A DNA stretch of 64,000 bases from Crossaster papposus (Eukaryota > Echinodermata > Asteroidea > Velatida > Solasteridae): contig JBAIAA010000019.1 of the NCBI GenBank assembly GCA_037893245.1, positions 682,001 to 746,000 of the forward strand, in the 5' to 3' direction. This document shows, one piece after another, positions 1-64,000 of the stretch (its first letter is position 1; the number at the start of each line of letters is the position of its first letter). Below the pieces are notes generated by a model that saw nothing but the letters and a program-made list of their open reading frames with translations, searched no databases and was not told where the DNA came from. The translations under genes and the position numbers were made by a program.

Positions 1-54
1 ATTTCTGAAGGATTATTTCGCGAAATTTTTCAATGGAACAATCCGTATGGTGTC

Positions 55-1649
55 AGGTCAACTTGCCCCCTGACCGACTCGCCCCTTACCTACTCGCCCC
101 TTTCCAACTCGCCCCCTGACCGACTTGCCCCCTGACCGACTCGCCCCTTACTAACTCGCCCCCTGACCGACTCGCCCCCTAGCCGACTCGCCTCCTGACC
201 GACTCGCCCCCTGACCGACTCGCCTCCTGGTTTGATTCACATGTATTTTTAATTCTATAATTTGTATCATTTGCCCTCGACTGAAAAGACGATGTGGGTA
301 AACTTTTTCCTTGATTATTCTCTTGCATAGGCCCTAATCTCGATTATTTTTATCTAAGTTTTAGAAAATACATTTTGATGTTCGTTTTGGTGGTGGAAAT
401 TAAAGAAAAAGCAGTAGACCTAAATCCTCCTCGAAGCCAAAAAAGTTAAACTCATAACAATTTATTTATACATTAATTTTATATATTTAAAGAAAATTTG
501 GGGGGGGGGGGGAAATAATCATGTTTGGTTCTTGTTTTTCTGAGGTTTTTTTCGGAGCGCGGGGGGGACAAGTTAATCGCATAATTTGATGCGATTTTGT
601 TTACTGCTTTCTAACCCAATAGGGCTTTTCAAGGAAGCTATAGGGAATCTGTCAATCACTCCACCATTCTTTGTTAATACAAAAACCAACGCTCTTGAAC
701 TGGGTGTTACGACGCTCAGCTCTACAAAACTGTCGGCTCCCTCTGATCAGTCCGCCAAACGGGGTGAAAGATGGTGACCAAACAAGATTAAAGAGCTGAC
801 AGTGAATACAATAAAGTCGCTAATTTGACCAATGAGGTTGCTACTTTTGGAGAAGGGGGGACTGTTTTTGGTATTTTGTATGTCCGATGGTGTTAAATGT
901 GATTTTCACATTTTATAAGACGTTTGGTATGTCGTGTTAGACCTGAGAATATTCAGAACATAAAAAGCACGAACTTTGTAAAGACACATCCATAGACCCG
1001 TTTTTATGCATGCTTTAGAATGGGTTTTTGCGGGGCACGCGAACGATTTGCGAAGGATGCGAATGCCAAAAAAATTGCAAAGTCAACATTCGTATTTTTA
1101 AGTTTCCAAAAGTTCGCCAAACTTGAACATGCGCGGGGTTCGGAATCGCCGTCATTTATTGTTCGCGGGAGTCCAGTCCAGTCCATCACTTTGTAGATTT
1201 CTCCTTAATTATAATATTTGAATCATTTCTTTGTAGGCCTATGCCTAATGTAAATAAATTGTACACAACTTTACTTGAGGAAGAATATTAGAAAGACGGA
1301 TGTCCTTTTCCATTGATTCAGTTTCTTGGAAGTCGCATTTGCAGCCTATTTTTTGCTTCCTCTGATCAGTCCGCAAAATGTCTAAGTCAAGAGTTCGTTT
1401 TTATTCCTCAAAATGACGAATTTTATGGTAACGAATATACATGTACATGATGTTATGTACATCGATCGTACAAGGTCCATAAATCAAACGAGGGGGCGAG
1501 TCGGTCAGGAGGCGAGTCGGCCAGGGGGCGAGTCGGTCAGGGGCGAGTTAGTAAGGGGCGAGTTGGTCAGGGGGCGAGTCGGTCAGGGGGCGAGTTGGTA
1601 AGGGGCGAGTAGGTAAGGGGCGAGTCGGTCAGGGGGCGCGAGTTGACCT
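55..1649. mobile_element. Foldback-type element with minisatellite arms
   Basis: An array of about 16-bp units of GACTCGCCCCCTGACC type (about 62-232) is matched by the same array in inverted orientation (about 1490-1640). The outer ends AGGTCAACTTG (55) and AGTTGACCT (1641-1649) and the inner junctions TTTGATT / AATCAAA are also inverted. This is the layout of foldback elements, whose inverted arms are tandem repeats. The 1.25-kb interior (233-1490) holds a G run at 498-512 and no coding region I can support. No target duplication was resolved. Confidence 0.6.
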
Positions 1650-2563
1650 ACAATCCTACGTATAGTATCGGTATATTTATGTTGCCATTGAAAGGTCAAT
1701 ACTTCAGTTGCGTGATGGGAACGTTTTATAGGTCACGTAGTCTTTTACACCAGTCGCAAATAACAGCTGAAATGGACCCTTTTGTTGGAACGCTGAGGCG
1801 TAATTCTGCAGGGCCGAGCGTGGGGAACGCCCGGGCGTTCTGCTGTACAGGGCCGAAAGGGTTCAAACCTTTCCTACAATTGAACACAATTTCCTTGTTT
1901 ACGACTAGGTAACTCGAGGGATACCTTAAGTGTTGAATTAAAATTTCGTCTACTGATTGGATGTAATGAGTAACAGAAGCCAGAATAATATCGAGTGAAG
2001 TAGTGTAAAATTAAGAAAGGAATAAACAAAAATGCGTTGTGCTTCAATTAAGCGCGACCAATAAAACCAGAATTAAAACCAACTGAAGTTTTTGTCCAAG
2101 AGAGGGCGCGCTACACAGATAACGATCACTGACAATATTATTTGAATGCAAAGAAAAGAATATCAGGTTTAATTTATTATTTTTGTCAGTCCGTTTTGTC
2201 CGAAAAACGATAATGCTTGAAAACATCGAGAAAACTTCCACAGATTCTCTGAAAAATATTTAAGTTCGACGTTTTGCTTGCTTTTCTTAAAATCCACGAT
2301 TGTAAAACTTCGGACAGGTCAGTTAAACGATATTTACTATAAAATACAACTACCCAAATCCACCCATTCATGATAATTCAAGCAATTACCAATGGTGTAT
2401 TCTACCTTTAATACACGCGCAATGCAAATGCGACACAAATTCTGCTCGGAATTTTCCGAACGATTAGGTGAATTAGCCAAGACGACATATTCATATATCA
2501 TGGCACGGTGGGTCTGCGGCGTACGCTAGAGGGCGCCCCGCATCGGCGGCCTATGGTTCCACT
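1650..2563. other. 5' flank with old repeat fragments
   Basis: From about 2270 to 2412 lies the right end of a K-family MITE (ends TGGTGTATTCTACCTTTAA). From about 2400 to 2560 lies part of an element whose GGCGCCC and GTACGC words recur near 6030 and 52780. Nothing else is recognisable. Confidence 0.4.
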
Positions 2564-3094
2564 CACAGACATATAAACCTATAGACCGCCAGTCGTGTGC
2601 ACAAAACCGTGATTTGCAAAGTATGGGCAAAACGACGCGTAGGCTGGACGGCAAGCGCGTGTGACTATAAAAAGCCAAGCGCGTATAATTACGCGCCTGT
2701 CGCGCAACGCACTTCGCACGCGCGTTCATATAATCATGTACACTATCTTTCGTTCTACGGGCAACGCACCGCGCGCTCATTACGTTCTGTGCGCATACCG
2801 GGCAACGCGCTTGACACAAAAATGGGCCTAAAACTTCTTTATTTTAGGGTATCAAGATTGACACTGGTTATGCTTAATCTACATGGTATATAGTATAGCC
2901 CTATGTAATTTTCTTTTAAATCGATAAATGGCTTCATATAATTATTTGACTGGAACAGTTCGGGTGTGTACAAATTCCCTATACCGAGGGCTAAATTTGC
3001 CCATAGTTGGTATTTTAGTCGGGCGCCGCGAAATCACGAAATCATCCTGTAGTTTTGAATAGGACCTGGCGGTCTATGTGTTTATATGTCTGTG
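2564..3094. mobile_element. hAT-like MITE, copy 1 (TIR CACAGACATATAAAC, 8-bp duplication)
   Basis: The element starts CACAGACATATAAAC and ends TTTATATGTCTGTG. It is flanked by a perfect 8-bp repeat GTTCCACT at 2556-2563 and 3095-3102. A second copy is at 52262-52754. The 8-bp duplication fits the hAT superfamily; no transposase is present. Confidence 0.75.
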
Positions 3095-3102
3095 GTTCCA
3101 CT

Positions 3103-4222
3103 CACTAAATACGGGGCTCATTGTAACCAACGCAAAAATAGAAAGAAAGAGCGCCGCCTCGTGACGCTCAGGAGTTAGGGTGGCAATATTTTTTTGGCTG
3201 GAAATTAAAGATTAAGACTCCTAGAATATTTTTCTTTTCAAATTTAGGGGGGTTGACCGAATGAATTTTTTTTATACTCCCCTTTCCACAAACCACCCCT
3301 AAAATGGTGGCCCAGCTCTGGGCCCAGGTCTAAATGTAGCCCCCCGCCTCTATGCAAAATAGACCCACGTATTGGTCTTTTTTGTGAACGCAATCCTCCG
3401 AGTTGGAAGTCACAGGTCACCAATTCTTGATTTCCACAGATATTTCTACAATCAGTCCAATGTATAGGCCCCAGGGACCTCTTATTCAAAATTACCGGAG
3501 GAATCACAAAATATTAATGAGCTCGCGCGCAGTGATTTCCAGAGATTTAGTGGTATGCACCCCCTATGCGCGCTGCGCTCACTGACCTCTATACTGACCT
3601 CGGTACGGGTATAGAGGTCAGTGGCTGCGCTGCCTGCATATATACCGCGATTACTTGGGACGTCTTAAGCAACCGGAACCAAGACTAGTAGTTCGGTCAG
3701 AGTTATTTTAGTCGAATTTGGGCCGTTTTCCAAACTCCTGGATTCGGCTTCATCTCTGGCTTCAGCCCATTGCTAAACTGCATTAATGAAGCCTGAGACG
3801 AAGACGAAGCTGGGGTTTGAAGAAAAAAAAACAGCCTTGCTCGATCCGATCCATTACGTCATGTGAAGCTGGTGGAAGTGGAACGATTGGAATTTCTATG
3901 AAGGATCGGTAAAAACTGCACCCGTTTGGCAAATAATTCTCTGAATTGTTGTCAACAACAGACCGGTTCTACCTTCATTGTTTCCTACCAAGTGATACGT
4001 GGTCATTCATATCTACTTTTACAAAGTTCGGCGTGCCTAACAATACAGCCAAACTTGGTGAAAACTGTTGACTTCCGAGGCGGTGTTGATTTCGTGTTGT
4101 TGTTTTTTTGCGACTGGTACTATGCTAATGACTTGACGGCGCCGTGTGTAAACTGCTTGCCTATTTGAGGATTTATAATCTACCCATTTTCTCGGATTGT
4201 TGTTGATCATCGGGACAGCGCA
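3103..4222. other. Region upstream of the vinculin start codon
   Basis: This stretch must contain the promoter and 5' UTR unless an upstream non-coding exon exists. I see no clear TATA box or initiator. At 3584-3622 a short inverted repeat of GACCTCTATAC/GTATAGAGGTC occurs. At about 3721-3835 a small TIR-like unit (GGCCGTTTTCCAAAC) recurs near 14350. Confidence 0.35.
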
Positions 4223-4285
4223 ATGCCTACCACATCGTACCGCACCAAGACCATCCACAGCATTCTGGATCCAGTTGCCCAACAG
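4223..4285 (+). CDS. VCL: Vinculin exon 1 (start codon; residues 1-21)
   Basis: The exon encodes the N-terminal helix start [20 protein letters not shown] plus one Gln, matching the vertebrate vinculin N-terminus (hTRTIxSILEPVAQQ). ATG at 4223 sits in the context gcgcaATGc, and it is the only start that gives the family N-terminus. The donor is GTGAGA, phase 0. The transcription start is unknown. About 500 bp upstream lacks a clear TATA box, and the 5' UTR may begin in this same exon. Confidence 0.95.
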
Positions 4286-6667
4286 GTGAGATTAATTTAA
4301 ATTTCAACTTGCGATTGTGTAGTTTTGGGCCCTTTCCGTCTAGTCTTCCCAAATTCCATAAAATTAATAATGTACAGTAAATTGTAGGCCTACGCAGGGG
4401 CCAATTTCATAGAGCTGATAAGCACAACAATTTGCTTAGCATGACAATTTGTCCTTGGCAAAAACAAGGTTATATTACAGACCAAATTTTAACCTGATCT
4501 TTATTGTTCTGGATTGATAATCAGCTGTTTTTTGGCTTAGCATGAAAAACATGTATAATTTTGTGCTAAGCAAATGTTTTTGCTTAGCAGCTCTATGAAA
4601 TCAAATTGGGCCCAGCTGGCTAGCTCTTTAATTTAAAGGTAGAATACACCATGGTAGTTGCTTAAATTATCATGAATGGGTGGATTCGGGGGTTTGTATT
4701 TTACAGTAAATATCGTTTAACTAACCTGTCCGAAGTTTTACAATCATGAATGCCGAGGAAAGCACAAAGAAATAGCGTTTGTTTTCAACCGACGTCGAGC
4801 AGTTATTCTTACCAGTATGTTATGTGTGTTTTTTCTTTATTGTCGTCCGGCGATCGCAAATTTGTCTTTATAAAATTATATTTTTCAGAATAATTAAATG
4901 ATATCTAGCACAATTTTTTTGCTGGATGCCTAGAATAATTATTTACTTTCAGGTGAGTAAGATTTTTCTTAATAATTTGGTAGTAAATTTTTTCGATATC
5001 TGCAAATGGTGTATCCTACCACTAGAGTGAAGGCCGGTTTGTACTTCACGCGAATGTCATTGCGAAGCGAATTCGTTAAGGTATTACGTCACAATGAAAC
5101 TTCAATTGTTTACGTCATGAAATGCGCTTCGCATTCGCTTTTGCGTGAAGTATGAACAAGCCTTCAGACCCACGGGCCCTAGAAGAACTCCTAGAACTTT
5201 TTCTAACTTTAGATTTAGCTTGTTGTACCGGGGCCCCACGCCGAACAATAAACAGTTTGCAAAGTCTCTTACGTGCAGCTAAAAAAAACACACTAAAACC
5301 CCAACAATTACCGGTACTTAACAAAATACCTCAAAAATGCCTATAGCCTTCCATTTTTTTTTTCATAACAAATGTGTCCAAGTTTAACTTCAGGGGTACT
5401 CGCAAATAATCCATGACCTGCAAATCCAGGAAATTCGACGACAGTATTCGAGCTGGTAACTGCACTCTTGTTGTTCGCTAGTCCGAGTAACTACATGTAC
5501 ATAGGACCCAAATATCGCTTTTTTAACATCTGGACATGATCTTGCGATAGTAGGGTCCTAGGGAGTCCCATTGGTTTTTTTACATTTAAATCAAAATGTC
5601 ACTTTTCCCATATGCATGCCAAAGAAACATCAGATTTCAACCTCAAAACAGCCACAAAAGTACTCGATAAGTCATCTGAGATTACAAGTACAGATCGACG
5701 AATAAGATTGTGGTACTAGCTTAATTCCGCAAGCTGCCTCGGCACTTTGCTTCCGTGTAGGTATGCGACGTGTTGGTAGCCCGCGCGACCAACACGCATC
5801 GCATGGGACACGCGTGGGACCAACACGCATCGCATACCGCGCCGACACGGCAGCAACATAGAATGGAATGGCCCTGTATTCTATGGGTATTGGTGTACAA
5901 CTATAGAGTACAGGGCCACTTCATTCTATCTCCTAGGGTAAATAAAGAAGAGAGTAGTACATAAGTTGAGCTGCCCTGCATTCTATAGTTACTCCGCAGT
6001 ATGCAGCGCGTGTAGGCCGCCGATGTGGGCGCCCTCTAACGTACGCCGTAGAGTAGACTATGCCATCATCTTGTCTATCTACCGCTTGAACAAATTTGAG
6101 CGGAATTGTGTCACCTTTGCATGCGCTTGTGACGTTGCGTGCATAATTACATGACGTTTAAACAGAAACTTGACTAATGATTTAGCGATTATGCATGTTA
6201 CGTCATGCAATTATTCACGCACCGTCACACGCGCATGCAAATATGCGACACAATTCTGCTCGGGATTGTTCGCGCGATTATGAGACAAGATGACCTATTG
6301 GAAGGTTATGACATCGCGATTAGGTCATCTAGCAAACAAGACTTGTATCTGCTAATGTTACGAACATTTGAATTTTCAATTACAGGCTTATTTTACTTAA
6401 TGGGCACTTTGGGAGACAAATTAGCGATAGTTTTGATTCACTTGGGAGACAGTGGCACTTAGGGAGACATTTCAGTGTCTCCCTAAGTGTCTAGCTACCC
6501 CACAAAACGATATTTGGGAGTTATTTTTGCTCGGAGAAGACAGATTTGGGTCTAAATAGCATAAATATGTAATTTCGTGGCGAAAGCTCCAGGTAAAAAC
6601 GGGTTAGGGTACAAAAAAGATTGTGCACGTCTCTATGGGATTGTCTCCCAAAGTACCCATTTGGGCG

Positions 6668-6701
<34 letters not shown>

Positions 6702-9700
6702 TCTTTTCGGCAATGAAACCGAGGATTCCTCAAAAGCGCCCAAGGCACTGTAGCTCGTAAGCCTGAAGAAACCAGTAGCAGGATGAACGAAATGCCAGAA
6801 ACACCGGGGCGAACCCCTTCTCTTAGCGATTTAAGCGTAACTGGGTTCTGTTACGTGCGTGTCCAGGTTCAATATACATGTATACACAATACACACACAC
6901 AGGACCAACGGCTTTACGTCCCATCCGAAGGACGAAGCAATAGTGGTTTAATTGCCTTGCTTAAAAAAACATCGATTGAAAAATAAGTTGCTACGGTAGT
7001 TTTACAATGTAACGCGCCAAATGTTTAATATATGGTGAAGCAAAATCTCTTTTTGTGCCTTGTATCTGTTGGCTTTTTTAAAAACAATTCTGAATTCTAT
7101 TCATTTCATAAGCTAATAAATTACACTTTTTAGACAATTTAGACATTTTCAGATGGCACAAAAATAATGATTATTTCCATAGAGGTCGGTTTTCCTGTTA
7201 CACTGTGAAACTATGTAGTTAATTTAAAATGCCCGAATTTCTTTTAGTATGTAATTATAGCAATTACTTTATGAAATAAATTAATTTCAAACTTTAAAAA
7301 AAAATTGTAATCATGCAGATATTTATGACAAAAAGAAAATGATTTTACGTGTAACAGGGACACCAAATATGGTGTCTCCGTTACACGTAGAACAATGATT
7401 TTCATCATGCATGAAGAATGTGATTTGTATGATTCATGTTTTGAGCACTTGACAAAACCCTTAACACATACTGAAACTGCAAAGAGTGCCGGAAATACTT
7501 TGTCAGATACAAAGTTATATGCATGTATGTACATACATGTACATGCTTTGGAACAATTAGGCCAGATAAACAAAAATCATGTTTAGCGTCCCCGCCCGCT
7601 TCCTTTTTTGAGACCGCCTCCTTTTTTCTTTTCTTTTTTCTTTTATAAAAAAAAGGAAAAAAAAAGGATAAATTATATTATCTTTTTGAAAAAAAACCTA
7701 AAAATATGATATTTTTAGCATCACTGTGTATATGACCTAAATGTACGTCTGTTAGAGACCATCTAAAAGAATAGCCCGGCAAGTTGTCTTAACCAGTTCG
7801 CGCCGGATGACGTATAAACGCAATTTTTTTCCCAAATTCAAAACGGATGACGCATAAACACGCCAAGTTTAAGTTCGGAAATGTCTGTCAGCAGCGAGCA
7901 AGGCCGGAAATGCGTGGGTGTGCTTCCCGGCACTATCGGCCTGAACCCGCTTCGGATCGAGTTTCGTTAAAAATAATCCCGCCCCTTGGCTCGGTGATGT
8001 TAAAATAATCCCGGCGCGAACTGGTTAAAAAAATGTGTCGAACGGCCATTTTGAAAAATGAAGAAAAAAAAGGGCCCCTTCCTTTAACAAAAAAAAAGGC
8101 AGGACGCTATACATGTTTTTAGTTTTTATTTGGCCTTATTTATGAAAATACCCATGTACCTTGATGTGTAAAGCCCAATAGGGTTAAAACTGAATCCATT
8201 TCAGGCCAGATAAAAATGGTGTACATTGATAGACATGATAGAGTGCTGCTAGTAATGGGGTATATGTACAACATGTTGTACACTGGTATTTGTGTGAGTG
8301 ACTAATACCCTTGCCCTACCAAACATGGGCATGGTGTCCCAGCCAGGCATACTCTATCTGTACAGCACATGTGTACAGTGTACATGTGCATACTGTATGT
8401 ATGTACATCTAATCGTGAACCACATAACGATCGAGGATCGATATTGTGTTTTCCTTTATTCCTACGTTATACCCAATCCCCATTGCTTTGCGCTTGCCCC
8501 GTCGATCAAGGACCGAATTTTGCCATTCATACCTCCGACCGAGGGGCTTTTGTTCCCTTTGTTCTCTTTTGTGTCTCGCCCCTCGGTCATGGTACCAGAG
8601 CATGCAAGTTAATGTATGTTTTTGTCAATCTATATAGTTTGTACATTATGTACAAGATGTATGTGACCTGTACCAATGAAACCCAGACAAATGTGTTTTA
8701 TTACAATGTGCTTTTGGGGTTTTGAGTTTTTCTGAATTATGAACTACCGTATTAATCTACAATCTCCCCAAATTTGAACATAATCCGTCACCCATAAGTG
8801 TGTTTTTTGTTGATTTTGTGAAACAATTTTGTATAGAAATAATGCGCTTTTCTGAACTTCAAAGTTGTTTATCTCATAATTAGGTTGTCAGGGTTTTATT
8901 ATCACCTGTAAATTGTTTTCCTCGGTAGCTAGCTAGGGTACAATGTAGGAGTACCTGTACATACCGTATAAATGATAATGTTTAAGTTGATAACCTAGAC
9001 TGGAAAATATATCAAAAAAGCAAAATCTAAAAAACGAAAATTGACAACTTTGTTCGGGTCTCGTTGGAGCAGGTCACATACATGTATCAAACTAAATTTC
9101 AAACATTTTACGTTTGAAACTCTTATGTTCAATGTAAATCAATTTGTTGTGTTTTTTCATTATTTTTATTGTAGGTTGAGAATAAAACAGTGTTTTAATT
9201 TGGATGCATAAATATATGTCCATGACACTTAAAGGTAGTATACACCATTTCTATATCAAAAATATTTACTACCGAATTATTAGGAAATGTCTTACTCATT
9301 TGAAAGTAAATAATGGTTCTAGGCATCCAGCAAAATTATTGCGCTAGATATCCTGTAATTGTTCCGAAAAATTGAATTTTATAATGAAAAATTTGCGGAC
9401 GGACGGCGATCGCAAAAAAACACAAATAACATAAGAATAACTGCTCGACGCCGGTTGAAAAAAAACCGCTGTTTTTCGTGCTTTTCTCGGCATTCATGAT
9501 TGTAAAACTTCGGACAGGTTAGTTAAACGATATTTACTATAAAATACAACCCCCCAAATCTACTCATTCATGATAATTCAAGCAATTACCAATGGTGTAT
9601 CCTACCTTTAATTGAGACTTAAGGAAAGGCCATTCTAGATTGCGGTATTTTTTTTCTTATCAATTGACTGTTCCCTTTCTTACAATACAGTTAAATTAAT

Positions 9701-10497
9701 TAAAGGTACTGTAGGATACACCATTGGTAATTGCTTGAATTATCAGGAATAATTGTTTTCAACCGACGTCGGGCAGTTGTTCTTGTTTTTTTTGCGATTG
9801 CAGTCAAAAATTCAATTTTTCAGAACAATTACAGCCATCTTGTCCTACATGTATGTTGGCGGTCTCCCAAATTGTCAGTATCATTGTTAAATGTGACCGG
9901 CTCTACAAAAAGGTGTATTAAGTTGCGCTGTGCATTACTATGTAATGGCCCGCTCAACGTTGAGAGGGTAAACATTTCATCAAAATGTGATTTTAATTTG
10001 TTGTCATACATGACATTTTTAATAGCTACAGTTTAAGGTTTCATTAAAAGAAAAGTTGATTTTGATGAATAAAGTTGAAAAAACAACCATTTTGTGTGCA
10101 TCGTTCTGTTGTAGTACAACAGAGCCGGCTATTTTAAAGCCTGTTTTCTCAGTTGTGTAATTTGTGACCCGCTCTACATAAATGAGTCTGATGTAGCACA
10201 AAAAAAATTCGGAGTTATTTATAGGGCTTGAAAGAGCATCTGATAAGCTTCAATTTGATGTATGTCGGAGCGCTATAGAGTACTGCATTAATTTTTTATG
10301 ATTTTTTGAAATAATATATTTTTCAAGTGTGAAACAGCCACTTTTAAGAGAAAATTAACGTATCCCAACGATCAAAATAACTGAACTTGAAACAAAACAG
10401 TCAACAAAATCCTGTATTAAAACACTTTAAGATTCAAAATTAAGTTTTATTTCTTTTTTTTCTGAAAATATGGATACAAACGAAGCAGAATACACAG

Positions 10498-10536
<39 letters not shown>

Positions 10537-13500
10537 CAATCGCCCTGTACGTGTCAACGGTAATTGCGACATCCGACTCATTTATGTAGAGCGGGTCACA
10601 TTTGAACTTTGAGCAAGTAATCAATATGTAGGCCTAAACACTTCTCCAAAATGTCTCCAAAATGGAAGGCGCTGTGGAACTATACTAAATGAAAGCGTAC
10701 GTTGTGGGCTTTCTAAGTATCACTCAATTTCATTTTTTTGCGACATAAGACACCTTTTTGTAGAGCCGGTCACAAATACAGGTATGATACATTGTACATG
10801 TACAGTGTATCTCTAAATAAACTTGTATTCTTTTTTTATTTTCACGTTTCAAGGTTGGGCAGCTAGTGATTCTACATGAACAAGCTGAAGATGGAAATGC
10901 CATGACTGATTTGACCACGCCCATCAAGATTGTAGACCAAGCTGTCGGTAACTTGGTTGCAGTAAGTGCAGACATCCAATCGCTTAAGCCCAAAAAACAT
11001 ATTCCTCGGCTCCGCCCTAACAATTTTTTTGTTAATTAAAAAAACCAAAAAACATGAAAACCAAGGTTTACATAAGCTCTTAGGTTTTTTATGGCGGCCA
11101 TCTTGAATTTTTTGAATAGCATTTTGGTGACGTCATGATGATGTCACACATTTTTTACAATTGTATGCATATGTCTATGACCCAATAAACATATTACAAA
11201 AAGAATTTTGAATTTATTATGTTCTGTTGATAAGATATGGCTTAAAGGTCCAAAAATGAAACAAAATCATAAAAAATCACACGATGACGTCATCATGATG
11301 TCACTTCAATTTATATCTTTAACACATCCCGCCATACCTGCATACCAAGTTTGAACCCAATCGGACTTGGGTCTGTCCACACTAAATGTTACAACTGCAC
11401 AACATCCCAATTAGCTCTCATTTAAAGTGTGTTGAAACTCAGAAAATAAACTTTAATGATGGTAATAGTAGTTGTACAATTGTTGAGAGATAGTGTACAC
11501 AATTATAAAGGATTTGGTTGTTGGTTAATACAAAAATGAGAAATTTTATAAAAATGTCCAGCAAAGTTTTGGGGGTCCTGGTGGGACATGCATAAACCAT
11601 GGCAACTCATGTTTTTCTCCAGGTTATATAAGAGGTGTTATTACACAGAAAAACAATTGACATGTTAAATTATGGTTGGCAAAAATATCAACTATGAGAA
11701 ATCTGATCATTTTTCAAGCCCTTTCTTTATTGAAGGTGTTAATAATCGAGAATTTAGGAACAGCATGTAATTCAGCCATCCCGTACGTCATTGTGTCTGT
11801 CCATTTGGTGACAAACGTGATACTGGCTGGTACTGACATTTTATCAACAATAAATTTCAACAAAAATATATTTATCTTGCTGAGAAATCATCTGGCTTTT
11901 ATTCTGAATACCATTTTTGTGCATTTGGATTCGTTGGGTAACAAAACACAGATCCATTTGAAGGAAATGCAAATTTCTGTCAATTTTTTTTAAGGATTAT
12001 TATTATAATTGCACATACATTTATAACAAAGATATGTGCAATGCAACTGCCATTATTTTCTTAGAAAGGTTTGTGCATTTTGCTGAACGAAAAATGAAGA
12101 GTACATGTATGTCTGTCCCCAGCTCATGGGAAAGTGACATACGTGATCTTACATTGTACAATGCACGTGTCTGTCCTGTGACAAACGTGATGTCTGTCCA
12201 GTGACAAACATTATTCAGTGAAATAAAATTACAAGTTTAAAATCTAAATTAAAACTTCTTTCTGCAAGTAAAAATAACAAGTTAACTTTGAAAGAATATT
12301 TAATAAGTTAGGCTAGTTATCAATCATGGTTTTTACTTTTATTTGTTAATTTAAGAAAAAAAATGTCTGTCCTCGTGACAAACGTGATTATTGCTGTCTG
12401 TCCATGTAACAAACGTTATTTCAGATAAGATGTCAGTATTTCTTCATTTCCAGTTATGTATGGTTAAACAGTCTAAAGAATTTGTTTGGGGGGTTTTCAG
12501 GGCAATTCTACTATTCTCAGTTGTTAAAAAGTTCTTTATCAATCCCAATAATTATAATTTGATACCGTCTTGTCTGTCCCAGTGACGTACGTTATTTTCA
12601 TGGCATACTTCTTCCCATAATTTCTTAAGAAAGAATAAAGTTTCTTACTAAAACAAAATATTACAAAATTTGTTCATCTTGCTTTGAGTTATGGTTAGGA
12701 AAAGAAAAGTGTCTGTCCATGTGACAAACGTTACATCTTAAAGATTAACCATCAATAACTTCTTAAATATTGCTAAAGTTATCTTTACTTTTCTAAACTA
12801 ACAAGGATATAGGGTGAAGATATGTGCAAGCCAAAAAAAATGGAAACATTTTACAGTTAACATTTTCTTCTAAATGTCACACAGTTGTAACGTTTACTGT
12901 GGACAGACCCACTTATACTTTCAGAGATATAGGGCATTGAATAAAAATGACATCCAATGACTTTTCATGTGTCACATCACATTAAAGAACCATTTTTATT
13001 AAAAAAAAACTTTTTTATTCAAAAAAAAACTAAAAACAAATGTAAACATTGGTTTTCTTATTGGTATATCCTAACGTATCAAAAAATGTATAGTTTAGCA
13101 AATCTACAAAAAAGTGAATGAAACTTTCAATATGTACATTATGAACCTGACTATTAGACCCATCTGTACAAGTCAATCAAATCAATTTTTGTCTTCTGTT
13201 TTTGATCTGATTCTACCGTAGGTCGGTAAACAAACTGCTGAAACCAGCAAGGATGAGATACTTCGTCGTGAGATGCCTCCGACTTTGAGGCAGGTGGAGC
13301 TGTCTTCCGGTTTGTTGGTCGAGGCCAGCGCCATGCTGAAAGCGGATCCTTACTCGGTGTCAGCAAGGAAGAAATTGATTGATGGAGCTAGAGGTCAGTA
13401 CAGCCAAAGCGCCGCGGGCCAATTTGGCGCCTCGGGCCAATTCGGCGTCTCGGGCCGATTCAGCGCCTCAGGCCGATTTGACGCCTCGGGCCGATTCGGC

Positions 13501-16500
13501 GCCACGGGCCAATTTGGCACCACGGGCCGATTCGACGCCTCGGTCCAGTTCGACGCCTCGGTCCAGTTTGGTGCCTCGGGCCAATTCGGCGCCACGGGCT
13601 AATTCGGCGTCTCGGGCCAATTAGACGCTTCGGGCCAATTAGGCGCCGCAGGCCAATTAACCGCCGCAGACCATTTGAATATTGCGGGCTAATATAGCGC
13701 TGTGGGCCAATTAAGCGCCACAGGCCAATTAAACGCCATGGGCCAATTAGGCGCCTCATGCCAATTAGGCGCCGCAGGCCATTTGAGAACCGCTGCGGGC
13801 CAATTAGGTATTGCGGGCCAATTCAGTGCCGTGGGCCAATTAGGCGCCTCAGCCCAAATAAGCGCCGAGGGCCAATTAAGCGCCATAGTGCAATTAAGTG
13901 CCGCGGGCCAATTGAGCGCCCTGGGCCAAAGCGTCGCCGGCCAATTGAGCCGTGGGCCAAATTAGTCCTTCTGATTTGAGGCGTGCGATCGCACCCCCAC
14001 GCCATCGCATGCCTAAAAGCTTTCCCAGGCGTGCGAATAATCGCACGCCTTGATCTCTCTGCACCACACGTCTCAATTTACATTTCCAGCGTAATCAACT
14101 TCATACAATTTGTGAAATAAAATACGTCAGTGATTTAGGAAAAAAAAGGAAAAAATTACGCCCACTGTATTTTGTATTGATAAACCATGGATCAACTTAG
14201 TGCCGGTAGCGTGGAACGGATTTCGCTGGCCGACAGTCTGCCTTGTCCGTACATGTACCGGTACGTACAATTTGACCATTGACGAAAGCACGTGCGAAGC
14301 ATGCGAGCGTACCTGGTACCACACTACACTAAAAGATTACACGCACAGGCCGTTTTCTAAACCCCAGCTTAGGGCTCAATCTGCGGCTCCAAGCGGTTCC
14401 ATCACCATTGCCAAACTGCACGAACAAGTTAGACTGAACGGAGGCGCAGGCAAATCTGGAGTTTGGAAAAGGCCACACACTCGCACGGCTGTATTTTGTG
14501 CGAGGCAAACTGATTGGTCGGTGGCAATGCTTTGACGTGGTTTCGGCCAATCGTGTTTAAGTTCACAAGTACTCTCGGCGTGCTGGCACGCGCGACAGCG
14601 CTAGTCTGGTGCCGTTTAATTCTGGTGCGGTGACTTTAGTGAGTGGTATTGAGTAGTAACGCTATTTCGTTGTTGCAAAAGACTTCGCAAGTTGCAGATT
14701 TTTGTTTAAAAATGTAGGCAGTAGTAGTACATGTATGTATTGTTTGGTGGATGTCATCATGGAGGACTCGAGCGTACATAGTTTAACCACGGAGTTTAAA
14801 ATGGAGTAGTATTATCAGGATATGACACAAGGAGACAGGTGGCAACCTAAGAATTTTGTTTTCAAGTTTTATTCATAATATTTTTTTAAAAGATCTTTTG
14901 CCTACATGTACATGTACAAATTACATACATGTTGTACATTGCTACCCACAGTGCAATTTTCAGAAAACCAGCTTTAAAATGACAATTATGCCATTGTCTA
15001 TAGGTTTTAATACAAATGTAATTCAGAGTAATTATAGCCTGCAAAATTTTCCTAAATACACCTGTCTGTCAAATCCTTTGTAATGACAAATGCTAAGTTA
15101 CATTATTTCATCAAAATTCAACCTGAACCACACATTTTTTTAGTTATGGTACTACTGTATCAGTAACGTAAAGTTGATGGCAATGTCTAGTCATGTATGA
15201 CCAGACTTTGCTTCACTAAACACAGGGTAACTTTTAAGTGGGTGGTTAGATTTTGATAAAATAAAGACCGTTTGTCCTTTAAGAAAAATTCATGTCACAT
15301 ACATGTACACGAGAACCAGCAATAAAATACTTGTCATTTTTGGCTGTGACTGAGATCTTGAAATGCCTTTACTTATTATAAACCAAGGTGAGAAGGTACC
15401 AGGGAGTCCCTGACAGCATTCAGTAAGGTACATGTACTGTATCTGGCTGCCCAATTTATTGTAGCGCTGCGAGCACCAGTATTGGTGGATGCGAGCGTCA
15501 GTACATGTATTGGTGGATACGTGTGCGTTATACCTTGATTTAAGCCCCAGCTTGAACCACCGATAGCTTTGCAAAATCACACCCCTAAAACATCCAGGTG
15601 TGCCTTTTTCCACACGCCTGTGATTTTCAAATCAGAAGGACTGGCCAAATGAGCGCCGTAGGCCAAATGAGCGCCGTGGGCCAATTGAGCGCCGTGGGCC
15701 AATTGAGCGCCATGGGCCAATTGAATGCCACGGGCCAAATGAATGCCACGGGCCAATTGAGCGCCGTGGGCCAATTGAGCGCCATGGGCCAATTGAATGC
15801 CACGGGCCAATTGAATGCCACGGGCCAATTGAGCGCCGTGGGCCAATTGAGCGCCATGGGCCAATTAAATGCCACGGGCCAATTGAGCGCCGTGGGCCAA
15901 TTGAGCGCCGTGGGCCAATTGAGCGCCGTGGGCCAATTGAGCGCCATGGGCCAATTGAGCGCCATGGGCCAATTGAATGCCACGGGCCAATTGAGCGCCG
16001 TGGGCCAATTGAGCACCGTGGGCCAATTGAGTGCCATGGGCCAAATGAGCGATTAAAACTAGTTAACCGCTTAAAAACTATCCGGGTATCCGTTGAGGAA
16101 TCCAACCTCAAAACTTCAATATCAAAGGTGGTTAGGGGTAATCAGCCCTTAGTTTGTACTCTTGTTTTCCATGTAGGTATTCTGGGAGGCACATCAGATC
16201 TTCTGTTCGTCTTTGATGAGAGCGAGGTCCGTAAGATTGTCAAGATCTGTGAGGGGGTCTTAGGGATACTGGCAGTGTCCGAGGTGGTCGACACCATGGT
16301 GGATATCCTAACATTCGTGCAGGTAAGAACGCAGCGCTGTAATCATGCCAGTGACAAGCTAGGCATACATGTAGTTAAAGGTAGGATACACCATTGGTAA
16401 TTGACCATTTGCGTGTGGAATTTAAATAATATCTGGTACACTGACTTGTTCACGCAGCTTGGCACAGTTTGACTTAAAATTATCCAGACCAAATATACTG

Positions 16501-19500
16501 TTGTTATATCACGTGATTCGGGGCAAGCTCTTGCATAGTTACGTTAGAGACGCTCAGCACCAATACATTGTTCACAATGGTTGAGAATGGTACAAAGACA
16601 CCAGACCATTCCAGAGCCGGGGGTTGCTAGCATAAGGCTTGCCCCGAATCACGTGATATAGCAACAGTGTCTTTGGTCTGGAGAATTTAAATGTAAACTG
16701 TGCCAAGCTGTGTGAACAAGTCAGTGTACCAGATATTATTCAAATTCCACATGCAAATGGCCAATTGCTTGAATTATCAGGAATGGGTGGATGTAAAGGT
16801 AGTATACACCATTAGTGATTGCTTGAATTATCAGGGATGGGTGGATGTAAAGGTAGGATGCACCATTGGTAATTTGCTTGAATTATCAGGAATGGGTGGA
16901 TGTAAAGGTAGGATACACCATTGGTAATTGCTTGAATTATCAGGAATGGGTGGATGTAAAGGTAGGATACACCATTGGTAATTGCTTGAATTATCAGGAA
17001 TGGGTGGATGTAAAGGTAGGATACACCGTTGGCAATTGCTTGAATTATCAGGAATGGGTGGATGTAAAGGTAGGATACATCATTGGTAATTGCTTGAATG
17101 GTCAGGAATGGGTAGATGTACGTAAAGGTATAATACACCATTGGTAATTGACCATTTGCGTGTGAAATTTAAATAATATCTGGTACACTGACTTGTTCAC
17201 GCAGCTTGGCACAGTTTGACTTAAAATTATCCAGACCAAATACACTGTTGCTATATTACGTGCTCTGGAATGGTCTGGTGTCTTTGTACCATTCTCAACC
17301 ATTATGAACAATGTATTGGTGCTCTGAGCGTCTCTTACATAACTATGCAAGAGCTTGCCCCGAATCACGTGATATAGCAACAGTGTCTTTGGTCTGGATA
17401 ATTTAAATGTAAACTGTGCCAAGCTGTGTGAACAAGTCAGTGTACCAGATATTATTCAAATTCCACACGCAAATGGCCAATTGCTTGAATTATCAGGAAT
17501 GGGTGGATGTAAAGGTAGTATACACCATTAGTGATTGCTTGAATTATCAGGGATGGGTAGATGTAAAGGTAGGATACACCATTGGTAATTGCTTGAATTA
17601 TCAGGAATGGGTGGATGTAAAGGTAGGATACACCATTGGTAATTGCTTGAATTATCAGGAATGGGTGGATGTAAAGGTAGGATACACCATTGGTAATTGC
17701 TTGAATTATCAGGAATGGGTGGATGTAAAGGTAGGATACACCGTTGGCAATTGCTTGAATTATCAGGAATGGGTGGATGTAAAGGTAGGATACATCATTG
17801 GTAATTGCTTGAATGGTCAGGAATGGGTAGATGTACGTAAAGGTATAATACACCATTGGTAATTGACCATTTGCGTGTGAAATTTAAATAATATCTGGTA
17901 CACTGACTTGTTCACGCAGCTTGGCACAGTTTGACTTAAAATTATCCAGACCAAATACACTGTTGCTATATTACGTGCTCTGGAATGGTCTGGTGTCTTT
18001 GTACCATTCTCAACCATTATGAACAATGTATTGGTGCTCTGAGCGTCTCTTACATAACTATGCAAGAGCTTGCCCCGAATCACGTGATATAGCAACAGTG
18101 TCTTTGGTCTGGATAATTTAAATGTAAACTGTGCCAAGCTGTGTGAACAAGTCAGTGTACCAGATATTATTCAAATTCCACACGCAAATGGCCAATTGCT
18201 TGAATTATCAGGAATGGGTGGATGTAAAGGTAGTATACACCATTAGTGATTGCTTGAATTATCAGGGATGGGTAGATGTAAAGGTAGGATACACCATTGG
18301 TAATTGCTTGAATTATCAGGAATGGGTGGATGTAAAGGTAGGATACACCATTGGTAATTGCTTGAATTATCAGGAATGGGTGGATGTAAAGGTAGGATAC
18401 ACCATTGGTAATTGCTTGAATTATCAGGAATGGGTGGATGTAAAGGTAAGATACACCATTGGTAATTGCTTGAATTATCAGGAATGGGTGGATGTAAAGG
18501 TAGGATACACCATTGGTAATTGCTTGAATTATCAGGAATGGGTGGATGTAAAGGTAGGATACACCATTGGTGATTGCTTGAATGGTCAGGAATGGGTAGA
18601 TGTACGTAAAGGTATAATACACCATTGGTAATTGACCATTTGCGTGTGAAATTTAAATAATATCTGGTACACTGACTTGTTCACGCAGCTTGGCACAGTT
18701 TGACTTAAAATTATCCAGACCAAATACACTGTTGCTATATTACGTGCTCTGGAATGGTCTGGTGTCTTTGTACCATTCTCAACCATTGTGAACAATGTAT
18801 TGGTGCTCTGAGCGTCTCTTACATAACTATGCAAGAGCTTGCCCCGAATCACGTGATATTATCATATAGCAACAGTGTATTTGGTCTGGATAATTTAAAG
18901 TCAAACTGCGCCAAGTTGTGTGAACAAGGCAGTGTACCAGATATTATTTAAATTCCACACGCAAATGATCAATTGTGAACCTGGTCTCATTTAAAAACTT
19001 ACAGTCCGGTTGCAATCCAACTCGGGTCAAGTACTGAGGTCAATGGTCATTTGAGTTCAAGTTAAATTGGTAATCGTAAAAGTAGGCGAAGTCTGCATGT
19101 AGTTCGAGAACCATCTTTTTGTCTTTGATTGTTCAGAGTTTGACACCTATAGTGACTAGCATGAACAGTCAGGTGACCGGTCGTCGGGAAGAGCTGATTA
19201 GCGCCTCCCATGCGGCCCAGCTAGCTCAGCATTCGGAGCAGTTTCAGAAGTTAATCCCTCTACTGGTCTCCAGTATGAAGATATACGTCACCGTAGTAGA
19301 TCAAGGTAAGTCTTGATAAGATCAACCCTCCGACGGGCCACCGTACTATTTCTGGTAGTCGCTTCGCCTCAAACAAGCAATAAATTGTTCATCAAAGGTC
19401 AACAAAATCTTATGTTACATGTATTCCTAGTTCAAAGCATGCCGAATAACAGGGTAAGTGCCGAAGCCGTAAAACCAAAACAGCTTGGGGGTATACACGA

Positions 19501-22500
19501 AATACAAGCGACTATCGAAAATAGTACATAGGGCGTTGGTGTAAAAACAAGATGGCGGCTCGTCGTCGCAGCTTTTTGAGGTCTGGATTTCACCGCAAAC
19601 CTTCCCAAGCATTAATCAATCGTGCTATTGTTGTCTTGCCTTATTCAACAACACCAGCTAGTTTCTGGGTCTCTGACCTATCGATAAAGGGCTGTGTGAA
19701 CTTATAAAGCCGTAAAACCAAAACAGCTTGGGGGTATGTACCGGTACTCTAAATACAAGCGACTATCGAAAATAGTACAGAGGGGGTTATTTTATTGCCC
19801 ACCGGCGTTGTTTGTCATGTTTGGCCGTAGCTGATGGGATTGGGTTGTGTAAAGAAAAAAAGAAAACAAACCAAAAACCATTCATCATAGCCAATATGTT
19901 ACCTGCTCCAACAAAACCCGGACAAAGTTAACAATTTTTGTTTTTTAGATTTTGCTTTTTTCAAATTATCTAGGTTCTCGGCTTTAAAATCATGTATCAT
20001 TTACATATGTACCGACATCCTATCTTCCCGGGGAAAAGGATTTAGTAATAAAACCCTGACAACCTAATTATGAGATAAACAGCTTTAAAGTTCAGAAAAT
20101 TGACACAAAAGAACCACTTTAAATAGTTCCGGGTGATGGATTATGTTCAAATTTGGGGAGAATGTCGATTTAATAGTTTGTGATTTAGAAAAACCCAAAA
20201 CCTCAAAATGGTAAAATCAACCCTGAGACTTCACAAGTTCATTTTAATAAAACTCATTGTGCAACTTTGTCCGGGTTTTGTTTAGAACAGGTCACACATA
20301 TGAATAAACCTTGAAAATTAGCTGGAAGTTCACAGCAAGCTTGTGCATTCGTGCGTATATATGGCGGGAAGTGTGTATTTGGTTTCAGAAACATGAGATC
20401 CAATGATTGTTTTGTTGTTTAGGCAAGTCAGGCAAGCAGGAAGCATGGGAGAATCGTGCCTATGTGGCCAGTAAGATGATCTATCACATTCAAGAGATCA
20501 TCAGGGTGCTTCAGGCCGTGGTAAGTACTGACAGGAGACTTCTATCAATATCAGAGAAATCAATACAACACGTTATGATAAGTAGTACACAGGCATAGAA
20601 ATAGTACTAGCCCTAACGTCCGTCGATACATTTATATGGGTCTTTCCATAAATAAGGGGGCCAAAGCAGGACATGGTGTTATTTCTCAAAATGTAATTTA
20701 CTTTCTATATTCTTTGCATGTTCGTATGGTGGGGATAGCTCATACGTTTAATGTATAACTTCAATTTCTTGAATCACATGTTTTGTTTTCATATACGATC
20801 CAAAACTATCCATCACACTGTAACGGAGACACCGGTGTCTCAGTTACAGTGTGAAGTGTGAAACTTGTGACTTGTTTTGCCATAAATTAGTAGGTTTTCA
20901 TTGAAAATTTAAATTTCAAAGGGTAATATGTAAACATCATTGGTATACTGTAATTCAGCTATTTTCAATGAAAACCTTCAAACGTTGGCCAAGCAGTAAA
21001 GGCCGACAGTTTTACGCGTAACCGTGACACTGGTGTCTTTGTTACACTGTGACTCAAAAAGTACTGTCTCTCTTATTATGCATCATAAATGTCTGAATCT
21101 AGCAAAGTGCATAGTAATACCTGCTACATACATGTACATGTAGCAGGTATTACTATGCACTTTGCTAGATTCAGACATTTATGATGCATAATAAGAGAGA
21201 CAGGACTTTTTGAGTCACGGTGTAACAAAGACACCAGTGTCACGGTTACGCGTAAAACTGTCGGCCTTTACTGCTTGGCCAACGTTTGAAGGTTTTCATT
21301 GAAAATAGCTGAATTACAGTATACCAATGATGTTTACATATTACCCTTTGAAATTTTAATTTTCAATGAAAACCTACTAATTTATGGCAAAACAAGTCAC
21401 AAGTTTCACACTTCACACTGTAACTGAGACACCGGTGTCTCCGTTACAGTGTGATGGATAGTTTTAGATCGTATATGAAAACAAAACATCTGATTCAAGA
21501 AATTGAAGTTATACATTAAACGTATGAGCTATCCCCACCATACGAACATGCACAGAATATAGAAAGTAAATTACATTTTGAGAAATAACACCATGTCCTG
21601 CTTTGGCCCCCTTATTTATGGAAAGACCCATATCGATATTACTCAAATACTTGTTACTACCTGAATTTTGACATCGATATCGCCGATGTCACTTTTTTAA
21701 TCATATCGACATTTCGATGTATCGAAAATTTTGATGCATCTAAATTTTGATGTTCCTAAATAATATCGAAAACACCGAAAGAGTGTCAGATTATCCAGAA
21801 AATTTCAGGGCTTTAGTATATTAGAAAAGCTGCCGTCTTTATTTGTAGCTTAAAACATTTGAGTAGGCCTATTAAATAAAATACGTTCAACGACCAACTG
21901 CGGTTGTGAAGTTGTTCTTTGTGTTTCACCCGCGGCCCGCCGCTATAGTTCACGACCGCTTGCACAGTAAAATCTCAAAAGAAACCGGCCATGCCGCCCC
22001 AGCCTATCGGTTGTTTGGGATGTAACCCTCCATTGATCTGATGTCATTTTGAGGTGGCCAATCACGAGTCGGGAACTGCGGGGAACGTTCTCTGCACCCT
22101 GCTATACGCCTAGCAAGCGGAAATGGCAACCGTAATTATTTCTGTAAAACCATTATACGTGGGCTGGTGCAATTTGATATTGTTCAAGCCGACAACATGC
22201 GCGGAGGATCAAGCCAAAAACCGGTATATATTCAACCCTATTAAACTGTCGGTCTTCAGTATATTGAGCGCTGTTTTCAGGCTTCATCTTGCACACAGCA
22301 AATAATCGATATATCGAGTATACTCGATATTGAATTTCCGATATATCAATTATTATTAAAAACTGACATCGACGGACGTTAACTATACATAGCCCAGCGT
22401 ACAAATTCTAGCAAAAACTGCTCCGGGCTACCTTGACCCACTTCCTTGGTTGCCCGGTGGGCTAGTGAAAAATTCAGTAACCTACCGGTACCTGTAAAGG

Positions 22501-25500
22501 TTTAGATAAAAATACATGTTAAAATTGTTATTGTCTTTATGTGTATTAAATAAATATCAGATCAAAATAAACTGAGTATAAACTGTCTTTTGATTGTGTT
22601 TTTTGGCATGATTATCGATAGCCTGGGAGCACTCGATCCACGCGTGCATGCAGTGCACTGCGATCTCACGAACTAGAGTAGACTGGTGGGCTTCAGTGAG
22701 ATTAGTATAGTATAAACTACGGCGCAGGGTACCGCACATATGTGATGCGATCAAGCAATATCAGTCGGAACTCGGCAATTCTTGTTTTGAGATAGGGCCA
22801 AAATATGTTCGTAGGGGTGGACAAATCCAAATTGACTTTTTTACAAAAACAGATGGGGAAAATATTTATCTTTTACATGAAAATACTCTTTTAACCAAAT
22901 TTAGAAGGGAAGTGATACACAAACTTTATTTTCTCAGTTTCTTTATTTTTAACGTGCTGGTGTTCAAATGGTTTAAATTTTTTAACCAAAGGTCGTATTC
23001 ACATGGGATTTTCACTGAAATGGAGCCTGAAGTACGCTACAAAAGAATATGTAAAAATTCCAAAAATGACATGGGCCTACTTCAGACTGATTTTGCTTTA
23101 GAGATCGCATCACATATGTGCACTATTCTCTTTCACATCGTTCAGCCTTTCTTACCATAATGGCCCACTGCTTAGCTGTATAGTACTGTACATGAGCGTT
23201 CTGCCGTGTCACTAGTAGTAGCGTCTGATAAAGAGTCTGTTCAGAACAGCGCCCTCTGTGTACGTTGCTACGGATGTACGTGTAAAATGTGATAATTTGA
23301 TATTACTTGTTATTCTGTTATACTGTAATTGAACTTATTTTAAACACTGTGAATTTCTTGTCTAAGGACAGCGTTGAAATAGATGTACTACAATGTACTA
23401 CTACTCATTTCCATAATTTGGAATCGGTTCCAGACATCAACGGTCGGGTACTTGAGTACTCTGTTCCGATGCACAGCCCTACTACGGGTGCTCATTTCCA
23501 TAATCTGGAATCAGTTCCTGACGTCAACGGTCGGGTACTTGAGTACTCGGTTCCGATGCACAGCCCTAACATAATTGAGATATTTGTGTCTTGTATCTTG
23601 TTTGTATTAAGGATGATGACAGTTTCCGTGTGGATAATGTGAAGGGTCTCCGTGAAGCCCAGAACCACATCAAGAACAATATGGCTGAAGCAATGGGCTG
23701 GTTGAATGATCCTAACGCAGCAGCTTGGGGGATGGGTAAGTCGTTCTTCATTTCGGCCTGATTCACGGGTCGGCCATCTTGATTTTAAAGCAAAGTAAAA
23801 TCTTCATTTTTGAAACCCACTCCTCAACAAAAAAAACATTTCTGGGTGACGGATTATGTTCAAGTTTGGAGAGATTGTAGATTATTAGTTTGTGATTCAG
23901 AAAAACTAAAAACCTCAAGATGGTAAAATCCACCCCGAAATGACTTCACGAGTACATGGTAATAAAAGACATTGTGCGACTTTGTCCGGGCTTCGTTGGA
24001 ACAGGTCACATATTATCCATTTTGGTTGCATGTGCTATGTACAGCACTCGTTTATATTTCGTACTTTCTTTTGAGACACACTGTATGGTGCATTGTACAT
24101 GTAGATGAAATTGTCCTGGTCCTTCAACCCTAACCCTACCTAATGCTACTTTTTACTACTAGTAGTAACAAGTAGTATGCAGTACTCTAACTGACTTGTG
24201 TGCAATGCCTGTAGTAATTTTTAGTATTTGGTACTTCACCCCTAATTGCACTCGTAGTACCGTAATTTCCTGCGGTAAAGACGCGGCTTATCTGACTTTT
24301 TAGACCACAAAAACATCGCTGCGCCTTATCTTTCGGTGCGCCGTATATGATGTCGCTTGAGTTCAAAGTGACGGTCTTTGTGTGAAGAATTCTTTCAACG
24401 CCACAATCTTACTCAATAATGCGGTCAACCAATTAGATAAACTCTCCGGACATTGTGACCGAGTTTCCATTCCAACAATAACGCGATGTGTTGATCCCCC
24501 CCCCCTCCCCGCCCCCAAGACCGTGCTTTCAGTTTCATTCCAACAATATGCTTGGGCGATACCACCATATAATCGAAAATCGCAATAACAGTTCTTACGA
24601 TATTGTGTCGATGCATTTCCTAAAAATAGGAAATGGTCCAAAATCGCCCCCGTAATATTTGCCGCACGACTACGAGCGGCCGTTCTCTCTGATCCTACCG
24701 TAGTAGCGCCACTGCTAAGCGGCCGCGCCGGCGCGGCATGCAGACCGGAGATCCAGAGCGCGTGGTAAGTATAATTTGATATAAATTGTTGTCACAATTA
24801 CATGCGCACGCGATTTCACGCAACGACCCACAGACATAATGTACATGTACATGTACATACTAGATTTAGCACTCGGCAGCGCGCGCTACATGACGCATAC
24901 AACAGCGATAAAAAGCTGGCCTGTACAATACCATGTGGCCGTTTTCTAAACGTTTTTTTCGTCTACGTTCCGGCTTCATGCAATTCACCATCCGAACTAC
25001 ACAGCGCGGAGCATTCACAACGACTGGAAAAAAGACTAGGGGGTGTCGCAATTGAGCAATTAGGGATACCCCTCTCTGGGCACGCACGCGATCGCTGCAT
25101 GTGCTATGTACATGTATGCATGCAGTTTATACTGCAGTGCAGTGATACATGTATCGGCAAAGTAAACCTCGTGCGATATTGTGACTGTACTGGTTTGAAG
25201 TTTTCATACATTGTTTGCGTGCCAGATAAACTCAAGTACTCAGCAAATTCTTGCTTGGAATAGTGGGATCGTTCTAAGGCAACAAAATGACCCCTTTGTG
25301 GCGATGTACCTACACCGGGTGGCGCCTGGTGTTCTTCTGGGTGCGTTCAAGCATGCGCCTTATTCGGCGGTGCGCTTTATCTGTTGACGTTTGCATTTTT
25401 TGGGGGTGATTTTAGGGACCTGCGCCTTAACCGCCGAGCGCCTTGTCCGCAGGAAATTACGGTACTTTTTAGCATTGGGTCCCTCTGCTTGCTGAGTGTG

Positions 25501-28500
25501 CATGGCTCATGTATGCTGTGTACGGTGTTCTAAACTCTACAGCAAAAATTGTCACTTGGGACACAGCAATGGGTCAAGGCTGGACTACTGCATTTTTTGG
25601 CCAGGTAAGTATTACTGTATTACTGACCTGTATTGCCACTATTAGTATTTTGTAGTTGGCAGTATCTGTACTCTGTCAGTAGACACCCAATCATCAGTCA
25701 CGGAGAGACCCAGTGCTACAAAATACTAAGTAGTATTCTGTAGTACGTAGTTCTTTAGCCCAAAGTAAGGCCTAGGGGGTTAGGGATAAAGTGTTAGTTT
25801 GTTTTATAACCCGAAGGTGAGAAAGCTGTTCGACGGATACTGGAAGACGCTAGGAAGGTTGCGAGTGGTCTGGATGGGCCTAAGAAGGCAGAAATCGAAC
25901 AAGCCATCGATGACATTACTGCCTTGACTAATGAACTGTCTGATCTCAGAGCCAATAAGCAGGTAAGGCAATCGGAAGAACTGGGTATGTGCATAAGTCA
26001 TGACCGAGGATCCCCTATTGTGTTTCCCTTTGTTCCTAGTATTATTACTATTAAGATGCTTTTTTTAACAGCATGACCACACTGTCAGAAATTATTTGGT
26101 CACATTGTTGGATAATCACAGACTTAACCAGTTTGCGCCGGAGGACGTATATACATACGCAAGGTTTTCCCCAGAGTCAAAATATGCATAAACACGTCAC
26201 GAGCCGCCGGAAATGTCTGTCAGCAACGAGCGAGGCCGGAAATGCGCGGGTGTGCTTCCCGGTACCATCGGCCTGAACCCGCCTCGGATCGAGTTTCGTT
26301 GCGGCTCGGTGATGTTAAAATAATTTCGGCGCGGACTGGTTTAAATCCTGTTGATACGTACATGTATACGTTGAAGGCGTTGATTTTGACTGTTACAGGG
26401 AAATAGTCCTCGTGCGTTGCAGCTGGCCCGCGAAATTGGCGGCAAGCTGGACAAATTGGAGAGCCAGATTAACGATGCCATTGCAGAGATACTGAAGAGC
26501 AGCATGGGTAAGATGGCCTACACCGCTGGAGGGAAGCTAGCGCAAGCAGAAGAATGGCTCAACAACCCTGGGGCTGATGACAAGGGAGTGGGTAAGACTC
26601 GTAGAGCTAGATTAACGATGCCATTGCAGAGATACTAAAGAGTACATGTAGTATGGGTAAGGTGGCCTACACTGCTGGCGGGAAGCTAGCGCAAGCAGAA
26701 GAATGGCTCAACATCCCCGGGGCTGACGACAAGGGAGTGGGTAAGACTCATAGAGCTAGATTAACGATGCCATTGCAGAGATACTAAAGAGTACATGTAG
26801 TATGGGTAAGGTGGCCTACACTGCTGGCGGGAAGCTAACGCAAGCAGAAGAATGGCTCAACATCCCCGGGGCTGATGACAAGGGAGTGGGTAAGACTCAT
26901 AGAGCTAGATTTACGATGCCATTGCAGAGATACTGAAGAGTACATGTAGTATGGGTAAGGTGGCCTACACTGCTTGCATGATCCGCGTAAGTTGTTTGCG
27001 TTTGTTCTACTTGCTTGGCATTGCGTTTAGAATACACTGTTAAAATTCAATCCATTTATTGTTATTATGTTCTACAACACGCTTATTTCTTGTAGATTTC
27101 ATTTCTCAAATTATCTCAAAACGTCAAGATGCCTACTTTACAGCCCTTTTGTCGTGGACGGTCACATTTGCCCACTGGTCTGTTGTTCCTAACGGTATGT
27201 CTTCGATGCTCACCACTAACAGGTTACCGTGCCATCAAGGACATCATTGCAACCGGACGTCACATCGCCGGCACCTGCGATGACCTCGGCCAACGCAACG
27301 ATCTTCTCCGACTTTGTAACGAGGTCGAATCTCTGAATGATCATCTGAAAGATTTGTGTAAAAAAGGACAGGTATGATTGGCTCAAAACTGAAATGCCAC
27401 AATTTTAGCTATTGGTGGTCCATAAAAAAACCCGGACAAGCATTTTTGCACTACCCTGAAGCCCAAACTACCTATACCCGCCTCGACTCCATGGGTGCGT
27501 GCCTGTTCCTTCTCTAACCCCATGCCGTGAAGAACACGTAAACGACACTGACTGGCTATTCAGTGCGTAATGCGCGCGTATTTTGTAAACTGCACGTCTG
27601 GGCCCAATTTCATAGTGCTGCTAAGCAAAAAAATTTGCTTAGCACAAAAAGTCTTGCTCATTAAAAACAGGTTACCAGCCAAAATTGTACCTGTTTTTCA
27701 AGCTAAGTAAAAAAACAGCTGATTATCAATCCAGAACAATAAAGATCAGGTGAAAATTTGGTCTGTAACCTTGTTTTTGCCAAGGACAAATTGTCATGCT
27801 AAACAAATTTGTGTGCTTAGCACCTCTATGAAATTGGCCCCTGAATGTAATGCGCTCGCGCGTTCCTGAACGTCATGTCATGTACGAAAATTTGGGTGTC
27901 AAGACTATGCAATACCGTACAATATGGATTTTGGAAGCCTCGTTTTATTGCCCCCAAACCTGTATCTTACGTTGTAGAGGGACGACAAAGTTGCGTACAT
28001 TTAATATAAAACCTTGCAAAACAACGCGACGTCAAAATATCATGTTTGAAAGGATTGATTCTACAAAAATAACAATTACAACATGTTAAACATGGCGCTG
28101 CACGTTAAACGCATCGACTGCAGTCTTTATTTAAATGTTCAACTGACAGCTCAACTGACAGCTCAACTGATTCAACGCTTCTCTTCTCTTTTCAGGGTAA
28201 CACGCCGCAAGCCGAAGCAGCTGCCAAGAAGTTGAGAGAGAAGCTGGGTCAGTTGAATGACAAAATGACGGAGATTGTCATGGGTCAGGTCACGTCCGAT
28301 TTCCTTGACCCAATGTCTGCCGTCAACAAGATGTGTGAGGCAGCGCTAGCTCCTGAAGGTATGTCTTAAGCGGTGGTCACATCTTACGGTCATGAACGTA
28401 GTTGAACGTAGTATGGCGTGTCCGTAGTTGACCGTAGTAGACCCTAGTAGTCGTAGTTAAACGTAGTTAAACGTGGTAAAACGTAGTTAAACGTAGTTAA

Positions 28501-31500
28501 ACGTAGTTTAACGTAGTGGACTGTAGTTCTGAACGTACTTATACCTTGAGGAAAGCCATGATTTGGCCGTATAGTTAGCCCAAAAGTTTTCAACATGTTG
28601 AAAAAATGTCTACGGTCACCTTGAATGCCTATACCGTACTGTGAGCCTAGTATATACGTAGTTGACCCTAGTTGACCCTAGTTGACCCTACTTGACCGTA
28701 GTGTGGACCCTAGTTTACCCTACTTGACCGTAATGTGGACCGTAGTTGACCGTAGTAACCACGGCACTACGGTTGAAGTACGGTCAACTACGGTCTACCA
28801 CGGTCAAATGAACTACGTTCAACTAGGTTCAACTACGTTTATGACCGTAAGATGTGACCACCGCTTTAGAATGACTTTCCAACTCCTTCCAATATCACAA
28901 CCTCCAATACAATCATGTCAATGGTAGAGCAGTATTATTATTAATGCTTTCTGGTAATGAAACAAGGATTCCTCAGAAGCGCCCAAGGCACTGTAGCTCG
29001 CGAGCCTGAAGAAACCTGTAGAGAGAAGACAATGAGAAGAAGGTACAGTTTTAGAGGTGGGAGGAAAACCCCAGAAGAATATCCTGGGGGAAACCCACGG
29101 AATCAAGCAGGGACTGAAAACCCAGTCCACATGTTGGCCCAGGCCGGATTCGAACACGGGTCGCAGTGGTGGAAGGCGAAGAAAGAACCGCTACGCCAAC
29201 CTGACTCCCCCCAGTATCATGAACAGTACTGCCAATTAGGCTACAAAACACGCCGGATGACGTATATAAACGCAAAGTTTTCCCCAGATTCAAAACGGTT
29301 GACGCATAAACACGCCACGAGCAAGGCCGGAAATGTCTGTCAGCAGCGAGCAAGGCCGGAAATATGTGGGTGTGCTTCCCGGCACTATCGGCCTTAACCC
29401 GCTTCTGATCGAGTTTCGTAAAAAAAAAATTCCCGCCCCTCGGCTTGGTGATGTTAAAATAATCCCGGCGCGAACTGGTTAAAAGTAGGATATAAACATC
29501 CACACAACCAACCTTTTAAAGGTAGTATACCATTTGCAAACATCCCAAAAACAAAATACAACCCCCAAATCCACCCATTCCTGATATAAATGCAAGCAAT
29601 TACCAATGGTGTATCCTACTTTTACATCCACCCATTCCTGATAATTCAAGCAATTAGCAATGGTGTATCCTACCTTTAAATCCACCCATTCCTGATAATT
29701 CAAGCAATTACCAATGGTGTGTCCTACCTTTACATCCACCGATTCCTGATAATTCAACCAATTACCGTTGGTGTGTCCTACCTTTACATCCACCCATTCC
29801 TGATAAGGCAAGCAATTACCAATGGTGTGTCCTACCTTTACATCCACCCATTCCTGATAATTCAAGCAATTACCAATGGTGTATCCTACCTTTACATCCA
29901 CCCATTCCTGATAATTCAAGCAATCACCAATGGTGTATCCTACCTTTACATCCACCCATTCCTGATAAGGCAAGCAATTACCAATGGTGTATCCTACCTT
30001 TAACCAGGAACTCCACACCGTGAGGCTAACTTCACCAGCAAAGCCCAGATATTTCTGGAGGGTAGCAACAGAGCCGCTGATACCGCCGCTCGTTTTGCTG
30101 GCATTGCTGACGCAGACAGAGACACGGTAGACCAAATTCATCGACTCAGTAATCAGGTTGGTAAATGCTGTATTTCCTATTTGCAGGGTTGTAGTCGAGT
30201 CCCTGCAAGTCCTTTCACAAGTCCTTTCGTGAAGCCAGTCACAAGTCCCTTCATAAAGCCAGTCACAAGTAACTGGATGAACAATGACAAAGGAATGCCT
30301 TTGTCAAAGCTGATTTGAATAGCTTGTGATTTGAATTGGAACTGAAGTTTTGTGATGGACTTGCAGGGACTTACAGGGACTTGCAGGGACTTGTGATGGA
30401 CTCGTGGTGGACTCGACTACATCCCTGCCTATTTGCGACCTGGCACCACGAAATGAGCGGAAAGTCGCACATGTCCAAAACGAGTTGTTGGCCGAAACGT
30501 TCATTTTACAAGTGGGAGGTCGGTTTCGGGTTGTTAACGTTTTTACATACAGAAACACCTTCTTTATCATATCTCAACATTTGATATAGCTCAATTAAAA
30601 CTCTAAAGTGTGTTATTTGGTAGCTGAATTGCACTGAGTGATAGTATAGTTGGCACGGTTTACGGACTTTGAACTCCGTTTACTCAAAACAAGGGAGCAT
30701 GACTTCAGCAATTTCAAAAGAGTATAGCGGCGCCTAGGAATAAGCTACAAGGGGGTGTCGGAACACAGGGGTGTCGGAACACAGGGGTGTCGGAACACAG
30801 GGGTGTCGGAACACGGGGGTGTCGGAACACGGGGGCGTCGGAACACGGGGGTGTCGGAACACGGGGGTGTCGGAACACGGGGGTGTCGGAACACGGGGGT
30901 GTCGGAACACGGGGGTGTCGGAACACGGGGGTGTCGGAACACGGGGGCGTCGGAACACGGGGGCGTCGGAACACGGGGGCGTCGGAACACGGGGGCGTCG
31001 GAACACGGGGGTGTCGGAACACGGGGGTGTCGGAACACGGGGGTGTCGGAACACGGGGGCGTCGGAACACGGGGGCGTCGGAACACGGGGGCGTCGGAAC
31101 ACGGGGGTGTCGGAACACGGGGGTGTCGGAACACGGGGGTGTCGGAACACGGGGGTGTCGGAACACGGGGGTGTCGGAACACGGGGGTGTCGGAACACGG
31201 GGGTGTCGGAACACGGGGGTGTCGGAACACGGGGGTGTCGGAACACGGGGGTGTCGGAACACGGGGGTGTCGGAACACGGGGGTGTCGGAACACGGGGGT
31301 GTCGGAACACGGGGGTGTCGGAACACGGGGGTGTCGGAACACGGGGGTGTCGGAGCACGGGGGTGTCGGAACACGGGGGTGTCGGAACACGGGGGTGTCG
31401 GAACACAGGGGTGTCAGAACATAGAGGTGAATAAGATTAAAACTGCTGCAAACTGCTTACTGGCTGGAATGACCTGAAATATACAAATCAAATAAGTTAA

Positions 31501-34500
31501 GAGGGCCTAATATTTCGATCTTAACAAGATCTTCTTCAGATTTTGGAGTCTTTCCGATGGCCAAGTGATTCTATGCCCTGTAGAATCATATCAGAAATGC
31601 AATGGTTAGGCTGATTGAAGTAGTGAACATAGAGGTGTCGGAAATTTATTATTATTGTAAGCCCACATCTTAACTAACCTGGGGCCAATTTCATAGAGCT
31701 GCTAAGCAAAAAAATTTGCTTAGGGGCAGTTTCACGGGAAAGGTTGCAAAAAAGTCTCACAGGGGGTCAAAAATGAAACTTGTTTCATCGCTAAAACATG
31801 GTTATTTGTTGAAAGTACATACATAAAGGTACTAGAAAATGTGAATGGCAAAGCTGAAACATTTTTTCGTTTAAATTTAAAGACACTTTACACTTTGCAG
31901 ACTATAGAATTGGTGAAATGGAGGTAGGTATCATAAACTGCTTATTCCACATATCAAACATGCTTGGAGTTGCTTTAAAATGATTGAAAGTCATTACAGT
32001 AGTCATGTCTTGAATATTAATGCACTCTAGGCTACGAAAAATGACATGATTTTTCATATATTGACGGAAAATTCAGTTTTATAACTTGTTTTCCTTGAAA
32101 CACAAACTTTCATTTCTGTTTTACAGGAAACCATGCAGCCTGCTGATTATTTGCACTTTTGTCCAAGGACTGTATGCATGGTAGAACAATTGGCAAAGAA
32201 ATTGCATTGATAGTGTCCTGCTTTATAGAGTTACCATGGTCTTTATCATGGCTATGAAAAGGGTTCATTGTGTTCAGGAAAGGACAAATTTTAACAAATA
32301 CTACATTCGGTCTAAAATTTGATCTTATGAGAATGAACTTTACAAGAAATATAACCTTAAAACTACTAAAGAGTAGCAATATAATGACATGAACATAGTT
32401 TGTTAAGAAAATTAAATAAAACTGATAAAATATGTTTGATATACAGCGTGCATGATGTGTTACTACATGTACACCAACATACTACATGTAGGTAAAGCAT
32501 GTTAGAGTAACTTATTTATTTGTAAAAGTGTTATTTAGGTGTGTTTTTTTTTTTAGAGTTGGGAGGTTATACATTTGTGAGGCAGATCAGTTTGTACCTT
32601 GTTAATGCTGCAACTAACTGCTGTGTATTTACGTTTAGGAAAGGACACAATATTTAACAAGTTCTACATGTAGCATAGCATTTCCTACATGACAATAAAG
32701 TAAACTAAAGTAATGTCCATCACTTTAAATGATTAATAATCATTGCTGGTGAAAATAACTTTAAATTGAGACATTGATACACGTACAGTGTATGCCCCAA
32801 CAAGAAATGCTTAGATAATTAAACTATTATCCAGTGAACTTTATTCAGTCAGCATGGTGCTTTCTACAAAATGGGGTCTAAGGAATAGGCACATCAAGCC
32901 CAAAACAGTTTGAAGTATTTGTACACTTGTATGCATGGAGGAAGGTTCATGTGTATCTGTACTTGTTCCTTGTTAAATGTTTTAAACATGTTCAGGAAAG
33001 GACACAATTTTTAACAATGATCAATATACAAGTTTTTCAGTGACAATTTCAATAAAAGAATACCAATCTTGACAAATTTACTGTTTTACACAAAATTCTG
33101 ATAAAATTACTTCAGAAGTTTTTGGTTAAATACATATATCATTTTCATTTATGTTCAGGAAAGGACACACATTTTAACAATGTTCAACATGGTCCTATAT
33201 GTACTTTAACAGAAAATAGCAACCCTCGCAAACTAACCGTGTGTGTCACAAAGCTCTGATACATAGGTAAAACTAATGAAATGGCTGGAAACACAGAAAG
33301 AACTCTTAAAAGAGTGTCTAACAGATGTTGCTCAACTCGTTAAAAAAAGTGTCCTTTCCTGAACACTTTAATACACAGAACTAGACTAAAACATTAAATT
33401 ATAATTAAATTGACTCAAACTAATGCATGTATTTTGTGAAAGTGATGATATGAAACTGTAGATCAGCCAATTCCTGACAAATATTGGATTTAAGTGTGAC
33501 TTGTTAAGATAAATGTATATGCACATGTGTACTCATACTGTGTGTAAACACGAGTGAGTAAATGACCTGTAAGAACAAAACACTAACACTTTCTGGCCAT
33601 AGTTGGTTTTAATTTTAAAACATGAACTCTACAGACAATATAAGCATATACTTCATCAAATTTAAGCAACAATGGCTTTTTCAAGTACTCTGTTAAACTA
33701 TATGTTCAGGAAAGGACAATGCAGTTTAACAACAATGTCACAACAGCAAGCAGGGTTCGAGTCTGAATCTTTGTATAGTCTGTTAAATCAAGTAAGTCTA
33801 CCCCTAGGTACATGTTTATGTCAAACAAGTTTTATCTCTGACTTCATGTAAAAAAGGGGAGGCCATGTTCAGGAAAGGACATTTTTAACGAACATTTGCG
33901 TGGCATATGCGACTGCTGCTTTATCAAATTTACTTGTGATTTCCCAATTCCAATATTTTTATATTTTATTACTGGAGTATGTAGCATAATTTTGACAGGC
34001 AATAAGTTGTGTTTCCTTTCTTTTCATTCTAGAAAAAATATCATGTTCAGGAAAGGACATTAAAAAAAAACCTTTAACGAACAAATCAAAGTCTCACTCA
34101 AAATAGCATAACAAAAAAACGAGTTGGCCCAGCCTAATGAAATCTGGTGTACAGATTTTGGGGACATACTTCTATGTCCTTGCAAGTCTGGGTGGTTCAT
34201 GTGGCATTTATTTTTATTTCTCATCAATTGCAGTTCCAAGAAAATGTGAATGAGACTCCAAATCTTGTGTTTTAGCACTCATGTGAGCTTATAATTTGAG
34301 AATCGTAATACGTAAAACTGTGAAATTATTTTTGGAGACTCCTACAACATAGAGGTCCTTGTAGGACAAAAACCAGCAAATTCCCACAAAGTCTTCTTGT
34401 GAAATAAAGCATCGATTACCTATTTTTCATTTTGCAACCTTTCCCGTGAAACTGCCCTTAGCACAAAAAAGTCTTGCTCATTAAAAACAGGTTATCAGCC

Positions 34501-37500
34501 AAAATTATACATGTTTTTCATGCTAAGCAAAAAAACAGCTGATTATCAATCCAGAACAATAAAGATCAGGTGAAAATTTGGTCTGTAGCCTTGTTTTTGC
34601 CAAGGACAAATTGTCATGCTAAGCAAATTTTTGTGCTTAGCAGCTCTATGAAATTGGCCCCAGGTGGCATTTTATGTATCTCTTTATTGTAAGCCCCAAC
34701 ATCCTACTTCCCCTGATGACAAGTTAATGATCACCCTAATTTAGTTAATGGCCCAAGCCTAGAATCTTCCCAGACACCCTGTCTACATTTTATTACCCCG
34801 AAACCTTGTGAGGGACCAGTCCTTGTGACCACACATGTATTTCATAACCATTAATTAAAGTCCCCTTATTTTATTATCTTGTGCCCACACAGCACCTCCT
34901 TGCAGCACTCAATATTTAAGTCAGCCCCCTATGCCTTAGCTTTAGACCTTCTTTGGATCTTAGTGAGTACACACTCTCAACTGAGACCATCTCCTGTAAA
35001 ACAGTATTCGTCTGTGTTCAAAAAATAAACATATAGTGGCCCATAGTACTTGTTCCATGCAGTGAGATTCGTCTGTTCTTTTGTGTACTCTTTCTTATGT
35101 GTCTAGTTGTACACACTCCGTTCTATAGCTCTCAACCAACACTATATAGTAACCTGACTTAGGAACGGTATCAATATACCACCTAGATAATCAACAATTC
35201 AGTGTTACAATTGGTGGCAGCGGTGGGATTCGAACCCACGCGTACTTGTTCCATGCAGTGAGATTCGTCTGTTCTTCTGTGTATACTCTTTCTTATGTGT
35301 CTAGTTGTACACACTCCGTTCTATAGCTCTCAACCAACACTATATAGTAACCTGACTTAATAGGAACGGTATCAATATACCACCTAGATAATCAACAATT
35401 CAGTGTTACAATTGGTGGCAGCGGTGGGATTCGAACCCACGCGTACTTGTTCCATGCAGTGAGATTCGTCTGTTCTTTCTTCTGTGTCTAGTTATACACA
35501 CTCCGCTCTATAGCTCTCAACCAACACTATAGTAACCTGACTTAGGAATGGTATCAATATACCACCTATATCATCAACAATTCAGTGTTTCATTATTATT
35601 ATTGTGTGTGTGTGTTTGACAGGTCAGAGAGCTGACTCCCCAGGTGATCTCCGCTGCTCGTATCGTTCTGATGAATCCCAACAATAAGGTCAGACTTTAT
35701 ACATTTAATATTCTTTCCACTTTACTTTTCTGGCCGCTTTTTAAAAATGTGTTTCGCCAGTTTTAAACAAGTTTGTTAACCTCGGAGAGCTGATAGCGCC
35801 CAGGTCCAATCAATTCCGGCGTGAGCTGGTTAAAACCGGCTCATGGGCCTGAATGCGTTAACCCTAACACTAGGCCTACTAACACTCCTCAATCCTCATT
35901 GCAGTTTTGGAGGAGTTTTGAGGATTGAGGCTGAATGGGGTTTTCTAAAAATCATAATGAGGATTTTAGAGGATTGACTTTTTTCAATCTCCAGAATCCT
36001 CATTGCAGTTTTGGAGGATTAAAACAAATGAGGATTTTGGAGAATTGAGGCACATGATGTTGTTTCAAGTGTGGAGGATTTTTGAGGATTGAGGCTAGAT
36101 GGGGTTTTAAAAAAATGAGGTTTTTAAAAAAATGAGGATTTTGGAGGATTGAGGATGGTTGCAAAAAGGGCCTAGGGGGTTAGGGTTAAAGGTAGGATAC
36201 ACCATTTGCAGATATCGAAAATATTTACTACCGAATTATTAGGAAATATCTTACTCATCTGAAAGTAAATAATGATTCTAGGCATCCAGTAACAATTATT
36301 GTGCTAGATATCTTGTAATTATTCTGAAAAATATAATTTTTATAAAAAAAACAATTCGCGATTGCCGGACGGCGATCGTGAAAAAACACAAATAACATAG
36401 GAATAACTGCTCCACGCCGATTGAAAACAAACGCTGTTTTTCGTGCTTTTCTCGCCATCCATGATTGTAAAACTTCGGACAGGTTAGTTAAAACGATATT
36501 TACTATAAAATACAACCCCCCAAATCTACCAATTCATGACAATAAGCCATTTGCGCGTGAACCCGAGTTAAATTTAAATAACATCTGGTACACTGACTTG
36601 CTCACCCAGCTTTACCTTACATACGCACTGTGGACATTCCTTTGTTTTCGTGTAGTTAACAAACTTTGACTAAATACTCATTTTTCTCGCTTCCCCAAAA
36701 CAAATTTACCCTCAAATTAGGATTATGGGCCTCTCAGCTGTCCCTTCTATCTTTTCTATATATAACCCTAACCCGTTTTTCCTCTAGCGCTCTTTTTCGG
36801 AAACTGAAAAACGGATTGTGGACGTGTGCAAGTCCACACACCGTAACCTCTTCCCGCATCGTGTGGACCTATATTGTTCGGAGGTCCACAGTGTGTATGC
36901 AAGACTAACTCACTCAGCTTGGCACAGTTTAACTTTAAATTCTCCAGACCAAAGACGCTGTTGCTATATCACGTGATTCGGGGCAAGCCTTGCGCGTCAT
37001 ACGCTAGCAACCCCCAGCTCTGGAATGGTCTGGTGTCTTTTTGCCATTCTCACCCATTGTAAACAATGTATTGGTGCTGAGCGTCTCTTACGTAACTATG
37101 CAAAAGCTTGCCCCGAATCACGTGATATAGCAACAGTGTCTTTGGTCTGGAGAATTTAAAGTTAAACTGTGCCAAGCTGTGTGAACAAGTCAGTGTACCA
37201 GATATTATTTAAATTTAACTCGGGGTCACGCGCAAATGGCTTATTCAAGCAATTACCAATGGTGTATCCTACCTTTAAGCCTTAGATGATGATTTGGCCG
37301 GTTGGATAATGTTACGTTTGTTGATATGATTAGGTGGCAGCTGCTCATTTGGACGTGATGAAGAAGGACTGGGAGGGAGGAATGAAGGAACTGGATGGAA
37401 GGTTGATGTCCCTGGATGTGCCGGCCTTCATGAAAGCCTCAGGTTAGAACAGTTGACAGCACGAACTATTAACCCTTCTATGGTTTTACCTTTCAAAACC

Positions 37501-40500
37501 TTTCAAAATTTGCTTACTGGACATAATGGCTATAAATAAGTATGAACCTTTCAAAACGCTTCGGAATTTTCTTGCTACTGCACTACTACACCTTTCAAAA
37601 CCTTTTGAAAGGTATTATTTTTCTCACACCAGTTTGTTCGGAAAGATGTTTTACCTTTCAAAATCTTTCATAGGTTTCTTTTGTCAGACAGTTTTCTCGC
37701 CTTTCAAAACATTTCAGTCCGAGAAACTTGAAAAAATATTTTTTTCTCACACCAGTTTGTTCAGAGAGTTGTTTTACCTTTCAAAATCTTTCATAGGTCT
37801 CTTTTGTCAAACATTTTGTTCACCTTTCAAAACCTTTCAGTCCAGGAAACTTGAAAGGTTTTGAAAGGTCAGACAATTCTATGGCAACTGCCCTATATAT
37901 AGGAGGGTTATAATTAAATTAATCTACATAAGTTGTGGTTGCAAAAGTGAATGTTGCCCTCGAAAACCAACAAAATTGACATACATTGTACAGTATGTAA
38001 AGGCCCAGTCACACCGGATCGTACGATTTCTGGATCGTGCGATTGGTGTGATTTAGCAGAGATACGAGCAATCGCCAATGTTTGCGACGATCTCCGCATA
38101 GCGGTCGTATGCTGTGATTGCTCTTAGAACTGGTACATGTATGTACGATTGGTGGCACGCTGGGTCGTGCGATCACAAGCGTTTGGGGAAGATTGATCGC
38201 AGAATCAGTCGTAGGTAATCGTGCGACTAGTCCCAGGTACCCACGATTGATAGTACGAGCAATCGTGTATACCTGCGACCACTCGCACTTCAATCGGACA
38301 TTCAAGTAACAAGTTGTGGTTGTTTAAAGTTCGCATTTTTCTACATGTCGCAAAAGTAAAATATTGAGAAAAAAACCTTTGAAGTTTCAAGTTTTGTACA
38401 TGCGATATAGAAAAATGCCACTTGTTTGTCCTTAAAAACAATTTTATTCCACTACTTCCATACTATTTCTTAACAAAATATAGTTAGTAGGCAAACCAAA
38501 GATTATAATTATCAATAGATCTGAAAATTGAAAGAATCTCCCATTATTCATTATTTTGCAGTTTTCTCCAATATGCCCTGTGCCCAGTTCCGTCTCATTT
38601 TGCCAGAACGCCTTACATACAAAAACAACTTCTTTATCATATCCTAAAATTGTATAACTCAATTAAAACTCTAAAGTGTGTTATTTTGGCGGCTGAATTG
38701 CACTGAGTGATAGTATAGTTGGCACGGTTCACAGACTTTAAACTCCGTTTTCCGAAACAAGGGAGTCCGACTTCAGCAATTTGAAAAGAGCATAGCAGCC
38801 GCTAGGAATAAGTTACAGCAACACACAATACATCATTTTAAAGCTTATGACTTCGTCTTTCTAGAAATGTGAATAAGGATAAAACTGCTGCAAACTGCTT
38901 ACTGGCTGGAATGACCTGAAATATACAAATCAAATAAGTTAAGAGGGCCTAATATTTCGATCTTAACAAGATCTTCTTCAGAGACAAAAGGAAAAAAAAA
39001 TAAAAAAAATTTAAAATTAAAAAAATGTTATAATTTAAATTTTATTTCGTGTCACCCATTTCGTGGTGCCAGGTCACATTTATTTTGGAGGATTTTGTCA
39101 AATGCAGTTGTCTTTCGCAAAGACTGGTAGGTTTTAATGCTGTTGGTGTTTGTGATTCCGCAGAGGAGATCATGAAGAAACAGACCGAGCTCGCTGTCGC
39201 TGCCGTCAAGCAGCGCAACCCGCAGACCTTTGTGTCCTGCATCTCCAACATTGCTCTGCGCGGTAAGAACATGGTCAACGTTGCCAAACGGGAAGCGGAA
39301 AACAGCGAGGATCCAGAATTCCAACACAAAGTGGACTCGGCAGCGGATAAAGTCAACAAGTGTAAGTCGTTTGTCTTTTTTTTTTAAACCAGTTCGCGCC
39401 GGATGATGTATAAAAACGCAAAGTTTTCCCCAGATTCAAAACGGATGACGCATAAACACGCCACGAGCAAGGCCGGAAATGTCTGTCAGCAGCGAGCAAG
39501 GCCGGAAATGCCTGTCAGCAACGAGCAAGGCCGGAAATGCCTGTCAGCAACGAGCAAGGCCGGAAATGCCTGTCAGCAGCGAGCAAGGCCGGAAATGCCT
39601 GTCAGCAGCGAGCAAGGCCGGAAATACCTGTCAGCAGCAAGCAAGTAGTGACCTGGTTAAAGTAGTACTGTTAAAGTTAGTACACCGAGTTATGAGGACA
39701 CTTACTTTTGTTTGAGATGCTAGGGTTTGTGTCCTTAACCAGTTCACGCCGGATGACGAATATAAATCAAAGTTTTCCCCAGATTCAAAACGGATGACGC
39801 ATAAACACGCCACGAGCAAGGCTGGAAATGTCTGTCAGCAGCGAGCAAGGCCGGAAATGCGTGGGTGTGCTTCCCGGCACTATCGGCCTGAACCCGTTTC
39901 GAAATGAGTTTCGTTAAAAATAATCCCGCCCCTCGGCTCGGTGATACTAAAATAATCCCGGCGCGAACTGGTTAAGATAGGGCCTCAAATATCACACCTT
40001 TTCTGGTAAGACCAAAAATTATCTCTGGAACCCGCCTCGTAGACATGTAGTCTGTGGTATGTATCTTCAAGGAACCAGTCTCAGTAGCGCGACTAGATTT
40101 CCGTCATTGACTGACGAAGAACTTAAATATCTTGTGCTGAATAAAGATGCAAAATCTAAGAAGGCCTTTATCTACGAGGCAGTGAATATAAGGTGTAGTA
40201 AAACAAAAACAGCATGGTTTATTTCTGGAATATAGTGGGACTAACTGGTCTCTTGGTGTATGTCAGCTCGACTACCTCCCTCCGCTTCGTGTCGGGAGGT
40301 AGTCGAGCTGACCTACCCCTCAGGACCAGTAATTCCCACTACTTCCCTTCAAACCATGCTGTATTTGTATATTACTGGTCCCCCGGTGTAGGTCAGCTCG
40401 ACTACCTCCCTCCGCTACGTGTCGGGAGGTAGTCGAGCTGACCTACACCTCAGGACCAGTAATTCCCACTACTTCCCCTCAAACCATGCTGTATTTGTAT

Positions 40501-43500
40501 ATTACTGGTCCCTCGGTGTAAATCAGCTCGACTACCTCCCTCCGCTTCGTGTCGGGAGGTAGTCGAGCTGACCTACACCTCAGGACCAGTAATTCCCACT
40601 ACTTCCCCTCAGACCATGCTGTATTTGTATATTACTGGTCCCTCGGTGTAGATCAGCTCGACTACCTCCCTTCGCTTCGTGTCGGGAGGTAGTCGAGCTA
40701 ACCTACACCTCGGGACCAGTAATTCCCACTACTTCCCCTCAAACCATGCTGTATTTGTATATTACTGGTCCCTCGGTGTAGGTCAGCTCGACTACCGCCC
40801 TTCGCTTCGTGTCGGGAGGTAGTCGAGCTGACCTACACCTCGGGACCAGTAATTCCCACTACTTCCCATCAAACCATGCTGTATTTGTATATTACTGGTC
40901 CCTCGGTGTAAATCAGCTCGACTACCTCCCTCCGCTTCGTGTCGGGAGGTAGTCGAGCTGACCTACACCTCAGGACCAGTAATTCCCACTACTTCCCCTC
41001 AGACCATGCTGTATTTGTATATTACTGGTCCCTCGGTGTAGATCAGCTCGACTACCTCCCTTCGCTTCGTGTCGGGAGGTAGTCGAGCTAACCTACACCT
41101 CGGGACCAGTAATTCCCACTACTTCCCCTCAAACCATGCTGTATTTGTATATTACTGGTCCCTCGGTGTAGGTCAGCTCGACTACCGCCCTTCGCTTCGT
41201 GTCGGGAGGTAGTCGAGCTGACCTACACCTCGGGACCAGTAATTCCCACTACTTCCCATCAAACCATGCTGTGTTTGTATATTACTGGTCCCTCGGTGTA
41301 GGCCAGCTCGACTACCTCCCTCTGCTTCGTGTCGGGAGGTAGTCGAGCTGACCTACACCTTGGGACCAGTAATTCCCACTACTTCCCCTCAAACCATGCT
41401 GTGTTTGTATATTACCGGTCCCTCGGTGTAGGCCAGCTCGACTACCTCCCTCTGCTTCGTGTCGGGAGGTAGTCGAGCGGACCTACACCTCGGGACCAGT
41501 AATTCCCACTACCGGTACTTCCCCTCAAACCATGCTGTATTTGTATATTACTGGTCCCTCGGTGTAGGTCAGCTCGACTACCTCTTCGCTTCGTGTCGGG
41601 AGGTAGTCGAGCTGACCTACACCTCGGAACCAGTAATCTAGCATCTAGCCCTGGATCTAGCAATCAGAATCAAGGATTCAAGTTTGCTTGAAGTTAATTA
41701 TTATTATTGTTTTTATAGGCATTGGTCCCACAGTGACTCTGGGCAAAGAGTTGATGCAAGACATGGCCAATCCGAACAAAATGGTCAACTGGCAAGATGC
41801 AAATGCTAAGGTAAATAGAGTTTTGATTTACAAAATGTATTTATTCTGCAGCGTTTTTGTACTAGTGCTGGACAAGTAGTAGATCTGCTGGGAAATTACT
41901 CGCGAGTGTTTGATTACTTGCGAGTTGACGATTGCTCGCGAGTTGACGATAAAGCAGCCAAACATGGAACAAACAGCTGCTAAGTGCCATATTACAATAA
42001 GGGTCTGCACTATATGACCGTTGATATGCAAACATTTCTATCCTTGACATATAACTTACACCTTGACCGAAGCTCTGTGGAGAATGTGCATAGAGCAAGA
42101 GCAGTGTGAAAGTACAATGTAACAAATGTAACAAGTCCTCAATCCTCAAAAATCTTAAAATGGATAAATACCCGATTAACCTCAATTCTGCAAAATCATC
42201 CAGCATTAGTTTAGGCCTTATGACCTGGATCCTGCATTATCCTCCAGTGGCAAAAAACCACAAACGCCCTCAATCCTGCAAATTCCTTCGATGCATCAAC
42301 TTAAGTGACCTCAATCCTGCAAAATCCTGCAATTTGCAAAGAGGATTTTAGAGGATTTGGGATGGTTTGGGTTAAAGCATAAAGGTACATGAAGTTTTAG
42401 CTGGTAACCATTTTTACCGAGCAAGACTCTTTTTGTGCTAAGCAAATATTTGTGCTTATCAGCTGCCAGAAATTTGCCCCTGAACTGTTTTAGTATAACC
42501 CAACTTCATTCCTTCCACAGCCTTCACTGTAGCGTCAGATCAGTTAGAGCCATAGAGCTATATTAAATTACTAGAGCGCTAATTCTTCATTCTTACACGC
42601 AGAGGGGATTGACCAAACACTCGGTGCAATTGTCCCCTTATCACCCGGAGGTATGTGGACCTGTGAAAATACCAACAGGGCCCGGGCCATTAAACTGCAT
42701 GGGAAACGGCCGGCCTTGCGGGACCCATTTAGGCAGGGTGCCGTGTGTCTGTGGGATCCTCCGTGGCCTGCCTTCCACAGGATTCTCCTGAAAAACTTCT
42801 ATACAATGGTTCTTTCATTCTTTTGAAACGTTCTCATTCTTTTCCTGTGTGATAATTGTTCCTTCCGACTCCAATTTTTTTTAATTCCCCACAGGTCACT
42901 TTTTTATTACTACCTATTGTCTTATATTTGTACACATTCCCGCCGTGAATATGGCCACTGATGCCGGCACGGCGTTAAACCCTAAACTCACCCACTCACT
43001 CACTTACTCGCAGAGATGCTTTGAATCCATTCTGCGTGCAGACATTTTGAATTCATATGCGTGCTTGTAGAACATAATAAAAATGGATTAAAATAGATGG
43101 ATTAAAGTTTAAAAGTGTACTCTAAATGGTCACTCACAGTCCCTCCGGGGAATAGACGTGCTCTAGCGACCTCATTGCCCGTCCATATGTGTATAATAGT
43201 TCGCGCCCGAACTTGCTCTCAACTGTTAACAATAGTGGGAACAGTGAACTGGCAGACGATCAGCTGTTTAGGTATGTACTGTACGGTTACTACAATGAAG
43301 GTCATTCTCTCCCTGTATATTCCTTGCTAACCATACGAGCCTTGCCTTAAATCACACAGCTCATGACTTCTGTGGCAGAACTCAAAGTTCCTTTCATCTA
43401 TGTTCTCCCCCCCGTGGAGTACTGCGCCCCTCCGCCGCCGCTGCCGCCACCCCCGTCGCACGCAATGGGACAGGCCCAGCCGACCAAACAGGTGGACAGA

Positions 43501-46500
43501 ATTGATGATCACTCGCAACTAATGTTGTTTGTTCTTTGTTTCCTCCAGTAATAGTTGAGCATCCGTGCATGGCTGACTTCACATAGAGTAGTGGACATAG
43601 GTAATGCTGTCATCATAGTCAATAATATGTGACCTGCTCCAACGAAACCGGGACAAAGCTGACAATTTTTTTTTCAAACTAGTTTTTTTTCTTTAAAATT
43701 CTCTAGGTTCTCGGCTTTAAAATGATTTATCATTTACATTTGTAACCCACCATATGTGATGCGATCAAGCAAAATCAGTCTGAAGTAGGCCTTGGTCATT
43801 TTGGGGATTTGTTACATATTCTTTTGTAGCTTAGTTCAGGCTCCATTTCCGTGAAAATCCCATGTGAATACGACCTTTGGTTAAAAAATTACAACCATTT
43901 GAACACCAGCACGTTAAAAATAAAGAAACTGAGAAAATCATGTTTTTGTATCACTTCCCTTCTGAATTTGGTTAAAAGAGTATTTTCATGTAAAAGAAAA
44001 ATATTTTCCCCTTCTGTTTTTGTAAAAAAAAAAATCAATTTTGATTTTTTTCACCCTACAAACATATTTTGGCCCAATCTCAAAACAAGAATTGCCGAGT
44101 TCCGACTGATATTGCTTGATCGCATCACATATCTCCCCTGTGGGAAGGATTCAGTGATAAAACCCTGACAACCTAATTATGAGATAAACAGCTTTGAAGT
44201 TCAGAAAAGCGCATTATTTCTATACACAATTGTTTCACAAAATCGACCAAAAAAACGCACTTCTGGGTGACGGAATAATTATGTTCAAATTTGGGGAGGT
44301 TGTAGATTAATAGTTTGTGATTCAGGAAAACCCGAAACCCTAAAATGGTAAAATCTACCGCGAAATGACTTTCTGAGTACATTGTAATAAAACACATTGT
44401 GCGACTTTGTCCGGGTTTCGTTGGAACAGGTCACACCTACAAGTTATCCATTTCAACTGTTCATACCCCAAGCAGTTTAGATATTTTGAATTATTGCGTG
44501 TTTTATAACAATTAACAAGAATGTTTTAACATTTAAGTCTCAAAGTACAGCATGAACAATGTGTGTGTGTGCACATGAACATTTGTGATGATTTGAGTTC
44601 AAAGTATCTTCTTTAACTCTAACCCTGCCAGACGCAGCGTAGTGCATCGGGCAAACAAAACCTGGTGCACTTTGATTGATTTAGCTGTCAACACCAGTGT
44701 ATATAAGCGACCACAGTCTAAGACTATGAGACCTAATCCCCATTAAACAATGCCAGAGATGGATTCTGCTGCGTTGGGTGACCAAGAGACTCTGAATCAG
44801 TTAGACCTTGACATTTCTGAACTGGTGGATCTTGCTGCACTGGGCAGGGTTGTCACTTTGACAAATGATGCAAAAATTGCTGCATCTGGAAGGGTTTATG
44901 GTAAAGATAGGCCTAGAATGCCTGTACACATGTGGTATACAAATATTGACTGTTTTTTTTTCTTTGTTTTTCCTTGAACGTTGGTTACGGTTAACCGTTA
45001 ACCGTAACCGCAAAACATAGGGTTACACGGATAATTTTAAAACCGCAAACTTGCAGGCTTAAGTTTTTTTATTACACCAAAACAAAATGCACAAAATACA
45101 ATTATGGTTGACCACATCCCCCATATAGCCTTGTCTGCATTTTATATCTTCCACGTTTATACTAAGAGCAAAGTCTTGTTGTGCACATGTGCAGTTGGAA
45201 GACAAAAACTGGCTTATTGGTGAGCAGGTCAGGAAAATAGAACGGTCCCAATTTCCAAGATCACCAATCCTCAAATTTGTATCTTTGTTGAGACATCTCT
45301 AATTAGTTCTCGTGTACAAAATGGTTAAAAAGTCGAGCACCTTTTTCAAAATGCTTCTATTTCGACCACAATAAATTTCCTGGGTTAGAAAATTTCGACC
45401 CAATATACCCTATACACTAACCCTAACCCACATCCTAACACTAGTTTTTGAGTAATTTATATACAATTCAAAAATCTTTTTTGTGTCCAAGGCCGGACTC
45501 GAACCCACAACCTGCAGCTTTACCTACAGATTACAAATTCAATTCTCCAGGGGTCCAATTTCTCGGAGCTGCTAAGCACAGAATTTTGCTTAGCACAAAA
45601 AAGCCTTGCTTATTAAAAACAAGTTATCAGCCAAAATTCTACGTGTTTTTCATGCTAAGCAAAATAAACAACTCAATATCAATCAAAAACAATAAAGATC
45701 ACGTGAAAATTTGGTTTGTAACCTTGTTTTTACCAAGGACAAATGTTCATGCTAAGCAAATTTGTGTGCTTAGCAGCTCCGTGAAATTGGCCCCAGACCA
45801 CAAGACCACGACTCACTTATTTTTCCTTTGAACAAAATATAGGTATACTATACATCTGCGATGGCCCTGTAGCCATTTTTTTGTTCATGAGAAGTGAACA
45901 ATTCTATCGTAATTGTGCACCAATCTGGCTGACTATAACAAACATGGCGGTCTGTGTGCTAAACGAGTTTCTCTGGCAAAGTAACAGCAATTTTAACAAT
46001 CTGAAAAATGGAAGAATGCCCTAAATTTCTCTGAAGCGTCAATTCGTATACATGTACCAGTAATCTTTTTTGTTGTTTTCCTTTTGAAGAAGGATTGTAT
46101 AAAACAAACCCTAAAACCAGTGGCTGAAATGAAGATTTAGTGATGTAGTTTATATAACGATAGCAACGTTAACGTAACGTTCAGACATTCTATTTTCACT
46201 TTTTTATCCGTGGCATTTTTTTTTTTTTTTCAGCTGAAATTATTTTTTCATTGCACGGACCATTTTACGCCGCCATTTTCAAGATAATTTGTCAAAATTA
46301 TTATCATGGCATGATTTATTCATGTATACTGCATGAAGTTATTAACAGTTCCAAAACGTTTACCATGTTCTTTGTTTATTGTTTTACATCCTGAAATTTA
46401 TAATTCATATATTTAAAGCTTTTCCATGTTTTTTAAAAGAAAATGTTCCTGTTTCTTATAAATTCCATTGTGTTCTTTTTTAAGTTTTTGAAATTTTATT

Positions 46501-49500
46501 AACCCTAACATAACCTGAATCCTGCAAAATCCTTCAAAATCCTGCAATTTCAAAGTGTTAAAACTCCATGTAACTTGAATCCTGCAAAATCCTTCAATAT
46601 TTATTACTGGTGACCACTGCCTGAATCCTGCAAAATCCTGGAGATTTCCATTTGGACTTAGTCTTATGACAAATTACACTCTTTGTCCAAGTTCAGTACA
46701 AGGTGCTTACAAATTGTTAAACCAAATTTAAGGTTGCATGCTCACCGACCTCCCACAATTTCAGAGAATTTGTGTTGACCTACAGACCTAGTTTTGATAA
46801 GTAGGGTGTTTAGAAAAATAAGCTGGAAAACTGATTTTCACACCTTTTCACAAAGTGGAAAACGTTTTTCACATGTTTAGCATGAAAACGTTTTCACACT
46901 TCGTCACACAATTTTCGCACGCATTCACGCAAGTTGCACACCCATACACACAAGTGGGAAACCGATTTTCCCATTTTTATTTTTACATATGTGGGAAACC
47001 GTTTTGGTCACTTTTTGGATGGTTGCAAAAGGTATAATATCCCTTTAAACTTGGGTTAACTATTTTTAAACCACCCTGTAGTCAATGGGGCGAATGCTCG
47101 AAGAAACTATCTTTGTCAAGGTTAAACTCTGGAAGTTACAATAAACTATCTCGTGTAGCGGTTCTTGTTGTATTCTTTAAGACACGTTTGTTACCTAACC
47201 CGTTTTTTTCCTCAGCCTTGCTCAATGGTTAACCAGTTCGCGGCGGGATTATTTTAACATCACCGAGCCGAGGGGCGGGATTATCTTTTAACGAAACTCG
47301 ATCCGAAGCGGGTTCAGACCGATAGTGCCGGAAAGCACACCCACGCATTTCTGGCCTTGCTCGCTGCTGACAGACATTTCCGAACTTGAACTTGGCGTGT
47401 TTATGCGTCATCCATTTTAAATTTGGGGAAAACCTTCCGGCGCGAACTGGTTAAAATAACTCAATAGTCCACAAGAACATTTGGCGAAAAAAAAAAATAC
47501 GCTAATGATAGCCAGATTGGGACCACAGACCTTTCGAACAATAGCTCACCTCTCTACCAACTAGGCTATTGGCAAGTTGGTTGAGAAAGCCATTCTTTAG
47601 AGTTCTTTAGAGTTGTTTAACCCTAACCCTGCCAGATCCAGCACAGTCCATCTGTGGTGACTGCTTGACCTTGCTGGACTCTGCACACAAGTCAATGTGA
47701 CAAAGTATGCAATCTGTTGCATCTGGCAGGGTTTCTAGCCAAAATACCCTGGAGGGTTAGGGTTGATTGCCATTGTTCTTTCTCATGAATATACATTCAC
47801 GCACAACCAAGCTGCTGAAAACAAAATGGCGAACCGCTACACGGGTTAGTATTAAGTGTCTTCCGAAAATTCTACTACCTACTTCCTTTACCGGGAAGAC
47901 TCGGGGAAGGACTTGGTTTGAAGATAGTCTTGTACCCTTTTCACCCTTGTAGCAAGCAGGGCAGTACCCAGTCTCCGCCATGTCTCAGTACGCGGCCCCA
48001 CCAGGACCCGACTTGTCTGGTTACAAGACTGCCGCCGCTCAGTTGCAAGACGCTCTGCATAGCCCGGTCTCTCATTACCCCACAGTGTCTGGCCATCAGA
48101 CCTACGCATACCCTACCTCTAATCACTCGGATACTCCCACCAACATTGACTCGGGATCAACAAGTCTGCCATCGTACCATGCACAGGTTTTCAATTGCAA
48201 ACGTTTTTTATTTCTTTTTGTGTGTGATAAAGTCAAGACACATCATGTTGGTTTGTTTTTAACAACTCCGTCTTACTAGGGATGGGCATGATGTGATTTT
48301 GCATTTAAAGCGGACACGGCCAGTAGCAGGATGTGATTTCAGCATTGTGCGTTGGCATGCGTGTGTTTGGTTGTTGTCGCAGTTGTTCAATGTCGCCGCA
48401 GTCGTCCAATGTCGCCGCAGTCGTCCAATGTCGCCGCAGTTGTCCAATGTCGCCGCAGTTGTCCAATGTCGCCGCAGTTGTCCAATGTCGCCGCTGTTGT
48501 CCAATGTCGCCGCAGTTGTTTAATGTCGCCGCTGTTGTCCAATGTCGCCGCAGTTGTCGAATGTTGCCGCAGTTGTTCAATGTCGCCGCTGTTGTTCAAT
48601 GTCGCCGCAGTTGTCCAATGTCGCCGCAGTTGTCAAATGTTGCCGCAGTTGTCAAATGTTGCCGCAGTTGTCAAATGTTGCCGCAGTTGTCCAATGTCGC
48701 CGCAGTTGTCCAATGTCGCCGCAGTTGTCCAATGTCGCCGCAGTTGTCAAATGTCGCCGCAGTTGTCAAATGTGGCCACAGTTGTCCAATGTCGCCGCTG
48801 TTGTTCAATGTCGCCGCTGTTGTCCAATGTCGCCGCAGTTGTCCAGTGTCGCCGCAGTTGTCCAATGTCGCCGCAGTTGTCCAATGTGGCCGCAGTTGTC
48901 AAATGTCGCCGCAGTTGTCAAATGTCGCCGCAGTTGTCCAATGTCGCCGTAGTTGTCCAATGACACCGCAGTTGTCAAATGTCGCCGCAGTTGTCAAATG
49001 TCGCCGCAGTTGTCCAATGTGGCCGCAGTTGTCAAATGTGGCCGCAGTTGTCAAATGTCGCCGTAGTTGTCCAATGACACCGCAGTTGTCAAATGTCGCC
49101 GCAGTTGTCCAATGTCGCGGCAGTTGTCCAATGTCGCCGCAGTTGTCCAATGTCGCCGCAGTTGTCCAATGTCGCCGCAGTTGTCCAATGTCGCCGCAGT
49201 TGTCCAATGTCGCGGCAGTTGTCCAATGTCGCCGCAGTTGTCAAATGTGGCCGCAGTTGTTCAATGTCGCCGCTGTTGTTCAATGTCGCCGTTGTTGTCC
49301 AATGTCGCCGCAGTTGTCCAATGTCGCCGCAGTAGTCCAATGTCGTCGCAGTTGTCGAATGTCGTCGCAGTTGTCGAATGTCGTCGCAGTTGTCGAATGT
49401 CGCCGCAGTTGTCGAATGTCGCCGCAGTTGTCCAGTGTCGCCGCAGTTGTCCAGTGTTGCTGCAGTTGTCCAATGTCGCCGATGTTGTTCAATGTCGCTT

Positions 49501-52500
49501 TTCATGAATGTTACTGTGCCATGTTTAACCTGCAAACCCATCCTCATACTGGCTCTTTCACTTGAGATATTGCAATCAATAATAGGAATGTTAGCACCAC
49601 GCAAGTAATAAAAGTAATAATTTTTCTGTTGGATTGAATCCGGTGACGTACTTATATTCAAATCAGGTTAATTCATTTATATGTCAGGTTTTGTTTAACT
49701 GTACTTGACCTTATTTATTGATATTTGTGACCCACTCCACAAAAAGGGGTATTTTTTTACCCAAAAAGTAAAATTGAGTTATATTCATGGTTTGAAAGCC
49801 CACAACGTCAGCTTTCATTTGGTATATAATAGAGCTTCATAGCCCCTCTCGTTTTGGAGATATGACATGTTAGCATATTGATTACTTCCTTGGAGTTCAA
49901 AATACACAACTGAGAAAACAGGCTTTGAAATAGCCGGCTCTGTTGTACTACATGTACAACAGAATGATGCACACATAATGGTCCTTTTCCCCACTTTATT
50001 TATCAAAATCTAAATTTCTTTGAATGAAACCTAGAAATATAGATATTCAAAATGTCATTCGTGACAACAAATGAAAATCACATTTTGATGAAATGTTTAC
50101 CCTCTTAACCCTTCTATGGTTTTACCTTTCAAAACCTTTCACAATCTGCTTACTTGACAAAATGGCTATAAATAAGTACGAACCTTTCAAAACGCTCCAG
50201 AATTTGTTGCTACTGCACTACTACACCTTTCAATACCTTTTGAAAGGTATTTGTTTTCTCACACCAGTTTGATCAGAAAGTTGTTTTACCTTTCGAAATC
50301 TTTCATAGGTCCCTTTTGTCAGACAGTTTTCTCACCTTTTTAAAACCTTTCAGTCCAGGAAACGTGAAAGGTTTTGAAAGGTTTGAAAGGTTTTGAACGG
50401 TTTTGAAAGGTTTTGAAAGGTTTTGAAAGGTCAGACAATTCTATGGCAACTGCACTATATATACATGTAGGAGGGTTAACGTTGAGTGGGCCATTATATG
50501 ATAATGCACAGCGCAACTTTTTTGGTAGCCTTTTTGGTAGAAGCGTTCACATTTGATGAGATGGTTGTTTTTGTTTTTTGTCTTGGTTGCCACGTTGTCT
50601 TGATCAGCCGTCGCGTTATGATGCCATACAGCCTGAGAGTGCTTCACCTCTGGTGTTCGCTGCTCCACCCGTTCCTCCTCCTCCTGCTCCTCCAGTAGCT
50701 CAGGTGGTCACTTCAATCTCTGGCATGCTGCTCGTTCTGTTCTGTTCTGTTTCTGTTCATAATCTTGCTTGACCACCTGTCGCCTGACAACTTGTCACCT
50801 GACAACTTGTCACCTGGCAACTTGTCACTTGTCACATGGCAACTTGTCACTTGTCACCCGGCAACTTGTCACTTGTCACCCGGCAACTTGTCACCTGGCA
50901 ACTTGTCACTTGTCATGTGTCACTTGTCACCTGCCAACTTGTCACTTGTCACCATGACAATTTGTCACCATGACAATTTGTCACTTGCCACATGACAACT
51001 TGTCACTTGCCACCAGAGTTGTATTCGAGTCCCTGCAAGTCCTTTCACAAGTCCAGTCTCAAGTCCAGTCAGAAGTAACTGGATAAACAATGACAGAGAA
51101 ATGCTTTTGTCAAAGCTCATTTGCATAGCTTGTGATTTGAATTGAAACTGGAGGACTTGTGATGGGCTTGCAGGGACTTACCGGGGCGTATAGGGACTTG
51201 TGATAGACTTGACTACATCCCTGTTTGCCACATGGCAACTTGTCACTTGTCACCTGACAACTTTGTCTTGCTTTTTGAAATGCCTGCTTTCGACTGAAGG
51301 ATTATTAGATTTTGATATGAATTGATCCCATTCCATCTAGTCTCAAGTTGGAGGGAGAGTATACCATTAATGACCCACTCCCCAATAAATGTATTTTGTA
51401 ACTTACAACCTAGCCAGAGACTAACGTTGTCACTAAAAACTAACCAGTGTAGCGGTTCTTGTTGTATTTTTCAAGGCACCTAACCCATTTTTTCCTTCAA
51501 CCTTGTTCTATGGTTAAAATAACCCATAAGAAAATTTGTCGAAGAAAAAGACAAACGTTAACGAAAGCCGGATTTGAACCACAGACCTTTCGATTCATTT
51601 AACCGCTCAACGTTAAATGGCCCATAACATAATAATGTACAGTGCAACTTGATACCTTTTTGTAGAGCTGGTCACATTTGAAGCTATATCCAGAAAGTAA
51701 TTAACCAAGTTGTTGTTGAAAACCTTTCTTGTTTTAATCAGTTCCTGTCGGAGGATATATATAGTTTTTTCCGGGATTTGAAACAGTTGGCAGATAAACA
51801 AGTCGCAAGCAAGGCCGGTAATATCGGGTGGTGCTACCCAAAGATGCCGGCCTCAACCCGTCTCGTATTGAGGTTTGTGAAAAACAATCCCGCGTCTTGC
51901 CCTAGTCAATGTCAAAATTCTGGCACAACTGGTTGAAAATCCTAATAACATTAAACTCCATGGGAAAGTATTCCAATTCTGGTTACTTATTTTGAGGGAA
52001 ACAATTACAGAAGCTTAGGTCAAATCCAAAGATGTGTCTCAGAGGTTCAAATTTATTATGTCAAGATTGGTTTATAAAACCGCTTATCTGATTGTTGTTT
52101 AACCTTTAATATATAAATTGGTTTGTTCGTGTGAATACTAACAGGTTTTTACCATTTGTGAAAGTTTTTCTAAATTATACAGTGGGTCTTCACGTTCCAT
52201 TGACATACAATTTAGGAGACTGAATAGTCTTATTTGCTAGACGACCTAATGGCAGTATGCACACAGACATATAAACCTATAGACCGCCAGTTGTGTGCAC
52301 AAAACCGTGATGTGCAAAGTATGGGCAAAACGACGCGTAGCTATAAAAAGTCAAGCGCGTATAATTTCGCGCCTATAGTGCAACGTACTTTGCACGCGCG
52401 TTCATATAATTTCGTTCGACGGGCAACGCACTGCGCGCTTTTTACGTTCTGTGAGCTTACAGAGCAACGCGCTTAACACAAAAATGGGTTTAAAAGTCTT

Positions 52501-55500
52501 TACTTGAAAGTATCAAGATTGACACTGGATATGCTTAATCTACATGGCCTATGATATAAACCCTGTGTAATTTTTTTTAAATCGATAAATGTTTTCTTAT
52601 CATTATTTTACTGGAACTCTTTGTACAAATTCCCTATACCGTACCGAGGGCTAAATTTGCCCATAGTTGCTATTTTAGTCGGGCGCCGCAAAATCACGAA
52701 ATCATCATGTAGTTTTGAATAGGACCTGGCGGTCTATGTGTTTATATGTCTGTGGGTATGCAGCAAGGGTAGTTCGCGATGCGGGCGCCCTCGAACGTAC
52801 GCCGTAGACCACGCCATAACCTTCCAAAAGGACGTCTTGTCTATCTCCCCTAATCGCTCGAAAAATTCCGATCGGAATTGTGTCGCATTTGCACGCGCGT
52901 GTGACGTTGCGCGTGACGTAACAGAAACTTGACCAATGAGTCAGCAATTATGCATGTTACGTCAAGCAATTATACACGCAAGCAATTACCAACGGTGTAT
53001 ACTACCTTTACATCCGCCCATTCCTGATAATTCAAGCAATTACCAATGGTGTATCCTACCTTTAAATTTCTGACTTTGTTTAAATGCATGACAAGAACAC
53101 GGTTTGACTTTGGATTGCTGTGGTCATGAATTCCCCGTTTCGGTTTCACGAATGATCTCATTTCATATTCCGTTACCTTAGCGATCATATGTCACACCAC
53201 CACCTCCACCTCCGCCCGCATCACGGCGTGTTGATTATCCTCGCCAGGTAAAATCTCTTCTTGAATAACTTTAGTTCCACTTCCCATCCTACATCTGTTC
53301 ATGATTGCACCTCACTCATACCTGATGAGTAGTCACTGAATGCCTTACAATGTGTCACTTAATACCCGATGACTTAATTTCTGACATGTCAATGAATACC
53401 TGACTTGTACCTGACTTGTCACTGAATACTTAACTTGTCAATGAATACCCAAGTTGTCACTGAATACCTGATTTGTCACTTGTCAACTGGCTCCCCCGAT
53501 ACTTGACTTGTCACCTGACAACGTGCCACTTGCCACCTGGCCAACGTGCCACTTGTCGCCTGACAACCAGTCACAGGACAACCAGTCACCTGTCGCCTGG
53601 CAACTTGTCAACTGACCACTTGTTGCCTAGCAACTTGTCATATAGCTACTTGTCACTTGTCACCTGGCAACTTGGCCACTTGTCACCTGGCAACCTGACA
53701 ACTTGTCACTTGTCTGTTTAAAACTGTATGTGACTGAATTTCTGGGACTTGTTTGTGGACATCTGATTCCTTGACTGTTCGTAGCTGTGGCTGTTTATGG
53801 TGTAACTGTCCGTCATATATAGGATCATTGTTAACAATGAGGCATATACCAATTCCTGGTTCTGCTGTATAATCTATATATTGCTGTATGTGTGGAATAT
53901 CATTTGTCTATTTATATCCGTATCTAGAGTCCGGAGCCACCGCGCCCACCACCTCCACCCAGCTACCAGCCTTCAAAGGTTTCAACATTTATTCATGTGT
54001 TTCTTGCATGGCTTTCTGACAACAGTAGATTGAACGAATAATTTGGCTAGAGCACAAACGGTGCACGAACCGTCATCAGTCATAGAGAGACCTAGTACTA
54101 CAAAATACTAAATAGTATTCTGTAGTACATGTACTCGGTTCTTTAGCCACTTGCGGATAAAAATGACCTAAAGTTAATTCCAAATTAACAGTCAAATTAA
54201 CACTCCTGTGGAGTGTCGTGGCCGAGCGGTTAAGAGCTGGGTTTTCTGTTCCGCAGAGCGCGAGTTTGAGTCCCGGTGTCGACACGCGTGTCCTTAAGCA
54301 AGGCAATTAAACCACTATTGCTTCGTCCTTCGGATGGGACGTGAAGTTGTACATGTAGATCCCATGTGTTGTATAATTTATGATGTGTGTATATATCTTT
54401 CTCATTATAACATAAAATTGTATAATGCACGTGCAAGAACCCAGAACACTTATCGCTAAGAGAAGGGGTTTGCCCCGGTGTTCTATTCCTGGCTGACACA
54501 GCCTCTGTCTACGGGGTTCTTCTGGCTTACGAGCTACAGTGCCTTGAGCGCTTTTGAAGGATCCTTGGTTTCATTACCAGAAAATTATAATAATAATAGT
54601 CTTTTCTGATGAACAACTTAATATGTGTGATTAAACTTATGTTTTAGACCACATGTATTTGTCTGTTCAGGGCAGTCAGTTATCCAAAGGTGTCGGTCCG
54701 CAGGTGTCGGGCTTAGACACCCATGGACCCGTCTCTTACCAAGCTACGCCGTCCGTTGGCCAGCTCTCCCAGGCACCCACGTCATCTCTGCATCCTCAAG
54801 ATTGGCAATCGACGCAGGTTGATTACATTTCAATTAAGCCCGCTTTCTTTTGCCTGTCTATGTACAGTGTGTCTCAAATAAATGCAAACAGAGTATAACG
54901 GAATGCCACACGTAGAATGTGTAACCAACATGAATGATACAGGTATGGTGTGAAAGATACGTCTTTCCACTATAAAATGAGACATCAAACGTCGAAATCT
55001 GACAATTTTTGACAGATATGAGTAGTTTCCCAAGAGAATGTCGATTTGACTATGGGACCAAGTTTTCAATTTTAGGCATTGGGACAACGGTAGCCTACTT
55101 TAAATACTTGCCTATGTTAGGATAATTTTACATGCTAAAAGTGTTTACATGCTAAAAGTGTTTACAAGCTAAAAGTGTTTACAAGCCAAGTGTGTTTACG
55201 TGCTCAGCGTGTTTACGTGCTCAGCGTGTTTACGTGCTCAGCGTGTTTACGTGCTCAGCGTGTTTACGTGCTCAGCGTGTTTACATGCTCAGCGTGTTTA
55301 CATGCTCAGCGTGTTTACATGCTCAGCGTGTTTACATGCTCAGCGTGTTTACAGCATGCTCAGCGTGTTTACATGCTAAACGCTTTTTACATGCTAAATA
55401 CGTTTTACATGCTAAATGCGTTTTACATGCTAAACGCGTTTTACATGCTAAACGCGTTTTACATGCTAAACGCGTTTTACATGCTAAGCGCGTTTTACAT

Positions 55501-58500
55501 GCTAAGCGTGTTTACATGCTAAGCGTGTTTTACATGCTAAGCGTGTTTACATGCTAAACGTGTTTCACATGCTAAACGAGTTAACGTGCTATGCGTGTTT
55601 AGCATGAGGATGGGTAGTGTTTATAGCCATTGAATATTGGACACGTGCGTTTAATTAGCTAGTCAGCAATATCCACGTAAAAAAATTGCACATCTAAACA
55701 AAATCGAAAAACTTGGTCCCATGGTCAATTTAGCCTCTCTTGATAAATTACTCATAACTTTTGCAAACCTTATCATATTTGGATGTTAGGTGTGTCAATT
55801 TAAAGTGGAAATGTATATCTTTCAAACCATATACCTTAATATCGATGTTGGGTACACATTCTACGTGTGGCATTCGGTTAGATTTTGTTTGGGTTGTTTT
55901 TTTATAGAGACACACTAAATCTCATTGCCTGGTGTTGTACAATAACATCGTTGACTGTGATGTATTTCAGGAGAAAGTATGTTCCTTCATAAATGTCGGT
56001 GTTGAACTTTTCCAGTTGTACTAACAAAAACAGCATTGTGCATGTTTTTTTCCCCAGCAAGTTGTATTTACATTGTGATTGACCTTTGAGAAAAATTCTG
56101 CCAGGATTATTAGGATGTCATGCCTTAATTGTGTGGTACATGTTTCATAAAACTTCAAAATGATTACATGTACCTTTTGATTGTCAGGGTTTGAAATACG
56201 TGTGATTGTTATACCTATGTCTTGGATACATGTATTTGTATTGATTTGCATGACATGACTCATTTCAATGAGAGAAACTCTTTCTGTACCTGTTTTCACC
56301 CGCCATTTGTGAAACGTTCTTGCAAATTGAGACCGAAACTGGGCAGAGGTTTTGCGGGTGTTAGAACTTGAAAGAGGATGAAATTATCTTTTTAATACTG
56401 CTTACCGCACTTCATTCGGACATCCCGTTGACAAGTTATGCCCGTTTAAAGTTTGCATTTATGGAAATGAAAGATATGCCAAATGTTTTTCATTGAAAAC
56501 ACTTTTATTCCACATGTTTTATACTCTAACTTCAAAAAACGTGTAATAATCATCTCAAAGATTACAGATATGAATAAATCTAAAAATTAAAGAAAAAAAA
56601 ATTCCCATTTTGGACTGTGCCTAGTCCTGTCTCATTTTGCCAGGACGCCTCGAATTTATCATACTTTAACTTTCATTTATTTGCCAGAATTGTGTGTCTG
56701 GGAGTCGATACGAGTCCCGTGTTCATCCCCTGTTTAATATTGACTTGATTTCAAATGTTAAACATTTGCTCGCATGCCATACCTAAAGCAGACATAAACT
56801 AAAAGTTCCATGTAAGAATGGTTAATATTCTAATCTTAATAGCTATTAGACAACGACTGCATTGTTTTACTTGCAAGTTTAATTAACTGTAACTTGATTT
56901 CCTTCAGTTTGAATTTTTAATTTAACCTATTGTTCTTGTTTACATGCACTACAGCGCACTTCCATATTCACCCCCCAAAAAGTCTGCAAGTGTAAACCTC
57001 CAATGCACACAGCTGGAGTGCATTGGCATGTACCACTGCCATGCAATAAACAACTCTCATAGAGCAAGGGTTTAAGGACAGTGTATTGCATATACTTCAA
57101 CCGTTTGGTGTTCAGATCCTTGGAGGAGGGATTACGGTGTTTGTGTTCCTAGGCAGTTTTTCCCAGATTCAAAACGTATGACGCATAAACACGTCACGAG
57201 CAAGGCCGGGAATGTCTCTCGGCAGCGAGCAAGGCCGGAAATGCGTGGGTGTGCTTCCCGGTACCATCGGCCTGAACCCGCCTCAGTTCAAGTTTCGTTA
57301 AAAATAATCCCGCGCCTCGGCTCGGTGATGTTAAAATAATCCCGGCGCGAACTATGGTTTAAAGAGTATGGCTTATATTTTCAAAATCTGGTCAAGGTGG
57401 TTAGATATGTATCATCGATCTTCTCAAACGGGTAAAAGTTTGGAAAAAGTGTGTGTATTTGCGTGGAATTTAATACCGTGTTAAGCACTGTGCCACAGGG
57501 GTCATTGAGAAAATGCGCGCAAGTTGTTCATATGTGACCCTCTCCATCGAAATCAGGAATAAGTCTCGAAATGACTTTTTGAGATATGTACATGGTAAGA
57601 AAGGGAATTTCATAAGCTTTCTAATGATATACATCACAAGTGTGTATCTGTTTAGGTTAACGAGTTATGGTCTGATGAAGATGACAGGTGTATATTTATT
57701 TGCCAAATCCACATTCCGCGAAAAACAGCTTTGAAATAAACAAAATTGACCAAAATCATACGGACAGCGCACACAAATCCTCTTCATTTTCATCTTTATT
57801 GATCGTTTTTACATACAAGACATTAATGACAATAATCTGTGATAACTACACTTCCTAAAAATACAATGTTCAGAAAATCGACTTGGTCACGATTTTCACC
57901 CATGCGTTGACTTCAACGGCCGATTGCGTAAAACGGCCTCAGCGACTTATTCCTGATTGCGATGGAGCGGGTCACATATTAGGAATGGCTTCCGGCATCA
58001 AACCAGCTTGGACACAGTTCTGATGCTCTATACGTGTTCTCTGTCCATTTTGATATATGATTAGTTGCTGGACAGTGTTGGCGATGTTCGTCAGGCATTT
58101 GTCATGTCACAGCCACCAACTGACGCAATGAGTAATCTCGGTTTAGGTAAGTTGTACTGGTAGGTTGCACTAATAAGGACTATACCACTAATAACCAAGG
58201 TGAACATTCCAGTTAAAACAAGTATAACTGGATCAGTTGGGACCAGTTGGGACCAGTTAACTGGTTTCATCTGGTCCCAACTGGTTCAGTTAAACTGGGA
58301 ATAGGTGACTGGTTTTGAACTGGTTTTGAACTGGTTTTGAACTGGTTTTTGAGTCGGCTCAGAAGCATCAAGAGGAACAATATCAAAAGAAAGCTTATTG
58401 TCAAAGTGTATTTAAATAGCTTGTGAGTTGAACTGACTTACTGACTTGCGACTGACTTGGGACTGACTTGGGACTGACTTGGGACTGACTTGGGACTGAC

Positions 58501-61500
58501 TTGGGACTGACTTGGGACTGACTTGCGTCTGACTTGCGTCTGACTTGCGTCTGACTTGCGACTGACTTGCGACTGACTTGCGACTGACTTGCGACTGACT
58601 TGCGACTGACTTGCGACTGACTTGCGACTGACTTGCGACTGACTTGCGACTGACTTGCGACTGACTTGCGACTGACTTGCGACTGACTCGATTACAAATC
58701 TGTTCTCACCGATAATCACATCAAGAATATATATTTTGTTTGACAGAGAGTGCCCCTCCAAGGCCACCCCTACCCCAGGGGGAACTCCCCCCACCCCGTC
58801 CGCCTCCCCCAGAAGAAGAGACGGAAGCACACTTCCAGGAGGCCCCACCTAGCAACCAGCCTATTATGGTACGTCACTCATCAGAATGTAGAAAGCATTG
58901 GATTCCAGACTTGTTCTTAACATTGCTGATTTCTTTGTTGAGTTGTTACATGTAAATCGTCATAGAGTGTCGTGTGACGCCACATTAAAGGTGAAATATA
59001 GAGTGGAGGCGAGTCGCGAGTGGAGGCGAGTCGCGAGTGGAGGCGAGTCGCGAGTGGAGGCGAGTCGCCAGTGGAGGCGAGTCGCCAGTGGAGGCGAGTC
59101 GCCAGTGGAGGCGAGTCGCCAGTGGAGGCGAGTCGCCAGTGGAGGCGAGTCGCCAGTGGAGGCGAGTCGCCAGTGGAGGCGAGTCGCGCGAAGTTGAGGC
59201 GAGTCGCGCGAAGTTGAGGCGATTCGCGCGAAGTTAAGGCGAGTCGCGCCGAGTTGACGCGAGTCGCGCCGAGTTGACGCGAGTCGCGCCGAGTTGACGC
59301 GAGTCGCGCCGAGTTGAGGCGAGTCGTGCCGAGTTGAGGCGAGTCGTGCCGAGTTGAGGCGAGTCGTGCCGAGTTGAGGCGAGTCGCGCCGAGTTGAGGC
59401 GAGTCGCGCAAAGTTGAGGCGAGTCGCGCAAAGTTGAGGCGAGTCGCGCAGAGTTGAGGCGAGTCGCGCAGAGTTGAGGCGAGTCGCGCAGAGTTGAGGC
59501 GAGTCGCGCAGAGTTGAGGCGAGTCGCGCCGAGTTGAGGCGAGTCGCGCCGAGTTGAGGCGAGTCGCGCGGAGTTGAGGCGAGTCGCGCGGAGTTGAGGC
59601 GAGTCGTGCGGAGTTGAGGCGAGTCGCGCCGAGTTGAGGCGAGTCGCGCCGAGTTGAGGCGAGTCGCGCCGAGTTGAGGCGAGTCGCGCCGAGTTGAGGC
59701 GAGTCGCGCAAAGTTGAGGCGAGTCGCGACGAGTTGAGGCGAGTTGAGGCGAGTCGCGCCGAGTTGAGGCGAGTCGCGCGAAGTTACTTTTCCTAAGACG
59801 CGTTTTAGCGTTTCGTAAAATCTGCCCCAGGTCTGGTAGGGTATGGGTACAGGCTCACTAATGAGTGACAGTAAACATTGCTGTTCTGTACTTTGCCTTT
59901 GTAGAAAGCTGCCTATGACTTGCATTTGGAGACGCAGAAGTGGTCCAGCCAGGGAAACGATTTGGTGGCAGCTGCTAAGAAGATGGCCATCTTGATGGCT
60001 CAAATGAGTAAACACGTCAGGTAGGCAATGCATTATCAGTTGGGGTGTTAATTTGTGAGGTGTGACCTGCTCTACAAAAAAGGGTATTATGAAATTGAGC
60101 TATATACATTTAATAAATACCTAGGAGAGTTGCTGGCTTCTGATTGGTCGAGACTCGATCACGCGGAGTGGATTATCAGGTAGTAATATCATGGCTTTCA
60201 AGAAGAAGCGAATAAATGTTCCCTGAACCAGCATTAATCAAGCATCATGTAAGCCAATGATTGGCCGAATGCAACAGTTCTACGGTAACTTGTAACAAGG
60301 ACGCATCAAATCTTGATACTGCGCGCTATAAATGTAAGCATCATGTAAGCCAATGATTGGCCGAATGCAACAGTTCTACGGTAACTTGTAACAAGGACGC
60401 GTCAAATCTTGATACTGCGCGCTATAAATGTACGCGTAGAACGTTTGTATCTATACGCGCGGCATTTTTCAAAATGCGCGTGTCGTCTGTTAACGCTAGC
60501 ACGTTGCTATGCACGGTGGGCATCAGTGGTCAGCTAGTGTGGTCTCAAAGTATGGGTTATAATAACAACACATATTGAAGAGACAGGGTACCATGCATAA
60601 GTTAAAACATGGCCCCTAAACATGAACACAAAACGCTGGAAATATCGCCGAAAGAAAAGTCACGAAATTTGGAGCATTTTCACAATTTTTCTCGTTAAAA
60701 GGGTATTTATTAAAGGTAATAACAGTGCGAGGACCCGATTATTACTGCGTGATAATGACCGGGTTTGGGGATGACCGCTGGTAATGGACCTCGCCTTCGG
60801 CTCGATCCATTACCAGCAGTCATCCCCCAGCCCGGTCATTATCACGCAGTAATAACCGGGTCCTCGCACTGTTATTACCTAAGTATGTGACCTGCTCCCA
60901 CAAAATGAGCATAAAGTCAGAAATTTTCAAAGTTTAGATTTTGATATTTCTGAAATGTGTAGATCAAGAGCTTTCAAATGGTATATGTGACCCAGCACGA
61001 GTAAATGAGACACTTTGCGGCAAAAATGAAAATTGGAATTTTGATTTCATCATTTAAAGTTTGTTTAGCTTTAAATGATGAAATCAAAATCTCAATTTTC
61101 ATTTTTGCCGCAAAGTGTCTCATTTACTCGTGCTGGGTCACATATAACACGTGGGGGGTATCACACTTGATAAGAAAGTTACAGCCTTAGAAACTCACGG
61201 AGTCGACACATAACACCAATTAGTTTTGGAGATAATAGCCTTTAAGGTTGTGTACACGAAAACTGTGGAATATTTCTCACATAGTTAATGATTAACCCTT
61301 TGCACTCAGCCCCGCGCTACATCTGACTTATAAGTCCCTTAACCCTTAGCACGCTACCATTCATATACACACGTATTCCCATGGCGCTGGATTCCCTGTG
61401 CAAGTCACTAAGTAATGCACACTAATATGTTCCGATGCTTTTTTCTCTATGATGGGTGTGTTTTACAGGAAAATGCAACATAAACTATTTGTTCAGTATG

Positions 61501-62157: not shown

Positions 62158-62171
62158 GTAAGTCTACAATA

Positions 62172-63243
62172 TGTGACCTGCTCCAACGAAACCCGGACAA
62201 ATTTGACAATTTTTGTGTGTTTTTTTGTGTGTTTTTTTAATCCCATAGGCTCTCAGCTTTAACATGGTGTTTCATTGACATAATGTGACCTGTCACCACG
62301 AAATGAGAGTAAAGTCGGAAATATTGAAAATTGAGATATTGGTATTTTCAAATTCTTGAGAAAGAGAGCTTTCCAATGGTACATAACACTTGGGGGTTTT
62401 GCGTTAAATACTTTTTACAGCACTCCAGAAAGTCATGATTTACACAAAACGTGTTTGTGAGAAAACTTACTTTAAACATCTTAAACAAAACACGCAAACA
62501 ATTAGAAAACAGGACAAGTAAGGTTCGGTTGAGCATAGCAACGGCTATGTTCTAATCATTATTTCTTCTTGAAATTTTCCACACATACAAACTATTGTAT
62601 AAACAACAACATATCAAAAATTTGAAAACGTGGGATAATTACGAGGACCTGATTTGAATATTTAATTACCGTGTTAATTAGACCAGTAATGGACTTTAAT
62701 CCAAACACTAACTACGCAAACACTACGCCAACTTGCGTAATTTAAAAGGTTTTTCGATTATCTGATCTCACCAAAAAAATATAAATATGTAGAGGAGGAC
62801 TTGGGCTTTCCAAATTACTCAAAATCTCAAAATTGACTACCCCTTCATATTTTGACTTTGGATGGCCATATCTCCGAATCACATTGTGCGACTTTACTCT
62901 CATTTTGTGGTGACAGGTCACATACCGGTATGTACCCCCACCCTATCTCCTCTGGGGGAAGGATTTAGTGATAAAACCCAGACAACCTAATTATATGATA
63001 AACAGCTTTGAAGTTCAGAAAAGCGTATTCTATACACAATTGTTTCCCAAAATTGACAACAAAGACACACTTCTGGGTAACTGATTATGTTTAAATTTGG
63101 GGAGATTGTAGATTAAAAGTTCGGGATTCAGGAAAACCCAAAAACCTCAAAATGGTAAAATTCATTCCGAAATGACTTCAGGAGTACATTGTAATGAAAC
63201 ACATTGTGCGACTTTGTCCGGGTTTCGTTAGAAAAGGTCACAT
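62172..63243. mobile_element. C-family element with nested TGTGACCTGTCACCACGAAA element
   Basis: The outer ends TGTGACCTGCTCCAACGAAA (62172) and complement (63243) enclose an inner TIR element at 62284-62922 with ends TGTGACCTGTCACCACGAAA. The outer element begins 14 bp after the exon 26 donor. Confidence 0.8.
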
Positions 63244-63247
63244 ATTA

Positions 63248-63928
63248 TTACTGCCCGACGCCGGCTAAAAACGAACCCAGTTTTTCTTGCTTTCTTTGGC
63301 ATCCATGATTGTAAAACTTTGAACAGGTCAGTTAAACGATATTTACCATAAAATACAACAACCCCCTAATCCACCCAGTCCTGGTATATGTTCATTTTCA
63401 AATACTTTAGTATTCGATATTCGAAACTGCGTTATGACCGAATATTTGAATATTCAAAACTTTGGCAAAATGTTTTTTTTTTTTTTTTTAATTTGGGAAA
63501 GTAATTTTTTTCTTTTTCAGAATACAAAGTTACTTAATCACAATGATATTAAACTTTATTTGTGGGTGAATATTGTTGCTTGTATATATATATTATTGAA
63601 GTTTGTGGGAATTGATAGAATCTTCCAGAATCTTCATTTTATCTCGCGTTCGTGAAATCACGTGACCCTTATTTCCGGTCTAAACTGGAAGTGTATTTTA
63701 ATTTGAAATTGGAAAAAGATGGGAATTTACTTACAACGATGTTAGTCTCTGGCTATGTTGTACTTTATAAAAAAGTTACCGGTGACGTCATATAATATTA
63801 GCAGTTATTTCTATGCTTACAATACGAGTATGTCATAATGATCTCATAGTCAAAATTTAAACAAAATCGGCATCAAATTGGCAACGAAATCACCGATTGA
63901 ATTGGGTAACTTGAAAATTATTGTAACA
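63248..63928. other. Intron 26, K-MITE fragment and AT-rich DNA
   Basis: 63248-63390 matches the right half of K-MITEs (ATGATTGTAAAACTTTGAAC). A T run lies at about 63472-63490. No next vinculin exon is seen. Confidence 0.4.
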
Positions 63929-64000
63929 TTCACCGAGCCGAGACGCGGGATTATTTTTAATGAAACCCGATCCGAGGCGTGTTCAGGCCGATGGTATCGG
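63929..64000 (-). mobile_element. M-family MITE cut by the window end
   Basis: CACCGAGCCGAGACGCGGGA through GTTCAGGCCGATGGTATCGG is the reverse of the M-family right half. Confidence 0.75.

Follow-up and report, generated by a model that had tools for sequence, protein, structure and literature searches.

The 64-kb window of Crossaster papposus DNA analyzed here (the whole stretch, to which all positions refer) contains two non-autonomous DNA transposon copies on the + strand, E1 (11369–12910) and E2 (31724–34457), which reside in a genome of one billion bases. E1 is flanked by the target-site duplication (TSD) ACTT (left, 11365–11368; right, 12911–12914) and bounded by the terminal inverted repeat (TIR) GGGTCTGTCCACACTAAATGTTACAACT (left, 11369–11396, +) and its right counterpart (12883–12910, −). 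The copy is short of its 1620-bp consensus by 47 and 41 bp. E2, with a consensus of 2762 bp, lies between two TTAG duplications (31720–31723 and 34458–34461) and carries the left TIR GGGCAGTTTCACGGGAAAGGTTGCAAAA (31724–31751, +) and a right TIR at 34430–34457 (−). The arms, with at least one flanking base included, are 93% complementary over 30 nt in E1 and 97% over 31 nt in E2. At these positions, we confirmed the shared plan described in the first-pass annotation, namely 4-bp TSDs and TIRs of ∼28 bp starting with GGG. Both elements were also correctly described as non-coding; the longest ATG-started ORF comprises 92 codons in the E1 consensus and 81 codons in the E2 consensus, and the ORFs of neither consensus include a transposase frame.

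E1 and E2 are young multi-copy non-autonomous DNA transposons. The genome contains 164 matches (82 + 82) to the E1 TIR and 175 (96 + 79) to the E2 TIR, which suggests roughly 80–90 copies of each element. Divergence from the consensus amounts to 0.37–1.05% for E1 (16 aligned sequences) and 0.91–1.60% for E2 (19 aligned sequences), with the window copy included in both alignments; L031–L037 (E1) as well as L054 and L056 (E2), which carry inserts or deletions or have a damaged end, were kept outside. E1 TSDs are exact at 18 of 22 distinct fetched loci, counted apart from the window copy, and carry one mismatch at the other 4. All 18 exact TSDs follow the pattern ANNT, with C and G among the middle bases. 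The TSDs of E2 (23 distinct loci, window copy included) are exact in 18 cases, carry one mismatch in 4, and are absent in 1; they are AT-rich without an A..T pattern. A 4-bp TSD is also found in CACTA/Chapaev elements, the TIRs of which start with CAC, and we rejected membership in this group because both TIRs here start with GGG. Similarly, piggyBac and Kolobok elements target TTAA, whereas the TSDs here vary, with TTAA in 2/18 exact TSDs of E2 and 0/18 of E1.

Several loci were considered as gene-bearing or divergent relatives and rejected. The extra DNA of L031, L033, L035, and L036, candidates for an autonomous E1, represents nested insertions or other inserts, and scanning it for the E1 motif yielded zero sites. 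Among the matches listed for TIR patterns without known subterminal sequence, there was no exact match for E1, and the one exact match for E2 was L056, itself an E2 copy. L060 (C547:44500–49500), a 5-kb part of the 13.4 kb that separate two E2 ends, contains E2 sequence; the single frame scanned there gave no Pfam match.

Both elements contain arrays of a repeated motif. In E1, this motif is bipartite and consists of half-site A (GTCTGTCC), a gap of 1–15, and a GTGACAAACGT-like half-site B. The window copy possesses eight such motifs, all on the + strand: motif 1 (11795–11818; A GTCTGTCC, gap 5, B GTGACAAACGT), motif 2 (12111–12144; gap 15), motifs 3 and 4 (12169–12188 and 12192–12211; gap 1), motifs 5–7 (12365–12385, 12396–12416, and 12572–12592; gap 2), and motif 8 (12711–12731; gap 2). 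A ninth A half-site at consensus position 603 was lost from the window copy in the 47-bp deletion. The E2 window copy features eight TGTTCAGGAAAGGACA motifs, seven on the + strand and one on the − strand. Their A half-sites occupy 32271–32286 (motif 1, followed by half-site B, TTTAACAA), 32632–32647 (motif 2, degenerate), 32989–33004, 33152–33167, 33350–33365 (motif 5, inverted), 33703–33718, 33866–33881, and 34044–34059 (motif 8), so that the sites stand singly, ∼160–380 bp apart. In the E2 consensus, 7/8 of these 16-nt half-sites are identical, and the remaining one differs by one base.

These counts agree with the at least eight TIR-related internal motifs per element reported previously and lie far above those in shuffled sequence. 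We assessed enrichment for half-sites A and B of E1 and half-site A of E2. The interior of the E1 consensus contains 9 A half-sites (shuffle mean 0.43, maximum 3, 200 shuffles) and 10 B half-sites (mean 0.10, maximum 2), and that of E2 contains 8 A half-sites (mean 0.01, maximum 1). With tandem repeats masked, 11 9-mers are repeated at least three times in E1 and 14 in E2. The first-pass annotation had named copies without the motifs as evidence against such an architecture, but most copies keep their arrays. All 11 A half-sites (9 internal and 2 in the TIRs) are present in 20/22 E1 copies, the exceptions being L034 and L037 with large internal deletions, and E2 copies retain 8 motifs in 18/23 and 7 in 5/23 cases.

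Each motif resembles the TIR of its own family. The resemblance of the E1 motif to the E1 TIRs involves both half-sites and has a score reached by 0/2000 shuffles, whereas the same motif does not resemble the E2 TIR (p = 0.25). Conversely, the motif of E2 is similar to its own TIR (p = 0.023) through half-site A and does not resemble the E1 TIRs (p = 0.38 and 0.19); for half-site B of E2 (TTTAACRA), no TIR counterpart was evident by eye. Conservation of the motifs above background, a further expectation of the first-pass annotation, holds for E1 (7/232 variable motif sites versus 109/1332 in the rest, p = 0.004, 16 sequences) but not for E2 (26/241 versus 264/2465, p = 1.0, 19 sequences).

A gene-bearing relative with both ends was found for E2. 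L059 (G000:C83) is 6823 bp long and possesses identical 20-bp ends, E2 TIRs, and an exact TSD, TTAC. It aligns to E2 on either side of ∼3.5 kb of additional sequence with transposase reading frames; this interrupted gene sits between the two halves of E2, at a point corresponding to 33260–33262 of the window (consensus 1563/1565, as read from the consensus against the window). The motif arrays of L059 flank the transposase gene on both sides, four and four, and E2-type arrays span 1.2–1.6 kb on each side. Because L059 carries its gene between the E2 halves, what was taken for the interior of E2 corresponds to two long non-coding arms, and E2 is apparently a pair of long subterminal arrays fused through gene loss. 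Between the E2 consensus and L059, 1/116 motif sites and 53/1354 other sites differ in the left arm (p = 0.06); in the right arm, the trend is in the wrong direction (3/125 versus 10/1041, p = 0.16).

For E1, the relative found is L075 (G000:C53), a one-ended, truncated relic with the E1 right TIR. Its first 220 bp match the right end of E1 at 99.1% and include one motif, the counterpart of motif 8, before running into a C-terminal transposase frame. L075 is the sole near-identical E1-type coding piece found, the next nearest being a 69% fragment at C246. Its frame shows 63% identity to matches at C1097 and C213 and 46–49% identity to several other families. The L075 and L059 proteins form one alignable family, with 30–38% identity over the shared stretch (37–38% over two short parts for the L075 frame). 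Judged from these alignments, E1 and E2 are both linked to homologous transposases of one superfamily, directly for E2 and via a truncated 3′ relic for E1; together with the equal TSD length, this argues against the possibility, raised earlier, that they belong to unrelated superfamilies.

Candidate conserved aspartates of the transposases lie in DFAENY, in an (F/W)(S/T)D block, and in HGKxxxDG. The last of these three acidic residues is an aspartate in 8/8 rows covering the position and is followed by glutamate in 6/8 rows and by leucine or glutamine in the two E2-side rows. Intact relatives have frames of 811 aa (L074 type) and 816 aa (L069 type), with a zinc-finger-like part besides the N-terminal part. 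The transposase frames scanned gave no Pfam match above the cut-off, THAP included; searches of viral_contigs and genome_contigs confirmed no transposase relatives, and five transposase proteins had no tblastn match in the 64-kb window.

The E1-type half-sites A and B recur beside related transposases, namely in L076 (63% identical to L075) and in L077/L079 (45% identical), the latter family being supported by three clustered motifs only. L079 also features a related TIR, GGGTCTGTACACACTAA, beside these half-sites. A right TIR but no left TIR was found for L077/L078, and the ends of L076 were sought and not found. Arrays are not seen in all relatives, with at least two lacking them. No E1-type motif was found 3′ of the transposase in L072 (2.7 kb of flank), L070 (2.8 kb), L066 (1.3 kb), or L064 (1.5 kb), and with tandem repeats masked, the number of 9-mers repeated at least three times there is 0, 1, 0, and 0, respectively. 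The repeats of L066 and L070 were rejected as motif arrays, because their units of 21 and 24 nt follow each other head to tail in tandem. Located ∼0.2–0.35 kb beyond the main transposase frame, in open short frames that would encode repeated peptides, they probably belong to a later exon that codes for the tail of the protein and were excluded from the motif counts.

We therefore consider it fairly probable that E1 and E2 are gene-stripped arms of one DDD-type superfamily, in which the motif serves as a bipartite transposase recognition site organized in arrays. The two elements would represent two families of this cut-and-paste superfamily that are distantly related to each other; both would be non-autonomous and made up mostly or wholly of long non-coding arms joined after loss of the transposase gene. 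Each recognition site would consist of half-sites A and B with a variable gap. Arrays on both sides of the gene could recruit numerous transposase molecules to the element, confer recognition specificity, and help to unite the ends. Both binding of the motif by the transposase and a gain in mobility from multiple sites are what we infer from sequence. On this reading, two families would be united that a classification by short TIRs alone would keep apart. The long, countable arrays of end-like sites in recent, near-identical copies provide a natural series for site number, spacing, and chromatin phasing, and they are relevant to how a transposase locates ends that are separated by several kilobases of chromatin and to the question of what keeps certain non-autonomous elements long.

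Motif spacing clusters, in a post hoc analysis, near 178 bp or double that value, which may reflect one site per nucleosome repeat. The best period is weak for each family alone (p = 0.025, 0.043, and 0.031), and the combined period reaches p = 0.0015 for E1 and E2 and p = 0.0005, the test floor, for all three families; fitting to E1 yields a period that is predictive for E2 (p = 0.007) and for L076 (p = 0.010). The period idea was drawn from the same data, with placement ranges and tolerances of our choice, and the L059 left arm (steps of 383, 722, and 385, outside the period test) misses 2 × 179. Tentatively, one might envisage a deep DDD clade with chromatin-scaled ends, whose sites lie 1–2 nucleosome repeats apart over 1.2–1.6 kb per side, some falling in linker DNA wherever nucleosomes settle; site, TIR, and transposase would co-evolve, and non-autonomous copies would keep the array and shed the gene.

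The near-regular spacing would also fit a nucleosome-phasing host factor, and the arrays on both sides of the L059 gene could be promoter, enhancer, or boundary sites that drive the transposase gene and are carried passively by non-autonomous copies. We regard this as unlikely, since the sites also occur 3′ of the gene, each motif resembles the TIR of its own family and not that of the other, and in three families the presence of the E1-type motif goes along with how closely the transposases are related, a correspondence that a host factor common to all would not call for. Less likely still, the arrays could be passive remnants of tandem duplication, that is, a degenerate internal satellite kept alike by recency or gene conversion. 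The regular spacing and the equal variability of motifs and spacers among E2 copies are in line with this, as is L076, where two motifs at a step of 376 bp are embedded in 94 nt of mutually similar sequence (71%) and unit duplication may explain the regularity. However, the segments between the motifs are hardly similar to one another (mean z of 0.29 for 21 pairs in E1 and 0.61 for 36 pairs in E2, with three pairs reaching z of 3.9–7.0), whereas the E2 half-sites are near-identical; E2 and L076 each contain sites on both strands, and the motif–TIR resemblance would be left unexplained. Finally, the earlier idea of a decoy that soaks up transposase, represses transposition, or outcompetes gene-bearing copies would suit an estimated 80–90 copies with 8–9 sites each against one interrupted L059-type element and one truncated E1-type relic, but found no direct support and is very improbable: L059 has the same sites, which were therefore not gained by non-autonomous copies, and titration would be a consequence rather than an origin.

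The arrays of E1 and E2 are best read as long arrays of bipartite, putative transposase-binding sites that vary a known design. Subterminal repeats occur in hAT elements and also in Ac/Ds and En/Spm. Sites of the Hermes/hAT type are confined to a few hundred bp per end, and hAT TSDs measure 8 bp. In contrast, the E2 arrays cover 1.2–1.6 kb per side, and the TSD is 4 bp. Several DNA-binding domains of Hermes transposase are reported to contact one transposon end (PMC10368747), which is reminiscent of the putative site arrays. Galileo, a Foldback-like member of the P-element superfamily, is reported to have multiple sites for a THAP-domain transposase within long repetitive ends, proposed to give specificity and higher-order assembly (PMC3688188). 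E1 and E2 share the multiple, here putative, end-located sites. In Galileo, the sites form part of tandem repeats within long TIRs, whereas the TIRs of E1 and E2 are ∼28 bp, the two arms have largely unrelated sequences, the sites of E2 stand singly at intervals, and no THAP match was found in the E1/E2-type transposase frames scanned.

The enzyme is possibly Sola-like, judging from 4-bp TSDs, present in E1, E2, and L059, and three aspartate candidates, with Sola compared by description alone. For Sola2, the 4-bp AT-rich TSD AWWT is reported (PMC3627910), compared with ANNT in E1, and the TSDs of E2 are AT-rich but without the A..T pattern. The Sola descriptions consulted do not mention internal site arrays. 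Sola elements are summarized as having a DDD transposase, a 4-bp TSD, TIRs of 11–1124 bp, and a length of mostly 2–9 kb (PMC10741241), and L059 is compatible with this description in size, TSD, and TIR.

The window spans positions 682001–746000 of contig C19, and both elements lie where the first-pass annotation had placed them. E1 (window positions 11369–12910) and E2 (31724–34457) are non-autonomous DNA transposons with 4-bp target site duplications (TSDs; ACTT and TTAG, respectively) and terminal inverted repeats (TIRs) that begin with GGG. Across the genome (1.02 Gb in 1841 contigs), the TIR patterns matched 164 times for E1 and 175 times for E2 at up to three mismatches, which suggests ∼80–90 copies of each. 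Copies diverge by 0.37–1.05% from the E1 consensus (1620 bp; 16 aligned sequences, leaving out L031–L037) and by 0.91–1.60% from the E2 consensus (2762 bp; 19 aligned sequences, leaving out L054 and L056), and given this low divergence both sets are young. The TSDs of E1 were exact at 18 of 22 distinct fetched loci and carried one mismatch at the other four; all 18 exact duplications read ANNT. Those of E2 (23 loci including the window copy; 18 exact, four with one mismatch, one without a TSD) are AT-rich and lack the ANNT pattern of E1. Fixed differences between the left (consensus 1–27) and right (1594–1620) TIRs of E1 among the aligned rows make its two ends consistently distinct, with CACACTAAATG at one end and CACAGTAAACG or, in a few copies, CACAATAAACG at the other. 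Two E1 copies (L033 on contig C191 and L035 on C502) share a foreign inverted-repeat insert (GGACCGATCC ends) located at an identical point in E1; because they occupy different loci with different flanking 4-mers, a loaded E1 of ∼2.5 kb seems to have moved.

The interior of each element holds an array of a bipartite motif, in which half-site A is separated by a gap from half-site B. E1 half-site A (GTCTGTCC, up to one mismatch) occurs nine times in the consensus interior, always on one strand, and half-site B (GTGACAAACGTKA, up to two mismatches) 10 times, twice inverted. E2 half-site A (TGTTCAGGAAAGGACA) occurs eight times, seven of them on one strand, and is always followed by a TTTAACRA half-site (B); one extra TTTAACAA is unaccompanied. 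Shuffling, run for three half-sites, gave means of 0.43 (E1 A), 0.10 (E1 B), and 0.01 (E2 A). All A half-sites are kept in 20 of 22 E1 copies, and 18 of 23 E2 copies retain eight, the other five retaining seven. In local-alignment shuffle tests, each motif matched its own TIR (E1, score reached by 0 of 2000 shuffles; E2, p = 0.023) but not that of the other element (E1 motif against E2 TIR, p = 0.25; E2 motif against E1 TIRs, p = 0.38 and 0.19). Since the A–B gap varies (1–15 in E1; about 2–13 in E2, from site positions), the halves look like separately recognized modules.

For E2, the search for an autonomous relative proposed by the first-pass annotation gave an element with the same TIRs, a 4-bp TSD, and interrupted transposase reading frames; for E1 it gave a truncated relic. 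The E2-ended element on contig C83 (L059; 6823 bp, TSD TTAC) aligns on one side with E2 consensus 2762–1565 and on the other with 1563–1, the latter in pieces separated by extra DNA. Between these sides lie ∼3.5 kb with transposase reading frames, broken by a frame change, and each arm carries four E2 motifs. Because the gene sits between two E2 halves, E2 is an element of the L059 kind minus its transposase gene. The E1 relic (L075, contig C53) begins at the right TIR of E1 and contains 220 bp of E1 (99.1% identity, one motif included), after which comes the C-terminal portion of a related transposase; the remainder of the gene is missing. Searches with this piece turned up no further near-identical copy; closest were a 69% fragment on C246, 63% matches on C213 and C1097, and, at the DNA level, a 37-bp match on C176. 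The link between E1 and a transposase is direct for the right 220 bp only, and we infer by analogy that the remaining 1.4 kb represent the other arm. Some 2.7 kb past the transposase fragment, L075 also holds a long frame (4252–5781, minus strand) that, judged from its translation, resembles a BEL-type retroelement.

The motif is most likely a bipartite transposase site, with the arrays serving as extended recognition regions that flank the gene. The transposase would recognize halves A and B, and non-autonomous copies retaining both arms would stay good substrates. A comparable role has been proposed for the multiple THAP sites in the long repetitive ends of Galileo (PMC3688188). Repression through transposase titration may be a consequence of such arrays.

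Steps between motifs are 180, 177, 58, 23, 173, 31, 176, and 180 in E1; 380, 364, 163, 199, 353, 163, and 178 in E2; and 360, 365, 237, 365, and 376 in L076, a related transposase locus. The motifs follow a common period of ∼176–186 bp, or its double, more closely than randomly placed sites would (combined p = 0.0005, the test floor), a regularity noticed post hoc in these same data. When fitted on E1, the period predicts the spacing of E2 (p = 0.007) and of L076 (p = 0.010). Spacing in the left arm of L059 is off this period. The period lies near the usual nucleosome repeat lengths, which motivates, without proving, a bold reading of nucleosome-scaled spacing.

The suggested conservation of motifs relative to the rest of the interior held among E1 copies (variable positions, 7/232 in motifs against 109/1332 elsewhere, p = 0.004) but not among E2 copies (26/241 against 264/2465). 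Between E2 and L059, one arm was suggestive (1/116 motif against 53/1354 other positions differing, p = 0.06), and the other did not support conservation (3/125 against 10/1041). The copies are so young that most differences within a family probably arose after insertion, which leaves these tests with little power. A stronger argument comes from E2, where seven of the eight half-sites match exactly across 16 nt although most spacers show no relationship.

The transposase contains a zinc-binding-like region (CLCEYCEN...CxxRxCxxCGV) and the conserved blocks DFAENY, (F/W)(S/T)DGCxxQYKS, and FFGSRHGKGPxDGE. The aspartate of the last block is constant in all eight rows covering it, and the next residue varies (Glu in six; Leu or Gln in the two from the E2 side), a pattern suggestive of a DDD triad. 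The scanned frames gave no Pfam match above cut-off, and searches of viral and prokaryotic collections confirmed no relatives. Together with the 4-bp TSDs, these features would fit published descriptions of the Sola superfamily (PMC3627910, PMC10741241), and the elements are provisionally called Sola-like. At 30–38% identity across the shared stretch, the E1- and E2-side transposases are far apart inside one superfamily.

L076, whose transposase is 63% identical to that of E1, carries the E1-type motif at three GTCYGTCC..GTTACATACGT sites and at a further three that are GTGTGTCTCCGTTACACCCGT-like; L077/L079 (45%) has three E1-type sites within 300 bp of the TIR GGGTCTGTACACACTAA. A small tree joins E1 and L076 (bootstrap 97%), whereas support for a larger group that adds L077 is weak (57%; FastTree 0.73). 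A genome-wide scan with a motif form excluding E1 gave 96 matches, most of which look by eye like L076-type pairs; the reversed control gave 12. The L076-type matches gather on few contigs, each with nearly uniform orientation (C164, 21/23 minus; C428, 16/16, C697, 11/11, and C362, 10/10 plus), an arrangement more suggestive of a locus repeated in tandem than of free transposition. The examined 3' flanks of L070, L072, L066, and L064 showed no E1-type motif; once tandem repeats are masked, a single 9-mer recurs three times there (in L070), compared with 11 such 9-mers in E1 and 14 in E2. Two deep lineages thus appear to have arrays, which in other lineages are missing or went undetected.

Seven matches of near-equal score lie in uninterrupted 811-aa frames of the same superfamily (G000:C599:2273138, C53:1037637, C165:410105, C352:3508378, C841:703590, C919:146700, and C1246:156708). 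Two of these loci are 98.7% identical across 6.5 kb, and the family is, judged from its sequences, recently active. Short tandem repeats with unit lengths divisible by 3 nt occur in several families, either at the 3' end of the transposase gene or past it. Tandem Repeats Finder placed units of 21 and 24 nt in L066 (838–1120) and L070 (770–957), in open short frames past the stop of the main frame; by eye, seven-residue KKGTADV-type repeats lie within the transposase frame of L075 (550–1536) and AQDADGD-type repeats in a separate frame of L059 (3693–3998).
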